Origin: Bacteroidales bacterium
GTDB lineage: Bacteria > Bacteroidota > Bacteroidia > Bacteroidales > GWA2-32-17
Reading direction: 5' to 3'
Length of the DNA: 64,000 bases
Assembly: GCA_013314715.1 (NCBI GenBank)
Contig: JABUFC010000008.1
Coordinates: 1-64,000, forward strand
Within the stretch, counting starts at the first letter, position 1; each line of letters starts with the position of its first letter. Below, piece by piece: positions 1 to 64,000 of the stretch. The translations under genes and the position numbers were made by a program. The notes under the pieces were generated by a model. That model saw only the letters and a list, made by a program, of their open reading frames with translations. It had not been told where the DNA came from and ran no database searches.

Positions 1-723
1 ATTGTAGGTGGCGTTTCTGGTTTTGGTGGTGCAATGATTGCATCAGGGAGTTTTGTAATGGCAAATACATTAAGTATTGCTGTCGGTTCTTTTTCTTATT
101 CGTCTGGCATGGCAGGTCTTTCAAGCAAGGCGATACAACCGAGTATAAGTTTAGGATTTGGTTCTTATAATTTTGAAACAGGGGATTTTCGTTCAATTTT
201 TAAGTGGAAAAACTTAAATAAACAAGAAAAAATAGGATATTCTTTTGGTGCATTAGCTAATATTTCTGACATTTTAGCTGGTTTTAATCCAGCTACTTTC
301 GATTATCGTGCTGAAAATGCTCCTGTTGGATGGGGAGACGATAGATCAAAAATTGATTGGGTTTCTCATGCTCAAATAAATGATCTTGCTAAAAATAAAC
401 CTGTAATTGATTGGTCTGGTCGGCTTCCTGTTGGTCAACAAAATTTAGCTAGGGGAACTCCTTTAGCCATAAAGGATATTCTTTTTCATAAAACCATAGA
501 AATAAGTAGAGTAAATGCTAAAACACTTTACTGGTGGAAAGATATACTTGAAAAAACAAAATATAATGTTTTTTTTAACAATTGTGCTCAAGCAGCAGCA
601 AGAGGTTTAACTATATCCGGTGTACCAGTATTAAAAATACATCCGTGGTTACTTTGGGGACAATTATATGCAAGATTAATTGGAATTAGACCAAGTTTGT
701 ATTCTTATTATATAATGTTCTAA
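1..723 (+). CDS. RHS-type polymorphic toxin, C-terminal end (5' partial)
   Basis: The reading frame is open at the left edge, so the gene starts outside the window; the first ATG at 34 is internal. The visible part opens with a Gly/Ala/Ser-rich hydrophobic stretch like those that follow RHS cores in Bacteroidota, and it is followed by a second RHS tip 0.9 kb downstream. The last 150 residues form a distinct tip domain. A His in WVSHAQ precedes a FNNCAQAAARGL motif. An upstream His followed by N-N-C with an Ala-rich helix is the order seen in circularly permuted papain-like (NlpC/P60- or LRAT-like) domains, so a peptidase, amidase or acyltransferase-like toxin is possible. The toxin role is inferred from architecture, as the RHS core itself is not visible. 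The next gene begins 5 bases downstream. Confidence 0.55.
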   Translation: MVGGVSGFGGAMIASGSFVMANTLSIAVGSFSYSSGMAGLSSKAIQPSISLGFGSYNFETGDFRSIFKWKNLNKQEKIGYSFGALANISDILAGFNPATFDYRAENAPVGWGDDRSKIDWVSHAQINDLAKNKPVIDWSGRLPVGQQNLARGTPLAIKDILFHKTIEISRVNAKTLYWWKDILEKTKYNVFFNNCAQAAARGLTISGVPVLKIHPWLLWGQLYARLIGIRPSLYSYYIMF

Positions 724-728
724 AATGT

Positions 729-1538
729 ATGTTAAAAATAGTTTATTTTTTATTATTTGTTCCTGTTATAAATATTGCACAGAATTTAAAAGATTCAGTT
801 TTAGTTTATTACAAATTAGGTTCTATTCCAAAATTTGAAGTAATAACTAACAAAGATGGTAAGTACATTATTGAGTATTATTCTTATTTTAAAGGTTATT
901 ACTCAAAAAATAAAGAAATAGCAATAGATAGTTTGAAAGTGGTAAAAAAGAATAATTTCTACTATATAAACAAAAAAAAATATAAGCTATATTCAATTTG
1001 TGATAGTAATGTTACTAATTTACGTAATTCATATTCATACTATCAAATGCTATATTCTTTATACTCTGAATTTAATACAAAGTATAAAGAATGTAATTTT
1101 AAAGAAAAAATAAACAATTCTTTATCAAATTATGATTATTATAAAAAACTTTGCCCAGAAAATTATCTAAAATTTGAAGAAAATTTTAAAAAAAAACTAA
1201 CATATTTAGCAGATTCTATATATGAAAACAAAAACAAAAGAATGAAATATTTTATGGAAAATATTGATTCATTAAATCTTAAAATTATAAACAGTTTTTT
1301 GACTGACATTGATAATTGTAAAATGGATTTTGAAATTCTTTTTTGTTTAATAAATTATAAAACCGAAATGTTTATAAAAGGGATTAGTAATTTGAGTGAA
1401 AAAGACTTTTATTCTTTAAAATATTTATTGTTTAATTTTAGCAAAAATGATAAAAAAGTAATAATAAAAAAAATAAAAGAAACAAATATAGAATCTGACA
1501 GAATAAAAGCTTTAATTAAAATTTTAAGGTACCCATAA
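729..1538 (+). CDS. Hypothetical exported protein, possible immunity partner of the upstream RHS tip
   Basis: I do not recognise a family. The 269-residue protein starts with a short basic then hydrophobic stretch (about residues 2-17, ending near IAQ) that looks like a signal peptide. The rest is very rich in Lys, Asn, Tyr and Ile, with helix-like spacing in the second half. It starts 5 bases after the RHS-type tip gene, the position usually held by the cognate immunity gene in polymorphic toxin loci. The base composition is even more AT-rich than the surrounding housekeeping genes, as expected of recently acquired DNA. The immunity role is inference from position only. It could instead be an unrelated secreted protein. 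Confidence 0.5.
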   Translation: MLKIVYFLLFVPVINIAQNLKDSVLVYYKLGSIPKFEVITNKDGKYIIEYYSYFKGYYSKNKEIAIDSLKVVKKNNFYYINKKKYKLYSICDSNVTNLRNSYSYYQMLYSLYSEFNTKYKECNFKEKINNSLSNYDYYKKLCPENYLKFEENFKKKLTYLADSIYENKNKRMKYFMENIDSLNLKIINSFLTDIDNCKMDFEILFCLINYKTEMFIKGISNLSEKDFYSLKYLLFNFSKNDKKVIIKKIKETNIESDRIKALIKILRYP

Positions 1539-1594
1539 CCTTTGTATCAAAAGATAAAACAAAGTTAAAAAGTTATAGATGGATAATAAAAATT

Positions 1595-1655
1595 ATTTTT
1601 TATCTTTACCCTCATAAAACCATCGATGCTACATCAGCCAAAAAATATTACTACT
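1595..1655 (+). repeat. Leader repeat, copy 1 (in front of the orphan RHS tip)
   Basis: From about 1601 the sequence TATCTTTACCCTC, then aaaaccatc, then atgctacatcagccaa and aaatattacta is repeated with few differences at about 3612-3665. It covers a possible -7 promoter box (TATCTTTA at 1601-1608), the start codon at 1626 and the first codons. This copy leads into an open RHS tip gene; copy 2 does not. Confidence 0.7.
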
Positions 1656-2807
1656 ACTTACAACGAACTGGTAGTTTATTATTGCAATAGTACAACTGCA
1701 TATCAGTTTTTACAGCATACAGCGATAAATTCGTCAAACACTAGTTTATACGACCCAGCCCTTGCCCGCATGCTCAGCCCCGATAACTACGTGCCCAACC
1801 CCCACAACCCACAAGCGTATAATCGATATAGCTATTGCCTCAATAATCCACTGATCTACACAGAACCGGACGGAGAATTTATACAATACATAATCGGAGC
1901 AGTAATTGGAGGATTTGGCGGTTATATGATGGCTGATAATTTGAGATACAAAGGTTGGGATAAATTTTGGTACACATTAGGTAGATCTGCAATTGGGGCT
2001 GCTACTGCAGGCATTGGTACTTCTGTTACAAGTTCTGCTGGTATTGTAGCTGGGGGAATTGCAGGGGGAGTTGTAAGCGGTGCAGGTTTTGGAACTATGG
2101 GTGGATATGCGGCAGGATTAAGAGGTCAAGATTTATTTAATGCTGGATTTACTGGGATGTTTAGAGGAGCTATTGCAGGAGGAATGGGAAGTATTGTTGG
2201 CGGTGCAATAGGTGGAGGTTGGGGTGCCATAGCAGGTGGTGCAACCTCAAATTTAACAGGTCTATTACTTGCAAATGATTTTTCTTTCCAAGATGTAAAC
2301 TGGACTTCTGTTGGTATTAGCGGAGCAACATCTTTAGGTATTTACCATTTGTCATCATATGTAAATTGGAGAAGTGAGGTTAAGAATCAAAATTTCTATG
2401 GTAGAAGTATCAAGTATAATCAATATCTTAGAATGCAGGCATCATATACACGTGGTAAATTTTGGGGTTCTGAGAGAGCAGGGGGTGGTTTTTGGCTAAC
2501 TAAAAATGGTATATCCAGACAAGGAGTTAGTTATGATCCTGAACATGGAAATGTAGTAAGGTTTGATTTTTCACAGAAACCAAGCGATGCATGGGCAACA
2601 TTTCATCCACATCCATATAATGAAAATCAAGTTGTTGGTGACAATCTGTGGCATAGTAGTTATGATATTACAAATGTCGGAACTACGAATTTTTCATCGT
2701 TAATTATAAATAAATTAGGTGCAGAATTAGTTACACCTATTTCAACAAATCAAATTAATTTTTGGAACTATGGTAAACCGTATTATATTTATAATTACCC
2801 TTGGTAA
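1626..2807 (+). CDS. Orphan RHS repeat-associated core fragment with variable C-terminal tip
   Basis: Residues about 40-85 match the RHS repeat-associated core signature: LYDPALARMLSPDNYV, then NRYSYCLNNPL and a TEPDGE end. Long RHS repeats are missing: only about 40 unrelated residues precede the core, so this is a displaced tip cassette, not a full toxin. After the core comes a Gly/Ala-rich hydrophobic segment (about 88-245) and a roughly 130-residue tip. The tip contains F-H-P-H-P and, 15 residues later, S-S-Y-D, loosely like the HxH...SxxD metal site of JAMM/MPN+ domains but with wider spacing, so the assignment is weak. The gene after it encodes an exported protein. Expression as a toxin would probably need recombination into a full-length RHS gene upstream. 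Confidence 0.6.
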   Translation: MLHQPKNITTTYNELVVYYCNSTTAYQFLQHTAINSSNTSLYDPALARMLSPDNYVPNPHNPQAYNRYSYCLNNPLIYTEPDGEFIQYIIGAVIGGFGGYMMADNLRYKGWDKFWYTLGRSAIGAATAGIGTSVTSSAGIVAGGIAGGVVSGAGFGTMGGYAAGLRGQDLFNAGFTGMFRGAIAGGMGSIVGGAIGGGWGAIAGGATSNLTGLLLANDFSFQDVNWTSVGISGATSLGIYHLSSYVNWRSEVKNQNFYGRSIKYNQYLRMQASYTRGKFWGSERAGGGFWLTKNGISRQGVSYDPEHGNVVRFDFSQKPSDAWATFHPHPYNENQVVGDNLWHSSYDITNVGTTNFSSLIINKLGAELVTPISTNQINFWNYGKPYYIYNYPW

Positions 2808-2820
2808 TAGTGCGTTCAAT

Positions 2821-3507
2821 ATGCGTATGCTCAAAGTAATAACATTACAAATTGAAATAATCTTAGCTTGTTCTACTGTTTATGCTCAAAATACAGAAAA
2901 GAGTATGAATAATATTATTGACACTTCTATGTTTTTTTACCCAAGCAAATATTTGTTAGATACAATAAATATGTTTGGACATAAAAAAGATAATGAATTT
3001 TATAAAATACGGGAAAAAGATGCAACTTTGAAAAATTCCTGGTATTCGGAACAACTAATAAAATTAAATGAGCCAAAACTATATAATGAATATTATTATG
3101 AAAGTTATAGGTTTACATGGTTTGGATATCTAAAAACTTCTCACAATCCAATTTCAATAAGAATAGAAAATCAGAATGGAAATATTTTTTTAATCACCAA
3201 ATATATTTGCAGTAAAGGTTGTTCAAAGAATAAAGGGTTAATAGTAAATGATACGGTAAATATAGAAAAAAAAGAATGGGAAAATTTTAAGGCTAGAATT
3301 GATAGTATGAATTTTTGGAATATTCCACCAATAGAAAAAACAGAAATAGTAATTATGGATGGTTCTACATGGATATTTGAAGGGAAAAATGACAAATTAT
3401 ACAATATGGTTCATCGTAGTTGTGGGAAGAAAAAAGAAATCGGAGAGATATGTTTGTATCTTTTAAAATTGAGCAATTTAAAGATTAAAAATAAAGATAT
3501 ATATTAA
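2821..3507 (+). CDS. Hypothetical exported protein, possible immunity partner of the orphan tip
   Basis: The reading frame opens at 2770 inside the RHS tip gene, but the ATG at 2821 gives a 228-residue protein with a clear signal-peptide-like start (hydrophobic residues 4-20, then VYAQ), so I use that one; it lies 14 bases after the tip gene. The mature part is Lys/Asn/Tyr-rich. Near the end it has MDGSTWIFEG followed by a G-E-I-C-L-Y-L-L-K-L-S helix, a layout seen in small Bacteroidota proteins beside toxins, but I cannot name a family. Position directly behind an RHS tip makes immunity the best guess. The exported location would fit a toxin acting in the periplasm or envelope. Confidence 0.5.
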   Translation: MRMLKVITLQIEIILACSTVYAQNTEKSMNNIIDTSMFFYPSKYLLDTINMFGHKKDNEFYKIREKDATLKNSWYSEQLIKLNEPKLYNEYYYESYRFTWFGYLKTSHNPISIRIENQNGNIFLITKYICSKGCSKNKGLIVNDTVNIEKKEWENFKARIDSMNFWNIPPIEKTEIVIMDGSTWIFEGKNDKLYNMVHRSCGKKKEIGEICLYLLKLSNLKIKNKDIY

Positions 3508-3846
3508 TATCCTCAGAACTTCACTTTCCCCTCCAACAAATCTTTCATGCGTTTTCCCGTGAGCATTAAAGAAATAATTAAAACAATTGTAATTTTTGAA
3601 AAAAAAAAATTTACCTTTACCCTCCCAAAACCATCTATGCTACATCAGCCAAGAAATATTACTATTACCTAAATCTGTATCGAACTTCAATAAATTATAT
3701 TTCTTATAATTTTTGTAATCTCCTTACGTTTTTATAACTTGCAAGCTTTATGAAACCTCTGTGCATCAATATTCAAAAAATACAAAGAATATAGCTAAGC
3801 AGTAAGGTTTCGGCTTATCATAAAAAAGAAAAATGGCTGAAAAATA
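3508..3846. other. Gene-poor junction with decayed cassette leader
   Basis: No convincing gene lies here. On the minus strand, 3513-3566 encodes 17 codons ending MKDLLEGKVKF-stop, preceded by open frame to about 3600. This could be the tail of a lost gene, but I cannot assign it. At 3612-3665 lies the second leader repeat, whose start codon (3634) leads to a stop after 11 codons. The remainder up to the AsmA-like gene shows nothing recognisable. Confidence 0.5.
3606..3665 (+). repeat. Leader repeat, copy 2 (empty, decayed)
   Basis: This is nearly identical to 1595-1655: TACCTTTACCCTC, then aaaaccatc, then atgctacatcagccaa and aaatattact. The ATG at 3634 runs only 11 codons to a TAA, so no tip gene follows. 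The two copies bracket the orphan tip and its partner, as expected if the unit was inserted or duplicated by recombination at this leader. Confidence 0.7.
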
Positions 3847-6426
3847 ATGAAAGCGGGTAAAGTTATTAAGCGTTTTTTTCTTGTTTTGCTTCTGCTTATT
3901 CTTTTTGTAGTGGCAACAGGAGTCGTTTTAACTTTTATTTATAGCGACGAGATAAAACAATTTGCCATTAAGCAATTAAACTCATATCTCAATACCGAAG
4001 TGCAAGTCAAGGAAATCGATTTTTCAATCTTTAAAAAATTTCCAAACGCCACGATTATATTAAATGATGTTGTCGTAAAATCGAGCCAAACGTATAATAC
4101 CAAAGATTTTAAATTAAATACCGACACCTTGCTCAAGGCTCAAACTATATTGTTACAATTCGATTTGTGGGATGCATTTCATAAAAAATACAATTTAAGG
4201 GCTATCCAACTCGAAAATGTAAGAGCTTTGCTCTGTTATGACAAAAAAGGTAAAAATAATTTTACCATTCTTAAAGAAACACCAGAAAGTTCGAGCGATA
4301 GTTTTGCACTACAACTCGAAAAATTGAAATTTATAGAAACCAACGTTCGCTTTCTCAATGCTTCCAACGATTTTGAACTGGAAGCCTATAGCAATGATTT
4401 AAAATTAAAAGGCGATTTTTACAAAGACGATTTTACCCTTAGTACCAGTGGAAAGATTGGTTTAAAAAAGCTTATGATTCAAAAAGTGAATTACTTAAAG
4501 GCAAACGAAGCCAATATCAGCGTCGATGTTAAAGTGCACAACAACCAATTTGCTATAAAGAGCGGTAGCATTGCTTTGGGCAAGATTAACTTATCGGTAT
4601 CGGGCACATACGAAACCAACGACGAGGCTGATGCCATTGTTCTAAAAATTAGTGGAAAAAAACAATCGCTGGCCGATATTATTAAAAGTTTGCCCGATAA
4701 ATATCAATCATATTTTGAAGGTACTCAAGCCGATGGATATGTCGATTTTAGTGCCGATATAACGGGTGGCATCAATTACAAAACCAGTCCACGCATTAAA
4801 GTAAATTTTAAACTCAACAATGGACAATTAACTAACAACGCCACTAATGTTAAATTGTCGAACCTTATTATAAACGGGAGTTTTGATAATGGATTAAAAC
4901 AAAATTTAGAATCTACTTCGTTTACCATCGATACCTTCTATACCGTTATGAACGATAGCACTATACAAGGTAAATTTTCCATTTTTAATTTTTCTACCCC
5001 ATTAGTAAAGCTTAAATTGCAAGGTAGCCTTAATTTGGCACAGTGGAAGTCTTTGTTCAATCTCGATACATTTCAGGTTTTGCAAGGCGCGGTTTCGTTT
5101 AATTTCGATTATTTAGGCAAGATTAAAAATCTATCGAACATTACAGCCTCCGATTACCGCAATGCCATGGTTAAAGGGTTTATGGACATTAAAGATGCGG
5201 CCGTGCAATTACAAAATAACCCTTATCTTGTTCAACATGTAAATGGTAAATTTTATTTTCACAACAACGATGTTCAAACCGATCATGCTTCGTTAGAGGT
5301 CAATGGCAGTCAAATTCTTTTAAAAGGATTTTTAAAAAATCTAATGGCATTTTTGATGCTCGATAACGAAAAACTCAATGCCACCGCTCAACTTAATATC
5401 GATAAACTCAATTTAAATAATTGGCAATCCGATGAAAAGAATACAAAGGGAGGCATTGCGCTGCCTTCCAATGTTTATTTAATGGGCGATTTGGCAATAA
5501 ATGAACTTACTTACAACAAGCTGGTTGCTAAGCAAGTACGAGGATACATAGAACTCAATCCGTCGGGTTTATATTGCAGCAACTTACAATTCAATACACT
5601 CGAGGGCTCGTGTGTGTTAAGTGGTAGAATAAGTATGAATGCCTTGCACGAAATAACCTTACAATCAGAAGTGAAATTTAACAATATCAACATAAAGAAA
5701 ATGTTCCAGGCTTTCGATAATTTTGGACAAACCTTCTTAACCGATAAGCATTTACAGGGAAAACTCAAAGCCGATGTGCCTTTTTTGCAAATGAAATGGG
5801 ATAGCGCTATGAACGTTATCGATAAAGATATATTATTAGATGCCAACATCGAAATAAGCAATGGACAATTGATAGAATTTGAGCCTATTTACGATTTAGC
5901 CGATTATATTGAACTTTCAGAATTAAAGCAGATAAAATTTTCAACTATTAAGAACGATATTTCAATTAAAGATCGTAAAATTATTATACCCAATATGGAA
6001 GTCAAAACCAATGCGTTTAATATCGAAGTTAGCGGCGAACATACGTTTGATAATCAAATGGAATACAGACTTAAATTATTGCTTCGTGAGTGGCTTGCCA
6101 ACAAAGCCAAGAAAAATAAACCCGAAAATCAAGAATTTGGTATCGAAGAAAACGATGGACTTGGCTCTACAGCCTTGTATTTAATCATAAAAGGAACAAG
6201 CGATAAATATAAAATTACCTACGACTCTAAGAAAATGAAAGAACAGGTTAAAGAAAGCCTGAAAAAAGAAAAACAAGAATTGAAAACCATTTTACACGAA
6301 GAGTTAGGATTTTTCAAAAAAGATTCAGCATTTATTAACCAGCAGAAAAAACAAGTTGAAGTTAAGAAAACAAAATTTAAAATATCGTGGGATGAAGATA
6401 ATCCAGAAATAGATAAAAGTGAATAA
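3847..6426 (+). CDS. AsmA-family inner-membrane protein
   Basis: The 859-residue protein has one N-terminal membrane segment (about residues 8-31) followed by IKQFAIKQLNSYLNTEVQVKEIDFSIFKKFPNATI. This is the typical AsmA/DUF748 opening in which a membrane anchor leads into a long beta-rich periplasmic domain. The middle carries repeated beta-strand patterns (L-N-G-x-L, V-x-G-x-F), and the C-terminal AsmA-like region is at about 580-760. The last 60 residues are a charged Lys/Glu helix. AsmA-like proteins are bridge-like proteins linked to phospholipid transport and outer-membrane homeostasis; that role comes from family knowledge. The next gene begins 2 bases after the stop, so the two are probably co-transcribed. 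Confidence 0.75.
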   Translation: MKAGKVIKRFFLVLLLLILFVVATGVVLTFIYSDEIKQFAIKQLNSYLNTEVQVKEIDFSIFKKFPNATIILNDVVVKSSQTYNTKDFKLNTDTLLKAQTILLQFDLWDAFHKKYNLRAIQLENVRALLCYDKKGKNNFTILKETPESSSDSFALQLEKLKFIETNVRFLNASNDFELEAYSNDLKLKGDFYKDDFTLSTSGKIGLKKLMIQKVNYLKANEANISVDVKVHNNQFAIKSGSIALGKINLSVSGTYETNDEADAIVLKISGKKQSLADIIKSLPDKYQSYFEGTQADGYVDFSADITGGINYKTSPRIKVNFKLNNGQLTNNATNVKLSNLIINGSFDNGLKQNLESTSFTIDTFYTVMNDSTIQGKFSIFNFSTPLVKLKLQGSLNLAQWKSLFNLDTFQVLQGAVSFNFDYLGKIKNLSNITASDYRNAMVKGFMDIKDAAVQLQNNPYLVQHVNGKFYFHNNDVQTDHASLEVNGSQILLKGFLKNLMAFLMLDNEKLNATAQLNIDKLNLNNWQSDEKNTKGGIALPSNVYLMGDLAINELTYNKLVAKQVRGYIELNPSGLYCSNLQFNTLEGSCVLSGRISMNALHEITLQSEVKFNNINIKKMFQAFDNFGQTFLTDKHLQGKLKADVPFLQMKWDSAMNVIDKDILLDANIEISNGQLIEFEPIYDLADYIELSELKQIKFSTIKNDISIKDRKIIIPNMEVKTNAFNIEVSGEHTFDNQMEYRLKLLLREWLANKAKKNKPENQEFGIEENDGLGSTALYLIIKGTSDKYKITYDSKKMKEQVKESLKKEKQELKTILHEELGFFKKDSAFINQQKKQVEVKKTKFKISWDEDNPEIDKSE

Positions 6427-6428
6427 TT

Positions 6429-6881
6429 ATGAACGAATTAGATAAAAATATTGTACATTTTATAAAGAAACATCATGTGTTCAACTTAGCGGTTTGCAAC
6501 CATGAAAAAATATGGACAGCTTCGTGTTTTTATGCTTTTTGGAACGAAAAAAATGCCTTAGTCTTTTTATCGGACGATGAAACTCAACATGCTAAAATGA
6601 TGATGCAAAACCCCGTTGTGGCAGGAACCATAGCCCTCGAAACGCGAATAATTGGCAAAATTCAGGGGTTGCAATTTACCGGCATGGTCGAAAAAGCCGA
6701 AAATGAATCGTTGGCTATGGCAAAGAAAATATATTACAAGCGTTTTCCGTATGCACTGGGAACACAATCTACCTTTTGGATTTTAACCTTGCACTATGCC
6801 AAACTAACCGACAATCGTTTGGGCTTTGGAAAAAAAATTATTTGGCAACTCAATAAAACCGAAAAACCAATATTAAAATGA
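6429..6881 (+). CDS. Pyridoxamine-phosphate-oxidase-like flavin-binding split-barrel protein
   Basis: The protein has 150 residues. The N-terminal helix MNELDKNIVHFIKKHHVFNLAV, the strand IWTASCFYAFWNE, the LVFLSDDETQHAKMM segment and VAGTIALETR are the pattern of the FMN-binding split barrel (PNPOx-like, close to the YhbP/UPF0306 type). Members bind FMN or heme, and most have no assigned substrate. It sits 2 bases after the AsmA-like gene and overlaps the following barrel gene by 4 bases (ATGA), indicating translational coupling. A genuine pyridoxine oxidase role is unlikely because of the small size. Confidence 0.65.
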   Translation: MNELDKNIVHFIKKHHVFNLAVCNHEKIWTASCFYAFWNEKNALVFLSDDETQHAKMMMQNPVVAGTIALETRIIGKIQGLQFTGMVEKAENESLAMAKKIYYKRFPYALGTQSTFWILTLHYAKLTDNRLGFGKKIIWQLNKTEKPILK

Positions 6882-7435
6882 GCTTCCGACAAATAGTATT
6901 CATCGTATTGGGACTTATAGCTACAAGGGCTATGGCTCAAGATTTTATTACCGATCCAAATGCAACTAAGGTGCCCGAAAAAAAAGGCTTTCAGTTCTCA
7001 CGTATGTTCTTTGGCGGCGATTTAGGTTTTCAGTTTGGCGATTATACTATTATCGATGTATCGCCCTTGGTGGGTTATCGATTTACCGACCGTATATCGC
7101 TGGGGACGCAGATTAAATACAATTACATTCACGTTTCGTCGTACAATCTTTCAACATCTATTTATGGAGCCTCGGTTTTTTCTACTTACAATGTAACCAA
7201 AGCTATTTTTGCCCGTGTGGAGTACGAATGGCTGAGCCTCGAAACAAAATATTTCAACCCCGGTATTTATTCCAAGCAAGACCGCTTTTCGCTCAACAAC
7301 GTTTTAGTAGGAGGAGGTTACCGTACACCCATAGGCGAGCGTAGTTACCTCAACCTTATGATACTATGGAACCTGAACGACAACCCCTTAAGCCCTTATC
7401 AAAACCCCATTATTCGTATGAATGTGGAGATATAA
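6878..7435 (+). CDS. Secreted outer-membrane beta-barrel-like protein
   Basis: The 185-residue protein begins with a signal peptide (hydrophobic residues 5-18, cleavage likely after AMA-Q). After an N-terminal plug-like stretch it shows alternating amphipathic strands (FGGDLGFQFGDYTIIDVSPLVGYRF, ISLGTQIKYNYI, IFARVEYEWLSLETKYF) and ends in a short aromatic/charged strand (IIRMNVEI). This is the usual look of small Bacteroidota outer-membrane barrels. The start overlaps the previous stop by ATGA. The function is unknown. Confidence 0.65.
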   Translation: MSFRQIVFIVLGLIATRAMAQDFITDPNATKVPEKKGFQFSRMFFGGDLGFQFGDYTIIDVSPLVGYRFTDRISLGTQIKYNYIHVSSYNLSTSIYGASVFSTYNVTKAIFARVEYEWLSLETKYFNPGIYSKQDRFSLNNVLVGGGYRTPIGERSYLNLMILWNLNDNPLSPYQNPIIRMNVEI

Positions 7436-7614
7436 TTGTACGCAAGGCTCCGAAACGAAAATAATGAATGGCTTTCCGCCCTTGTTGGTGTTTTCACACC
7501 TGTTGTCATCGTTTACTCCATTTCTCTCCAAACTCTCCAAGGTTTCTTATACACTTTCTATCGAAGACTTTGCAGAGTAAGCTTCACCCCCTGTCATATT
7601 TACGAGCGAACGAA

Positions 7615-7746
7615 GTGAGCTCCACAACAAGCTCACACGTGGGTGGGGTTTAACCCAGATTACGCATTAGAAATGCGTAAACGATAAAGTGTTTGTAATC
7701 AATTCCTAAATTGGAATTGAAACAATCACTAAATCGGGATTATCCC
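7615..7746. repeat. Cluster of inverted repeats, possible REP/MITE-like element
   Basis: Four closely spaced palindromes with stems of 7, 9, 8 and 5 bp lie within 132 bases (positions given in the entry for 7436-7856). Such tandem stem-loops without an ORF resemble non-autonomous repeat elements. No second copy is present in the window, so mobility cannot be shown. Confidence 0.4.
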
Positions 7747-7813
7747 AAATAAATCAAGTAGTTCGGCTCATACTTCACCTCCTATTGATTAATTTGGGTT
7801 TAACATTTTTTTC

Positions 7814-7845
7814 TTTGGCTGTTAATAAATTATTCATTAGGTTTG
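7814..7845 (+). promoter_or_regulatory. Promoter of manA (Bacteroidota -33/-7 type)
   Basis: TTTG at 7814-7817, 20 bases of spacer, then TAGGTTTG at 7838-7845 followed by C. This fits the TTTG-N19/20-TAnnTTTG consensus of Bacteroidota housekeeping promoters. The ATG at 7857 follows so closely that the leader would be only about 5-8 bases. Confidence 0.6.
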
Positions 7846-7856
7846 CATAAAAAAAT

Positions 7857-8843
7857 ATGCTGTATCCGCTTACATTCAAACCCATAATTGTAGAACGAAT
7901 ATGGGGTGGAAAAAAGTTGCAAACACGCTTAAGCAAAGATATAGGTAGCCTCGAAAATGCTGGAGAATCGTGGGAAATCTCTGCAGTAGAAGGTGCAGAG
8001 TCGGTGGTTGAACATGGTATATTAGCTGGGAACAATTTAACCGAATTGACCGAGGTCTATATGTCCGATTTAGTTGGCGAAAAGGTTTACGAAAAATTTG
8101 GCGAAGAATTTCCGTTGCTCATTAAGTACATCGATGCGAATGATGTGCTATCTATACAGGTACACCCTAACGATGACTTGGCAAAAGAACGACATCACGC
8201 ATACGGAAAAACCGAAATGTGGTATGTGATAGACGCAGAACCCGATGCTTATATCATCTCGGGCTTTAACCACGATGTTACCCATGAAGAATATTTGGCT
8301 CACCTCGAAGCAGGCAATGTAGATAAGCTAATGAATAAAGTTCCGGCTAAACCGGGTGATGTGTTCTTTATTCCTGCGGGTCGCGTACATGCTATTGGTA
8401 AGGGAGTTTTACTCGCCGAGATACAACAAACTTCCGACATTACCTATCGCATATTCGACTGGAACCGTGTCGATAAAAATGGCAACCCACGCCAACTTCA
8501 CACCGAAGAAGCATTAGATGCCATCGATTTTAAGGCAACCCACGATATTAAAATTAGTTATCAAACTCGAATCAATCAATCTGTAACACTGGTGTCTTGC
8601 CCATATTTTGTAACTAATATTCTGCATTGCAATCAAACCATTCAAAAAGAATACATTTGGATCGATAGTTTTAAAATTTTAATGTGTGTTCAAGGAGAAG
8701 GAATAATACAATATAATGATAAACAGGTTCACTTTAATATAGGAAGCACCATTTTAATACCTGCAACCATCGAGGAAATAACCATAATACCCAAAACAGA
8801 AACAAAAATATTAGAAGTTTTTATTGACCATAAAAATAACTAA
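7857..8843 (+). CDS. manA: Type I mannose-6-phosphate isomerase
   Basis: It interconverts mannose-6-phosphate and fructose-6-phosphate in the cytoplasm, feeding GDP-mannose for surface glycans or mannose use. The 328-residue cupin protein shows the N-terminal signature ERIWGGKKL, the zinc-site segment IQVHPNDDLAKE with KTEMWYV after it, GDVFFIPAGRVHAIGKG, and the catalytic-region QQTSDITYRIFDWNR. The length matches the short bacterial type I PMI class. A strong promoter-like sequence sits directly upstream, and engB follows 10 bases after the stop. Confidence 0.88.
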   Translation: MLYPLTFKPIIVERIWGGKKLQTRLSKDIGSLENAGESWEISAVEGAESVVEHGILAGNNLTELTEVYMSDLVGEKVYEKFGEEFPLLIKYIDANDVLSIQVHPNDDLAKERHHAYGKTEMWYVIDAEPDAYIISGFNHDVTHEEYLAHLEAGNVDKLMNKVPAKPGDVFFIPAGRVHAIGKGVLLAEIQQTSDITYRIFDWNRVDKNGNPRQLHTEEALDAIDFKATHDIKISYQTRINQSVTLVSCPYFVTNILHCNQTIQKEYIWIDSFKILMCVQGEGIIQYNDKQVHFNIGSTILIPATIEEITIIPKTETKILEVFIDHKNN

Positions 8844-8853
8844 CTTGATATAT

Positions 8854-9444
8854 ATGATAATACGTTCGGCAGAATATATCAAGAGTTGTACTTCGTACAA
8901 AAATAAACCAACGGGTAATAAGCCTGAATTTGCGTTTATTGGCAGGTCAAATGTTGGCAAATCTACTCTTATCAATATGTTGGTTAATCGCAAATCGTTG
9001 GCACGTACTTCTAATAAGCCAGGGAAAACGCAAACATTAAATTATTATTTAATAAACGAGCAATGGTACTTAGTCGATTTGCCCGGTTATGGTTTTGCTA
9101 AAGTATCTTACGAACAGCGACAGAAGTGGGATACCATGATAAAAGAATATATAGTAAAGAATCATTCGCTGTATGGTGTGTTTATGTTAGTCGATTCTCG
9201 TATCCCATTACAGCAGAGCGATATGGAATTTATGCTTTTTATGGGCGAGCAGCAGGTGCCCTTTGTTGTGGTTTCAACTAAGTGCGATAAAATAAGCCTT
9301 AAAGAAATTAGTAAGCATAATAAAGAATTAAATGTTTTTTTTGATACTTATTGGGAAGAGCACCCTATACATATACTATCAAGTTCTGAAGAAAAAAAAG
9401 GTAGAGAAGAAATTCTAAATATTATTGAAAACGCACTGGGATAA
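8854..9444 (+). CDS. engB: Ribosome biogenesis GTPase EngB/YsxC/YihA
   Basis: This small GTPase is needed for late assembly of the large ribosomal subunit. All G motifs are visible: G1 GRSNVGKSTL, G2 region PGKTQTLNYY, G3 DLPGYGFAKV, G4 STKCDKI and G5 near SSS. The ATG at 8854 gives 196 residues starting MIIRSAEYI, the usual family start. An upstream in-frame ATG at 8824 would overlap manA and add ten atypical residues, so I reject it. Confidence 0.92.
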   Translation: MIIRSAEYIKSCTSYKNKPTGNKPEFAFIGRSNVGKSTLINMLVNRKSLARTSNKPGKTQTLNYYLINEQWYLVDLPGYGFAKVSYEQRQKWDTMIKEYIVKNHSLYGVFMLVDSRIPLQQSDMEFMLFMGEQQVPFVVVSTKCDKISLKEISKHNKELNVFFDTYWEEHPIHILSSSEEKKGREEILNIIENALG

Positions 9445-9461
9445 CAATCAAAAGCTGAATA

Positions 9462-10226
9462 ATGCTCGAAAGACTTTATCATATCGCCGATAAAATTGTG
9501 CAACGATATTTTTTACCTATAAGCATTACACTGCTTATTCACTTAATTTTTTTTGGTATTCTCATTGTTCTTGAAATGTCAAAACCCCAGGTGAACCAAA
9601 GTCCTGAAATTATTATTGAATTTCCAACTGATCAAAATGAGCTTTCAGAAATACTACAAAAACCGGCAGAAAAACAAGAAATGACCGATAATCAAAGCGA
9701 GGAAGTAAAAAATGTAGAAAAAAACTTGGGTGAATCGAATAAAAGTTTTCAGGATTATTATCGCGAAGCAAAAGATTTATTAGAAAATGGCAAACCCAAA
9801 GAAAACTTTAAAGCAAATGATTATAACGATCAGCGTTGGCTAATAAAAGATTATAGCAAAGAAACACCCGATATCGAAGATTGGAATAAGCCCAATACTC
9901 AAAAAAATGATAATAATTCACACAATTCAAATAGTACATATGCTGGTAATGCCATGGTTAGTTACGATGTTGGAGGTCGTAGAGCAGTCCGATTACCCAT
10001 ACCAGCATATAAATGTTTGGGTCACGGTAAAGTTACCATTGAGATAGGAGTTAATCAAAAAGGCTATGTTATTTCGGCACGTATTGTCGATGCCTCTTCT
10101 ACACTTAGCGAAACATGTTTGCCCAATGCCGCACTCGACGCTGCTCGTAATAGCCGTTTTATGCCCGACGATAAAGCATCTTCTAATATAAAAGGGTACA
10201 TATATTATACTTTTATTGCACAATAA
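9462..10226 (+). CDS. TonB-like energy-transducer-type protein
   Basis: The 254-residue protein has a cytoplasmic N-terminus, one membrane helix at about residues 18-38, then a long acidic, Asn/Gln/Lys-rich spacer (45-160). Its C-terminal domain of about 75 residues (VTIEIGVNQKGYVISARIVDASS...NAALDAARNSRF) has the beta-alpha-beta pattern of TonB C-terminal domains. TonB domains transmit inner-membrane energy to outer-membrane receptors. No ExbB/ExbD or receptor gene is nearby, so the partner is unknown. The RFMP motif fits the TonB-family helix-to-strand turn. Confidence 0.65.
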   Translation: MLERLYHIADKIVQRYFLPISITLLIHLIFFGILIVLEMSKPQVNQSPEIIIEFPTDQNELSEILQKPAEKQEMTDNQSEEVKNVEKNLGESNKSFQDYYREAKDLLENGKPKENFKANDYNDQRWLIKDYSKETPDIEDWNKPNTQKNDNNSHNSNSTYAGNAMVSYDVGGRRAVRLPIPAYKCLGHGKVTIEIGVNQKGYVISARIVDASSTLSETCLPNAALDAARNSRFMPDDKASSNIKGYIYYTFIAQ

Positions 10227-10313
10227 AAATATGGCTTTACTAGCTTTTTCTCTTTATGTTTTAAAACATTCTAAAAAATAGAATATGAGTATGGTCAATT
10301 GAATTTTTATCTC

Positions 10314-10321
10314 TAATTTTG
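10314..10321 (+). promoter_or_regulatory. Putative -7 box of serA
   Basis: TAATTTTG fits TAnnTTTG. A well-spaced -33 box is not obvious (a TTG lies at 10299-10301, rather close). It would give a leader of about 55 bases before the ATG at 10382. Confidence 0.35.
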
Positions 10322-10381
10322 TCTAAACTAAAATCTATATTATTCTGTATTAGTACCATTGAAAATATAAATAAAACGCCT

Positions 10382-11299
10382 ATGAAAGTATTAGTTGCCA
10401 CCGAAAAACCTTTTGCAAAAATTGCCGTTGATGGCATTCGCAAAGTTGTTGAAGAAGCTGGTTACCAATTAGCTCTTCTTGAAAAATATACCGAAAAAAG
10501 TCAATTATTAGAAGCGGTAGCCGATGCCGACGCTTTAATCGTTCGTAGCGATAAGGCAACTGCAGAAGTTATCGAAGCAGGAAAAAAACTTAAAATTATT
10601 GTTCGTGCTGGTGCCGGTTATGATAACATTGATTTGCCAGCAGCTACATCCAAGGGCATTGTTGTAATGAATACCCCCGGACAAAACTCTAATGCTGTTG
10701 CTGAATTAGCTTTGGGCATGATGGTGTTTATGGCTCGTGGACAATTTAAAGGAATATCTGGAACCGAACTTAAAGATAAAAAATTAGGTATTCATGCATA
10801 CGGTTATGTTGGTAAAGCTGTTGCTACTATCGCTAAAGGATTTGGTATGGAAATATACGCCTTCGATCCATTTATTAGCGACGATGTAATGATAAAAGAT
10901 GGTATTAAACCCGTTCATTCAGCCGAAGAATTATATCAAACTTGCCATTATGTATCACTACATATTCCTGCAAACGAAAAAACAAAAAAATCGATCCATT
11001 ACGAATTACTTAAACTAATGCCTAAAGGTGCTACATTAGTAAATACCGCTCGCAAGGAAGTTATTTGCGAAGATTCGTTAAAGAAAATTTTTGCAGAACG
11101 CGACGATTTTAAATATATCAGCGATATAGCACCCGATTGTCATCAAGATTTAGTTCAATATGAACCTCGTTATTATGCAACCCCCAAAAAACAAGGAGCT
11201 GAAACAGCCGAAGCCAATATTAACGCTGGTATAGCAGCTGCAAAACAAATTGTGGCTTTCTTTAAAAATGGAGATAAAACTTTTCAAGTTAACAAATAA
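10382..11299 (+). CDS. serA: D-3-phosphoglycerate dehydrogenase, type III with catalytic Lys
   Basis: It oxidises 3-phosphoglycerate to phosphohydroxypyruvate, the first step of serine synthesis, with NAD. I choose the ATG at 10382 (MKVLVATEKPF, 305 residues); the frame extends to a TTG at 10319, which adds atypical residues. The NAD-binding region reads LGIHAYGYVGKAVA, so the first Gly of GxGxxG is Ala. The substrate region has IVRAGAGYDNID. Where most members have the catalytic His (TPHxG), this one has TPKKQGAETAEAN, i.e. Lys, as in the type IIIK enzymes known from Bacteroides and Entamoeba. No regulatory ACT domain is present. DUF1015 follows 12 bases later, a common pairing in Bacteroidales. 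Confidence 0.85.
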   Translation: MKVLVATEKPFAKIAVDGIRKVVEEAGYQLALLEKYTEKSQLLEAVADADALIVRSDKATAEVIEAGKKLKIIVRAGAGYDNIDLPAATSKGIVVMNTPGQNSNAVAELALGMMVFMARGQFKGISGTELKDKKLGIHAYGYVGKAVATIAKGFGMEIYAFDPFISDDVMIKDGIKPVHSAEELYQTCHYVSLHIPANEKTKKSIHYELLKLMPKGATLVNTARKEVICEDSLKKIFAERDDFKYISDIAPDCHQDLVQYEPRYYATPKKQGAETAEANINAGIAAAKQIVAFFKNGDKTFQVNK

Positions 11300-11311
11300 A
11301 ACGGAGAGATT

Positions 11312-12559
11312 ATGGCTATATTGAAACCTTTTAAAGGACTGCGTCCACCTAAGACAATTGCAAAAGATTTAGCTGCACGTCCTTACGATGTATTAAATTC
11401 AAAAGAAGCTCGCATTGAAGCTCAAGGTAATCCTTACTCTTTGCTTCATATTACCAAACCCGAGATAGATTTGCCAGAAGATATAGATGAACACGACGAA
11501 CGGGTTTATGCTAAAGCCAAAGAAAATTTTGAGCTTTTTAAACAAAAAGGATGGCTTGTTCAAGACGACGAAGAATATTTGTACATCTATGCCCAAACCA
11601 TGAATGGCAGAACCCAATATGGTTTAGTAGGATGTGCTGGTGTTGACGATTATTTAAATGGGGTTATTAAAAAACACGAACTTACACGTAAAGACAAAGA
11701 AGAAGATCGCATGAAACATGTACGCATTACGGATGCAAACATGGAGCCCGTATTCTTCGCATATCGAGCAGTACCCGAAATAGATGCAATTGTCGAAAGT
11801 ATAGTAAAAAATCAAGAACCAGAATACGATTTTACAGCCGATGACGGCTTTGGACATCATTTTTGGGTTATACGCGACCAAAATATTATTCAAAAAATAG
11901 TCGATTTATTTGCAAAAATACCATATACTTATGTCGCTGATGGACATCACCGTACTGCTGCAGCTGCATTAGTAGGAAAAGAAAAACGCGAAAAGCATCC
12001 AAATTATACAGGCAAAGAAGAATTTAATTATTTCTTAGCTGTACATTTCCCCGATAATCAACTCAATATCATTGATTATAATCGAGTTGTGAAAGATTTA
12101 AATGGACTCACACTAGCTCAGTTTATAGATAAAATAAAAGAAAAATTTGAAGTTGAAGAAAAAGGAACCGAAATATATCGCCCTGCCAAACTTCATAACT
12201 TTTCGATGTATCTCGAAGGGAAATGGTATTCGCTCAATGCTAAACCAGGCACCTACAACGATAACGACCCCATTGGAGTTCTCGATGTAACCGTACTTAG
12301 CAAATATGTTTTAGACGAAATTCTCGGTATTAAGGACCTAAGAACCGATAAACGTATCGATTTTGTGGGCGGTATAAGAGGATTAGGGGAATTAAAAAAA
12401 CGTGTCGATTCTGGCGAAATGAAAGTAGCTTTTGCACTTTATCCGGTTACAATGAAGCAATTAATTGATATTGCCGATACAGGCAATATTATGCCACCTA
12501 AAACAACATGGTTCGAACCTAAGCTGCGAAGCGGTCTTGTTGTTCATGCATTAGAATAA
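11312..12559 (+). CDS. DUF1015 family protein
   Basis: The 415-residue protein matches the DUF1015 pattern: MAILKPFKGLRPPK, then AARPYDVLNSKEAR, NPYSLLHITKPEID, and the central IPYTYVADGHHRTAAA motif. The conserved ADGHHR segment suggests a catalytic or metal-binding site, but no reaction has been proven for the family to my knowledge. GGAGAG precedes the ATG and probably acts as ribosome binding site. It lies 12 bases after serA, so an operon and a link to serine or phosphoglycerate metabolism are likely. Confidence 0.85.
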   Translation: MAILKPFKGLRPPKTIAKDLAARPYDVLNSKEARIEAQGNPYSLLHITKPEIDLPEDIDEHDERVYAKAKENFELFKQKGWLVQDDEEYLYIYAQTMNGRTQYGLVGCAGVDDYLNGVIKKHELTRKDKEEDRMKHVRITDANMEPVFFAYRAVPEIDAIVESIVKNQEPEYDFTADDGFGHHFWVIRDQNIIQKIVDLFAKIPYTYVADGHHRTAAAALVGKEKREKHPNYTGKEEFNYFLAVHFPDNQLNIIDYNRVVKDLNGLTLAQFIDKIKEKFEVEEKGTEIYRPAKLHNFSMYLEGKWYSLNAKPGTYNDNDPIGVLDVTVLSKYVLDEILGIKDLRTDKRIDFVGGIRGLGELKKRVDSGEMKVAFALYPVTMKQLIDIADTGNIMPPKTTWFEPKLRSGLVVHALE

Positions 12560-12585
12560 AAAAGATTTATTTTTAATAAATATTG

Positions 12586-12593
12586 TAAATTTG
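12586..12593 (+). promoter_or_regulatory. Putative -7 box of the yggS-family gene inside the hairpin
   Basis: TAAATTTG fits TAnnTTTG. Transcription starting about 5-7 bases downstream would begin in the hairpin loop region and give a leader of about 20 bases carrying only the right arm. No clear -33 box is seen. Confidence 0.35.
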
Positions 12594-12619
12594 TCCCCTG
12601 AAAATCAGGGGACAAATTT
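12587..12619 (+). terminator. Long perfect hairpin between DUF1015 gene and yggS-family gene
   Basis: aaatttgtcccctga (12587-12601) pairs perfectly with tcaggggacaaattt (12605-12619) around a 3-base loop, and a T-run follows (12617-12622), so it looks like an intrinsic terminator for serA-DUF1015. The ATG of the next gene begins 3 bases after the stem. A -7-like box TAAATTTG (12586-12593) lies inside the left arm. Confidence 0.65.
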
Positions 12620-12622
12620 TTT

Positions 12623-13309
12623 ATGAACACCATTCAACATAATATAGAGCAATTAATTAAAAATATTCCGACCAACGTTAAAATTATTGCAGTATCTAAA
12701 ACTAAGCCCATCGAAGCTATCAATGAGGCAATAAAAGCAGGTCAATTCTATTTTGGTGAAAATAAAGTTCAGGAATTGGTTCAAAAAGCTCAAGCCATTA
12801 TGCATGATAAAATTGAGTGGCATATGGTGGGGCATTTGCAAACGAATAAGGTTAAGCTTTTATTGCCACATGTAACCCTTATTCATTCCGTCGATTCGCT
12901 AAAATTAGCCAAAGAAATAAACAAAGAAGCACAAAAGTTAAACAAAATTATACCTTGCTTATTGCAAATATATATAGCCCAAGAGGATACCAAGTTTGGA
13001 CTTTCAGAGTTAGAATTGTTTAATCTACTTCAATCGAACGAGTTTCAATCTTTTAAAAATATTCGTGTTTTAGGATTAATGGGTATAGCAAGTAATACCG
13101 ATGATACAAAAATTATTGAAAATGAATTTAAATACTTACGAAAATTATTCGAAAAACTTAAACATCATAATAGCTTATTAAATTGCGATTTTAAAGAACT
13201 GTCTATGGGAATGTCGGGCGATTACAAAATAGCTATCGAGCAGGGTAGTACAATGGTAAGAATAGGATCGGCTATATTTGGTGAACGCCAATATGCTAAT
13301 AAGAATTGA
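12623..13309 (+). CDS. YggS/PLPBP-family pyridoxal-phosphate-binding protein
   Basis: This is a single-domain alanine-racemase-fold protein that binds pyridoxal 5'-phosphate and keeps vitamin B6 and amino-acid pools balanced. The family is not known to be an enzyme. The 228 residues show VKIIAVSKTKP (PLP lysine in SKTK), FGENKVQELVQKA, EWHMVGHLQTNKVKLL, HSVDSLKLA, and the phosphate-binding end LSMGMSGDYKIAIEQGSTMVRIGSAIFGER. All key motifs are present. The end overlaps the convergent HEAT-like gene by 14 bases. Confidence 0.9.
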   Translation: MNTIQHNIEQLIKNIPTNVKIIAVSKTKPIEAINEAIKAGQFYFGENKVQELVQKAQAIMHDKIEWHMVGHLQTNKVKLLLPHVTLIHSVDSLKLAKEINKEAQKLNKIIPCLLQIYIAQEDTKFGLSELELFNLLQSNEFQSFKNIRVLGLMGIASNTDDTKIIENEFKYLRKLFEKLKHHNSLLNCDFKELSMGMSGDYKIAIEQGSTMVRIGSAIFGERQYANKN

Positions 13310-13808
13310 TTCTATGTTCTAATAATAGCATAAGTTCTTTATAGAGCGATTGAAGCATGGGCGAAATATTATTTTCTGCATTTTGTAATACCTTAATACA
13401 TGCTTCAACTTGTTGTTGATTGGCATTTTCGATATTCTCTTCAATAACTGTAAATGCCTCAAGAGCTATTTCATACGAAGATTGAGTGAATAATTCGGCA
13501 AAAAAATCTAAATACGAAGAGTAATTAAGCCCATTTTCCCAACAAACTCTTATTAATTCAGGGTGTTTATTTAACGAAGACAAAGTTTTAAGACTTTGAA
13601 CTAAAATATCGACTCCGTTTTTTTGCTTCATATTTGTTAACAAAAAAATGATAATACGATTTATGTCATCATCATTTTGCTCATACAAATGCAGAAGCTC
13701 AGGAATAAGTTCCACAAAACGGTGTTGTTCAAATTCTTTTAATCCTTCAACTATTTGTTCTTTTACATTAGAATGTAAGAGTTTTTTTATACTTTCGGCT
13801 TTGGTCAT
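13296..13808 (-). CDS. HEAT-like helical repeat protein of unknown role
   Basis: With the ATG at 13808 the protein has 170 residues (MTKAESIKKLLHS...). An upstream extension of the frame to 13976 runs over the promoter of the divergent lipoprotein gene and is hydrophobic junk, so I reject it. The sequence is all-helical with paired helices (VKEQIVEGLKEFEQHRFVELIPELLHLY, GVDILVQSLKTLSSLNKHPELI, SYEIALEAFTVIEENI), the look of HEAT/ARM repeats that mediate protein contacts. It is tail-to-tail with the yggS-family gene. No function can be assigned. Confidence 0.65.
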   Translation of the reverse strand: MTKAESIKKLLHSNVKEQIVEGLKEFEQHRFVELIPELLHLYEQNDDDINRIIIFLLTNMKQKNGVDILVQSLKTLSSLNKHPELIRVCWENGLNYSSYLDFFAELFTQSSYEIALEAFTVIEENIENANQQQVEACIKVLQNAENNISPMLQSLYKELMLLLEHRINSY

Positions 13809-13871
13809 AAAAAATATTTTTGCAAATCTCCGAAAAAAAATCAAAAAATATTTTTCTAATGAAAAAATTAT

Positions 13872-13879
13872 TATTTTTG
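13872..13879 (+). promoter_or_regulatory. Putative -7 box for the lipoprotein gene
   Basis: TATTTTTG followed by tgc fits TAnnTTTG and would start transcription roughly 30 bases before the ATG at 13915. A clear -33 TTTG is not seen at the expected distance. Confidence 0.4.
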
Positions 13880-13914
13880 TGCAATGTAAATTAAAAGAAG
13901 AATATTTTAAAACT

Positions 13915-14820
13915 ATGATTAATATGAAATTTAAAAACAAGATTTTTAGTGCTTTAGCTGTTTTAACGATAAGCACTATGATGATTTCATTTATTGGCTG
14001 TAGTGGCGATAAATCAAACGAAGAAGGTCAAACTGAAGATTCATTAAACACAGCTGATGAGTTTAATAAGGCAAAACAAGTAATTTACGGTATACCTTCG
14101 CCCATTGAAACAGCCATGTTAATGAAAAGAGCTGGTGCTAAATATAATCAAGACTTTTTAAATCCACTCTCTAACTTAGGAAACTATACTACTACCAAAA
14201 GTATGGCACTAAATTTAGGTGTTTATAGCGCCGATTTAAGTTTTGCCAGCATGTTCGATCAATCACAAGCAAGTATTAAATATTTGTCTGCTACCAAAAA
14301 ATTAGCCGATGATTTAGGAATTCTTAATGCGATTGATAAATCTATTATTACTCGTATGGAAAATAATATAAACAATCGCGATAGCGTTATGGAAATTATC
14401 AGCGAAACATTTATGAACTCTAACTCATTTCTTAAAGAAAACGACCGTGGCGAAATTGCTGCTATAATTTTAACAGGTGGTTGGATGGAAGGTTTATATA
14501 TTGGTACACAAATTGTAAAAAATACAGCATCGAATAAAGAACTTATGGAACGCATTGCCGACCAACGTTTATCATTAAATACGCTTATCAGCCTTTTAAA
14601 TGAATATAAAAACGATGCTAATATTCAATCGATACTTCCAGATATGGAAAGATTGAAAAAAGTATTTGATAAAATACAAACTTCATCATCCAAAATGGAA
14701 GTTGTTGAAAAGGATGGAAAGAGCATTATTTCATCTACTTCAGAAGTAAAATTTACTCCTGAAATTTTCAATGAACTCGAAAAAACTATTTCAGAAATTA
14801 GGTCTAACATTATTAAATAA
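13915..14820 (+). CDS. Lipoprotein of unknown function
   Basis: The ATG at 13915 (or 13924) gives about 300 residues with a lipoprotein signal: a basic start, a hydrophobic core ALAVLTISTMMISF, and lipobox FIG-C, followed by Ser-Gly-Asp-Lys. The frame extends upstream to 13648 but that part overlaps the divergent gene and lacks coding character. The mature protein is helical, with PSPIETAMLMKRAGAKYNQDFLNPL and GWMEGLYIGTQIV segments. I recall similar lipoproteins in Bacteroidota but no function. The small secreted protein gene follows 8 bases later with a good ribosome site, so they are probably one operon. Confidence 0.7.
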   Translation: MINMKFKNKIFSALAVLTISTMMISFIGCSGDKSNEEGQTEDSLNTADEFNKAKQVIYGIPSPIETAMLMKRAGAKYNQDFLNPLSNLGNYTTTKSMALNLGVYSADLSFASMFDQSQASIKYLSATKKLADDLGILNAIDKSIITRMENNINNRDSVMEIISETFMNSNSFLKENDRGEIAAIILTGGWMEGLYIGTQIVKNTASNKELMERIADQRLSLNTLISLLNEYKNDANIQSILPDMERLKKVFDKIQTSSSKMEVVEKDGKSIISSTSEVKFTPEIFNELEKTISEIRSNIIK

Positions 14821-14828
14821 AGGGAGCT

Positions 14829-15293
14829 ATGAAAAAGATTTTAGTATCAACTGCAATTATTTTAAGCCTAGTAGCTTTTACCAATGTAGCTTCAGCTCAA
14901 TGTAAAAATTTTGCAAAGAAAATTTGTAAGCTCGAATTGCTCCCTTATGTACACGATGGTATATACAATGCTACCGTATTAAGCGAAGGCGAAACCGCAG
15001 AATTGTATAAAACATTCTATGCTGGACAAGAATACAGAGTTACCGTGTGTGGTGATGAAAATTTACCCCCAGTCCAATTCCAAGTTCTCGACGCAGAACG
15101 CAATGTTTTATACGATAATAAAAAACATAATTATGCCAAAAGTTGGGATTTTAAACTCCAATCGAGTAAACAACTTATAATTTCGATTCAGGTTCAAACA
15201 TCGGATGAGTTAAACGATCAAATTCTTAGTGGCTGTGTTGCTGTACTTGTAGGTTTTATGAACGTTGAAAATTCATTCGATCAAAATAAGTAA
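14829..15293 (+). CDS. Small secreted protein of unknown function
   Basis: The 154-residue protein has a clear signal peptide (MKKILVSTAIILSLVAF, cleavage near ASA-Q). The mature part starts with a Cys-containing stretch (CKNFAKKICK) and shows a beta-rich domain with LSEGETAELYKTFYAGQEYRVTVCGD, resembling a small sandwich that could bind a surface partner. AGGGAG lies before the ATG. It probably shares an operon and role with the lipoprotein upstream, and a terminator follows. I cannot assign a function. Confidence 0.65.
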   Translation: MKKILVSTAIILSLVAFTNVASAQCKNFAKKICKLELLPYVHDGIYNATVLSEGETAELYKTFYAGQEYRVTVCGDENLPPVQFQVLDAERNVLYDNKKHNYAKSWDFKLQSSKQLIISIQVQTSDELNDQILSGCVAVLVGFMNVENSFDQNK

Positions 15294-15310
15294 ATAATAT
15301 CAAAGATATA

Positions 15311-15344
15311 AAAAAGGGCTGTCTCAAAAGAGCAGCCTTTTTTT
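15311..15344. terminator. Bidirectional terminator between the secreted-protein gene and uvrA
   Basis: aaaagggctg and cagcctttt pair (one G-T pair), with an inner ctc/gag stem around an aaaa loop and A- and T-runs on both sides, so it can serve both convergent genes. It overlaps the uvrA stop codon. Confidence 0.8.
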
Positions 15345-18111
15345 ATTCGTATAATTTTTCTTTTAAAAATTTACCTGTTAACGATTTCTCATTTTTACAA
15401 ATATCTTCTGGGGTACCAGTGGCAACAATATAGCCTCCTTTATCACCGCCTTCAGGACCAAGATCAATAACCCAATCGGCCGATTTTATTACTTCTAAAT
15501 GATGTTCTATTAGAATAATGCTGTGATGACGATTAAGAAGTTCATAAAAAGCTTTTAGTAAAAGTTGAATGTCGTGTATGTGAAGTCCTGTTGTAGGCTC
15601 ATCAAAAATAAAAAGTGTGCTTGGGGCATTTTTCTGACTAATAAAACTTGCTAATTTAAGTCGTTGACTTTCGCCTCCGCTCAAAGTTGAGGTAGTTTGT
15701 CCTAGTTTTAAATAGCCTAAGCCAACCATTTGCAAAATTTTTAATTTACGAACAATTTCATTTTCTGTAGCAAGATTTACTTCGCTGAAAAATGTTATGG
15801 CTTCGTCAACGGTTAATTCAAGAATATCGTAAATGTTTTTTCCACGATATTCAACTTCAAGTATCTCTGGTTTAAAGCGTTTACCATTACAGCTTTCGCA
15901 AACCAATTTAACATCGGCCATAAACTGCATTTCAATATTGATATAACCATCACCGTTACATTCGTCGCATCGTCCACCTTCAACATTAAAAGAAAAATGA
16001 CTGGGTTTAAAACGCATTTGTTTGGCTAATGGTTGATTACTAAAAAGCGAACGAATATCATCGTAAATTTTTAAATAAATAACAGCATTAGAACGTGTTG
16101 ATTTGCCAATGGGGTTTTGGTCAACTAATACAACATCTTGAATAGCTTCGATATTGCCCGTTATATCGGTATAGCCTGTTGTTTTTATACTATTTCCAAG
16201 TTTTTTTTGTATGGCTGGATATAAAACTTCGTTGATAAGGGTCGATTTACCTGAACCACTTACACCTGTTATTACGGTTAAGACTTTAAGTGGTATTTCT
16301 ACATCAATATGTTTTAAATTATGTAAGTGTGCATCTATTATTTTAATGTATAAGTTCGATTTTCTTCTTATACTGGGAACTGGAATTTTAAGTTTTTTAC
16401 TAAGATATTGCGAAGTCAAACTTTCAGGAATAGCCTGCAGTAAGTTCGGAGTTCCATGATAAACAACTTTGCCACCCTGAAAACCTGCACCTGGTCCCAT
16501 ATCAATAATGTAATCGGCTTGACGTATTATTTCTTCGTCGTGTTCTACAACTAATACCGTATTACCCAAACTTTTAAGCGTTTTTAGAACATTTAGTAAT
16601 CGTTGGGTGTCTGCTGGATGTAATCCTATACTTGGTTCATCGAGTATGTATAACGAACCAACAAGACTGCTTCCAAGCGATGTAGATAAATGTATACGTT
16701 GTGATTCGCCCCCTGATAAAGTAGCAGAGCTACGATTGAGCGACAAATAACCTAATCCGACTTCAATTAAATAATTTAAACGATTATTAATTTCAATAAG
16801 TAGCCGTTCTGCAATTTTGTATTCGTGTTTAGATAGTTTTAAATGATCAAAAAAAATTTTAACCTCTTTTATTGACATCATCAGTAAATCGCCTAAACTT
16901 TTATCGTTAATTTTTACATATTCGGTTTCGGGTTTTAAGCGTTTGCCTTTGCAGGTTGGGCATAGGGTTTTGCCTCTATAACGCGAGAGCATTACTCTAT
17001 ATTGAATTTTATAAAGATTTTCTTGTAAAAATTTAAAAAAATCGTTTATGCCAGGAAAGTAAGCTGTGCCTTCCCATAGCATTCGTTTCTCTTCTTCGGT
17101 TAACTTGAAATATGGTGTATGAACAGGAAAACCTATTTTATGAGCATTTTTAATCAATAAAATTTTCCACTCTTGCATGGTTTCGCCTCTCCAACAAGCA
17201 ACAGCATCACTATAAATCGATAAATTTTTGTCGGGAATTACTAAGTCTTCATCAATACCAATGGTCTGACCAAAGCCTTCGCATGTGGGACAAGCGCCAG
17301 CAGGACTGTTAAAATTGAACATTTGAGGATGAGGCTCTTCAAAACTAAGTCCATCGGCTTCAAATTTATTAGAAAAAAAGGTTATCTGCCATTTGTCGTC
17401 TGATTTTATACCAATAACACATTCGCCTTTACCTTCGAAAAAAGAAGTTTCAATAGAGTCGGCTAACCGGTCATACATTTCTTTATTGTGGCAAGTTTCA
17501 AAGCGATCTACCACAATAAACATTGAACTGTTTGTACTTTTTATAGTATCTAATTTTATAAAATCATCGTGTATAAAAGCACGAATATAACCTTGTTGTA
17601 TGAGTTGGTTTATATCTATATTTGATTGCTCATATCTAAATGCGATAAAGCCTAACTGATGGTTGGGTTGTTGACAAATAAAATCGAGCACATCTTTTAC
17701 ACTGTGTTTTTTTACTTCTTTGTGAGATATGGGTGAAATGGTTTTACCTATACGAGCAAAAAGTAATTTTAAATATTCGTGAATTTCTGTTGAGGTACCA
17801 ACTGTAGAACGTGGATTGGAAGTGTTGTTTTTTTGTTCGATGGCAATGGCAGGTGGAATTCCACTTATAAAATCAACTTCGGGCTTTTGCATTCGGTTTA
17901 AAAATTGACGTGCATATGACGATAAACTTTCTACATAGCGACGTTGACCTTCGGCAAAAAGAGTATCAAAGGCTAACGACGATTTGCCACTGCCCGATAA
18001 GCCTGTAACTACAATTAGTTGATTTAATGGAATCGATAAACTAATGTTTTTTAGATTGTTGACACGTGCTCCTTGTATAATGATCGATTTATTCTCTTCG
18101 ATATTTTGCAT
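15343..18111 (-). CDS. uvrA: UvrABC excinuclease subunit A
   Basis: This is the damage-recognition ATPase of nucleotide excision repair; it dimerises and loads UvrB. At 922 residues it is full length. It has two ABC modules: Walker A GLSGSGKSS at about 37-45 and GVSGSGKSTL in the second half, and signatures NRSSATLSGGESQRI and TTSTLSGGESQRL. It has the Q-loop region YVESLSSYARQFL and zinc-type Cys pairs ACPTCEG...LCPTCKGKR and RCDECNGDG...CESCNGKRF. The sigma gene is divergent, and the terminator is shared with the convergent gene. Confidence 0.95.
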   Translation of the reverse strand: MQNIEENKSIIIQGARVNNLKNISLSIPLNQLIVVTGLSGSGKSSLAFDTLFAEGQRRYVESLSSYARQFLNRMQKPEVDFISGIPPAIAIEQKNNTSNPRSTVGTSTEIHEYLKLLFARIGKTISPISHKEVKKHSVKDVLDFICQQPNHQLGFIAFRYEQSNIDINQLIQQGYIRAFIHDDFIKLDTIKSTNSSMFIVVDRFETCHNKEMYDRLADSIETSFFEGKGECVIGIKSDDKWQITFFSNKFEADGLSFEEPHPQMFNFNSPAGACPTCEGFGQTIGIDEDLVIPDKNLSIYSDAVACWRGETMQEWKILLIKNAHKIGFPVHTPYFKLTEEEKRMLWEGTAYFPGINDFFKFLQENLYKIQYRVMLSRYRGKTLCPTCKGKRLKPETEYVKINDKSLGDLLMMSIKEVKIFFDHLKLSKHEYKIAERLLIEINNRLNYLIEVGLGYLSLNRSSATLSGGESQRIHLSTSLGSSLVGSLYILDEPSIGLHPADTQRLLNVLKTLKSLGNTVLVVEHDEEIIRQADYIIDMGPGAGFQGGKVVYHGTPNLLQAIPESLTSQYLSKKLKIPVPSIRRKSNLYIKIIDAHLHNLKHIDVEIPLKVLTVITGVSGSGKSTLINEVLYPAIQKKLGNSIKTTGYTDITGNIEAIQDVVLVDQNPIGKSTRSNAVIYLKIYDDIRSLFSNQPLAKQMRFKPSHFSFNVEGGRCDECNGDGYINIEMQFMADVKLVCESCNGKRFKPEILEVEYRGKNIYDILELTVDEAITFFSEVNLATENEIVRKLKILQMVGLGYLKLGQTTSTLSGGESQRLKLASFISQKNAPSTLFIFDEPTTGLHIHDIQLLLKAFYELLNRHHSIILIEHHLEVIKSADWVIDLGPEGGDKGGYIVATGTPEDICKNEKSLTGKFLKEKLYE

Positions 18112-18128
18112 TTTCGGAATAATTTTTG

Positions 18129-18136
18129 CAAAGGTA
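18129..18136 (-). promoter_or_regulatory. Putative -7 box of uvrA
   Basis: On the minus strand this reads TACCTTTG followed by C, fitting TAnnTTTG, about 18 bases before the uvrA ATG. No good -33 box is visible. It lies within 40 bases of the divergent sigma promoter. Confidence 0.4.
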
Positions 18137-18140
18137 ATGA

Positions 18141-18170
18141 TTGATTTTTGAAACTTTATTATTAACTTTG
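18141..18170 (+). promoter_or_regulatory. Promoter of the first ECF sigma gene
   Basis: TTG at 18141-18143, 19 bases of spacer, then TAACTTTG at 18163-18170 followed by C. This fits the Bacteroidota primary-sigma promoter, suggesting constitutive transcription rather than autoregulation. The leader would be about 58 bases. Confidence 0.5.
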
Positions 18171-18234
18171 CGTATTAAAACTAAAAATTTGCTGCCTATC
18201 GAAAAATTTTACCACTAAACAAAAAAAAGTGGTT

Positions 18235-18828
18235 ATGAAAATGAATCAATATTCCGATTATGAGCTTATTCAAGCTTATATATCGGGCAATGAGGCAGCT
18301 GTTGAAATGATCCTTAATCGATATAAGCGAAAAGTTTATACCTACATTTATTATAGAATTAGAAATAAAGAAATAGTTGCCGATTTGTTTCAGGATACTT
18401 TTATTAAAGTCTTTAAATCAATTAAAGAAAACAAATATGCCGAAGATGGTAAGTTTGGAGCTTGGCTAATGCGAATTGCACATAATCTGGTGATAGATTA
18501 TATCCGAAAAGAAACTCGCCTTAAAACTGTCGCTGTTGATAGTTATGATTATGACATTTTAAATAATAAAAAAATTACCGAGGATTCTACCGAACATAAT
18601 ATTATTAAAAACGAAATAGGACACGATATAAAACACTTACTCGATTATTTGCCAGAAAATCAACGCGAAGTGATTATTATGCGTCATTTTTTAGGAATGA
18701 GTTTTAAAGAAATAGCCGAAGAAACCAATGTAAGCATTAATACTGCTCTTGGACGCATGCGTTATGCGCTTATTAATTTAAAACGCATCGTAGAAGAACA
18801 TAATATAGTTTTAGAAGTAAAAGAATAA
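18235..18828 (+). CDS. ECF-type RNA polymerase sigma factor
   Basis: The ATG at 18235 gives 197 residues (MKMNQYSDYELIQAYISG); a GTG two codons earlier is less likely. Sigma region 2 is visible as YIYYRIRNKEIVADLFQDTFIKVFKSI and AWLMRIAHNLVIDYIRK. Region 4 is visible as LPENQREVIIMRHFLGMSFKEIAEETNVSINTALGRMRYALINLK, a typical helix-turn-helix. No anti-sigma gene follows; the next frame is a 51-codon ORF. The target promoters are unknown. Confidence 0.88.
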   Translation: MKMNQYSDYELIQAYISGNEAAVEMILNRYKRKVYTYIYYRIRNKEIVADLFQDTFIKVFKSIKENKYAEDGKFGAWLMRIAHNLVIDYIRKETRLKTVAVDSYDYDILNNKKITEDSTEHNIIKNEIGHDIKHLLDYLPENQREVIIMRHFLGMSFKEIAEETNVSINTALGRMRYALINLKRIVEEHNIVLEVKE

Positions 18829-18887
18829 TTTTTGGGGATAATAAAATAATAGGCGTTTTAAAGCGTTATATAAAATAAAAACTGCCT

Positions 18888-19043
18888 ATGATTATTTCTA
18901 CTATTATTTATTTTAATGATAATACTAGCGACGAAGAACCAGTTTTAATACCATTCAATGAAGATTTTAACTTCGAAAAATTTTATATAGACCCACCGAT
19001 ATCGTTGCTAGAATCAACTATACAAGCTATTAGAAACCTATAA
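18888..19043 (+). CDS. Small ORF of 51 codons, unknown
   Basis: The frame MIISTIIYFNDNTSDEEPVL... to ...TIQAIRNL-stop lies between the ECF sigma gene and rubredoxin. It is acidic, with a regular amphipathic end (ISLLESTIQAIRNL). An imperfect hairpin (18851-18859 with 18878-18887) abuts its start codon. Composition is compatible with coding, but I recognise no family, so treat it as tentative. Confidence 0.35.
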   Translation: MIISTIIYFNDNTSDEEPVLIPFNEDFNFEKFYIDPPISLLESTIQAIRNL

Positions 19044-19092
19044 TTTGCTGTTATAGTAATTTTTTTTTATCTTTACACTTAAAAAAGAAAAT

Positions 19093-19245
19093 ATGTACAA
19101 GTGTAAAGTTTGTGGTTATGTTTACGACCCCAAGTTAGGCGACCCAAGCCAAAATATTCCAGAAAATACCGATTTTGACAAATTACCTTACGATTGGAAA
19201 TGCCCTATTTGCGACGCTCCTACTGACGATTTTGAAAAAATATAG
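19093..19245 (+). CDS. Rubredoxin
   Basis: This 50-residue iron protein is complete: MYKCKVCGYVYDP holds the first CxxCG pair (Cys4, Cys7), and YDWKCPICDAPTDDF the second (Cys37, Cys40), with the conserved Tyr, Pro and Phe/Trp core residues. Rubredoxins carry single electrons, often to oxygen- or peroxide-detoxifying enzymes in anaerobes. No partner oxidoreductase is next to it. A TATCTTTA -7-like box lies at about 19068, just upstream. Confidence 0.93.
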   Translation: MYKCKVCGYVYDPKLGDPSQNIPENTDFDKLPYDWKCPICDAPTDDFEKI

Positions 19246-19265
19246 TAATTTTTTTTAATCATTGG

Positions 19266-19291
19266 CAACCCTACCATTTTTATTACGTCTT
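19266..19291 (+). promoter_or_regulatory. Candidate ECF-sigma (autoregulatory) promoter
   Basis: CAACC at 19266-19270, 16 bases of spacer, then GTCTT at 19287-19291. ECF promoters typically have an AAC-containing -35 and a GTC-containing -10 at about this spacing. It sits 13 bases before the second ECF sigma gene, where an autoregulated promoter is expected. I did not find this pair at other genes in the window. Confidence 0.45.
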
Positions 19292-19303
19292 TAAATTAGA
19301 TTC

Positions 19304-19897
19304 ATGAAGGTTAACTGGCAAGATAACGATGCTGTGAGCAAGATTGTTGATGCATGTGTCAAGGGCGACCGCATGAGTCAAGAAATTTTATACAAATCGT
19401 TCTATGGCAAAATGGCAACCGTATGTATGCGTTATGCTAAAAACAAAGAAGAAGCCTATGATATTTTGCAAGAAGGATTTGTAAAAGTTTTTGAAAAATT
19501 GAAAAATTTCGAAAAAAAAGGTTCTTTAGAAGGTTGGATTAGAAGAATTATGGCGAATACTGCTATAGACCACATTCGCAAAAGGAAAGATTTTTATTTG
19601 TCATCTGACGATTCTTATGAATTGGATAGCATGGTAGATGATTCATCATTGGATATAGAATTAGAGCCGTTGGTTAACTTGAAGGTTGAAATTATTATAT
19701 CGTTAATACAAAATCTTTCGCCTGCTTACCGAACGGTATTCAATATGTATGTATTAGAAAATATGACGCACAAAGAAATCGCCGACTATTTGAATATCAG
19801 TGAAGGTACTTCTAAATCGAATCTAGCCAAAGCCAAACAAAAATTGAAAGAAATGGTAGAAACTTATATAAAATTACACAAGCATGAAGCCTTTTAA
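19304..19897 (+). CDS. ECF-type RNA polymerase sigma factor paired with an anti-sigma-like protein
   Basis: The 197-residue protein has region 2 (YKSFYGKMATVCMRYAKNKEEAYDILQEGFVKVFEKL, then GWIRRIMANTAIDHIRK) and region 4 (LSPAYRTVFNMYVLENMTHKEIADYLNISEGTSKSNLAKAKQKLKEM). The gene overlaps the next by 14 bases, as is usual for sigma/anti-sigma pairs. It is followed by the large SprB-repeat adhesin gene, so adhesin or T9SS genes are likely targets. A CAACC-N16-GTCTT element directly upstream suggests autoregulation. Confidence 0.9.
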   Translation: MKVNWQDNDAVSKIVDACVKGDRMSQEILYKSFYGKMATVCMRYAKNKEEAYDILQEGFVKVFEKLKNFEKKGSLEGWIRRIMANTAIDHIRKRKDFYLSSDDSYELDSMVDDSSLDIELEPLVNLKVEIIISLIQNLSPAYRTVFNMYVLENMTHKEIADYLNISEGTSKSNLAKAKQKLKEMVETYIKLHKHEAF

Positions 19898-21077
19898 TGA
19901 ACATTTACAGGAAAAACTCAATGCATATGAGTACCCATATCAAGAGGGCTCGTGGGAACTAGTTCAACGAAAGTTGAAAATACGAAAAATATGGAAATGG
20001 GGTAGAATTACTGTAGCTACAATTGCCGTTGTAGCTTCTTCAATCGTTATTTTTAATCAAATACAAAATCAAAAAGTAAATAATAGAGATCAGGTTTCAA
20101 AACAAAAAATTGAAAAAATAGATTCAAAAATATCACAAACTCCACAAATGTCGAATAAACAAAACGAAACATCATCTATTTATCATTCTGCTAAGGATAT
20201 AATAAAAAACAATAATAAAACGATTGCAGTTGATAACTCAAATATTTCTACAAAAAACATCGATGTTAATAGTAATAACCATGAATCAATAAACAATAAT
20301 GTAAACACCACCGTTACTTCTATAAATGTCAACTTTACTAAAAGCACGAGCCAAGGTTGTGTTCCCTTAGATGTTATATTTAATGCTAACGTAAATGCAA
20401 AAAATGTCGATTGTGTTTGGGATTTTGGCGATGGTAGCTATGCTTATGAATTTAACACTCACCATGAATATAAAAAAGGAGGAAAGTATAACGTAAGCCT
20501 TAAAGTAAAAACGAGCGATGGACAAATATTTACTTCAGAGCCACAAACCGTTCAGGTATGGTATGCACCTAAAGCTATTTTCGAATATTCAACTGAAGAA
20601 AATTGTATAAATTTAAAGAATCTTTCAAAACAATCGACATTTGTGAATTGGTACATCAACGATTCACTTGTAAGTGATGAGTCGACTCATTTTTGTTTTA
20701 ATAAATCTGGCAAAGCTGTTATTTCGTTATTAGTCGAAAATAAAGAAGGATGTATCGATTCAATTAGCAAAACCATTGAACTTGTTTATAAAATGCCGGT
20801 AAAATTTGCCAACGCTTTTACTCCCGATGGTGATGGTGTCAATGATTTATTTGGGCCACAGGTCCTAGATGAATCATTCTATAGTTTTAAAATGTTTATC
20901 TATAATAAGTTAGGCAAATGTGTTTATGAAGCAAATGGAAATCATGTATATTGGGACGGAACCGATATGAATACAAAACAACTATGTATGCCGGATGATT
21001 ATTTCTACAAGGTTTTAGTTGTTGATAAATTGGGTAATAAAAATGAATTTTCAGGTAAAATTCAATTGAAACGATAA
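19884..21077 (+). CDS. Anti-sigma-like membrane protein with PKD and gliding-type C-terminal domains
   Basis: The 397 residues show three parts. Residues 1-35 (FNEHLQEKLNAYEYPYQEGSWELVQRKL) resemble the short cytoplasmic helix of Bacteroidota anti-sigma factors (P-x-x-x-x-W...KL). One membrane segment spans about 38-58. Outside, after an Asn/Ser/Lys-rich spacer (60-145), comes a PKD domain with VWDFGDGS (about 150-225), an Ig-like stretch, and a gliding-associated C-terminal domain at about 310-397 (FANAFTPDGDGVNDLFGP, then MFIYNKLGKCVYE and WDGTDM). The same C-terminal type ends both giant adhesins. It overlaps the sigma gene by 14 bases. Holding the sigma factor and sensing envelope or export state is inference. 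Confidence 0.75.
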   Translation: MKPFNEHLQEKLNAYEYPYQEGSWELVQRKLKIRKIWKWGRITVATIAVVASSIVIFNQIQNQKVNNRDQVSKQKIEKIDSKISQTPQMSNKQNETSSIYHSAKDIIKNNNKTIAVDNSNISTKNIDVNSNNHESINNNVNTTVTSINVNFTKSTSQGCVPLDVIFNANVNAKNVDCVWDFGDGSYAYEFNTHHEYKKGGKYNVSLKVKTSDGQIFTSEPQTVQVWYAPKAIFEYSTEENCINLKNLSKQSTFVNWYINDSLVSDESTHFCFNKSGKAVISLLVENKEGCIDSISKTIELVYKMPVKFANAFTPDGDGVNDLFGPQVLDESFYSFKMFIYNKLGKCVYEANGNHVYWDGTDMNTKQLCMPDDYFYKVLVVDKLGNKNEFSGKIQLKR

Positions 21078-21096
21078 ATAAAAAATGTTAAATTTG
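21066..21096 (+). promoter_or_regulatory. Promoter of the small secreted protein / SprB-repeat gene pair
   Basis: TTG at 21066-21068, 20 bases of spacer, then TAAATTTG at 21089-21096 followed by C, an excellent fit to the Bacteroidota -33/-7 consensus. The ATG at 21113 follows closely. The adhesin pair could therefore be transcribed independently of the sigma/anti-sigma pair. Confidence 0.55.
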
Positions 21097-21112
21097 CATA
21101 AAAATTTTTAAA

Positions 21113-21658
21113 ATGAGAAAAGTACTTTTATGGATATCTGTTCTAATTGCGAGCAGTTTATTCGCTCAACAAGGTTTTGATTTGAAAAAATATGTTGCAT
21201 TTAAGTTTTATACCAATGGTATTAACGATGAAAAAACGGCAGATTACGTTGCTCGAACTTTAGAAAAATCTCAGTTGTCAACCTTCTCTGCGTTTAATTA
21301 TAAAGAAAATATCGGATATTCGATAGTGACTGATGCTTATTATGCTCATGAAATTGAAAAGTATATCAATAATATGATGAATGTACGTGTTGAAAGTTAT
21401 GAAATTGTTGAACTAACAGAAGATCTATTTTTAGATATATATTTAATTAAAGGAAATGCTTTATCTAGTAAGTCAAAGCAACTACCGCCATTTATTTCTA
21501 TGGGTCCATATACTCAGTTATCAAACGATTTATACGCATTAGCTAAGTCGATCTGGATAAAAAAGTATCCCGATGTTTACAATTCGTTTTTCCATTCTTC
21601 GCCACTAACCCCTGAACAAATAGAAGAACAAAATCGAAAGTTAAACCGAAAAAATTAA
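21113..21658 (+). CDS. Secreted protein of unknown function next to the SprB-repeat adhesin
   Basis: The 181-residue protein has a signal peptide (residues 5-17, cleavage near FAQ-Q). The mature part has a segment compatible with a small alpha/beta fold (KKYVAFKFYTNGINDEKTADYVARTLEKSQ... then GYSIVTDAYYAHEIEKYINNMM), like domains that compare residues of a heavy-metal-associated-like or POTRA-like unit, but without metal Cys. It lies 4 bases before the adhesin gene, so an assembly or chaperone role for the adhesin is possible. No family is recognised. Confidence 0.6.
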   Translation: MRKVLLWISVLIASSLFAQQGFDLKKYVAFKFYTNGINDEKTADYVARTLEKSQLSTFSAFNYKENIGYSIVTDAYYAHEIEKYINNMMNVRVESYEIVELTEDLFLDIYLIKGNALSSKSKQLPPFISMGPYTQLSNDLYALAKSIWIKKYPDVYNSFFHSSPLTPEQIEEQNRKLNRKN

Positions 21659-21662
21659 AGTC

Positions 21663-24600
21663 ATGAAAAAATATTTATTACTACTTGTTATATTTACCAT
21701 TTTTGGATTTATTGATGCATTTTCTCAATGCAGCAATTGCAATTCAAATTATCCTTCTGCTTTACAAACGATTACTCCAGGACAAACATTAACGGTTAGT
21801 TCTTGTGTATATGGTGGGGAATATTCTTATTATAGTGTAACATCGGGAGTTACATATACATGGCAAACCTGTGGTGATTCAGATTTTGATACACAGTTAA
21901 CTTTATTTCAGGGTGGAACTTGCGGCAGTGGAACTGTATTAGCAAACAACGATGATGGGTGTGGAACTCAATCAACAATAACTTGGACTGCTACTTTTAC
22001 TGGAACAGTAACTTTGTTATTGAGTCAATATAGTTGTGCTAATAACTCAACTTGTATGACACTTTCGTGGAGTGCAACGGGAGGAGGTAGTGGAGGAGGT
22101 GGTGGAGGAGCAGATTGTGCTCATGCCGACCCTTTTTGTACTGGTACTACCTATAATTTTCCAATGCAAACCAATAATGGAAGTGCAGAAACAGGACCAC
22201 AATATGGTTGTTTATGTGCTACCCCAAACCCCGTTTGGTATTATTTAAGAATTTCTCAATCCGGACCCATTGGTATTACTATTTCAAGTACTTGTGGTGA
22301 TATTGACTATGCTGCATGGGGACCATTTAGCTCTTTAACTTGTTCTCCAAGTGATTTAACAACTAACACTTCAGGTTGTGGAGGAAATTATTCAGCACCT
22401 AGTGGCAATATGGTTGATTGTGCTTATAGTGGTGCGGCAACAGAAGTTTTAGATATTTCTAATGCTTTGGTAGGTCAATATTATTTGCTTTGTATTACTA
22501 ATTACGCAAACTGTGTTGGTAATTGTATTTTTTCTCAAACAAGTGGTACAGGAGCTACAGACTGTAGTATTGTAACTTGCGATATAACAAACTTAACGGC
22601 CACGCCTTCGGCTTGTAATTCGGCTACTAACACATATTCTGTTTCAGGTACTATTACATTTAATGGGCAACCTACCACGGGTACGCTTACTATTACTGAT
22701 AATGCCGGACAAAGTCAAACGTTTAATGCACCTTTTACCAGTCCGATAAATTATACTATTTCAGGTATTACTGCCAATGGAGCGGCACATACAATTACAG
22801 CTCAATTTAGTAATGCACCTTCGTGTAATTTTACTGTAAATTATACAGCACCACCTGCATGTAATACATGTACTGCCAATGCTGGTCCAGATCAAACGGT
22901 ATGTGGATTGTCAGCAACATTAGGTGCAACAGGTGGGGCGGGATATAGCGCTTATCAATGGTCAAATGTACCAGGGTTAACTTTCAGCAATATTGCTTCG
23001 CCAACATCAACGGTTACAGCATCATCACCAGGGACATATACTTTAACTTGGAATGTAACGACTACCGCTGGAGTTACTTGTTCCGACCAAGTAGCTATTA
23101 CATTTGTGAATCCACAAGCAGGTTTTACATATAATGGCAATCAATGTGTTACAGGCAATAGTTATAATTTTACCAATACAGGTACTTCATCGGGAGCAAC
23201 GTATTCATGGACTTTCCCTAGTGGAAGCCCTTCTACATCTACAGCTCAAAATCCAACGGGCATAACATGGAGTACACCAGGAACTTATACTGTAACCCAA
23301 ACCGTTACTCAAGGTTCTTGTACCGCGACTTATTCTCAAATAATTACCGTTTATCCAAATCCTACTGCTAACATTACTCCTACTAATGTTACATGTTTTG
23401 GGGCTTGTAATGGGAGTGCTATAGCTTCGGGAAGTGGTGGAAGTGGATCATATTCTTACAGCTGGAATACCGGACCTACCTCGCAAACCATATCATCATT
23501 GTGTCCGGGGACTTATACCGTTACCGTTACCGATACATATGGTTGTAAAGGGACTGCTTCAGTAAATATAACTCAGCCTGCAGCACTCACATTAACGACT
23601 ACACGAACAAATCCTACTTGTAATGGAACTTGTAATGGAACTGCAAATGTTTCGGTTACCGGTGGTATAGGACCATTTAGTTATTTGTGGAGTAATTCTG
23701 GAAACACAGCGTCTATAAATGGTTTATGTGCTGGAACTTATACCGTAACAGTTACTGACCAAGCTTCGCCAGGTTGTACTCAAACAGCTAACGTTGTTTT
23801 AACTGATCCACCTGCTATGGTTTTATCTACCTCAAAAGTGGATGCAACATGCGGAGCAAACAATGGTTCAGCTACTGTAACAATAACTTCAGGTGGAACG
23901 CCCAATTACAATTATGCTTGGTCAAACGGTTCAACAACGAATAATACAACAGCTACCTCTAATACTATTAATGGTTTAGGAGCAGGGGCGTATACTGTAA
24001 CTGTAACGGATGCAAACGGTTGCAGCAAAACAACAATCGTTAATGTTGCTAGTTCGGGAGCACCAACTGCAACTATTACGGCAAGTACCAACCCTCTATG
24101 TAATGGACAATGTAATGGAACAGCTACCGTTTCATTAACAGTTACTACAACACCTCCATATAATTATTATTGGTCGAATGGTTCACAAACATTAGGAACA
24201 GCTTCGACTTCAAATAGTGTTAGTAATCTTTGTACAGGTTCAACTTCAGTAACGGTTACCGATAATTTAGGTTGTAGTGCAGTAACATCTGTAAATTTAA
24301 CTGCTCCTTCAGCTCTTGCTCAAAGTACTACTTCAGTTAGCGCACATTGTGGACATAACGATGGAAGTGCTACTATTAATGTTTCTGGAGGAACGCCCGG
24401 ATATACGTACCAATGGAATGCAGCTGCAGGTAGTCAAACTACTCAAACAGCAAATAATTTACTGCCTGGTAGTTATACTGTAACGGCTACCGATGTTAAT
24501 GGTTGTACCATAGTAGGGAATGTTACTGTTGGTAATTTAGCAGGTGTGGTTGCTTCTATTGCTTCGCAAACCAATGTTAGTTGCAATGGAGGTAATAATG

Positions 24601-27600
24601 GTACGGCAACTGCAACGGGAACCGGTGGCAATTTACCCTACGGTTATTTGTGGCCTGCTTCTGCTGGAAATCAAACAACGGCAACTGCAACTAATCTTGC
24701 TGCTGGTAGTTATGTTGTTACTGTAACCGATGCCAATGGTTGTACCTCAACCTCAACCGTTACAATTACACAACCTTCTGCAGTTACAGCAATTGCTTCC
24801 GTTGTATCAAATGCATTGTGTAATGGATCGTGCAATGGATCGGCCAATGTTGTGGGAGGAGGTGGAACTTCGCCTTATACCTATTTATGGTCAAATACAC
24901 AAACTTCTGCAACGGCAACCGGTTTATGTGCAGGAACCTATAATGTTACAGTACGCGATGCCAATAATTGTTCGGCTGTAACTTCTGTAAATATAACTCA
25001 ACCTACAACGTTAACAGCAAGTGCTAGTTCGATTTCGGCTCATTGTAACCAAAACGATGGCTCTGCTTCAGCATCGGCAAGTGGAGGAACACCGCCATAT
25101 AATTATAATTGGAATAGTGGTCAAACAGTACAAAATATTTCTGGAATAGTTACTGGTAGTTATACTGTAACTGTAACAGATGCTAATGGATGTACTGCAG
25201 TCGCTAATACGGTAGTAGGAAATATTCCGGGTGGCACTGCAACGATAGCTTCTTTAAACTACACTTCTTGTAGTGGTGTTTGTGACGGGTCGACTTCAGT
25301 GTCTATGTCGGGTGGTACATTGCCCTACAACTACTTGTGGTCAAATGGAGCAACTTCGTCCTCAATATCGGGTTTATGTGCTGCTATTTATACTGTTACT
25401 GTAACTGATGCAGCCGGTTGTACAGCTACAGCGACTGCCGATGTTAAATCACCAGATCCTTTAATTTTATCATTTAATGTGAATGATATCCTTTGTTTTG
25501 GTGCTTGTAATGGTAGCATAGATGTAACTCCAACAGGAGGAACTTTGCCTTATTCATATAATTGGAGTAATAGTGTTTTTGTGGCCAATAATGACAATTT
25601 ATGTAGTGGCACTTACACTGTAACAGTAACTGACAGTCATGGTTGTTCTGCAACAGGATCAAGAACTATTAGTTCTATTCCTCCAATAACACTTTCGGCT
25701 GTTTCTACTGATGCTAATTGTAATCAATCCAATGGTGCTTTGGATTTAACTGTTACTAATGGAGCTTTCCCGTTTACGTTTAATTGGTCGAATGGTGGAA
25801 CAACAGAAGATTTAACTAATATTCCTGCAGGTGTTTATAATGTAACGGTAACAGATGTTAAAGGTTGTACAGCAACGGGAAGTTTTACAGTTTCTAATAT
25901 AAGCGGACCTCAAGCAAGTATATCGTCATTTACAAATATTACATGTAATGGTTTGTGCAATGGTGTTGCAACGGGTCAAGTTACTGGAGGAACACCTCCA
26001 TTTATATATGCTTGGAGCAATGGTCAAACAAGTCAAACAGCAACAAGCTTATGTTCAGGATCATATACATTTAGCGTTACTGATGCTGCTGGATGTGTAA
26101 GTACAGCAAATGTTACTATTACTCAGCCAACACCTCTTCAAATAGTAAATATCTCTAGTACATCGCCAGCTTGTAATGGAGATTGTAACGGTACAGCAAG
26201 TGTTATTGTTTCGGGTGGAACAACGCCTTATACTTACCAGTGGACAGGTGGTTCTCCTTTTGGTGGCAATTCTCCGACTACTGCATCAACAGGAGGTATA
26301 TGTAGTGGTATGTTAACCGTAACGATTACCGATGCGAATGGTTGTACCGTAACTGGAAGTACAGGTGTAGTTGAGCCAGCTATTTTGTCGTTAGTCCCTA
26401 ACTCAACACCGGAATCTTGTTCGGGGGCACATGATGGAACTGCTTCTGTTGTCCCTGCTGGTGGTACAGTACCTTATACATATCAATGGTCGGCAAATAC
26501 AGGTGGACAAACAACCTCTACTGCATTTAATTTAGCTTCGGGTAGTTATTCTTGTACAGTTACCGATGCACATGGCTGTACTGTTAGCATTCCTGTTAAT
26601 GTTACTGGTCCCAATCCAATGGTATTTAATAATATTACTAGTACCGACATCCCTTGTTACCAAGCAAATAATGGAACCATTTCAGTTAATGTGGGTGGTG
26701 GTACTCCTCCTTATAGTTACCAATGGACAAATTCGATTGGAACTTATGCTTCTACCAATCAAAATATTGGTAATTTACCAGCTGAAACGTATTTTTTAAC
26801 CGTTACTGATGCTAATGGATGTTACATTACTACTAATGTTGTGATAAATCAACCTCCAGCATTACAACTAAATTTAATTAAAACAGATGAAACATGTTAT
26901 CAATTTTGCAACGGAACTATTCAAGCCAATGTATCGGGTGGACAAGTTCCATATAGTTATTTATGGTCAAATGGAGCGGTAACTTCATCATTAAATAATT
27001 TATGTCCGGGTAATTATGGTGTTACCGTTACCGATCATAATGGTTGCACTATTTCAGGAAATGTTACGGTTATCGGTCCGCCATTGTTGCAAATAGATGT
27101 AGTTAGTATAGTGCCAGCAACTTGTGGACAGTCCAATGGAGAGGCAACCATAAGTTTCCAAGGTGGGACAACGGGTTATAGCATACAATGGTCAACAGGA
27201 GGAAACTCAGTTCATGAAACGGGTATGCCAGCTGGAAATCACACGGTAACCCTAATTGACCAAAATGGGTGTACAGCAACACAACAAATTTCGATTCAAA
27301 ATTTAACAGGACCTAGTATAACTTCGGTTGTTTCAAGTCCTGTTTCTTGTGCAGGTTTTGCCGATGGAGTAGCCATTGTTAGTTATACTCCATCAAATCC
27401 TCCTGCTCCACCATATATAACAACTTGGAACAATGGCATGAATGGTGATACTATTACAGGTTTAGCAGGTGGAACTTATTATGTTACTGTTCAGGATGCT
27501 AATGGTTGTATAACTGCTGGTAATGTTGTAGTGCAAGAACCCACGCAATTTGTTTCCGTAGTTAGTGGAACCACTCATAACCATTGTTATGGTGAATGTA

Positions 27601-29819
27601 TTGGTACGGCTAGTATTTTAGCGGGTGGTGGTACTCCTCCTTATACTTATTCGTGGTTAGGTATTGGGCAGACGGGCTCAAGTGCAACTGGTTTATGTGC
27701 TGGAACTTATTCTGTTGTAGCTGTAGATGCGAGAGGGTGTACTTCAGTAAATACAGTTACTATAAATGAGCCTCCCGCTATTACAATTAATGGAACTACT
27801 ACTGATGTTTTATGTAATGGTGGAAACAGTGGAATAGTATCCATCTCCGTAAGTGGTGGAACACCTGTATATCAATATGTATGGCAACCTCCTGCCTTTG
27901 GTACCACTTCGGTTATAGCAAATATGCCTGCCGGTACATACACGGTTGTAGTTACTGATAGTTGGAACTGTTCAAATACTGCTAGCTTTACCATTAATCA
28001 ACCCGATCCCATCGTTGTTTATACATCGTCAACCCCAGCCCATTGTGGCGATAATAATGGAACTGCAACTATAGATTCTATTACAGGAGGAGTTCCCTCG
28101 TATACTTATTTATGGTCGCCAGGAAATATGACAACCAATCATGTAACCGATTTAGCTAGTGGAATTTATCAGTTGATAATAACTGATGCAAATGGCTGTA
28201 CACAGGTAACTCCTGTTCCTGTTAGTGAAATATATCCACCAGAGCAAATAAGCTTTAGTAAAACAGATGCATTATGTTATGGCAGCTTTGATGGAACTGC
28301 TACAGCAACAGTTAATGGTGGATTAGCTCCATACTCATATCAGTGGAGTAATGGCCAAACAACTAACCAAGCAGTAAATTTAGGAGCAGGAACTTATAGT
28401 GTAACTGTTACCGATAATAATGGTTGCAGTATAGCAAACAGCGTTACCATAAATCAACCTAACCCAATTATTGTCTATGCCAATGGAAGTGATACAATAT
28501 GTATGGGTAATTACAGTGTTAATATAACTGCAAATGCTTCAGGTGGAACTCCACCTTATACTTTCACATGGACAGGACCCGATTTAACCAACCCAAATTC
28601 TCAAGTTCAATTAGTCTCACCTGATTCTACTACCAATTATTTTGTAAATGTATATGATGCCAATGGTTGTGCTTCGTCTATACCTGGAAGTGTTACAGTA
28701 TATGTTTATCCGCCTATTACAGCAACTATTTCTAACGATGTAGTTATTTGTTCGGGCGATATGTATCCTATTCAAGTAAATGCACAAGGCGGTAAACCTC
28801 CTTATACTTATATATGGAACATTGGAAATGGGAATCCAAATTTAGTAACTCCTAGTGATACAACTACTTATACAGTTGAGGTTCACGATGCTTGTGGTAC
28901 TCCACCTGCCACTGCTTCAATGACAATTTTTGTACAAGAGCCTCCTCATATTATTCGTCATCCACGTTTCCAAAAAGGTTGTGTGCCTTTATTAGCTAAT
29001 TTCGATTGTTTGGTTGATCCTGCTTCACAACCCGTTACTTACTCTTGGAATTTTGGTGATCCGTCTTCGGGCTTATTAAATACATCACAAGATAGTGTAA
29101 CATCGCATCTGTACGGGATACAAGGGAATTATGATGTTACATTAGTGCTTACTTCTTCGTTTGGTTGTCAAACTACACAAATTTATAATAACTTAGTGCA
29201 GGTATTCCCTTATCCTCAGGTTGATTTTACTTATAGTCCAACAGAAAACATATCAGCTATTAATGGTGATGTTTGGTTTGCTGCTCAAACCGATGCTAGT
29301 AATCAACTTATATGGAATTTTGGAGATGGTAGTGTGGCTGCCGGACAAATGAATCCAATGCATACCTATACACAACCTGGTATATATGAAATTCTTCTGA
29401 TTGCTCGAAATGGTGAGGGTTGTGCAGATACTGCTATCCATGCTTTAAAAGTAAACGAAGTATTTACTTTATGGGTACCTACTGCGTTTACACCCGGAAG
29501 TGGAAATGGTAACGCATATTTCTACCCTCGCGGTTTAGGAATTGATTCGAGCGATTATTATTTGGCTATTTTCGATCGTTGGGGACAAATGGTTTTTGAA
29601 ACCCGAGTATTTCCACCAGCTACTAATTTAACACCAAGCGAGGTAATGTCTTTATCGGCTACGCAATTACAGTGGGAACCGGGCGGTTGGAATGGTGGTT
29701 ACATGAATGATGTAAGCAAAATTGTTCCTGTTGGTACCTATACTTGGTATGTTAAAGTTAAAGAAAAAGATACAGGTTATATCCACGAAAAAACTGGTCC
29801 CGTAACAGTGATACGATAG
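21663..29819 (+). CDS. Giant SprB-repeat surface protein with gliding/T9SS-type C-terminal domain
   Basis: The 2718-residue secreted protein begins with a signal peptide (residues 3-22), then a beta domain (25-138), a Gly-rich linker (about 139-152) and a second Cys-rich domain (153-300). Immunoglobulin-like and PKD-like domains lead to 22 SprB repeats (about 578-2270) of 65-80 residues each: a starting Cys, a GG-x-P-Y-x-Y-x-W core, a T/S-Y-x-V-T-V-T-D strand and a closing G-C. Then follow Ig-like and two PKD domains (SWNFGDPSSG, IWNFGDGSVA). Last is a gliding-associated (CHU_C) C-terminal domain (VPTAFTPGSGNG, then FDRWGQMVFET and the end VTVIR), the type B T9SS signal. SprB-family proteins are mobile adhesins in gliding Flavobacteria; here the role could be adhesion. 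A terminator follows. Confidence 0.88.
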   Translation: MKKYLLLLVIFTIFGFIDAFSQCSNCNSNYPSALQTITPGQTLTVSSCVYGGEYSYYSVTSGVTYTWQTCGDSDFDTQLTLFQGGTCGSGTVLANNDDGCGTQSTITWTATFTGTVTLLLSQYSCANNSTCMTLSWSATGGGSGGGGGGADCAHADPFCTGTTYNFPMQTNNGSAETGPQYGCLCATPNPVWYYLRISQSGPIGITISSTCGDIDYAAWGPFSSLTCSPSDLTTNTSGCGGNYSAPSGNMVDCAYSGAATEVLDISNALVGQYYLLCITNYANCVGNCIFSQTSGTGATDCSIVTCDITNLTATPSACNSATNTYSVSGTITFNGQPTTGTLTITDNAGQSQTFNAPFTSPINYTISGITANGAAHTITAQFSNAPSCNFTVNYTAPPACNTCTANAGPDQTVCGLSATLGATGGAGYSAYQWSNVPGLTFSNIASPTSTVTASSPGTYTLTWNVTTTAGVTCSDQVAITFVNPQAGFTYNGNQCVTGNSYNFTNTGTSSGATYSWTFPSGSPSTSTAQNPTGITWSTPGTYTVTQTVTQGSCTATYSQIITVYPNPTANITPTNVTCFGACNGSAIASGSGGSGSYSYSWNTGPTSQTISSLCPGTYTVTVTDTYGCKGTASVNITQPAALTLTTTRTNPTCNGTCNGTANVSVTGGIGPFSYLWSNSGNTASINGLCAGTYTVTVTDQASPGCTQTANVVLTDPPAMVLSTSKVDATCGANNGSATVTITSGGTPNYNYAWSNGSTTNNTTATSNTINGLGAGAYTVTVTDANGCSKTTIVNVASSGAPTATITASTNPLCNGQCNGTATVSLTVTTTPPYNYYWSNGSQTLGTASTSNSVSNLCTGSTSVTVTDNLGCSAVTSVNLTAPSALAQSTTSVSAHCGHNDGSATINVSGGTPGYTYQWNAAAGSQTTQTANNLLPGSYTVTATDVNGCTIVGNVTVGNLAGVVASIASQTNVSCNGGNNGTATATGTGGNLPYGYLWPASAGNQTTATATNLAAGSYVVTVTDANGCTSTSTVTITQPSAVTAIASVVSNALCNGSCNGSANVVGGGGTSPYTYLWSNTQTSATATGLCAGTYNVTVRDANNCSAVTSVNITQPTTLTASASSISAHCNQNDGSASASASGGTPPYNYNWNSGQTVQNISGIVTGSYTVTVTDANGCTAVANTVVGNIPGGTATIASLNYTSCSGVCDGSTSVSMSGGTLPYNYLWSNGATSSSISGLCAAIYTVTVTDAAGCTATATADVKSPDPLILSFNVNDILCFGACNGSIDVTPTGGTLPYSYNWSNSVFVANNDNLCSGTYTVTVTDSHGCSATGSRTISSIPPITLSAVSTDANCNQSNGALDLTVTNGAFPFTFNWSNGGTTEDLTNIPAGVYNVTVTDVKGCTATGSFTVSNISGPQASISSFTNITCNGLCNGVATGQVTGGTPPFIYAWSNGQTSQTATSLCSGSYTFSVTDAAGCVSTANVTITQPTPLQIVNISSTSPACNGDCNGTASVIVSGGTTPYTYQWTGGSPFGGNSPTTASTGGICSGMLTVTITDANGCTVTGSTGVVEPAILSLVPNSTPESCSGAHDGTASVVPAGGTVPYTYQWSANTGGQTTSTAFNLASGSYSCTVTDAHGCTVSIPVNVTGPNPMVFNNITSTDIPCYQANNGTISVNVGGGTPPYSYQWTNSIGTYASTNQNIGNLPAETYFLTVTDANGCYITTNVVINQPPALQLNLIKTDETCYQFCNGTIQANVSGGQVPYSYLWSNGAVTSSLNNLCPGNYGVTVTDHNGCTISGNVTVIGPPLLQIDVVSIVPATCGQSNGEATISFQGGTTGYSIQWSTGGNSVHETGMPAGNHTVTLIDQNGCTATQQISIQNLTGPSITSVVSSPVSCAGFADGVAIVSYTPSNPPAPPYITTWNNGMNGDTITGLAGGTYYVTVQDANGCITAGNVVVQEPTQFVSVVSGTTHNHCYGECIGTASILAGGGTPPYTYSWLGIGQTGSSATGLCAGTYSVVAVDARGCTSVNTVTINEPPAITINGTTTDVLCNGGNSGIVSISVSGGTPVYQYVWQPPAFGTTSVIANMPAGTYTVVVTDSWNCSNTASFTINQPDPIVVYTSSTPAHCGDNNGTATIDSITGGVPSYTYLWSPGNMTTNHVTDLASGIYQLIITDANGCTQVTPVPVSEIYPPEQISFSKTDALCYGSFDGTATATVNGGLAPYSYQWSNGQTTNQAVNLGAGTYSVTVTDNNGCSIANSVTINQPNPIIVYANGSDTICMGNYSVNITANASGGTPPYTFTWTGPDLTNPNSQVQLVSPDSTTNYFVNVYDANGCASSIPGSVTVYVYPPITATISNDVVICSGDMYPIQVNAQGGKPPYTYIWNIGNGNPNLVTPSDTTTYTVEVHDACGTPPATASMTIFVQEPPHIIRHPRFQKGCVPLLANFDCLVDPASQPVTYSWNFGDPSSGLLNTSQDSVTSHLYGIQGNYDVTLVLTSSFGCQTTQIYNNLVQVFPYPQVDFTYSPTENISAINGDVWFAAQTDASNQLIWNFGDGSVAAGQMNPMHTYTQPGIYEILLIARNGEGCADTAIHALKVNEVFTLWVPTAFTPGSGNGNAYFYPRGLGIDSSDYYLAIFDRWGQMVFETRVFPPATNLTPSEVMSLSATQLQWEPGGWNGGYMNDVSKIVPVGTYTWYVKVKEKDTGYIHEKTGPVTVIR
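23394..28475 (+). repeat. Array of 22 SprB repeats (coding)
   Basis: The repeats are about 230 bases each and well diverged at DNA level, so they are old. Reading the cysteines, 10 repeats (nos. 1, 2, 4, 7, 9, 10, 12, 13, 16, 19) carry C-x3-C at the start and L/I-C-x-G/A before the T-Y strand. The other 12 lack both. Every repeat ends with G-C or N-C. Confidence 0.85.
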
Positions 29820-29823
29820 AAAT

Positions 29824-29851
29824 AAAGGCTACTCAAAAACGGGTAGCCTTT
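29824..29851. terminator. Bidirectional terminator between the two giant adhesin loci
   Basis: aaaggctac (29824-29832) pairs with gtagccttt (29843-29851) around a 10-base loop. It lies between the convergent stops of the 2718-residue protein gene (29819) and the PorP/SprF gene (29876). Confidence 0.8.
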
Positions 29852-29875
29852 ATGTTTTATATATAATTTATTTTT

Positions 29876-30877
29876 CTAAAACTTTGCACAAGGAATTATT
29901 TTTGAACGATGCTTTTTAGCTTTATGAGGATTGTAAAACTGATACGTTAAAGAAATTTCATTGCTTCCTCCCGTTTTATAAGTTAACCACGAAATAGTTG
30001 CATCGTAGCTATATGCAATGTCGAAGGTTTTAAAATGAATGCCAGCAAGAAAACATAGGGCATCGTTATTAGGATAACCAGCTTTATAATGTTTTAACAT
30101 TGGAATACCTCTATAATAGATACCTGCAAAATAGTTGGGTGTTTTATAAATAGCACCTATATCCAATTGATCAAATTTTGCTTGGAATTTATACTGAAAA
30201 AGTCCTATAATTACTGGTTTATCAGTTTTTTTGCCAGAACCGCCATGTTCGAAAATATAAAATGTTTTAGCTGCATGAATAGAATATTTTATGGGTAATC
30301 GGCTCTCATAACCGAGATAAGATTGATTGGGTCTGTTTAGATGGTCAATGGTTATTCCAATAAAGTGATTGTTTGAGTATAATAATGTGCCCCATGATAT
30401 ATCTAAATACGATTGTCGTTCAGGTAAAATTGTTTGAATACTAGTGGATGCGCCTCTTAATAATTGGTCGCCAAAAATGAGCTTGTCGAATGTTAATGAA
30501 CGATAACCATAAACTGCTTTTATTCCGGAGCTTATAGTCCAATAGCGGTCAAATTTATAATCATAAGCATAATCGATTCCAATAAATTTATTTCCAAAAT
30601 TCATTGAACCTGCATTGTCTGAGGCTAAAATGATTCCAACGGCACTTCTGAAATCAAAAAAATACTGATCGTATGAGACTAAAAAACTGTTGTATGTTCC
30701 TGGAATGTTCCACCATTGGTTACGGTAAATCATAGAAAGTCGTGAATCGCTGTTTGCACCTGCAAAAGCTGGATTCAAATAGAGTGGGGCAGACTGGAAT
30801 TGTGTAAAATGAATATCTTGAGCGATTAGACGCAGGGTGCTAAAAAAAATAAATCCATATGTAAAAAACTTTTTCAT
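29876..30877 (-). CDS. PorP/SprF-family type IX secretion outer-membrane protein
   Basis: The 333-residue protein has a signal peptide (residues 1-19) and the family start QDIHFTQFQSAPLYLNPAFAGANSDSRLSMIYRNQWWNIPGTYNSFLVSYDQYF, followed by beta-barrel strands. SprF-like proteins are needed for delivery or attachment of a SprB-like partner encoded next to them. It overlaps the upstream 1963-residue SprB-repeat gene by 4 bases (ATGA), so the pair is co-translated. The basic tail (KAKKHRSKI) and single C-terminal Cys are unremarkable. Confidence 0.92.
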   Translation of the reverse strand: MKKFFTYGFIFFSTLRLIAQDIHFTQFQSAPLYLNPAFAGANSDSRLSMIYRNQWWNIPGTYNSFLVSYDQYFFDFRSAVGIILASDNAGSMNFGNKFIGIDYAYDYKFDRYWTISSGIKAVYGYRSLTFDKLIFGDQLLRGASTSIQTILPERQSYLDISWGTLLYSNNHFIGITIDHLNRPNQSYLGYESRLPIKYSIHAAKTFYIFEHGGSGKKTDKPVIIGLFQYKFQAKFDQLDIGAIYKTPNYFAGIYYRGIPMLKHYKAGYPNNDALCFLAGIHFKTFDIAYSYDATISWLTYKTGGSNEISLTYQFYNPHKAKKHRSKIIPCAKF

Positions 30878-33800
30878 CGTATTAGCAATACATCTCCTTT
30901 CTTTTCTATTTTGCGTCCATCAATAAACCGAGCTTTGGCTTGATAAACATAAACATCTTGTTGACATAATTTCCCTTTGTAATAACCATCCCAACCAATT
31001 TTAATATCATTCGTTTCGAAAATTAATTCGCCCCAGCGGTTAAATATTTGCATATTGAATTCAGCAACTCCTTTTGATACAGGGAAGAATATATGGTTTG
31101 AATAATCTGTTTCGGAATAATAGCCTCCATTAGGACCGTTAGGATCGGGAGTAAAAGCATTTGGAAAAACGATGTCGCCACTAACAGATATGTTTTTATA
31201 GGCGGTATCGGTACATTGATACATATTAGTTGCTACTAACATAATGGTATAGCTGCCAAAATTATCATAATAATGCAAAGGATTGGGATTAGTAGATGAA
31301 TTACCATCGCCAAAATCCCAAAAATAAGCTACTGCTCCATTACTGAGGTTGGTGCAAACAACCGGGTCGTTAGGGAGGTAATATATATCTTTGTTAGTAG
31401 TAAAGTTGGCAGTAGGATTTTCGAAGATATAAACAGGCAATGGATTTTGGTTGTTATCATTTATACAACCCATATTGGTTTCAACTTCCAGACTGACATA
31501 ATACGTTCCGGGTGTAGTAAAAGTATGAGTCGGGTTTTGAACAGTGGATGTATTTCCATCTCCAAAATTCCATAACCATCTGTTAATATAATCATATGGA
31601 GTAGTTGAGCTGTCTGTGAAATTTATTGTAACGGGAACACATCCTTGAAATACATCCGAATAAAAATTAATCTGAGGTGGAGTTTTAAATAAAACAGTTA
31701 TAGAATCAACAATATGAATATCACAACTATTGCTTACAGTAACATAATAGGTTGTGGGTTGACTGGGTACAATTATAAATGCTCCCGGACCTGGTCCTAA
31801 ACCATTACTCCAAGCGTAATATAACGTGTCATAATGATTAGCAGAAGATGTTACATAAATTAGTGAACTATTCCCTGGACAGATAGGGCTATTTGCAAAA
31901 AGATGAACATTTTGAGGGTAAAACTCCTTTACAACTAAATTGCAAGTATCTGGAATTCCTTCGCAACCAAGACTATCGAAAGCAATAACGATATAAGAAC
32001 TTGAATGCGGAGGTGAAACGGTTATGGTTTGGCCAAAAAGATTGTTATTCCAATAGTAAAAATAATTACCACTTCCGCCGATAGCTGAAGCGCTCAATGT
32101 AGCACTTTCACCCTGACAAATAATTAAAGTATCTGTTATCGTAGTGATTACTTGAGTTGGGTTTGAAAGACTGCATGAGTCAATCCATTGACAACCTAAT
32201 GCATCTTCAACGCTTACGTAGTAAATTCCCTTAGTTAAATTGTTAGCAAAGAAGCTAGTTTGTGTAGGCATTGTGTTCCATGTATAATTATAAGGAGGTG
32301 TGCCTCCTGTTACTGTTACCCATGCATATCCATTGTTTCCATTATAACACGTTGGATTATTAGTACTTATAACTCCAGTCAAAGGTTGTGGCTGGGTAAT
32401 GGTTCCGTTTAAAACAACTGAACAGGCATTTGCATCTGTAATCGTTACATTGTAGCTCCCTGCATAAACATTGGTAGCTGTTTGTGTGTTTTGCTGTGGA
32501 ACTGTATTCCAAGAAAAGGAGTAAGGTGGCGTTCCGCCCTGAACAATTGCCGAAATTTCACCGGTAGAAGAACCATTACAATCTACATTTCTTATAACTT
32601 GAATATTCCCACTGAGAGGAGTAGGAGAATTTATTTGAATATTTTCAGATGCAACACATTGATTGGCATCAAAAACCGAAACAGTATAATTTCCTGAAGG
32701 AAGATTGCTAACAGTAGGTGTTGTTGCACCCGATGGAATCCATATATAAGTATAGGGTGTCGTTCCCCCGCTAGCTGTAACTGAAACAATACCATCTGTA
32801 CTGTTGTTGCAATTTGTAGGACTAGAAGTGGCATTAATGGTGAGTGGCTCTATCGGACCACTAATATCAATACTAATAGTAGCACTACAGTTGTGACTAT
32901 CAGAAATGGTACACGAATAAGTTCCCGGTGATAAATTTGAAATTGAAGGAGATGTTTGGTTGGTGTTCCAGTGATAAGTATAAGGAGGTGTGCCACCATT
33001 GGCACCAAGTAAAATCATACCATCATTAGCACCATAACAGTGAACATTTTCTTTTTGAAGGATGATAGGTATAATTGGTGTTGGCTGATTGACCTGGATG
33101 CTGCTAGAAATATTACAACCTAAACTATCAGTCACAGTAACATAATAAGTCGCAGCTAAAAGATTTGAGTAAGTTTGAGTATTTCCACCGCCCGGATTCC
33201 ATAAATAAGAATAAGGAGGAACTCCTCCCGAGCAGAAAGCTATAACACTGGCATCGCTACTATGATAGCAATTAGCATCGTTCTTTGTTAAAAAAATGCT
33301 CATGGGAGTTGGCTGAGTAAGAATAATAGATAAACTTATTGCACATCCTTTTGAATCTGTAATATACACGGTATGAGTTCCTGAAGATAAATTATTGATT
33401 TGTGAAGAAGTATAGTTTGTTGGCGACCAAAGATAATTATAAGGTGGGGTGCCTCCATTTGTTTGAATGGAAATACTACCATCATTTCCGTTGTAACAAC
33501 TTACGTTTTTAGCAGATAACACTTGAGCCTGTAAAATTTGTGGTTGGTTTATTTGCACGAAAGTTTGTTCGGTACAATTATTTGCATCGGTAACAGTAAC
33601 ATTGTATATTCCTGGGGTTAAATTGGTAATGGTTTGTAAAGTGTAGTTGCCTGGTTGCCAGAAGTATGTATAAGGAGGTGTTCCACCTTGAGCAAAAACA
33701 TTTGCTTGTCCATTGGATGAGCCGTTACATGAAGCATCTGTTTTATTACTGGCTAACTGAATAGCTGAGGGTTGAGTAATCTCTGCTGTTTGTGTAGCAA

Positions 33801-36765
33801 TGCATCCGTTAGCATCTATTACTGATATATTAAAAATTCCTGCAGATAGTCCAGTGGCAGTTGAAGATGAACCTCCATAAGGATACCAGCTATAGTTATA
33901 AGGGGGGGCTCCACCGCTTGCATTTACACTGATACTTCCATTGTTCCCTCCAAAGCAAGATACATTGGAAATGGAAGAAATGGTTATGGTGGGCGAACCT
34001 ATATCATTGACTAAAACTGAAGCACTATTGCTACAATTCATAGCGTCCGTAACGGTTACGTTATAAACTCCTGAAGAGATATTATTAATGGTTGAATTTG
34101 TATAATTTCCCGGAAACCAGTTGTAAGTATAGGGAGGATTCCCTCCTGAAACAGTTGCTGAGGCAGATCCTGTTGAATTTCCACATAATGAAGCTACTGA
34201 AGATGTAGAAATATTAATGGCATCAGGTTCGCTCAGTGTTGCAAAGGATGTCGCTGTGCATCCATTATTGTCTGTAATAGTAATAGCATAATTACCGGCA
34301 GTAACATTACTTAATGAAGGAGAGTTAATGGATGGAATATTCCATGTATAAGTATATGGTGGTGTACCTCCGGAAACAACAGAATTAATGTTTCCGTTAT
34401 TTCCGCCATTACATGAAATGTTTGTGTTAAATAATTGAACAGTTAATGGCAAAGATGGCTGAGTTATATTTACATTTTGCTGAATAATACAATTATTACC
34501 ATCTGTTATAGAAACAAGATAATTTCCTGCTGCAAGATTGCTTCCAATACTTGTATTTCCTCCGTATGGTTGCCATGTATAGTTATATGGAGGAGTACCA
34601 CCTAAAACAGAAATGCTAGCAGAACCATCATTGCCGCCATAGCAACTTACATTATGAGTCCAGTTGATACTAGAAGTTAATGGAGGAGGAGAGGTTAATT
34701 GAAAATTATAAACAAAAGCACATCCATTGGCATCATAAACAGTTACAGAATAATTTCCTGCTACAAGATTGTTTGCACTGGACTGGTTCCCTCCATATGG
34801 AGACCATACATAAATATATGGTGGAGTTCCTCCTTGGGCATTTACTATAGCAGAACCGTTTGTAGAACCATAGCATGTAGGATTTGAAGTTGTAACAGTT
34901 GCATTTAGCTGTGGTGGATCGGTTAATTGAATGGTTGTAGTTTTTATGCATCCTTTGTTATCTGTGATAGTTACAGTATAATAACCGGAATTGAGGTTTT
35001 GTATATTTGCTCCATTATAATTAGAGGGTTGCCAATTATACGTATAAGGTGGTGTACCACCAGTAACATTTAATTGTATAGAACCAGTATTTGACTGAGC
35101 ACAAAGAGGATTTTGTGTTGAGGCTTGAATTGTTAAACTGTCTGGTTGATTTATGGTAATATTATTTGAAAATGTACAGCCTTTACTATCGGTAACGGTA
35201 AAACTAAAATTTCCAGGAGATAAATTAGAGACATTATTCCCAACGGCGCCATTTGACCATTGAACAAGATAACCTGGAGTTCCACCAACAATGTTGACAA
35301 TTGCATTGCCATTATTCCCACCATAACAACTCGTTGGATTTGTAGTTGCAAATGCCTGTAATTGTGGTGGTTGTGCAATCGATGTTGATTGAACAAGGCT
35401 ACAACCTATCCCATCGGTGATGGTTACAGTATAATTTCCGGCTGCTAACCCGGAGATATAATTTGACGTGTTTGAATTACTCCATAAATATGAATAAGGT
35501 GGGTTTCCTCCACTAATATTTACTTGTATGTTTCCATCGGCAGCTTGATAGCAACTAGCAGGTTGGTTAATAAATTGAACATTACCGGTAAATGGCAAAA
35601 AATTAATTCTGACTGTATCAGAAACGGCGGGACAAGAGCCATTTCCAGTAGAGGTTAATATCAAATTAACGTATCCATTATTGATTTCGCTTGCAGTAGG
35701 GAAATATACCGGATTTAATACCTGATTAGATGGCAGAAATATTCCATTTCCACCACTCCATATTCCACCCGCAGCGGATATAACAGTTCCATTTAATTGA
35801 ACAGATGATGATGAAATACAAACATTTTGGTCGTTACCGGCATTAACCTGAATGGGGCTAGGATATGAGGAAACCGTAATGTTTGTTGAAACCGGAGGGC
35901 AGTTGCTTGCATCTTCTAAAATAACAGTATAGCTTCCTACTCCTACATTAATATTTTGAGTCATTTGACCGGTATTCCATGTATAACTATATGGTGGTGT
36001 TCCTCCAGACCCGATTGCTGTTAATGTTAAAGAATTAGTTCCAAAGCATAAAATGGCAGGATTAGGTTGAATTTGAACATTAAGGGTAGGATTAAATGTA
36101 ATTCTTACAGTATCGCAAAATGGAATGGTAGAACAATTGCTTTCAATGATTCCACAAACTTGATAATCAACATACGGTGGATAATTGGTTGTTGCAATAA
36201 CTTGTGAACTTTCGCATCCGGAAGGGCAAGATAAAAAATGATTATAAGCTCCAAAATTTCCAGGATAAATGGAATTAATGGTTATTGACGATGGGTTTAA
36301 ACCTGTCGTTGATATGGTGCCAATGCAACCTTCATTTAATGTGATATTACCAGATACAGATGGTGCAGGAATGGAAGTAATACTATATTGGTTGGTGTTA
36401 TTTCCAGGTTTGCAAAAAGTTAAAATATGGGGTCCGTAGCCATTAAGACAGATAGGTTGTCCAACAGCAACAGGTGGTCCGCAATTTATCTGATAAAACA
36501 TAGAACCACCTGGAACAGCTCCGGAATAAATGTTAAATAAAATACCTTGGCTTTCTGGGTTTAGGTAAATGACAAATTCAACGCATACATCAGGATCTGA
36601 TGAATTACAACAAAGACCTAAGCGTTGAATGGATGGACTAATCCAAGTTGTATCAGAATTAGTAGATAAATCAACTGTAAGAGAAGGAACAATGGGTGAA
36701 CAATTTTGAGCATGAGCATTTAAAAAAAATAATAATCCCAATAATATCAGCAATCTACCTATCAT
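30874..36765 (-). CDS. Giant SprB-repeat surface protein with T9SS type B sorting domain
   Basis: I start at the ATG at 36765 (MIGRLLILLGLLFFLNAHAQ, 1963 residues); the frame also opens at a TTG four codons upstream. After the signal peptide comes a Cys-rich head of about 220 residues, a first diverged repeat, an Ig-like insertion (about 305-395), and then 15 contiguous SprB repeats (GGTPPY-x-Y-x-W ... VTITD-x-x-GC). Near the end are two PKD domains (RWLWNFGDGNTS, AYFWDFGDGNSS) and the C-terminal signal domain (VVFPNAFTPDPNGPNGG, then MQIFNRWGELIFET and a KKGDVLLIR end). The partner PorP/SprF gene overlaps its stop. It is likely exported by T9SS and anchored on the surface as an adhesin. All its repeats are of the two-cysteine class. 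Confidence 0.9.
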   Translation of the reverse strand: MIGRLLILLGLLFFLNAHAQNCSPIVPSLTVDLSTNSDTTWISPSIQRLGLCCNSSDPDVCVEFVIYLNPESQGILFNIYSGAVPGGSMFYQINCGPPVAVGQPICLNGYGPHILTFCKPGNNTNQYSITSIPAPSVSGNITLNEGCIGTISTTGLNPSSITINSIYPGNFGAYNHFLSCPSGCESSQVIATTNYPPYVDYQVCGIIESNCSTIPFCDTVRITFNPTLNVQIQPNPAILCFGTNSLTLTAIGSGGTPPYSYTWNTGQMTQNINVGVGSYTVILEDASNCPPVSTNITVSSYPSPIQVNAGNDQNVCISSSSVQLNGTVISAAGGIWSGGNGIFLPSNQVLNPVYFPTASEINNGYVNLILTSTGNGSCPAVSDTVRINFLPFTGNVQFINQPASCYQAADGNIQVNISGGNPPYSYLWSNSNTSNYISGLAAGNYTVTITDGIGCSLVQSTSIAQPPQLQAFATTNPTSCYGGNNGNAIVNIVGGTPGYLVQWSNGAVGNNVSNLSPGNFSFTVTDSKGCTFSNNITINQPDSLTIQASTQNPLCAQSNTGSIQLNVTGGTPPYTYNWQPSNYNGANIQNLNSGYYTVTITDNKGCIKTTTIQLTDPPQLNATVTTSNPTCYGSTNGSAIVNAQGGTPPYIYVWSPYGGNQSSANNLVAGNYSVTVYDANGCAFVYNFQLTSPPPLTSSINWTHNVSCYGGNDGSASISVLGGTPPYNYTWQPYGGNTSIGSNLAAGNYLVSITDGNNCIIQQNVNITQPSLPLTVQLFNTNISCNGGNNGNINSVVSGGTPPYTYTWNIPSINSPSLSNVTAGNYAITITDNNGCTATSFATLSEPDAINISTSSVASLCGNSTGSASATVSGGNPPYTYNWFPGNYTNSTINNISSGVYNVTVTDAMNCSNSASVLVNDIGSPTITISSISNVSCFGGNNGSISVNASGGAPPYNYSWYPYGGSSSTATGLSAGIFNISVIDANGCIATQTAEITQPSAIQLASNKTDASCNGSSNGQANVFAQGGTPPYTYFWQPGNYTLQTITNLTPGIYNVTVTDANNCTEQTFVQINQPQILQAQVLSAKNVSCYNGNDGSISIQTNGGTPPYNYLWSPTNYTSSQINNLSSGTHTVYITDSKGCAISLSIILTQPTPMSIFLTKNDANCYHSSDASVIAFCSGGVPPYSYLWNPGGGNTQTYSNLLAATYYVTVTDSLGCNISSSIQVNQPTPIIPIILQKENVHCYGANDGMILLGANGGTPPYTYHWNTNQTSPSISNLSPGTYSCTISDSHNCSATISIDISGPIEPLTINATSSPTNCNNSTDGIVSVTASGGTTPYTYIWIPSGATTPTVSNLPSGNYTVSVFDANQCVASENIQINSPTPLSGNIQVIRNVDCNGSSTGEISAIVQGGTPPYSFSWNTVPQQNTQTATNVYAGSYNVTITDANACSVVLNGTITQPQPLTGVISTNNPTCYNGNNGYAWVTVTGGTPPYNYTWNTMPTQTSFFANNLTKGIYYVSVEDALGCQWIDSCSLSNPTQVITTITDTLIICQGESATLSASAIGGSGNYFYYWNNNLFGQTITVSPPHSSSYIVIAFDSLGCEGIPDTCNLVVKEFYPQNVHLFANSPICPGNSSLIYVTSSANHYDTLYYAWSNGLGPGPGAFIIVPSQPTTYYVTVSNSCDIHIVDSITVLFKTPPQINFYSDVFQGCVPVTINFTDSSTTPYDYINRWLWNFGDGNTSTVQNPTHTFTTPGTYYVSLEVETNMGCINDNNQNPLPVYIFENPTANFTTNKDIYYLPNDPVVCTNLSNGAVAYFWDFGDGNSSTNPNPLHYYDNFGSYTIMLVATNMYQCTDTAYKNISVSGDIVFPNAFTPDPNGPNGGYYSETDYSNHIFFPVSKGVAEFNMQIFNRWGELIFETNDIKIGWDGYYKGKLCQQDVYVYQAKARFIDGRKIEKKGDVLLIR
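32146..35553 (-). repeat. Array of 15 contiguous SprB repeats (coding)
   Basis: Each repeat is about 75 residues with the core GG-x-PPY-x-Y-x-W and an ending T-D-x-x-G/N-C. None has the C-x3-C start or the L-C-x-G motif seen in part of the convergent protein, although isolated extra cysteines occur. A sixteenth, diverged repeat precedes it at about 36,050. Confidence 0.85.
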
Positions 36766-36874
36766 TTTTTTTTCCAATTATACGATAATTTAAATTTTAA
36801 AGATACAACTAAACTTAAAAAAAGTATAAATAAACAATTTAATAATTAGTTTATCATTTCTGAGTATAATAATA

Positions 36875-38113
36875 TTAGTCTTTTTTATGAATATCAAAAG
36901 AGGGCAGTTTGTGTCCCATTTTGTTTTTCTTGGTTGTAAGGTAGTTGATATTATATGGATTGGGTGGTATTACTAAGGGAACATTTTCAACTATTTCCAG
37001 TCCAAAACCTTCGAGTCCTGCTCTTTTTTTGGGATTATTAGTTATGAGTCGCATTTTGCGAATGCCTAAATCGCGGAGTATTTGAGCACCTACGCCATAG
37101 TCGCGTTCGTCGGGTTGAAATCCAAGGTGTACATTTGCTTCGACAGTATCGAGTCCTTGTTCTTGGAGTTTGTATGCTTCGATTTTATGGAATAACCCAA
37201 TGCCTCTACCTTCTTGATTAAGGTAAATAATGGCTCCTTTTCCTTCTTTTTCAATCATACGCATAGCTTCGTGGAGTTGGGGTCCACAATCGCAGCGATA
37301 ACTGCCAAAAATATCACCGGTTACGCATGATGAATGTACTCTTACTAACACAGGTTCGTTTTCGTTAAAAGTGCCTTTAACTAAGGCTACGTGTTCTAAA
37401 CCATTCGATATTTGTAGATAAGGAATGAGTTCAAAGGTGCCATATTCGGTTGGTAGTTTAACTCGCTCACCTCTTTTGATAAGGCTATCGTGTTCTAAAC
37501 GGTATTTAATAAGGTCGGCTATGGTGATTATTTTTATACCAAATTTTTTACTAATTTCCATGAGTTCTGGCACGCGTGCCATAGTACCATCTTCGCTCAT
37601 AATTTCGATAAGTGCACCACCTTCTTTAAGTCCGGCGAGGCGAGTGAGGTCGATTGTGGCTTCGGTATGACCGGCGCGGCGAAGTACACCTTTGTCTTTG
37701 GCTTTTAGTGGGAAGATATGTCCGGGTCGAGCAAGGTCTTCTTTTTTTGTGTTTGGATCGACAAGGGCGTTAATGGTTTTTGCACGGTCTTCGGCAGAAA
37801 TACCTGTTGTGCAGCCATTACCGATTAAGTCAACCGATATGGTGAATGCTGTCTCGTGTAAAGAAGTATTAGCAGAAACCATCATAGTAAGATCGAGTTC
37901 TTCGCAGCGTTTTTCGGTTAGAGCAACACAAAGCAGCCCTCTACCATATTTGGTCATGAAATTGACCATGGTAGGAGTAACTTTTTCGGCGGCAGCAATA
38001 AAATCGCCTTCGTTTTCGCGGTCTTCGTCGTCCACTACAATGATAAGCTTACCGTCGCGTAAATCCTGAAGGGCTTCTTCGATGGTATTGAATTTAAATT
38101 CTGATGGAACCAT
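36875..38113 (-). CDS. ribBA: Bifunctional 3,4-dihydroxy-2-butanone-4-phosphate synthase / GTP cyclohydrolase II
   Basis: It makes both riboflavin precursors, from ribulose-5-phosphate and GTP. The 412 residues hold the RibB domain (about 1-205: [37 protein letters not shown]) and the RibA domain (about 206-405: [24 protein letters not shown] with the zinc cysteines, [28 protein letters not shown]). All catalytic motifs are present. A TACCTTTG -7-like box lies just upstream. ribD is 19 kb away at 56.9 kb, so riboflavin genes are scattered. I see no FMN riboswitch in the short leader. Confidence 0.95.
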
Positions 38114-38129
38114 GATAAAATTATTTGTA

Positions 38130-38137
38130 CAAAGGTA
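38130..38137 (-). promoter_or_regulatory. Putative -7 box of ribBA
   Basis: On the minus strand this reads TACCTTTG, fitting TAnnTTTG, about 17 bases before the ATG at 38113. No clear -33 box is visible. Confidence 0.4.
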
Positions 38138-38172
38138 ATAGAAGCTTTTGAATTATTTTTATGATATTTATC

Positions 38173-39384
38173 TTATAAAGTTATAGCTTTTTCTATGTAT
38201 TGAATAGTATTGCGAATAATATGTTCAATATTATATTCTTGATGAATAAATTGTTGGGCAAAAATACCAATTTTGTCGAAAAAGTCTTTGTTTTCAATAA
38301 GTTTAATAATTTCGGCTTGAAAATTTTCGGCGGTATCGGCTATTAAAATATTTTTGTTATGTGTTGTATTTATTCCTTCGGTGCCAATAGATGTTGTGAC
38401 AATGCTTTTTCCTAATGCCATGCCTTCGATAATTTTAATACGCATACCACTTCCAGAAAAAAGTGGCACAACCATAATGGCTCGTTCTTTCATAAAATTG
38501 TGTGAATTGTCAATTTCTCCGTAAAAAATAATGTTAGGATATTCTTGTAATTTGCGTATAAGCCAATAAGGGGCATTACGGCCAGCTATTTCAAATTGTA
38601 ATGAAGGATATTGTTGATGAATATTATTCCAGATATGTCTTAAAAACCATAAGAGTCCTTCTTGATTGGGGAGCCAATCTAAGGCTCCAATAAAGAATAA
38701 GCTTGGATGATTGATGTTAAAACGATTGACTTGTATGTTGCTTAAGTCAATTCCAGCTTGTGATACGTGGTGTAGTTTTTTATATCCGAGTAATATAAAT
38801 TGTTCTTCATCGCGTTTGGTGAGAGTTAGTAATAAGTCGACTTCATTGATGATTGATTTTTCGAGCTTATATATTCTATTTGATAAATTTTTTATGTAAT
38901 TTTTTTTTAAAAGATTGGTTTCGTTTAAAGCAATACGTTGCCAAATTTCGCTTTCTATATTGTGTGCTCTAAAAACGTGAAATGTTTGTGCAATTTTTTT
39001 TATACATCGAATATATGGAAGTACAAATAACCCTTCGTAAAGAACAATATCGAATGTTTGTTGTTGAAATAATTCTTTTATTTTGTGTTCAAAAGCGGTT
39101 GACCGAAAACGCACTTGATGATAAGGTTTAGAAGAAAAAATAAAATTAAAAATTAAAGAAAAGGGTTTAATTGTAGTATCAACATCTATAGGAATGATAT
39201 TTAAATTTGGGTGTATAGATGTTGGTATTTGATTATGTGGAATGTAATGTTTAGGCGTATTCATGCATAGTAAGATAACGTGGTGATTTTGACGAGCCAT
39301 TTCTAATGCAGAATTCCAAACCGCAATAGCACCCCCATCTTTGGGAGGAAATGGAACTTTATTATGTAAAATAAGAATGTTCAT
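38173..39384 (-). CDS. Glycosyltransferase family 4-type protein
   Basis: The 403-residue protein has the GT-B fold layout: N-terminal half with MNILILHNKVPFPPKDGGAIAVWNSALEMA and a C-terminal half with LFFIGALDWLPNQEGLLWFL, then VPLFSGSGMRIKIIEGMALGKSIVTTSIGTEGI, the E-x7-E-like donor-site motif region of GT1/GT4 enzymes. The acceptor is probably a lipid- or surface-linked glycan. It overlaps the LptF/LptG-type gene by 4 bases (ATGA), so it may act with the lipopolysaccharide system, but that is inference. Confidence 0.8.
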   Translation of the reverse strand: MNILILHNKVPFPPKDGGAIAVWNSALEMARQNHHVILLCMNTPKHYIPHNQIPTSIHPNLNIIPIDVDTTIKPFSLIFNFIFSSKPYHQVRFRSTAFEHKIKELFQQQTFDIVLYEGLFVLPYIRCIKKIAQTFHVFRAHNIESEIWQRIALNETNLLKKNYIKNLSNRIYKLEKSIINEVDLLLTLTKRDEEQFILLGYKKLHHVSQAGIDLSNIQVNRFNINHPSLFFIGALDWLPNQEGLLWFLRHIWNNIHQQYPSLQFEIAGRNAPYWLIRKLQEYPNIIFYGEIDNSHNFMKERAIMVVPLFSGSGMRIKIIEGMALGKSIVTTSIGTEGINTTHNKNILIADTAENFQAEIIKLIENKDFFDKIGIFAQQFIHQEYNIEHIIRNTIQYIEKAITL

Positions 39385-40838
39385 GAACGATGTTTTTTTA
39401 ACCGGTCAATAAAAGAATAAAGGGCATTTATCCATTTTTGAATAGGGATCAAATTTGAGTCGGTCATAGCATTATAGGTAAGTAGTATGCCAATAGGGAA
39501 AAGAATGGCCGATGACAGCCATATTCCTTGCCAAGCAGGCAAAACCAATTCTTTTGCAAATTTTTCACCCGATAATGAAAGGATGTAATAAAGAATAAAA
39601 AATAAAACCGACACTACAACGGGCATACCTAAACCACCACGACGAATAATTGCTCCAAGGGGAGCTCCAATAAAAAATAAAACCAAGCATGCAAATGCCA
39701 AGGTAAATTTTTGATGAAATTCAATTTGATGTTTTACTATCCAACTACGTTTAGAATCATCTTCATCGGCAGTAGTTTGAATAAATGCTTGCTGATTGCG
39801 TGCAGTGGTTAAAGCCATTTCAATAATTTGCTGCTGTTCTGATTTACTTAAGCGGTTAAAAATTTCTTTTAAAGAAATATTTAGCGTATCTTTAAGCTTA
39901 TTTATGGTATCATGATATGAATTTCTAAAAAAAGCTTGTTGGCATACATTTATTTTATAGTTTTGTTTAAATTTTTCGTATTCTTTGCGGAGTGAGTCTT
40001 CTGTTTCAGATAATTGAACAATATTTAACATGCGATAATGTTCTTTAAATAAGCTTTCGTCTGATCGTGTAAAAGTAAATCCTGAAAGAGCAATTTTTGC
40101 TTTTTGTTCGTCGAACATTTGGTATTGATGAGGAAATGTTTTTGTCCACTGCTGAGGATTTTCGACGAGTTCTTCATATTTTTTTCCGTGGTAAAGTTCT
40201 ATTAGTAAAAAGTCTTTATTGGGTGAGAGAGCGAATTTTCCAGAATCTGCAATTAATGTGCTGGTATTTCCTCTTAGGTTGGAGTGATCGTATATTATTA
40301 CGTTGTATAACATGTTATTTTTTTTGTTTTTGCTGCTAACACGAATGCTGTAATTGTCAATACCATTATAAAAAACGCCTGGTTTAATGATAATTTCGGG
40401 ACGCTGACTTCGGACATCAAATAGTAAAGAGTAAAATTTAAGGTTGGCAACAGGTAAGACATAATTAGAAAATAAAAATGCAGCAATGCTAAGTATTACA
40501 ACAAACATAATAAGTGGGTACATTATTCTGTAGAGTGAAATGCCCGATGCTTTCATGGCTGTAAGTTCAAAATATTCGCCTAAATTGCCAAACGTCATGA
40601 TAGATGAAAGTAAAATAGCTAAAGGTAATGCCATGGGGATAAAATTGATGGAAGCATATGAAAACAGTTCGACCATAATGTTCCATGCTATTCCTTTGCC
40701 AACAAATTCGTCAATGTATTTCCATAAAAACTGCATGAGTAAGACAAAAACGGCGATAAGAAATGTAAAAATAAATGGTCCTATATATGATTTTATCATG
40801 TATAGATGAAGCCGTTTGATATGCAGCATAAAAATCAT
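39381..40838 (-). CDS. LptF/LptG-family (YjgP/YjgQ) permease
   Basis: The 485 residues include six membrane segments, three near the N-terminus (about 20-45, 60-80 and 100-125) and three in the last quarter (about 385-465), with a large periplasmic beta domain between. That is the LPS-exporter permease fold. Signature-like pieces are LAILLSSIMTFGNLGEYFELTAMKASGISLYRIMYPL and FFIGAPLGAIIRRGGLGMPV. LptF/G proteins form the LptB2FG extractor; this may be either subunit. The start could be at residue 1 or 4. A long helix insert (about 270-365, Glu/Lys/Gln-rich) is characteristic of Bacteroidota versions. Confidence 0.85.
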   Translation of the reverse strand: MIFMLHIKRLHLYMIKSYIGPFIFTFLIAVFVLLMQFLWKYIDEFVGKGIAWNIMVELFSYASINFIPMALPLAILLSSIMTFGNLGEYFELTAMKASGISLYRIMYPLIMFVVILSIAAFLFSNYVLPVANLKFYSLLFDVRSQRPEIIIKPGVFYNGIDNYSIRVSSKNKKNNMLYNVIIYDHSNLRGNTSTLIADSGKFALSPNKDFLLIELYHGKKYEELVENPQQWTKTFPHQYQMFDEQKAKIALSGFTFTRSDESLFKEHYRMLNIVQLSETEDSLRKEYEKFKQNYKINVCQQAFFRNSYHDTINKLKDTLNISLKEIFNRLSKSEQQQIIEMALTTARNQQAFIQTTADEDDSKRSWIVKHQIEFHQKFTLAFACLVLFFIGAPLGAIIRRGGLGMPVVVSVLFFILYYILSLSGEKFAKELVLPAWQGIWLSSAILFPIGILLTYNAMTDSNLIPIQKWINALYSFIDRLKKHRS

Positions 40839-40923
40839 TATTATTGACTACAAAGGTCAATAATTTTTTTAATTATTGCAACGGTAAATAAAAGTTAAGG
40901 ATGAGTAAAACGACTTAATACTA

Positions 40924-41310
40924 TTATTGATTGATGCCCATGGCTCTCTTGAGTTTGTCGATATGGGTATTCCATAACATAATATTTTCGTTTTTTTCAT
41001 CTGGTTCCGAAAAATCAGTAATTTTTATGGTTGTAGTATTTTCGTTAGTTGAAATGATTGATATTTCAAAGAAAAAATTGTTTTTTTCTTCAATATCTTC
41101 ATTCCAAGCATATTTAATAAATTTACATTCTTTTTGAGCCAGTATTTTTGCATCAGCCCGTTGTTTAGACCAATAAAAACTAATGTTTTCGTTTTGAATA
41201 ATAACACGGTCGGCAAACCATTTCGATAGTCCTTCTTCGGTTGAAATAAGTTGATACAATAATTTGGGCGAAACTGGTAATACAAATTCTAATTCAATAA
41301 GCTCTTTCAT
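40924..41310 (-). CDS. START/SRPBCC-like domain protein
   Basis: This is a 128-residue one-domain protein: KELIELEFVLPVSPKLLYQLISTEEGLSKWFADRVII, then strands up to TTTIKITDFSEPDEKNENIMLWNTHIDKLKRAMG. The beta strand, short helices, W-F-A and the long C-terminal helix match the AHSA1/START-like fold that binds hydrophobic ligands or acts as co-chaperone. It has no signal peptide. The ligand is unknown; the family is widespread in Bacteroidota. Confidence 0.8.
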   Translation of the reverse strand: MKELIELEFVLPVSPKLLYQLISTEEGLSKWFADRVIIQNENISFYWSKQRADAKILAQKECKFIKYAWNEDIEEKNNFFFEISIISTNENTTTIKITDFSEPDEKNENIMLWNTHIDKLKRAMGINQ

Positions 41311-41395
41311 GTGAAAAACGGTGTTTTTAAAAAAAGGACGTAAAAATAATAATATTTATTTGATTACCAAAATATTCTATTTCAATTTTACGTTT

Positions 41396-42250
41396 TTATT
41401 CTTTTTTAGGGATTATTTCAAGGGTTACGTTTCCGGCATTTTGTATAATGCTTAATTTTACAATGATTTTTGTGCCTATGCTATTTGTATTGCATGTAGA
41501 ATTGGCACTTAATAATGTATATTCGTAAAATTTATCGTTAATTCCATTGTTGAGTTGTAGTTGTGCTTTGAAACAACCTTCATTTAGGCAATCTTTAACC
41601 ATTTTATTTAGTTCTTCAAATTTTTGTTGAGCTTCGCTTTTTGTTCCCTTAAAATAAGAACCAGCGTATCCTTTTGCTTGATGAATAGAAACCGTTGTTA
41701 ATTCTTTAATGGGAAGGGTGCAATAAAATTCGTCTTGAATATAAGTACTTACTTTTTCGCCTTTGACGGTTTCAAAGTAGTTGCCGGCAGCATTAAGCAA
41801 TTCTAGTAATGTATTACAAAATGAGTAGGGTTCTTCAATTTTAAAATCATCAAAATTAGCTTCTTCTATGAATCGGTCGTTTTCCCATTTGCCTTTTTCC
41901 TTATATGTTGCAGAATACCATTGTGTACCAAGTCCGTTGCGTTTTCCTTCTTTAAATTCGCCAATGTATTTTGTTCCGTCAGTGCGTTCAAATTTACCAA
42001 TGCCTTCGTATTTGTCATTTTTAAAGTAACCAGTATATATATTTCCTCTGCTATCGGTAAGTTTTCCAAAGCCTTCCATATGGTTATTTACAAATTCTCC
42101 AACATAAATACTGCCATCTGTAAAATAATATGTTCCTTTTCCTGTATTGCAATTGCCAGATACGCAGCCTGTTTTGTTTTGAGCAATAGTTAAGTGCGTA
42201 TATAAGCAAAGGCTCATTATTAAAAGAATTTTTGACTTTTTATGTTTCAT
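41396..42250 (-). CDS. Secreted MORN-repeat protein
   Basis: The 284-residue protein has a signal peptide (about 1-23) and then four or five MORN repeats (YVGEFVNNHMEGFGKL, YTGYFKNDKYEGIGKF, YIGEFKEGKRNGLGTQW, KGKWENDRF). From residue 145 follows an unrelated domain with two or more Cys and alternating strands. MORN repeats bind lipids or proteins, and in bacteria the repeat units may be just scaffolds. Function unknown. Confidence 0.8.
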   Translation of the reverse strand: MKHKKSKILLIMSLCLYTHLTIAQNKTGCVSGNCNTGKGTYYFTDGSIYVGEFVNNHMEGFGKLTDSRGNIYTGYFKNDKYEGIGKFERTDGTKYIGEFKEGKRNGLGTQWYSATYKEKGKWENDRFIEEANFDDFKIEEPYSFCNTLLELLNAAGNYFETVKGEKVSTYIQDEFYCTLPIKELTTVSIHQAKGYAGSYFKGTKSEAQQKFEELNKMVKDCLNEGCFKAQLQLNNGINDKFYEYTLLSANSTCNTNSIGTKIIVKLSIIQNAGNVTLEIIPKKE

Positions 42251-42355
42251 AATCTAATTTTTTGAACAAAAATACAGCAAAAAAAATATTTATCAAGTAT
42301 ATAAAAAAATTATGAGTAATGAATCTGTAACATCGAAATATGACATATTGTGAAT

Positions 42356-43201
42356 TTATTTTGTTAAACTGATTTCTTTAATAATATCGGTTTGTATAAC
42401 ATCGGGATATAAATTTTTTATTTGTTCAATACTTTCGATGGAATGCAAGGTCCAAACTTGAATTTTTAACCCCTTGCTGTGTAAATATTTTATGTTTTGT
42501 TCTGTAAGGCTAGTGTCGTAATATGCAAACGAAATTCCTGTGTATTCTCTGTCAATGCAAGTGTTTATTGCCGAACGCAGATCGGTATATGCAAGTAAAT
42601 AACGGTCAACCAAAGGTTCTTTTATTTTCATGAAGTCGAGAAACATGGTATAATCGGTTTCGACAAACACACGACGTTCTATGTGGTATCTTCTTACCAT
42701 AGCACTAATGGAGTCGGTCATGCGATTAAAATAAACAAAGTAGTCTAAGTTTGGAATATAGGGGAAGTATCCTTTTACGTCGAGTGAAATATATTTTGTG
42801 TAGGCGTATTTAGACATCCAATATAATACGCTATCGAGTTTTGCTAATGGTTTGTTTATGGGTTGGAGTCTAAGAATGGTTGTATCGTGAAGTTCTGGAA
42901 TACTCAAATTGGAACTTGTATTAGGAAAATTATGATCGTGCCATAACCAAATAGTACCGTCTAAACTCATTTGAATATCGGTTTCGGAACCGTTAAGATA
43001 TTGAAACCCTATTAGCATTGCCTGAAATGTGTTTTCTGGAGGGAATAAGCTATCTTTTCCAATAAAATCATCGCTTCCACTTCCTCTATGACCTAGGTAT
43101 TTTATGGTTGAACTGTTAGTAGGTGAAGGGATTTCATTATCTTTGTTGCAAGAAGCAAAGATGATTAGAATACACAAAAAGACACATGTTAATTGTTTCA
43201 T
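42356..43201 (-). CDS. Glycerophosphodiester phosphodiesterase-like lipoprotein
   Basis: The 281 residues begin with a lipobox (IIFAS-C at about 18). The catalytic GDPD motifs are visible: LGHRGSG (HR), PPENTFQA (E, N), the metal pair ETDIQMSLDGTIWLWHDHNF, and KYISLDVKG in place of the usual VE-x-K motif. The last part LKIQVWTLHS...DVIQTDI is the typical barrel end. GDPDs split glycerophosphodiesters to glycerol-3-phosphate and an alcohol. The ATG shares one base with the stop of the LTA-synthase-like gene, so they are translated together. Confidence 0.85.
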   Translation of the reverse strand: MKQLTCVFLCILIIFASCNKDNEIPSPTNSSTIKYLGHRGSGSDDFIGKDSLFPPENTFQAMLIGFQYLNGSETDIQMSLDGTIWLWHDHNFPNTSSNLSIPELHDTTILRLQPINKPLAKLDSVLYWMSKYAYTKYISLDVKGYFPYIPNLDYFVYFNRMTDSISAMVRRYHIERRVFVETDYTMFLDFMKIKEPLVDRYLLAYTDLRSAINTCIDREYTGISFAYYDTSLTEQNIKYLHSKGLKIQVWTLHSIESIEQIKNLYPDVIQTDIIKEISLTK

Positions 43202-45606
43202 TATTCAATGTATATATCAAGATTCATTTTTTTTATTGATAAAATGCTACGTTCTTGATTCCAAAAATAAACATTTATTTTGTATATTGGCAAAAAAGAT
43301 GATGTTCTGCTAATAATCAAATACTTATGTATATTAAAATTCTTTGTTTCTTTTTCTTTTATTTCAAAATCAATGCTTTGCCAACTAATTAATCTATTTA
43401 ATGAATCTCTGGTTTCGAAAACAAGTTTAGTGGTTATTTTTTTTAATAATTGCGATTGAATTTGTATAAACCCATTTACTATTATGGTATTAAAAAAATT
43501 ATGTTTTAATTCGGCAGTGCATACGTCTATAAATTCTTGATTTTTATTTATAATAAAATTATCGTTTTTTTTGTAATACTTAACAAAAGGATTGTTTTTA
43601 TAGTTAGGATATAAAGGTAACCGATATGCTGTTGAAAAGCTATGTTGTGGTAATATTTTATTTTGTTTAGGCAATATTTTGTGCATCGAGGCAATAATAG
43701 TTTGTTTATGTTTTAGTTCTTTTTCGATATTAGGATTTTTAATATTTCGCTGTAGAAAATTATCAGATACTGTGAATAAACTGTCTTTATGCATATAATA
43801 ATAATTAGATAGTATATCGGGATATGTTTTGTTTTCCCAAATAAAAGCATAGGAACAATTCATATTGAAAAATTTACTAGTATCGAGACCTTTGCCTATA
43901 TAGCATGTCCATTGTGGAATATTAAAAGATGTTTTATTTTTTAACAGAAGCTCTATAGAAGGACTTATATCCGAATGGCTGCAAACTCCTTTAAACACTG
44001 CAGACTTTTTTAGTTTAGGAGAATAGATAATAAGCGGAACGTGAAATTTTTTTAGTGCAAGGTTTATATTGTATGATAAGCCATGATCGCCTGTAATAAT
44101 AAAAATGGTATTTTCAAATTCGGGTCTTTTCTTGTAGGCTTTAAAAAATTCTCGTAACACATCATCGGTATATAAAACGGTTGCAAATCTTTTTTTATCA
44201 AAAAAATCGGTTTGTTTCGAATATAAATCGGGGTGTTGAGCGAAATATTGGTCAAGTTTTTTTTCGTATTTTTCTATTTCTGCATATTCCCATGGATTAT
44301 GATTGCTTAAAGTTAGATAAATGTCAGCACGTGGAGATGTTGGAAACGAATCAATAACCTTAAATGAATAGTTAAAAAGAGTACGGTCATCGTATCCCCA
44401 CGAAAAATCTTTTCCCATTTTTTTATAGATAGGAGGGAAATATTTAATAAGATAATCGGTTTTATTATAAAGCAAAAAATCGCTCATTCGATCGAATCCA
44501 AGCCAACCACCATAAAAAAATGAAATGAAATATCCGTTATGTTTTAGGTTTCGCAAAAGCGAAGTATGAGTAGGAAAGCTATCGGCTAACTCGTTAAATC
44601 CCATTTCGCCGTATGGAGTTGAAGCAAAAATGGATGGTAGTGCTCCAAAAGTCCGCCCAGCAGTAGATAAAAAGTTATACCAGTACAAACTATGTTGGGC
44701 TAAAGAATCTAAAAAGGGAGTAAAACTTCCATATAGAGCGTCGGGACCAGAATAGTTTCTGCCAAGACTTTCTATAATGATAAAAACAAGATTGGGTTTT
44801 TGGTCGAAAGGTTCAAAATAATTACTTAAAACATCGTTGTTTACACGTTCTCTAAACAATGGATATTCATTTGATAAAAAATGATCGTTGTAATATTCTT
44901 TTTTTATAAAGTTGTTGATTTCGTTGGCTAAATTATCTAATTCTGTTTGAGTAAAATATTGGTAACTAGAATATATAAAAAAAGCAACTTTATTTTCTAT
45001 AATTAATGATTTGTTGGGTATTGTACTCATTATTTTTGATTTAAATGGCACTATCGAAAAGATTAAAACCAGAATATAAAAAATAATGATGGTTTTCTTT
45101 TTTAATATTTGTGTATTTATGAATTTATAGGAGAATAAGATAGCGAATATAAAAACAATAAAAAAAACCATTATAGGAATCACTAAATAACGATAGGTGC
45201 TCATTAGCTCTTGGGTATTATAGCTATTATATTTAAATAATAGTGAATCGGGAAGCATTTCTGTAAAAGCTGAATAGTAAGAGAAAAAGATAGAGGTCAA
45301 ACTCCAAATGATCCCAAACAATAGGCTAATTGTGTTTAGATAAAAAGGTTTCCATTTATAAATAAAAAAAGATGGTAATAAAAAAATAAGCCCAAGTAAA
45401 GAAAATAAAGAGAAGTCGATTATAGATCCGATGAAAATATCTGTAATAGTAAAGTGATAACCTGCTGAATGATTATAAGAGAGTATTAAAACATCTAAAA
45501 TTCTTAATAAGAATAAGATTTCAAAAGTAATAATTATATAGTTGCAATAAGGATTAAATAAAAAACTTAAGAAGTTTTTTAAAAAATTTACACGTATGAA
45601 TTTCAT
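43201..45606 (-). CDS. LTA-synthase-family (sulfatase-fold) membrane enzyme
   Basis: The 801 residues have five N-terminal membrane helices (to about residue 200) and then a periplasmic alkaline-phosphatase/sulfatase domain: VFIIIESLGRNYSGPDALYGSFTPFLDSLA, the nucleophile region TAGRTFGALPSIFAS (Thr as in LtaS), and TGDHGLSY for metal binding. Family enzymes transfer phosphoglycerol (LtaS, OpgB) or phosphoethanolamine. The C-terminal 150 residues form an added beta domain. In an outer-membrane organism a phosphoglycerol transferase for periplasmic glycans or lipid is the better guess than lipoteichoic acid. The coupled GDPD gene supports a glycerophosphate theme. Confidence 0.82.
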   Translation of the reverse strand: MKFIRVNFLKNFLSFLFNPYCNYIIITFEILFLLRILDVLILSYNHSAGYHFTITDIFIGSIIDFSLFSLLGLIFLLPSFFIYKWKPFYLNTISLLFGIIWSLTSIFFSYYSAFTEMLPDSLLFKYNSYNTQELMSTYRYLVIPIMVFFIVFIFAILFSYKFINTQILKKKTIIIFYILVLIFSIVPFKSKIMSTIPNKSLIIENKVAFFIYSSYQYFTQTELDNLANEINNFIKKEYYNDHFLSNEYPLFRERVNNDVLSNYFEPFDQKPNLVFIIIESLGRNYSGPDALYGSFTPFLDSLAQHSLYWYNFLSTAGRTFGALPSIFASTPYGEMGFNELADSFPTHTSLLRNLKHNGYFISFFYGGWLGFDRMSDFLLYNKTDYLIKYFPPIYKKMGKDFSWGYDDRTLFNYSFKVIDSFPTSPRADIYLTLSNHNPWEYAEIEKYEKKLDQYFAQHPDLYSKQTDFFDKKRFATVLYTDDVLREFFKAYKKRPEFENTIFIITGDHGLSYNINLALKKFHVPLIIYSPKLKKSAVFKGVCSHSDISPSIELLLKNKTSFNIPQWTCYIGKGLDTSKFFNMNCSYAFIWENKTYPDILSNYYYMHKDSLFTVSDNFLQRNIKNPNIEKELKHKQTIIASMHKILPKQNKILPQHSFSTAYRLPLYPNYKNNPFVKYYKKNDNFIINKNQEFIDVCTAELKHNFFNTIIVNGFIQIQSQLLKKITTKLVFETRDSLNRLISWQSIDFEIKEKETKNFNIHKYLIISRTSSFLPIYKINVYFWNQERSILSIKKMNLDIYIE

Positions 45607-45642
45607 GGTTTTTCGAAAAAATGCAAAGATAAACTAAATTGT

Positions 45643-46221
45643 TTATCTTGTCAAAACAAATGCTTTAATGATTGATGGGAAATGTGTGTATTCGAGTAAA
45701 TGAACTCTATTTGCTAATGTATCGACGGTATCATTTGGATATACATGACAAACAGCTTGAAACAATATTTTACCTTTATCGTAGTCTTTATTTACCAAGT
45801 GAATAGTAATACCTGATTTTGTCTCTTTATTATCAATAACCTTTTTATGTACATTATTTCCATACATGCCCTTACCACCATATGCTGGCAATAAAGCAGG
45901 ATGGATATTAATAATCCGATCAGGAAAATTAACAATAATATTTTCAGGAATAAGCCATAAAAAGCCTGCTAAAATAATGACATCAATATTTAATTGGTAT
46001 AATAAACTTAGAAATTGTTTAGAATGGAATTCATCTTTATTAAAGATTATCATTGGGATATTATATGTTTTCATTCGTTCAATGACACCTGCTTTAGGAT
46101 TATTAGTAAATACTGAGTGCACTGAAATAATATCATCGTTTAAAAAATATTTAACAATATTTTCGGCGTTGGTACCACTTCCCGAAGCAAAAATAGCTAA
46201 ATTAATTTTTTTGTTTTGCAT
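45643..46221 (-). CDS. purN: Phosphoribosylglycinamide formyltransferase
   Basis: It transfers the formyl group of 10-formyl-THF to glycinamide ribonucleotide, step 3 of purine synthesis. The 192 residues show IFASGSGTNAENIVKYF (phosphate loop), the catalytic IINIHPALLPAYGGKGMYG with Asn and His, and KSGITIHLVNKDYDKGKIL with the Asp. The length is standard. It is divergent from acpP, and the shared spacer is 142 bases. Confidence 0.93.
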   Translation of the reverse strand: MQNKKINLAIFASGSGTNAENIVKYFLNDDIISVHSVFTNNPKAGVIERMKTYNIPMIIFNKDEFHSKQFLSLLYQLNIDVIILAGFLWLIPENIIVNFPDRIINIHPALLPAYGGKGMYGNNVHKKVIDNKETKSGITIHLVNKDYDKGKILFQAVCHVYPNDTVDTLANRVHLLEYTHFPSIIKAFVLTR

Positions 46222-46290
46222 ATATACGTAGTTATATTATTGAATTTCAGACATTGTTAAAAAATATTCGTCAAATTTTTGCAAAAATAT

Positions 46291-46321
46291 TTGAAAAAAT
46301 CGTTACAAATTTATTTCTTTG
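46291..46321 (+). promoter_or_regulatory. Putative promoter of acpP-fabF-rnc
   Basis: TTG at 46291-46293, 20 bases of spacer, then TTTCTTTG at 46314-46321 followed by C, one mismatch from TAnnTTTG. It would give a leader of about 35 bases before the acpP start. Confidence 0.35.
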
Positions 46322-46363
46322 CAGTCTCAAAAAAAAATTAAGTACTAACTAAAACTTAAAACT

Positions 46364-46600
46364 ATGTCAGACATTGCTTCAAGAGTTAAAGCAATCATCG
46401 TCGATAAGCTTGGCGTTGACGAAAACGAAGTTACAAACGAAGCTAGCTTCACCAACGATTTAGGAGCTGATTCGCTCGATACCGTTGAATTGATTATGGA
46501 ATTTGAAAAAGAATTCAACATTGCTATTCCGGACGATCAAGCTGAAAAAATTGCTACCGTAGGTGATGCTATTTCTTACATTGAAAAAAACGCAAAGTAA
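46364..46600 (+). CDS. acpP: Acyl carrier protein
   Basis: The 78-residue acidic protein has the phosphopantetheine site [13 protein letters not shown] (Ser38) and the usual N-terminal helix [20 protein letters not shown]. It carries the growing chain in fatty-acid synthesis and is the first of acpP-fabF-rnc. The fabF gene starts 21 bases later. Confidence 0.97.
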
Positions 46601-46621
46601 TTACTTCTTAAATCTGGTTTT

Positions 46622-47875
46622 ATGGAATTGAAAAGAGTAGTCGTAACTGGCTTAGGCGCAGTAACGCCACTAGGTAATACTGTTCCTGAATTTTGGAATG
46701 GTTTAAAAAATGGTGTGAGCGGATGCGATTTAATTACGCAGTTCGACGCATCTAAATTCAAAACCAGGTTTGCTTGCGAAGTTAAAAATTTCAATGTAGA
46801 AAATTTTATTGACCGCAAAGAAGCCAGGAAACTGGACAGATATGCCCAGTTTGCCCTGGTTGCTGCGGAAGAAGCCGTTAAAGATTCTGGTCTTGATTTA
46901 GAAAAAATTGATTTAGACGAAGCCGGTGTTATTTGGGCATCGGGAATAGGTGGTATTAAAACATTTCAGGAAGAAGTTATAGCCTTTGCAAAAGGAGATG
47001 GAACTCCACGTTTTAGCCCCTTCTTTATTCCAAAAATGATTGCCGATATAGCTGCTGGTCATATATCTATGAAGTATGGTTTTAGAGGACCAAACTTCAG
47101 TACCGTTTCGGCTTGTGCATCTTCTTCACATGCCATTTCTGATGCTTATATTCAGATTCGTTTAGGTAAAGCTAAAATTATGGTAGCTGGTGGTTCAGAA
47201 GCTGCTATAATGGAGTCGGGAGTTGGCGGTTTTAATGCTATGCAAGCTTTGTCTACTAACAATGATGAGTATAAAACAGCATCGCGTCCATTCTGTAAAA
47301 CACGTGATGGTTTTGTTATGGGCGAAGGTGGGGCAGGCTTAATTCTCGAAGAATATGAACATGCGGTAGCACGTGGTGCTAAAATTTATGCAGAAATTGT
47401 AGGAACTGGCTTAACGGCCGATGCATACCATCTTACCGCACCGCATCCCGATGGATTAGGAGCCAAAAAGGTAATGGAAATGGCATTAAAAGAAGCCAAC
47501 ATTGCACCCGAAAAGATCGATTATATTAACGTTCATGGAACCGCTACACCACTGGGTGACATCGCCGAATTGAAAGCAATTCAAGCCGTATTTGGCGAAC
47601 ATGCATATAAGTTAAATATCAGTTCAACTAAATCAATGCATGGACATTTATTGGGAGGTGCTGGTGCCATTGAAGCTATTGCTACTATTTTAGCAATGGT
47701 AAATAATACGGTACCACCTACCATCAATCATAAAGAACAAGACGAAAATATTGATCCAAAATTGAATTTGACTTTGCATAAAGCACAAAATCGTGAAGTG
47801 AATTATGCAATTAGCAATACATTTGGTTTTGGTGGCCATAATGCTTGTATTTTATTTAAAAAACTAGATTCTTAG
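46622..47875 (+). CDS. fabF: Beta-ketoacyl-ACP synthase II
   Basis: It condenses malonyl-ACP with acyl-ACP in chain elongation. The 417 residues begin KRVVVTGLGAVTPLGNTVPEFW and hold the catalytic triad: Cys in SACASSSHAISDA, His in NVHGTATPLGD and His in SMHGHLLGGAGAIEAI. It ends with NTFGFGGHNACILFKK. Length and motifs are standard. The stop (TAG 47873-47875) is followed in the same frame, after one codon, by the TTG start of rnc. Confidence 0.97.
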   Translation: MELKRVVVTGLGAVTPLGNTVPEFWNGLKNGVSGCDLITQFDASKFKTRFACEVKNFNVENFIDRKEARKLDRYAQFALVAAEEAVKDSGLDLEKIDLDEAGVIWASGIGGIKTFQEEVIAFAKGDGTPRFSPFFIPKMIADIAAGHISMKYGFRGPNFSTVSACASSSHAISDAYIQIRLGKAKIMVAGGSEAAIMESGVGGFNAMQALSTNNDEYKTASRPFCKTRDGFVMGEGGAGLILEEYEHAVARGAKIYAEIVGTGLTADAYHLTAPHPDGLGAKKVMEMALKEANIAPEKIDYINVHGTATPLGDIAELKAIQAVFGEHAYKLNISSTKSMHGHLLGGAGAIEAIATILAMVNNTVPPTINHKEQDENIDPKLNLTLHKAQNREVNYAISNTFGFGGHNACILFKKLDS

Positions 47876-47878
47876 TTC

Positions 47879-48586
47879 TTGTTCCCATTTTTTAAAAAGA
47901 ATTATCATCCATTATCGATATTTATAAAGAATGTTTTTGGGTTTGTGCCTAAAAACATTTTTTATTATGAATTAGCCTTAACGCATAAGTCTGCTTCTAT
48001 TTACCATAATAAAAACTATTCTATCAATAATGAACGTCTCGAATTTTTAGGAGACGCTGTGTTAAATACAATTATTGGTGAATATTTATTTCATGAATTT
48101 ATAAACGAGAATGAGGGGTTCTTAACCACATTGCGTTCAAAAGTTGTAAATCGGCATAGTTTAAATGAAATAGCACTTAAACTTCAGCTCCACAAAATGA
48201 TAAAACAACAGGCCGATTTAGATATTATCGCTTCGAATATTCCGGGAAATGCTCTTGAGGCTATGATTGGAGCAATTTTTATTGATAAAGGATATGAATT
48301 TACTAAACAAATAATTTTAAATAAAATTATATTGCCCTATGTTGATTGGCATAATTTGATTGAGCATGAAACAAATTTCAAAGGTAAGATTATTGATTGG
48401 TGTCAAAAGAATCATTTAACCATAGAATTTAAGTGTGAACCTATTACTGTCGCGAACAAGAAAGTTCAGGGTTACCAAGCTGAAGTAATTATTAATAATC
48501 AGATTTGGGGTAAGGGTCAAGGACTAACTAAAAAAGAAGCAGAACAGCAAGCATCGAAAGAAGCTATAGAAAAAATGCAAAGGTAA
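47879..48586 (+). CDS. rnc: Ribonuclease III
   Basis: This double-strand RNA endonuclease processes rRNA and mRNA. The 235 residues contain the catalytic signature NNERLEFLGDAVLNTIIGEYLF, the downstream acidic pair region LEAMIGAIFIDKGYE, and the C-terminal dsRBD (NFKGKIIDWCQKNH, YQAEVIINNQIWGKGQGLTKKEAEQQASKEAI). The only start before the conserved domain is TTG at 47879, 3 bases after the fabF stop and in the same frame. The next candidate is a GTG at 47945, which would cut the domain. Confidence 0.93.
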   Translation: MFPFFKKNYHPLSIFIKNVFGFVPKNIFYYELALTHKSASIYHNKNYSINNERLEFLGDAVLNTIIGEYLFHEFINENEGFLTTLRSKVVNRHSLNEIALKLQLHKMIKQQADLDIIASNIPGNALEAMIGAIFIDKGYEFTKQIILNKIILPYVDWHNLIEHETNFKGKIIDWCQKNHLTIEFKCEPITVANKKVQGYQAEVIINNQIWGKGQGLTKKEAEQQASKEAIEKMQR

Positions 48587-48608
48587 AAATCAAAAAATTA
48601 TTTTCATT

Positions 48609-51077
48609 TTACAATGGGTCCACATCAGCAGACCAGAAAAAGTTTTGTAATTCAGGACTTGAAAAAAAGCGATGAATACAATGATAAGTGTTGTCGCGTA
48701 ATTTTAGAGCGTCGTTGTTGCGTGGAAGTTTTAACCAAAGTTCCATAATATATAGATTTTTAATTTTACCAATAATAGGAGCTTTAGGACCTAACACTTC
48801 TAGTGTTTTAATTTTACGTAATTCAATGGCAAGCTTTTTTGCAGTTTCTTTTGTAATATTTAAGTCTCTATGTTTTAATTCTAATCGGATAAGTCTGGTG
48901 TAAGGTGGATAATTAAATCTTTTTCGTTCTGCAAGTTGCCAACTTACAAAACCTTTATAATCGTTCTTTGTTAAAAATTGAATAACCGGATGTTGTGGTT
49001 GGGTGGTTTGAATAATAACTTTTCCTTGAGATAATCGTCGTCCGGCTCTGCCTGCGACTTGAGTAAATAACTGAAAAGTTCGTTCGTCGCTGCGAAAATC
49101 GGGATAATTGAGCATGGCATCGGCATCTAAAATGCCAATAAGTTCAATGTTTTCGAAATCTAATCCTTTGGTAACCATTTGTGTGCCCACCAAAATATCA
49201 ATTTCTTTTTTTTCTATTTGCTCGAACAATTGCTCTATTTTAATTTTGGTTCGAGTGGTATCTAAGTCCATACGTGCAATATGGGCATTGGGGATAAACA
49301 TAGCGAGTTCGTCTTCTATTCGCTCGGTGCCGAGTCCTCTAATTTTTAGCGTAGGTTGTTTACATTCATTGCATTGTAAAGGGATGGGGATAGAATACCC
49401 GCAATAATGACAGATAAGTTTATTAAATGCCTTGTGATATGTGAGTTTTACATCGCAGTGGGTACAGTCTGGAACCCATCCACATTCTTCGCATTCAATA
49501 TATGGAGAATAGCCACGTCGATTTTGAAAAATAATAGCTTGTTTTCCATTTTGAATGGTGTCAACTAGTTCTTTTAAAAAAATATCGGAGTAGTATTGTT
49601 GTTTTACTCGATGCTTTTTACGCTCGTCTTTTATATCAATAACCTTTATTTCAGGTAAAGCTGTGGCATGAAAGCGTTCGTTAAGTTCAACTAAACCATA
49701 TTTTCCAGTTTGAGCATTAAAGTAGGTTTCGATCGATGGAGTAGCTGAGCCTAATAGCACTTTGGCATTGTGTTGAAGTGCTAAAATAATAGCAGTATCG
49801 CGTGCATTAAAATGAGGCTCTGGGTTTTGTTGTTTATAAGTTGTTTCGTGTTCTTCATCAATAATAATTAATCCTAAGTTTCGAAAAGGAAGAAAAATTG
49901 AGGAACGAACTCCTAAAATAACTGAAACAGGTTGATGGGCTGTTGCCATATGAAGGTATAATTCTGTGCGTTCGTTATCGCTATATTTACTATGGTAAAC
50001 AGCCACCCTATCGCCTAAAGCTTTGCATAAACGATTAACCATTTGTGAGGTTAAAGCAATTTCGGGCAATAAATATAAAACTTGTTTGCCTTGTTGAATG
50101 TATTTTTCAATTAAGTGGATATAGATTTCGGTTTTGCCACTCGAAGTAACTCCATGCAATAGAATTACATTTTTTTCTTTAAATTGATTTTCGATGGATA
50201 ATAAAGCCTCTTCTTGTTTTTTTTCTAGCTTGTTCTTTTCTAATTTCAGTTCGCGAACTTTATTAAAGACACGACTTTCTTCAAAAAAAACGGATTTAAG
50301 AATGCCCTTTTCTATAAGTTTTTTTGTGGCACTTCCGTTGTCTTTTGATTTTTTTAATAATTCTTCTTTTTTTATTGGAACAGTTTGAAGATATTGGCTA
50401 TTATTTAATGAAAAATACGATAATAATACATCTGATTGTTTAGGGGCTTTGTTAAGTTGATTAAAGATTGAATTCAGGTGTTCTTCGCTTTCAATATTAA
50501 TAGCCAAGTCGATATATTCAACTTTTTTGGGGATATAACGATGGGCTAATGACTCTTCTATTTGGATAAAATTTGATTGAAGTAATTTGTTTAATAAATG
50601 TTGTATATTTTTTTTTTCGAGTAAGCTTTGTAGGTCGCTAATTAAAGCAGAGTCTTTTTGTTCGAGTAGTTTTTTAATTTGATATTCTTCATCGCTGTCA
50701 GGAATAAAGTTATTGAAATTGATTCCTGGTAAAATTACAGATTCACTTTCGAGTTTTAATCCGCTAGGCAGAGCCGCTTTCATTGTTTCGCCAATGGTAC
50801 ATAAGTAATAACGACTCATCCATTCCCATAATTTAAGCTGATTTTCGGTTACAATAGCTTGGTCGTCGAGTATAGAGATGATGGGCTTGGTTTCGTATGT
50901 AGGTGTTTGTTGATGAACAGAAACGATAAGAGCAGTATATATTTTTCGTTTTCCAAATTGTACTACGGCTCTTTTACCAACATGAGCGAGTAACGCCCAT
51001 TCAGTTGGAACCTCATATGTAAATACACCTTCTACTTTTAATGGCAATATGACATTTACGAAAAGCTTTTTTGTCAT
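48609..51077 (-). CDS. priA: Replication restart helicase PriA
   Basis: It rebuilds replication forks by loading the primosome at repaired forks. I use the ATG at 51077 (MTKKLFVNVILPLKVEGVFTYEVP, 822 residues); an extension to a TTG at 51104 overlaps pfkA. Motifs: Walker A GVTSSGKTEIY, DEEH box, helicase motif GSATPS, four Cys pairs of the zinc region (CEECGWVPDCTHC, CHYCG, CNECKQ) and GTQMVTKGLDF. It follows pfkA in the same direction. Confidence 0.95.
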   Translation of the reverse strand: MTKKLFVNVILPLKVEGVFTYEVPTEWALLAHVGKRAVVQFGKRKIYTALIVSVHQQTPTYETKPIISILDDQAIVTENQLKLWEWMSRYYLCTIGETMKAALPSGLKLESESVILPGINFNNFIPDSDEEYQIKKLLEQKDSALISDLQSLLEKKNIQHLLNKLLQSNFIQIEESLAHRYIPKKVEYIDLAINIESEEHLNSIFNQLNKAPKQSDVLLSYFSLNNSQYLQTVPIKKEELLKKSKDNGSATKKLIEKGILKSVFFEESRVFNKVRELKLEKNKLEKKQEEALLSIENQFKEKNVILLHGVTSSGKTEIYIHLIEKYIQQGKQVLYLLPEIALTSQMVNRLCKALGDRVAVYHSKYSDNERTELYLHMATAHQPVSVILGVRSSIFLPFRNLGLIIIDEEHETTYKQQNPEPHFNARDTAIILALQHNAKVLLGSATPSIETYFNAQTGKYGLVELNERFHATALPEIKVIDIKDERKKHRVKQQYYSDIFLKELVDTIQNGKQAIIFQNRRGYSPYIECEECGWVPDCTHCDVKLTYHKAFNKLICHYCGYSIPIPLQCNECKQPTLKIRGLGTERIEDELAMFIPNAHIARMDLDTTRTKIKIEQLFEQIEKKEIDILVGTQMVTKGLDFENIELIGILDADAMLNYPDFRSDERTFQLFTQVAGRAGRRLSQGKVIIQTTQPQHPVIQFLTKNDYKGFVSWQLAERKRFNYPPYTRLIRLELKHRDLNITKETAKKLAIELRKIKTLEVLGPKAPIIGKIKNLYIMELWLKLPRNNDALKLRDNTYHCIHRFFSSPELQNFFWSADVDPL

Positions 51078-51100
51078 AGAACTTGGAGCAAGTTTTTTGC

Positions 51101-52084
51101 TCAAACATTAAGAAAATCAATCATTTTAACTTCATCTAAATCGACTGTTTTATGGAGTTTAATCGCTTTTTCAATTGGAACGTGAGTGATTTTTTCATTT
51201 TGAATGCCGATCATAATGCCGAATTTACCATCTAAAAGTGCTTTAACAGCGTATACTCCCATTTTGGTAGAGATAAATCGGTCGTAAGCAGAGGGCGAGC
51301 CTCCTCTTTGAATGTGTCCAAGTATCGAAACTCGAACATCGTAATTTTGTAAATAGGGTTGAAGTTTTTTTACTACTTCGAAAGCTCCGCCTTCTTTTTC
51401 GCCTTCGGCAACTAAAATAATGTTGCTTGATTTTTTTCGACGATTGCCATTCTCAATAAACTCAATAAATTTGTTAATATCGCTTTCAACTTCGGGAATT
51501 AAAATGGCTTCGGCTCCGCATGCTATACCTGCTCTAAGGGTGAGAAATCCAGCATCGCGTCCCATAACTTCAATAAAAAACATGCGATTGTGTGAGCTAG
51601 CAGTGTCGCGTATTTTGTCAACGGCATCTATTACTGTATTGAGAGCAGTATCATATCCAATGGTAACATCAGTGCCGTAGATATCGTTATCTATAGTTCC
51701 GGGTAAACCAACCATAGGAGTATCGTAGCGTTGTCCAAAAGCTGTAGCACCTCTAAACGAACCATCGCCTCCAATAATAACCAAAGCATCTATTTCATGT
51801 TTTTTTACATTTTCGTATGCTTTTTGCATGCCTTCATCGGTCATGAATTCTTTGCTACGAGCTGTTTTTAAAATAGTACCTCCGCGTTGAATGATGGCTG
51901 CTACGTCGTGCGATTTCATTTCGTGAATTTGGTCGTTTATTAAACCATGATATCCATGGCGAATACCATAAACTTTAATGTTATGATATATAGCTGTTCT
52001 GACAACAGCCCGAATGGCGGCATTCATTCCTGGTGCATCACCACCTGAGGTTAATACACCAATAGTTCTAATTTGTTTAGTCAT
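51101..52084 (-). CDS. pfkA: ATP-dependent 6-phosphofructokinase
   Basis: It phosphorylates fructose-6-phosphate to fructose-1,6-bisphosphate in glycolysis. The 327 residues show GVLTSGGDAPGMNAAIRAVVR, IIGGDGSFRGA, the catalytic GTIDNDIYGTDVTIGYDTA, EVMGRDAGFL and ILGHIQRGGSPSAYDR, all of the allosteric bacterial type. The Gly after GGD (GGDGS) indicates ATP rather than pyrophosphate use. Confidence 0.96.
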   Translation of the reverse strand: MTKQIRTIGVLTSGGDAPGMNAAIRAVVRTAIYHNIKVYGIRHGYHGLINDQIHEMKSHDVAAIIQRGGTILKTARSKEFMTDEGMQKAYENVKKHEIDALVIIGGDGSFRGATAFGQRYDTPMVGLPGTIDNDIYGTDVTIGYDTALNTVIDAVDKIRDTASSHNRMFFIEVMGRDAGFLTLRAGIACGAEAILIPEVESDINKFIEFIENGNRRKKSSNIILVAEGEKEGGAFEVVKKLQPYLQNYDVRVSILGHIQRGGSPSAYDRFISTKMGVYAVKALLDGKFGIMIGIQNEKITHVPIEKAIKLHKTVDLDEVKMIDFLNV

Positions 52085-52121
52085 AACGAAAATATTTTGA
52101 ATAAAAGTAGTAAAAATATTG

Positions 52122-52982
52122 TTATGATATAAGTTTTTTTAAGTATTCGGCTATATGTTTCATTAACCACATTGGTGTTGATGTGGCGCCACAAATACCA
52201 ATGCTTTCGATATTTGAAAGCCATTCTGTATTGATTTCAGCTTCTTCTGAAATAAAATAAGAACGCGGATTAACCGACTTGCAAACTTCGTATAGGGCTT
52301 TTCCATTTGAGCTTTGTTTACCGCTTACAAATAAAATAATATCGTGCGATTGTGCAAAAGATCGAAGTTCTTTGTCTCTTGAAGATACCTGTCGGCAAAT
52401 AGAGTTTGTATAATTTAGTAATTGTAGAGTTCCTATAGCAGCCATTCTTTTTTTTAATTCTTCAATAATTTCTTTGTATTTATGTGGACTTTGTGTTGTT
52501 TGTGAAAAAACGGTTATAGGTTGATGTAAGTCAATTTTATCAAGTTCTTCAATCGAATTAATTACTAACGCCTTACCATTTACTTGTCCAATAAGCCCAT
52601 TGACTTCGGCATGACCTTTTTTACCAAAAATAATAATTTGCTGATTAGTGGTTGATGCTTCTTTTACCCTTTTTTGTAATCGAAGAACTACGGGGCATGT
52701 GGCATCGATAAGTTGGATGTTGTTTTTTCTAGCAATTTCGTATGTGCTAGGTGGTTCGCCATGAGCACGTATGAGTACGGTAGTGTTGTGCATTTGTTCG
52801 AATTGTTGATGGGTTATGGTAATCAATCCTTTTTTTTCTAATCGATGCATTTCAAGATTATTGTGTACTAAATCGCCTAAGCAATACAAGGGTTGTCCTG
52901 CATTTAAAATTTTTTCGGCTTTTTCAATAGCATATACAACACCAAAGCAAAAGCCGCTATGCTGGTCTATTTCAATCTTCAT
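52122..52982 (-). CDS. ispH: 4-hydroxy-3-methylbut-2-enyl diphosphate reductase
   Basis: This is the last enzyme of the MEP isoprenoid pathway, an iron-sulfur enzyme giving IPP and DMAPP. The 286 residues have the three cluster cysteines in SGFCFGVVYAIEKAE (near the start), IDATCPVVLRLQ and IGICGATSTPMWLM. The substrate motifs VIRAHGEPPSTY, FSQTTQSP and SGKQSSNGKALYEV are intact. It overlaps the cmk gene by 11 bases. Confidence 0.95.
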   Translation of the reverse strand: MKIEIDQHSGFCFGVVYAIEKAEKILNAGQPLYCLGDLVHNNLEMHRLEKKGLITITHQQFEQMHNTTVLIRAHGEPPSTYEIARKNNIQLIDATCPVVLRLQKRVKEASTTNQQIIIFGKKGHAEVNGLIGQVNGKALVINSIEELDKIDLHQPITVFSQTTQSPHKYKEIIEELKKRMAAIGTLQLLNYTNSICRQVSSRDKELRSFAQSHDIILFVSGKQSSNGKALYEVCKSVNPRSYFISEEAEINTEWLSNIESIGICGATSTPMWLMKHIAEYLKKLIS

Positions 52983-53676
52983 ATGGGAATTTGTCCTTGA
53001 TTATTTGAATAATTTTTTGAAATTGTTCTTCTTTTGTAAGGTAGCTATTATCAATAACGATAGCGTCGGGAGCTTGTTTTAAGGGACTTATAGCTCGGTT
53101 GGTGTCTAAAAAATCGCGTTCTTCAATATTTTTGGTAACTTCTTCGAGCGAAATATGTTCGCCATTTGATATTAGTTCTTGATAGCGACGTTGTGCTCTA
53201 ATTTCGGGTAGAGCTGTCATAAAAAATTTTATATCGGCATGGGGGAATACAACCGTGCCAATATCGCGTCCATCCATTACAATGCGTTTTTGTTCGCCCA
53301 TTTTTTGTTGAAGTTGAACCATTAATGTTCTTACTTCGGGTATTTTGCTAACAATACTAGCATATTCTGATACAATGGGTTGACGAATTTGCGATTCTAC
53401 AAGTTGATTGTTTAAATATATTTCATTTACATTGTCGTTTGCATTATATTTAAAATCAATAATTAATTGATTAAGCGAGGGTAATAAAATTTCTGTTTTT
53501 ACTTTGTTGTTTTCAATTAAGTTATTTTCTAAACAAAATAATGTAACAGCTCTATACATTGCACCGGTATCAATATGTCTATAGCCTAAATATTTTGCTA
53601 AATTTCTTGCTAAAGTGCTTTTCCCGCAGGAGCTGTAACCGTCAATGGCAATAATGATATCTTTTAGTAATCGCAT
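52972..53676 (-). CDS. cmk: Cytidylate kinase
   Basis: It phosphorylates CMP and dCMP. The 234 residues begin with the P-loop IAIDGYSSCGKSTLARNLA and contain YRHIDTGAMYRAVTLF, VMDGRDIGTVVFPHADIKFFMTA and RDFLDTNRAISPLKQAPDAIVIDNS. The length is the usual one. The C-terminus overlaps the start of ispH; the two are often clustered in Bacteroidota. Confidence 0.95.
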   Translation of the reverse strand: MRLLKDIIIAIDGYSSCGKSTLARNLAKYLGYRHIDTGAMYRAVTLFCLENNLIENNKVKTEILLPSLNQLIIDFKYNANDNVNEIYLNNQLVESQIRQPIVSEYASIVSKIPEVRTLMVQLQQKMGEQKRIVMDGRDIGTVVFPHADIKFFMTALPEIRAQRRYQELISNGEHISLEEVTKNIEERDFLDTNRAISPLKQAPDAIVIDNSYLTKEEQFQKIIQIIKDKFPYED

Positions 53677-53685
53677 AATGTAGTT

Positions 53686-55317
53686 TTAAAATTTTTTGAC
53701 TAATGGAATTCTCCTTCCGTAGCCAAAAGCTTTACTTGATACTCGTAATACTGGTGCGCCCTGATATCGTTTATATTCATTAATTTGAACTAAGCGATAT
53801 ATTTTTTTTGCTAAATTTTCTGAAAATCCTTGTTTAATGAGATCGGGTATAGTTAATTGCATCTCAATGATATGATAAAGCAATTTGTCTAAATGTTCGT
53901 ATTCGGGAAGCGAATCGCTGTCTTTTTGATTGGGTCGTAATTCGGCCGAAGGAGCTTTATTTATAATATTTATTGGAATAAGTTCTTTTTTTTTATTTAT
54001 AAATTTTGCTAATTCATAAACCTGAGTTTTATATACATCGCCAATAATGGCAAGAGCACCGCACATGTCGCCATATAGTGTGCCATATCCTACAGCTATT
54101 TCGCTTTTATTGGAAGTGTTGAGCAAAATATTTCCAAATTTATTGGAATATGCCATTAAATAAATAGCTCTTATGCGTGCTTGTATATTTTCTTCGGTAA
54201 CGTCGTTGGGTAAATGTTGAAATAAAAAATGCAACGATTCTTCGAATGCAATAAATGGTTTTTCAATAGAAAGAATATCGAAACTGATATGATTTCGTTT
54301 GCATAAATCGATGGCATCATCTACTGAATGTTGTGATGAAAAACGCGAAGGCATGAGTAAGCAATGTACATTTTCATTGCCAAGAGCGTGAGCAGCTAAT
54401 ACGGCTACAACTGCACTATCAATACCTCCCGATAATCCTAGTACGGCTTTTTTAAAATTGTTTTTAGCAAAATAATCGCGAATACCAAGTTTTAATGCAT
54501 AATATAGCGATTCTATTGGGTTAAGGCAATTTCCCTGTTGGGTGAGTGTATCAAGATTTATGGTTTGATGACTTTCCTCAAAAAAAGGTAAAAAGTGTTT
54601 ATCTCCTAAATTATTAAAAATAACTGAACCACCATCGAAAATTAAGTCGGTATGTGCGCCTACTTGATTTACATAAATAATAGGGCATTCTAAAAAATGG
54701 TGTGCACGAGTGAGCACATCATAACGATAGGAATGTTGAAATATAGAATAGGGCGAAGCGGCGATGTTTACCATTAAGTCAACGTTTAGTGCTTTGTTGG
54801 TTTGTAAAATATTGTATTGATATTTAGGTTTACCAGGCGAAGGTTGAGTGTCGGTTTCTGTAGTCCATAAATCTTCGCATATAGTGATAGCGATGTTTTT
54901 GTTTTTTAAGTTAAAAAACAAAGGTTTATAGGCTGGTTCAAAATATCGAGCTTCGTCGAAAACATCGTAGGTTGGTAATAACGCTTTATGATAAGTATAT
55001 GCAATTTTGCCATTTTGCAATACAAATGCAGCATTGAAAAGATTTTTGCCGTCGCCGTGATTTGTTTCAATGCCACCTACAATAGCTGTTATGTTTTGGC
55101 AATGTTGAGCAATGGCTTCGATAGCGTCTATAGATTTCTGAACAAACGATGAATTGAATAATAAATCGTAAGGAGGATAACCACATATAGCCAACTCCGA
55201 AAAAACAACTAAGTCTGAATTTTCAGACTTAGCTTGTTCGATATGCTCAATAATTTTTTGAGCATTCCCTTCAATATCGCCAACAATATAATTAAGTTGG
55301 CAAAGTGTAATTTTCAT
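53686..55317 (-). CDS. nadE: Glutamine-dependent NAD(+) synthase
   Basis: It forms NAD from deamido-NAD with glutamine-derived ammonia. The 543-residue enzyme joins an N-terminal nitrilase-type glutaminase (1-260: Glu in VFSELAICGYPPYDLL, Lys in YHKALLPTYDVFDEARYF, Cys in ITICEDLW) to the synthetase domain (from about 275: LGLSGGIDSAVVAVLAAHALG and SNKSEIAVGYGTLYGD). All sites are present. Confidence 0.95.
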   Translation of the reverse strand: MKITLCQLNYIVGDIEGNAQKIIEHIEQAKSENSDLVVFSELAICGYPPYDLLFNSSFVQKSIDAIEAIAQHCQNITAIVGGIETNHGDGKNLFNAAFVLQNGKIAYTYHKALLPTYDVFDEARYFEPAYKPLFFNLKNKNIAITICEDLWTTETDTQPSPGKPKYQYNILQTNKALNVDLMVNIAASPYSIFQHSYRYDVLTRAHHFLECPIIYVNQVGAHTDLIFDGGSVIFNNLGDKHFLPFFEESHQTINLDTLTQQGNCLNPIESLYYALKLGIRDYFAKNNFKKAVLGLSGGIDSAVVAVLAAHALGNENVHCLLMPSRFSSQHSVDDAIDLCKRNHISFDILSIEKPFIAFEESLHFLFQHLPNDVTEENIQARIRAIYLMAYSNKFGNILLNTSNKSEIAVGYGTLYGDMCGALAIIGDVYKTQVYELAKFINKKKELIPINIINKAPSAELRPNQKDSDSLPEYEHLDKLLYHIIEMQLTIPDLIKQGFSENLAKKIYRLVQINEYKRYQGAPVLRVSSKAFGYGRRIPLVKKF

Positions 55318-55320
55318 TGT

Positions 55321-55992
55321 TTAGAATACAATTCCAGCTCTAATTTCTAAAACATTAAGAATATTTTTATAATCTTTGTTTTTATAGTTTTCAATTTTTT
55401 CGATATCGGACAAACCATTTTTAAAAACGGCTTCGAATAAGAGTTTAGTATCGCCTTTTAAAGCATAAGTAATACCACCTCCAATGTGATAGGCAAATGA
55501 AACAGCACGAATTTCGTTTTTAATGTCATCGTTAGAATCTACGGTTACATCAGCACGCGATTTATAACGAATGAAAGGGCTTACGCCAAATTTAAGAAAA
55601 TATGAAATGTAACCAATTTCTTTAGTTTTGCCTTTGATAGAAATAGGCAATTCAATATATTGTAATTTGTATTTTAATACTGTATTGGCAGGTAATTTAA
55701 TGTAAGTAGAATCTACGGTTTCGATTTTGGGGATAGAATCTAAATATTTTAAGCTTCCACCAACATTTGAAAAACCTAGTCCGATATTTAATGAGAACGC
55801 TTTAGTAAGGGCAATATCACTTGTTAAGCCAAATCCGAAGCTCATTCTCCCTTTTTCTTTTTGAACTTGTTTATTGTCGGGTTTAAACCAACTAATTTCA
55901 GGAGAAATATAGATGCCACCACTAAATTTTTCTTGTGACCAAGAAATACTTGTAAAAAATGCGAATACTAAAAAAAAGCTTAGTTTTTTCAT
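55321..55992 (-). CDS. PorT-like outer-membrane beta-barrel protein
   Basis: The ATG at 55992 gives 223 residues with a signal peptide (MKKLSFFLVFAFFTSISWSQ). An extension to 56082 overlaps the divergent gene start and is rejected. The mature part alternates strands such as GGIYISPEISWF, MSFGFGLTSDIAL, FSLNIGLGFSNVGGSLKYLDS and ISYFLKFGVSPFIRYKSR, the pattern of an eight-stranded PorT/OmpW-like barrel. PorT-type barrels help T9SS, but the family is broad and this assignment is loose. It follows the nadE-cmk-ispH block with 3 bases of spacing to nadE. Confidence 0.65.
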   Translation of the reverse strand: MKKLSFFLVFAFFTSISWSQEKFSGGIYISPEISWFKPDNKQVQKEKGRMSFGFGLTSDIALTKAFSLNIGLGFSNVGGSLKYLDSIPKIETVDSTYIKLPANTVLKYKLQYIELPISIKGKTKEIGYISYFLKFGVSPFIRYKSRADVTVDSNDDIKNEIRAVSFAYHIGGGITYALKGDTKLLFEAVFKNGLSDIEKIENYKNKDYKNILNVLEIRAGIVF

Positions 55993-56015
55993 AACTTTGT
56001 CATTTAATATTTTTA

Positions 56016-56023
56016 CAAAAGTA
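56016..56023 (-). promoter_or_regulatory. Putative -7 box of the PorT-like barrel gene
   Basis: On the minus strand this reads TACTTTTG, fitting TAnnTTTG, about 24 bases before the ATG at 55992. It lies in the 46-base gap between divergent start codons. Confidence 0.35.
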
Positions 56024-56038
56024 CATTTTTTTTGTTTT

Positions 56039-56938
56039 ATGATAAATGTTTTAAGATTTTTTTGTTTTTTTATTATAAACATTTGCTTATCAATATCTTG
56101 TAATAATCGAAGTCGTCAAAATGAAAATTATTCTGATACATTATACATATTACATGCTGGTAGTTTTTCTGTTCCCTTGCAATGGATAAAAGATTCTTTT
56201 CAAAATCATTATCCTTATATAAAAATATGTGCCGAAGCTTGCGGAAGCAAGCAATGTATTCGTAATATAATTGATTTACAAAGAAAATGTGATGTTTTTA
56301 TATCGGCCGATAAAAAATTAATTGATTCTATGCTTGTGCCTCACTATGCCGATAGTTCTTATTTTTTAATGTCGAACGAAATGGTTATTGCATATAACAA
56401 TCAGTCGAAATATGCTCAAAACATTACTAAAAAAAATTGGTATCAGATTTTGTCAAAAGATGATGTATGCCTAACTTTTTCTGATCCATCTTCTGACCCT
56501 TGTGGTGCAAGAGTTTTGTCGGTAATTACATTATCTATTGATTATTATAAAGAGCCTATGTTATATAAAAAGATATTAGGTAAAGATAATATTATTATTC
56601 GGTCAAAGGAAGTTGATGTTTTAACATTATTGGATCTTAACGAAGCAGATTATACTATTATATATAAATCGGTTGCTATTCAGCACCAATTAAATTATAT
56701 ATCGTTGCCCGATTCCATTAATTTGTCGAATTTTAAATTAGCAGATTGGTATAAACAGCATTTTATTCAATATAAACAGTCAGATGGAACCATAAAAAGA
56801 GAGAGGATTGAGCCCATAGAATATGGTTATACTAATTTAAAAACATCAAAACATAGCGAAAGCGTAAAAAAGTTTTTACGCTTTATGCGTTCTACTCCAG
56901 TAAAATCAATTTTAGAAAAAACGGGTCATAAGTTATGA
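56039..56938 (+). CDS. Molybdate/tungstate-type substrate-binding lipoprotein
   Basis: The ATG at 56039 gives 299 residues with a lipoprotein signal: hydrophobic core VLRFFCFFIINICLSIS-C. An extension to 55913 overlaps the divergent barrel gene. The domain has LHAGSFSVPLQWIKDSF (cf. the AGSLSVP start of WtpA-like binding proteins), CDVFISADKKLID, and SDPSSDPCGARVL (DP-x-x-DPCG), with an HSESVKKFLRFMRS end. It should bind an oxyanion such as molybdate or tungstate outside the inner membrane. No permease or ATPase is beside it; ribD follows with an ATGA overlap. Confidence 0.78.
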   Translation: MINVLRFFCFFIINICLSISCNNRSRQNENYSDTLYILHAGSFSVPLQWIKDSFQNHYPYIKICAEACGSKQCIRNIIDLQRKCDVFISADKKLIDSMLVPHYADSSYFLMSNEMVIAYNNQSKYAQNITKKNWYQILSKDDVCLTFSDPSSDPCGARVLSVITLSIDYYKEPMLYKKILGKDNIIIRSKEVDVLTLLDLNEADYTIIYKSVAIQHQLNYISLPDSINLSNFKLADWYKQHFIQYKQSDGTIKRERIEPIEYGYTNLKTSKHSESVKKFLRFMRSTPVKSILEKTGHKL

Positions 56939-57999
56939 TAATACAGAAAAATAATGAAAGCAAGCATTGTTCTTTTATGCAGCGTGCCATTGATATTGCT
57001 TCGTTAGGATTGGGTCATGTATCACCCAATCCGTTAGTGGGATGCGTTATCGTTCATAACGGAAAAATAATTGGCGAGGGGTATCATTATTGTTTTGGCG
57101 GAGCCCATGCCGAAATCGTTGCATTAAATTCTGTTAAAAATAAAGAGTTGTTGAAAAACGCAACTATGTATGTTACGTTAGAGCCTTGTTCGCATTATGG
57201 TAAAACGCCTCCTTGTGCAGAAACAATAATAAGTGTAGGTATTCCACATGTAGTAATTTCGTGTTTAGATCCCAATCCCTTAGTTTCTGGCAATGGAATA
57301 AAGAAAATGATTGAGTCGGGTATAAAAGTTGAAACAGGAGTTTTGGCAGAAGAATACCGTTTTGTAAATCGTCGCTTTTTTACTTTTTTCGAAAAAAAGC
57401 GTCCTTACATAATATTAAAGTGGGCACAAACAAAAGATGGTTTTATTGATTATGAACGCAATTGCGATATTCCTGAAATTCATTGGATAAGTAGTACATT
57501 TAATAAAACTTTAGTTCATAAATGGCGTAGCGAAGAAATGGCTATTTTAATTGGATCAAATACTGTTTTAAACGATAATCCTCAGCTTACAAACAGACTT
57601 TGGGCAGGAAAAAATCCTGTTCGTATTGTTTTTATGTTTGGGAAAAAGTTGCCACTTTCTGCAAAAGTATTTAGCGACGAAGCAAAAACAATTGTATTTA
57701 CCGATATAATTACCGATTGTCCAAATGAAAAAGTGGAAGTCATTAAACTTAATACCGAAAAACCTTTTATTGAGCAAGTAATAAGTCATTTATATCAAAT
57801 GAATATTTTATCAGTTTTAGTGGAAGGTGGACTTCATACATTACAATCTTTTATTGACAGTAACTATTGGGATGAAGCACGTGTAATTACAGGTAATAGT
57901 TTCTTTTATAAAGGCATTAAAGCACCTGCGATAAATAGAAATGTTAAATATGCCGAAATCATAGGAGAAAATGTATTAAACGTATATTATAATTGGTAA
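56935..57999 (+). CDS. ribD: Bifunctional riboflavin biosynthesis deaminase/reductase
   Basis: It performs the deamination and reduction steps after RibA. The 354 residues have the deaminase zinc motif GGAHAEIVALNSV and LEPCSHYGKTPPCAETII (His and two Cys), PNPLVGCVIV near the start, and a reductase half from about residue 155 (PYIILKWAQTKDGFI, VLVEGGLHTLQSF). All key residues are visible. The start overlaps the binding-protein stop by 4 bases. Confidence 0.94.
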   Translation: MIIQKNNESKHCSFMQRAIDIASLGLGHVSPNPLVGCVIVHNGKIIGEGYHYCFGGAHAEIVALNSVKNKELLKNATMYVTLEPCSHYGKTPPCAETIISVGIPHVVISCLDPNPLVSGNGIKKMIESGIKVETGVLAEEYRFVNRRFFTFFEKKRPYIILKWAQTKDGFIDYERNCDIPEIHWISSTFNKTLVHKWRSEEMAILIGSNTVLNDNPQLTNRLWAGKNPVRIVFMFGKKLPLSAKVFSDEAKTIVFTDIITDCPNEKVEVIKLNTEKPFIEQVISHLYQMNILSVLVEGGLHTLQSFIDSNYWDEARVITGNSFFYKGIKAPAINRNVKYAEIIGENVLNVYYNW

Positions 58000-58126
58000 A
58001 GCTATTAATTTTCGTAAAACTAACATGAAGTTATAATTAATTAGACCTATAAAAATTGGTTATTGTTTAGAAATCAATTATTAAAAGCTGTTGATAAAAA
58101 ACATCTTTACGAATAAATAAATAACG

Positions 58127-58134
58127 TATATTTG
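58127..58134 (+). promoter_or_regulatory. Putative -7 box of the carboxyltransferase operon
   Basis: TATATTTG fits TAnnTTTG exactly, with an imperfect -33 (TTTA at 58106-58109) about 17 bases upstream. It would start transcription about 20-25 bases before the ATG at 58161. Confidence 0.4.
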
Positions 58135-58160
58135 TCCGTTAATTTTAAACACAATTAATT

Positions 58161-59705
58161 ATGTCATTACGTAGTAAAACATTAGAGCTCATTCGTAAGA
58201 GAGAACAATACCTTCAAGGAGGAGGTGAAAAAGCCATAGAAAAACAAATTTCTATGGGAAAACTTACTGCACGTGAGCGTATATTATCTATTTTAGATAA
58301 AGACTCGTTTCAAGAATATGATTTATTTGTAGAGCACGAAGCTCGCGATTTTGATATGAGCAGTAAAGTGTTATATGGCGATGGAGTTATTACAGGTACA
58401 GGAACAATTTTTGGTTCTCCTGTATGTATTTTTGCTCAGGACTTTACTGTTGCAGGAGGTTCGCTGGGTTTGATGCATGCTCGTAAAATTACCAAAATTA
58501 TGGATCATGCGCTAAAGCTTCGTATTCCACTTATTGGAATCAACGATAGTGGTGGTGCACGTATTCAAGAAGGTGTTAACTCTTTGGCTGGCTATGGCGA
58601 AATTTTTTTCCGTAATACTTTAGCTTCGGGTGTTATTCCTCAAATTTCGGTAATACTTGGTCCTTGTGCGGGTGGTGCTGTTTATTCTCCTGCACTTACC
58701 GACTTTGTTTTTGTAGTTGACAATATTTCAAAATTGTTTATTACGGGGCCTGAAGTTATTAAAACCGTTTTAGGCGAAGAAATAAGCATGGAAGACCTCG
58801 GTGGTGCACGAGTTCATGCTGAACTTACAGGGAATGCACATTTCTTTGCTACCAGCGAACAAGAATGTTTTGAACAAATTAAAAAACTTATAACGTTTAT
58901 TCCATGGAACAATAGCCGGAGAGCATTACCATTTAAACCAAAAGAACCTCATAAAGATTTTAATGTCGAAAAAATTGTACCTGGCGATCCTAAATTACCC
59001 TACGATGTTCGCGACGTTATTCGAGCTGTAGTTGACGATAGCGATTTCTTTGAAGTACAGGAGTTTTGGGCTCAAAATATCGTAATTGGCTTTGCTCGAA
59101 TTAATGGCGAAACCGTGGGTTTAGTGGCCAATCAGCCATTATTCCTTGCTGGTGTATTAGATGTAGATTCGTCCGATAAAGCAGCTCGTTTTATACGTTT
59201 CTGCGATGCTTTCAATATTCCTATTATTACTTTTGTAGATTTACCTGGTTATTTGCCTGGTGTAGATCAAGAACATGCTGGTGTAATTCGCCATGGAGCA
59301 AAATTACTTTATGCATATAGCGAAGCAACTGTTCCGAAAATTACCGTAATCTTAAGAAAAGCGTATGGTGGAGGTTATATCGCTATGGGCTCACGTCATT
59401 TGCGTGCAGATTTTGTTTTTGCATGGCCAAGTGCAGAAATTGCTGTTATGGGTCCTGAAGGTGCTGCAAATATTATTTTCCGCAAGGAAATTATGGAGGC
59501 CCCCGATCCAGATGCTATGCGTAAACAAAAAGTAAAAGAATACAAAGAAAAATTCGCCAATCCTTATGTAGCTGCAGCAAAAGGTTATGTGGATGCAGTT
59601 ATTGAACCAAAAGAAACCCGTAAGTTATTAGTACATGCTATCGAAGTTTCACGCGAAAAAGTGAATACTAACCCATCTAAAAAACACGGAATTCCTCCAT
59701 TTTAA
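58161..59705 (+). CDS. Acyl-CoA carboxylase beta subunit (propionyl-CoA carboxylase / methylmalonyl-CoA decarboxylase type)
   Basis: This is the carboxyltransferase subunit that moves CO2 between biotin and propionyl/methylmalonyl-CoA. The 514 residues show the crotonase-like pairs GGSLGLMHARKITKIMDHAL, NDSGGARIQEGVNSLAGYGEIF and GPCAGGAVYSPALTDF in the N-terminal half. In the C-terminal half are GVIRHGAKLLYAYSEATVPKITVILRKAYGGGYIAM and the end KKHGIPPF. The biotin carrier gene follows 9 bases later. A membrane decarboxylase beta subunit is not nearby. Confidence 0.88.
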   Translation: MSLRSKTLELIRKREQYLQGGGEKAIEKQISMGKLTARERILSILDKDSFQEYDLFVEHEARDFDMSSKVLYGDGVITGTGTIFGSPVCIFAQDFTVAGGSLGLMHARKITKIMDHALKLRIPLIGINDSGGARIQEGVNSLAGYGEIFFRNTLASGVIPQISVILGPCAGGAVYSPALTDFVFVVDNISKLFITGPEVIKTVLGEEISMEDLGGARVHAELTGNAHFFATSEQECFEQIKKLITFIPWNNSRRALPFKPKEPHKDFNVEKIVPGDPKLPYDVRDVIRAVVDDSDFFEVQEFWAQNIVIGFARINGETVGLVANQPLFLAGVLDVDSSDKAARFIRFCDAFNIPIITFVDLPGYLPGVDQEHAGVIRHGAKLLYAYSEATVPKITVILRKAYGGGYIAMGSRHLRADFVFAWPSAEIAVMGPEGAANIIFRKEIMEAPDPDAMRKQKVKEYKEKFANPYVAAAKGYVDAVIEPKETRKLLVHAIEVSREKVNTNPSKKHGIPPF

Positions 59706-59714
59706 AATTTAAAA

Positions 59715-60089
59715 ATGACTACTATGGCTAAAAAAGAAATAAAAACAGAAACCAAGGTTGACGATCCAGTAAAAACTATCGTTATTGACGATGGCAAATA
59801 TAAAACCTTGTTAAATAAAAAATACCTGAAACGTAAGCCCTATAAAGCTATCGATCCTTCTTTAATAACGGCTATTATCCCTGGTGTTGTCGGAAAAATA
59901 TTCGTTACAGAAGGTGATAAAGTTAATGAAGGCGATAAGCTAATAATTCTCGAGGCCATGAAAATGAAGAATATTATCACTGTTCCATATTCGGGTTATA
60001 TTAAGAAAATAAATGTAAAAGAGGGAGACTGTATACCCAAAGGACATATTATAGCCGAATTGGATATTAAGGTTCACTCTAAAGAATAA
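59715..60089 (+). CDS. Biotin carboxyl carrier protein
   Basis: The 124-residue protein ends in a biotinyl domain with the attachment Lys in ILEAMKMKNIIT and the second-half hairpin VPYSGYIKKINVKEGD. The N-terminal 50 residues are a short Lys-rich linker, so it is a soluble carrier rather than an OadG-type membrane subunit. It should work with the upstream carboxyltransferase. An N-terminal ATG at 59724 is a possible alternative start. A terminator follows. Confidence 0.9.
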   Translation: MTTMAKKEIKTETKVDDPVKTIVIDDGKYKTLLNKKYLKRKPYKAIDPSLITAIIPGVVGKIFVTEGDKVNEGDKLIILEAMKMKNIITVPYSGYIKKINVKEGDCIPKGHIIAELDIKVHSKE

Positions 60090-60111
60090 ATAATACTTAC
60101 AAAATAGTTAT

Positions 60112-60145
60112 AAAAGGCTTTTCAATACAAAAAGAGAAGCCTTTT
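60112..60145 (+). terminator. Terminator after the biotin carrier gene
   Basis: aaaaggctt (60112-60120) pairs with aagcctttt (60137-60145) across a loop, followed by T-rich sequence. It also faces the convergent ABC permease gene that ends at 60179. Confidence 0.75.
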
Positions 60146-60178
60146 TGTTTTATTATATGTAGTTTATTTTTAATTATA

Positions 60179-61297
60179 TTATTCTGATGTTTTTCGATAT
60201 CTGAACACCGCTAGTGTCATAGCAGCCACTGCTAAAACAGAAATTGAAATAAAATGTGGCAAAATATCGACAAACTCGCTCCCTTTTAGAAGAATCATTC
60301 GCATTACAGAAACATAATAAGCTAACGGGTTTATTTTATTGATGTATTGAATCCAATGAGGCATGCTTTCGAGGCTGGTAAATAAACCGCTTAAAAGTAT
60401 AAATACCATAAGAAAGAAAAACGAAACCAAAGTAGCCTGTTGCTGATTATCTACAACCGTAGAAACAAATAAACCCATCGAAAGCAAAACGATTAGATAC
60501 ATACCCGAAAAAGCAAAGAGTAAAGGTAAGCTGCCGGCTAAAGGAATATCATATACCAATTTACCAATAGAAAGCCCTAATACAAGTTCGAATAAAGCTA
60601 AAATCCAAAATGGAAGTAGTTTCCCGACAATAAACTGATACTTTTTTATCGGCGTAACATTTAACTGTTCTATAGTACCAACCTCTTTTTCTCGTACAAT
60701 GTTCAATGCACCAAGCAAAAAACTGATAAGCGTTACCAGCATTACCAGTACACCGGGAACCATATATTTCTTGTAATTAAAATCTGCATTGTACCAATAT
60801 CGTGGTAAAATATTTATTGTCTGATTGGGAACAGGAGAGATTTGTTTTACAAAAAAATCTTCTTGCATAAGCGATAGAAATATTTGCTGTACATAAGAGT
60901 ACGAAATAGTAGCATTTACGGAGTTTATAGCATTTATTAATACTTGAATTTTGAGTGGATATGAATTTGTTTTTAGTTTTTTTTCAAAATCTTTCGGAAT
61001 TACTACAATCGCGGTAGTTTTATTTTCGTCAATAGCTTTTATTCCTTCGTTGACTGATGGATAATTATCTCCAACAATAAAATAATGGGTTCCTCTTATT
61101 TTTGTAATGAAACGTTGCGAAAACGAGCTATGATCGTAATCAACAAAAGCAATACGTATGTTTTTCATTTCGTAGGTAGCAGCATTCACTAAAATGAGTA
61201 ATTGGATAATAGGAATAATAAAGAGTATGGGGAACATCATCCGATTGCGGAAAATCTGTATAAATTCTTTTTGCACTATAAAGAAAATCACTCGCAT
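60179..61297 (-). CDS. ABC-2 type exporter permease (second of pair)
   Basis: The 372 residues have one N-terminal membrane helix, a long extracytoplasmic domain (about 45-170), and five C-terminal helices. The VREKEVGTIEQLNVTPIKKYQFIVGKLLPF segment is the ABC-2 permease coupling region, as in YbhS/YbhR. The start overlaps the stop of the upstream permease by one base. It should form a heterodimeric channel with that protein. Confidence 0.88.
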   Translation of the reverse strand: MRVIFFIVQKEFIQIFRNRMMFPILFIIPIIQLLILVNAATYEMKNIRIAFVDYDHSSFSQRFITKIRGTHYFIVGDNYPSVNEGIKAIDENKTTAIVVIPKDFEKKLKTNSYPLKIQVLINAINSVNATISYSYVQQIFLSLMQEDFFVKQISPVPNQTINILPRYWYNADFNYKKYMVPGVLVMLVTLISFLLGALNIVREKEVGTIEQLNVTPIKKYQFIVGKLLPFWILALFELVLGLSIGKLVYDIPLAGSLPLLFAFSGMYLIVLLSMGLFVSTVVDNQQQATLVSFFFLMVFILLSGLFTSLESMPHWIQYINKINPLAYYVSVMRMILLKGSEFVDILPHFISISVLAVAAMTLAVFRYRKTSE

Positions 61298-62403
61298 TAC
61301 ATTAAACGGGATTTATATTTTTTAATACTCAAGAGAATAAAGAACATTAACATGCCAGTGATGATTACAAAATCTTGCCAAAGTTCGGCAATGCCATTCC
61401 CTTTCAGCATAATACCCCTTAAGGCATCTATAAAGTAACGCGGAGGCATAATAGAAGAAAATATCTGCAACCATTGTGGCATATTTTCTATGGGAAAAAT
61501 AAAACCCGAAAGCAAAATAGTTGGTAGCATTAAAGCTACCAGCGAAATCATCATCGCTATTTGTTGATTGGAAACCGATACCGAAATAAAAATACCAATG
61601 GTTAACGCTAATATAATGTATAGTAACGAAATAAAATATAAAGTAGCAATGCTTCCTGCAACGGGAACTTGAAACAGTAAATGACCTAAAAGAAAAATGA
61701 AACTGATATTAAAGACAGATAATATAAAATACGGGATTACCTTTCCGAGAATAATTGTAATAGGTTTTAGTGGTGTTACAAGCAATAACTCCATGGAGCC
61801 AAATTCTTTTTCTCTGACAATACTTACCGATGTAAGCATAACGGAAATAAGTGTGAGAATCAATGCAATAATTCCGGGTACAAACATCCACGAGGCTTGT
61901 AGTGTTGGATTGTAAAGCATTTTTACTTCTGCTGTTAAAGCTAAGATTTGTTTGGGTTGTTTATTGATTTCGGTAACGAACGAATTGATCATGGCAGTAG
62001 AATAATTAACCGCCATATTAGCTGTATTTGGTTCGGTTGCGTCGGCAATGATTTGAATATCTGCATTCCCTTCACGAATAATTTTTTTAGAAAATTGCGG
62101 TTCAATAATGATAACCTCTTTAACAATACCTTTTTTAAATAAAGACGCAACCTCTATGTCATTATCCAGTATAGCGTTTACTTTAAAAAAATCAGAGTAA
62201 GCGAGCTTTGATATAAGCTTTCGGCTTAGTTCATCGTTCGATTTATCTAATATGCCAACAGAAATATACTTTAAATCGTTTGATATTGCATATCCAAAAA
62301 CAATAAGCTGAATGGCAGGAATGGCAAACAGTACAAGCAAAGTTCTCCAGTCGCGGAAAATATGTAGAAATTCTTTCTTTATAAATGCTTTCAACTTGCC
62401 CAT
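61297..62403 (-). CDS. ABC-2 type exporter permease (first of pair)
   Basis: The 368 residues have the same layout as the next gene: a first helix (IHIFRDWRTLLVLFAIP-like start), an extracytoplasmic domain, then SIVREKEFGSMELLLVTPLKPITIILGKVIPYF and five helices. It is separated by 1 base from the ATPase gene upstream and overlaps the second permease by one base, so the four genes form one operon. The substrate is unknown; YbhFSR-type exporters handle drugs or cations. Confidence 0.88.
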   Translation of the reverse strand: MGKLKAFIKKEFLHIFRDWRTLLVLFAIPAIQLIVFGYAISNDLKYISVGILDKSNDELSRKLISKLAYSDFFKVNAILDNDIEVASLFKKGIVKEVIIIEPQFSKKIIREGNADIQIIADATEPNTANMAVNYSTAMINSFVTEINKQPKQILALTAEVKMLYNPTLQASWMFVPGIIALILTLISVMLTSVSIVREKEFGSMELLLVTPLKPITIILGKVIPYFILSVFNISFIFLLGHLLFQVPVAGSIATLYFISLLYIILALTIGIFISVSVSNQQIAMMISLVALMLPTILLSGFIFPIENMPQWLQIFSSIMPPRYFIDALRGIMLKGNGIAELWQDFVIITGMLMFFILLSIKKYKSRLM

Positions 62404-62404
62404 A

Positions 62405-63139
62405 TTATCTTCTTACTATTTTTACAAATAAATCGTTAATGGTTTCAACGTTATATTCTTTTTTTAGCTCTTGTGGCGACCCCATAGCTTTTATTTGTCC
62501 TTCGTTCATAATACATACGCGTTGGCAATATTCGGCTTCGTCCATGTAATGCGTTGTAACGATAATAGTAGTTCCATTAGCCGAAGTTTGGTAAATACTG
62601 TCCCAAAAATCACGACGCACTTTGGGATCGACACCACCGGTGGGCTCGTCGAGAAATATGATCGAAGGTTGGTGAATGTTAGCGACTACAAATGCAATTT
62701 TTTGTTTCCAACCTAGTGGAATGGACGATACTCGTTTATTCATAAGTCCTTTAAGGTTAAAGTTGGCTTCTGCCCATTCTGCTCTCGATTTTATTGCTTT
62801 GTAGTTTAGTCCGTATATGCCTCCGAAAAAACGAATATTTTCGTATATGCTTAGCTCTTCGTATAACGAAAATTTTTGACTCATATAACCAATACTTTTG
62901 CGGATTTTTTCGGTTTCGGTATAAATGTCGTATCCATTTATAGTTAATTCGCCCGAAGTTGGTTTTAATAAGCCAATCATCATTTTAATTGCTGTCGTTT
63001 TGCCGGCTCCATTGGCTCCAAGTAAACCAAAAATTTCACCACGTTTTACCTCAAATGTTAAATGATTGTTGGCAATAAACGAACCAAATTTTTTTACCAA
63101 ATCTTTGGCTTTGATAATATGTTGATTTTCGTTTGTCAT
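62405..63139 (-). CDS. ABC exporter ATP-binding protein (second of pair)
   Basis: The ATG at 63139 overlaps the upstream stop as ATGA and gives 244 residues; the frame continues nine codons further, which I reject. Motifs: Walker A LLGANGAGKTTAIKMM, Q-loop YMSQKFSLYEELS, an ABC signature region VSSIPLGWKQKIAFVVANIH (signature reads PLGWKQ rather than LSGGQ), Walker B IIFLDEPTGGVDP and the switch His in TTHYMDEA. The altered signature suggests that one of the two ATPase sites is degenerate. Confidence 0.88.
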   Translation of the reverse strand: MTNENQHIIKAKDLVKKFGSFIANNHLTFEVKRGEIFGLLGANGAGKTTAIKMMIGLLKPTSGELTINGYDIYTETEKIRKSIGYMSQKFSLYEELSIYENIRFFGGIYGLNYKAIKSRAEWAEANFNLKGLMNKRVSSIPLGWKQKIAFVVANIHQPSIIFLDEPTGGVDPKVRRDFWDSIYQTSANGTTIIVTTHYMDEAEYCQRVCIMNEGQIKAMGSPQELKKEYNVETINDLFVKIVRR

Positions 63140-64000
63140 TTTTCTTGCGAAAGCCACAAAAAACAATCTTCGATGGTGGGTTTTATAGGATTTATTTCTA
63201 CTTTATCAAAATGCTTAATGAGTTCAAGTATTTCTTTTTGCGAATGATGGCTTGAGCAATGTAAGGTTGTTCCAAAACGAGTTATGATAGCATTGGGCAG
63301 GTGATCATTTAGAAAAGACTTAAGTTTGAAAAGGTTTTCGGCTTTGACTTCAAAAATATTTAAAGGATAATTTTTTAAAACTTCCTCTGGCTTTGAGACC
63401 GATAAAATATGTCCGTCTTTAATAAATGCAAGTCGATCGCATTGAATTGCTTCATCCATATAAGGTGTTGATACAAAAACAGTAATTCCTGCTTTTTTGT
63501 AATTTTTGAGCATTTCCCAAAATTCGACACGTGAAACGGCATCAACGCCGGTAGTTGGTTCGTCTAGAAACAATATTTCGGGTTTATGAATAAGGGCACA
63601 CGAAAGAGCTAATTTTTGCTTCATCCCGCCTGATAATTGCCCAGCTTTTCGCTTTTTAAAGGGTTCTATTTGTTTATATATGGGTTCTATGAGTGCATAA
63701 TTATCTTTAATGGTTGTTCCAAAAATTTCTGCATAAAACCTTAAATTTTCTTCAACAGTTAAATCCATATATAGCGAGAAACGTTGGGGCATATAACCCA
63801 CTATTTTTCTTATTTCTTTGTATTGTTTAACAACATGTTGGTTCATGATAAAAGCATCGCCCTTGTCAGCAAGGATTAGTGTGGTGAGTATTCGCATAAG
63901 CGATGTTTTACCAGCTCCATCGGGACCTATTAAGCCAAATATTTCACCTTGATTGACCGTTAAATTAATGTTATGCAAAGCCTTTACTTCGCCGTATGAT
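63136..64000 (-). CDS. ABC exporter ATP-binding protein (first of pair, 5' partial)
   Basis: The gene runs off the right edge: before LHNINLTVNQG the frame continues as SYGEVKA, the normal A-loop region of ABC proteins, so the true start is outside. Visible motifs are Walker A LIGPDGAGKTSLMRIL, Q-loop YMPQRFSLYMDLT, an intact signature AGQLSGGMKQKLAL, Walker B ILFLDEPTTGVDA and STPYMDEA (Pro in place of the usual switch His). It ends in a 60-residue domain beyond the ATPase core. An HlyD-type membrane-fusion gene probably lies upstream outside the window. Confidence 0.9.
   Translation of the reverse strand, partial: SYGEVKALHNINLTVNQGEIFGLIGPDGAGKTSLMRILTTLILADKGDAFIMNQHVVKQYKEIRKIVGYMPQRFSLYMDLTVEENLRFYAEIFGTTIKDNYALIEPIYKQIEPFKKRKAGQLSGGMKQKLALSCALIHKPEILFLDEPTTGVDAVSRVEFWEMLKNYKKAGITVFVSTPYMDEAIQCDRLAFIKDGHILSVSKPEEVLKNYPLNIFEVKAENLFKLKSFLNDHLPNAIITRFGTTLHCSSHHSQKEILELIKHFDKVEINPIKPTIEDCFLWLSQEK

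Follow-up and report, generated by a model that had tools for sequence, protein, structure and literature searches.

A putative Dma-like anti-sigma factor of the Bacteroidales with a type IX secretion sorting domain in place of the outer-membrane barrel

In the genome of a Bacteroidales bacterium, an ECF sigma factor gene overlaps the gene for a single-pass membrane protein, which we read from its sequence as a Dma-like anti-sigma factor whose barrel has been replaced by a domain of the type IX secretion system (T9SS). The pair lies in the window, the whole stretch of 64,000 nucleotides that was analysed (contig JABUFC010000008.1). Computation supports the pair itself, its conservation, its domain architecture, an autoregulatory promoter, an adhesin regulon, and the loss of the tryptophan of the RWG motif from the C-terminal sorting domain (CTD). 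The features of the locus are collected in Table 1.

Table 1. Features of the sigma/anti-sigma locus and its neighbours, in window coordinates.
Feature	Position	Strand	Basis and remarks
Predicted sigma-dependent autoregulatory promoter GCAACCCTACCATTTTTATTACGTC	19265..19289	+	-35 GCAAC, -10 CGTC; 14 bp before sigma start
197-aa ECF sigma factor, resembling ECF21 in its neighbourhood	19304..19897	+	Pfam/NCBIfam, sigma trees
Probable single-pass anti-sigma factor, 397 aa, PKD + Ig-like + T9SS type B sorting domain	19884..21077	+	ORF, Pfam/NCBIfam, AlphaFold2
Predicted cytoplasmic anti-sigma segment, residues 1-36	19884..19991	+	hhalign to barrel-type anti-sigmas; modelled helices 4-13 and 23 onward
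Transmembrane helix, residues 42-60	20007..20063	+	Hydropathy, positive-inside; inside modelled helix 23-63
Disordered periplasmic tether, residues 66-143	20079..20312	+	pLDDT <50 throughout
PKD domain, residues 149-226	20328..20561	+	Pfam, AlphaFold2 model
Second Ig-like domain, residues 233-300	20580..20783	+	AlphaFold2 model
Type B CTD (CHU_C/TIGR04131), residues 305-397	20796..21074	+	Pfam, NCBIfam; RWG motif reads K-L-G, residues 342-344 (20907-20915)
Exported 181-aa protein, third operon gene	21113..21658	+	No Pfam family; conserved position, partial homology
SprB-repeat adhesin, 2718 aa, with type B CTD; predicted to belong to the operon and to be a target of the sigma	21663..29819	+	23 SprB repeats, CHU_C
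PorP/SprF shuttle	29876..30877	-	PF11751 2.8e-47, TIGR03519 1.3e-55; pairs with 1967-aa adhesin, not anti-sigma operon
1967-aa CHU_C adhesin of PorP/SprF pair	30874..36777	-	CHU_C; no promoter match upstream

The sigma factor has regions 2 and 4 only of sigma-70, as expected of an ECF sigma. Sigma70_r2 (3.5e-16, residues 29-95) and Sigma70_r4_2 (2.1e-16, residues 130-181) were matched in Pfam, and sigma70-ECF (8.1e-29) in NCBIfam. Its ORF shares 14 bases (19884-19897) with that of the anti-sigma protein, and an overlap was present in 24/28 sigma/anti-sigma pairs. GCAACCCTACCATTTTTATTACGTC is the sole exact promoter match inside the window. The 2718-aa adhesin is encoded on the same strand, two genes downstream of the anti-sigma gene, the intervals being 35 and 4 bp. 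Most main-clade loci have a same-strand homologue of this adhesin 3' of the anti-sigma gene, and most main-clade relatives have a small exported protein at the third-gene position. Another ECF sigma gene, without an adjoining anti-sigma gene, is found upstream (18229-18828); a homologue occupies the same upstream place in several genomes of the family.

The anti-sigma protein contains one hydrophobic segment, and a second was predicted in 0/28 homologues. Charge places the N-terminus inside, the mean net values among the 28 homologues being +3.6 (cytoplasmic side) and -0.3 (periplasmic side). A cleavable signal peptide was not apparent from the sequence, as the hydrophobic segment begins only at residue 42, after a conserved pair of helices. 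The AlphaFold2 model (28 homologues) has helices at residues 4-13 and 23-63, the second of which contains the only membrane segment. The tether has a pLDDT of about 31-34 in most blocks, and the β domains (149-397) are mostly above 90. PKD_4 (2.3e-12, residues 154-224) and CHU_C (8.2e-14, residues 307-395) were matched in Pfam, and the C-terminus matched TIGR04131, the T9SS type B sorting domain of NCBIfam (3e-13). The CHU_C and TIGR04131 scores of 51.9 and 49.7 bits exceed the curated cut-offs of 27 and 35. These results confirm the gene layout, the 14-base overlap, the helix, the single membrane segment, the PKD domain and the gliding-type C-terminal domain of the first-pass annotation. The likeness that it saw between this last domain and those of the adjacent adhesins was borne out as well, since both adhesins carry CHU_C, the 2718-aa one with a weak Pfam match (6e-4). 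A FecR domain was matched by Pfam neither in the window protein nor in the tally of 28 homologues, and a FecR-type or zinc anti-sigma factor was ruled out because Pfam found no such domain. PDB and Foldseek searches returned no solved anti-sigma factor of this kind; the matches were generic Ig, PKD and adhesin structures.

Full-length homologues of the anti-sigma protein were found in 8/10 searched genomes of the window's family, each directly 3' of the orthologous sigma gene. An unbiased survey was then made of 247 genomes of the order using the anti-sigma profile alone, leaving the sigma factor out of the search. Few candidates were scored per genome, so absence from a given genome is weak evidence. 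An ECF gene stands immediately upstream on the same strand for 35/38 full-length homologues among the matches listed. The exceptions are G143, the second copy in G150, and G162, in which the sigma gene is on another contig. The original proposal that such proteins always stand behind an ECF gene is thus nearly true, though not strict; a lack of sigma neighbours near most homologues was looked for and was not what the listed matches gave. The same sigma, anti-sigma and promoter were found in L269, which belongs to another order of the class. A chance fusion or an assembly chimera was ruled out, since the architecture recurs across many families and in that other order. Apart from one barrel-type neighbour, a genome scan with back-translated peptides gave nothing but PKD adhesins. 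The T9SS component SprA was found in 232/247 genomes, which is too common for its presence to be informative about a link to the T9SS; none of the 38 listed full-length matches fell among the 15 SprA-negative genomes. In distant families (L044, L046, L047, L050, L051, L054, L056 and L057), the pair is preceded by conserved genes, whose products resemble, as judged by eye, an MltG-type membrane protein and a phosphohexomutase.

Dma proteins consist of an anti-sigma segment, a transmembrane helix, a disordered tether and a barrel, in that order, and are encoded beside an ECF21 sigma factor (PMC13088901). The genes 3' of 87 sigma genes related to that of the window were sorted into 28 that end in CHU_C, 49 that are long and without CHU_C, and 10 that are short or broken. 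CHU_C lies at the very C-terminus in 28/28 of the first set and outer-membrane barrel families were matched in none, while OMP_b-brl_2 was matched by 35/48 of the long CHU_C-less proteins behind sister sigmas. When the CHU_C set was compared by hhalign with 48 mostly barrel-type proteins, only residues 1-36 or so aligned (36 columns, probability 96.4, E 1.1e-9); the comparison set comprised proteins of this order rather than B. thetaiotaomicron Dma1/2 themselves. Because the alignment is confined to these residues, the N-terminal segment appears to be common to both sets and the C-terminus exchanged. The window sigma falls in the same tree as the sigmas that precede barrel-type anti-sigmas, a matter of tree placement rather than of an ECF21 model score.

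The window protein is like the Dma1/Das1 and Dma2/Das2 systems of B. thetaiotaomicron (PMC13088901) in its upstream ECF gene, N-terminal anti-sigma segment, single transmembrane helix, long disordered tether and a C-terminal module related to the outer membrane, and its N-terminus is shared with the barrel-type sister proteins of this order. It is unlike them in having no β-barrel; PKD, Ig and a T9SS type B CTD are found instead. The reported outputs also differ, those of Dma1/2 being functions in vesicles and polysaccharide use (PMC13088901) and those of the window sigma being predicted T9SS adhesins. Without the barrel, the protein is best regarded as a variant that would work like a Dma, and not as a member of that group. 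With the homology of its N-terminus to the Dma-type anti-sigma end and the operon linkage in 35/38 listed matches, the identity that was first proposed for it gains support, and it is very probably the anti-sigma factor of the adjoining sigma, the binding itself being predicted.

The C-terminal module appears to have changed more than once. In a tree of 93 sigmas, those linked to CHU_C fell in three groups of 27 rows (support 100/98; the partner of two rows could not be assigned), 13 rows (97/94) and 2 rows (100/99). At least three changes of C-terminal type are needed to account for the well-supported branches, and an earlier tree of 87 rows agrees. These could also represent fewer gains combined with some losses. 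The smallest group, L103/L117, is a separate sigma lineage with CHU_C anti-sigmas that have no PKD domain. Another anti-sigma form of 196-262 aa was seen behind related sigmas in L074, L105, L107 and L116, with a similar N-terminus and transmembrane helix followed by a small, confidently modelled β-sandwich. The sandwich resembles DUF3244 and T9SS type A CTDs (Foldseek 8gl8_D, 8qb1) weakly, in no case significantly.

The promoter was used to predict the regulon. A relaxed GCAACY-N15-CGTC motif lies upstream of 27/28 main-clade sigma genes, compared with 0.1% of shuffled regions; with a slightly different pattern, 4/58 of the family's other sigmas were matched. In the genome of the window there are 11 sites, one of them the sigma's own, and 3 for the reversed pattern. 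Of the ten others, seven lie 15-55 bp before the start codons of exported proteins, two of these (C25:104 and C37:2717) being less certain as they overlap hairpin-like sequence. The remaining 3/10 are background-like and lie within long frames of the opposite strand. All four targets unbroken by contig ends encode CHU_C adhesins, of 1418, 1845, 1773 and 815+600 aa; the fourth seems to be split. Small exported proteins of 140-200 aa with no assigned family often precede the regulon adhesins (C12:32928, C24:48952, C44:18862 and window 21113-21658) and are possibly dedicated adhesin partners.

Similar proteins follow matching promoter sites in G001 and G003, both sister species, and type A T9SS cargo is among the targets in other families. 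The reversed-pattern control was exceeded in 15/23 main-clade genomes, order-wide counts being informative mainly in AT-rich genomes. Because the promoter sites precede such genes and an adhesin lies in the predicted operon itself, the output of the sigma is predicted to be T9SS cargo, above all type B adhesins, a prediction from sequence that we hold with high confidence. It lends support to the feedback circuit on surface adhesins put forward in the first-pass annotation. G001, a 97% complete assembly of the same genus, has seven promoter sites before similar adhesin genes, and the main-clade sigma and anti-sigma were not found in it; either another sigma may also read the promoter or the assembly misses the pair. 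Among the barrel-type loci, 11/49 stand upstream of sequences like the window adhesin (L084, L086, L087, L093, L108, L109, L113, L118, L119, L121 and L122), so control of adhesins may be an older trait of the group.

The sorting domain of the anti-sigma protein differs from that of ordinary cargo in the RWG motif. The tryptophan of the RWG motif (window residue 343) is present in 2/45 anti-sigma CTDs compared with 40/42 ordinary CHU_C substrates (Fisher p 7e-20, which overstates independence as CTD sequences are related). Neither large CHU_C group has the residue in any member (0/13 in the second), and only L103/L117 keep it. The F-x-P loop, W-D-G, the strand tyrosine and the terminal G-x-V are retained. 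As the RWG tryptophan is lost while the other motifs are kept, we infer that the domain serves for contact rather than for ordinary export, though the motif comparison fits a domain with a different partner as well as one that docks and is not exported. The loss also supports, at the level of sequence, the original view that a protein anchored in this way would not use the domain for normal export.

The T9SS exports folded proteins. The protein might be a real substrate that is cut near the membrane, so that the PKD-CTD portion is exported and the sigma freed, as a T9SS counterpart of the exported anti-sigma factor FlgM. The type B CTD passes the curated cut-offs, as such a substrate should. 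We nevertheless consider this very unlikely, given that the tryptophan is missing from 43/45 anti-sigma CTDs and present in nearly all substrates, and that no cleavable signal peptide is apparent. In F. johnsoniae all five conserved CTD motifs are each needed for secretion (PMC12618676). RWG probably corresponds to motif B of that work by its position, motif B being the strand motif between loops A and C, whose letters are not spelled there. If so, its alteration abolished secretion of the SprB CTD (PMC12618676), which counts further against export.

A second alternative takes the PKD, Ig and CHU_C domains as borrowed from an adhesin, either for ligand binding or as periplasmic structure, so that the protein would sense a periplasmic or surface ligand and be unconnected with the T9SS. 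Carbohydrates and proteins are frequent ligands of PKD and Ig domains, and the missing tryptophan and the divergence of the anti-sigma CTDs would agree with such a use. Yet CHU_C occupies the extreme C-terminus in 28/28 and keeps its other motifs, it occurs on this type of anti-sigma in three sigma lineages, one of which has no PKD domain, a PorP/SprF gene adjoins in one sub-clade, and the regulon is T9SS cargo. This alternative is accordingly rather unlikely in our estimation.

The PorP/SprF genes point to a possible docking partner. PorP/SprF barrels bind type B CTDs, which stay uncleaved (PMC9143113), and the usual gene order is substrate then shuttle (PMC12618676). In one sub-clade (L030, L126, L128 and L129), PorP/SprF is the very next gene after the anti-sigma gene. 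It was directly after the anti-sigma gene in 0/49 barrel-type loci, and none is present in the window operon. If the CTD docks on a separate barrel, the two together would be the Dma barrel in two-piece form. The window protein resembles type B substrates that work with PorP/SprF (SprB/SprF, PG1035/PorP; PMC9143113, PMC12618676) in its C-terminal CHU_C/TIGR04131 domain after PKD/Ig and in the adjoining PorP/SprF of the sub-clade. It differs from them in its anchorage in the inner membrane, by an uncleaved transmembrane helix behind a cytoplasmic segment, and in the loss of the RWG tryptophan. In a tree of the CTDs of its own genome, the anti-sigma CTD fell outside the clade of the regulon CTDs, and it reached at most 34% with any of them or of the genome's other CTDs. 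Because of this placement, no single shared shuttle is indicated; competition with the regulon for one specific shuttle was dropped, and competition for the general apparatus was kept. The genome encodes 17 PorP/SprF proteins, and four of the genes have no adjoining CHU_C gene (C16:19743, C42:13804, C7:43246 and C27:8650). These four are candidates for the shuttle of the orphan regulon adhesins or for anti-sigma docking.

We infer the following mechanism, in which the binding of sigma by residues 1-36, the contact of the CTD with the T9SS or PorP/SprF, the proteolysis and, above all, the sign go beyond what was computed. The locus would be a Dma/ECF21-type switch with PKD, Ig and the T9SS type B sorting domain in place of the outer-membrane β-barrel. 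The sigma would be held at the inner membrane by the N-terminal 36 residues, and the disordered tether, whose length of about 80 residues suffices to span the periplasm, would present the sorting domain. This domain, which has the fold of a substrate and has lost the tryptophan, would most likely escape export and dock on the type B apparatus, either at a PorP/SprF-type barrel or at the SprA translocon. Its docking state would decide whether the anti-sigma is cleaved and the sigma released. The freed sigma would switch on its own operon and the T9SS adhesin regulon, whose products would compete for the same apparatus. In the favoured sign, a free apparatus would engage the sentinel and the sigma would be released; the adhesins then made would occupy the apparatus and the sigma would be silenced again. 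Release when the apparatus is free is favoured because the opposite sign would make cargo synthesis self-reinforcing. We give the whole circuit, in which a Dma-like sentinel would monitor the T9SS type B pathway and control T9SS adhesins, slightly better than an even chance, and its sign is less certain than the rest.

With the opposite sign, the anti-sigma would be protected from proteolysis while its CTD is docked at the outer membrane, and loss of docking through envelope damage, a shortage of shuttles or competition by cargo would free the sigma. Adhesin production would then be self-reinforcing or induced by damage. Contact between FoxA and FoxR protects the anti-sigma in that system (PMC11637429), Dma proteins reach the outer membrane and their loss activates the sigma (PMC13088901), and a domain that stays docked would be in keeping with the missing RWG tryptophan. 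On the other hand, a regulon of cargo genes would make the competition self-amplifying, so that another brake would be needed; the sequence decides nothing about sign. We regard this version as unlikely, if still a credible contender, and prefer release from a free apparatus.

Two known systems share parts of this design. In PorA-PorXY-SigP of Porphyromonas gingivalis (PMC7712824), a CTD-bearing protein also signals to an ECF sigma that governs T9SS genes. PorA, however, is a surface protein that acts through a two-component system, whereas the CTD-bearing protein of the window would itself be the anti-sigma factor, with cargo genes as its targets. In FecR/FoxR signalling (PMC11637429), too, the anti-sigma crosses the membrane once, and contact of its periplasmic C-terminus with a barrel protein of the outer membrane is expected; the window protein differs in having no FecR domain, and no TonB-dependent receptor was seen in the locus. 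A T9SS precedent for coupling of secretion to transcription of this kind was not found in the literature. No anti-sigma factor with a T9SS CTD was described in the literature searched, of which the coverage of Dma and ECF classification was incomplete, so an earlier mention is possible.

The Bacteroidota invest heavily in the giant surface adhesins that the type IX system exports, and the locus bears on how such cargo is matched to export capacity. It joins an ECF sigma, an anti-sigma that resembles cargo and a regulon of type B adhesins defined by its promoter into one circuit, which is accessible to experiment in a genetically tractable flavobacterium. The Dma class is broadened as well, in that the outer-membrane module appears to be exchangeable (β-barrel, type B CTD and perhaps a type A-like CTD), which suggests the status of the outer membrane or of secretion as the common input. 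The GCAACY-N15-CGTC promoter lets the regulon be read from sequence in many genomes. Since the anti-sigma ends in an altered export tag and the predicted targets of the sigma are adhesins of that kind, the locus suggests that the cell tunes how much adhesin it makes to the state of the export machine. We tentatively propose that a tethered, export-disabled cargo tag may report the load on the type IX apparatus to RNA polymerase and so set the output of the cargo genes.
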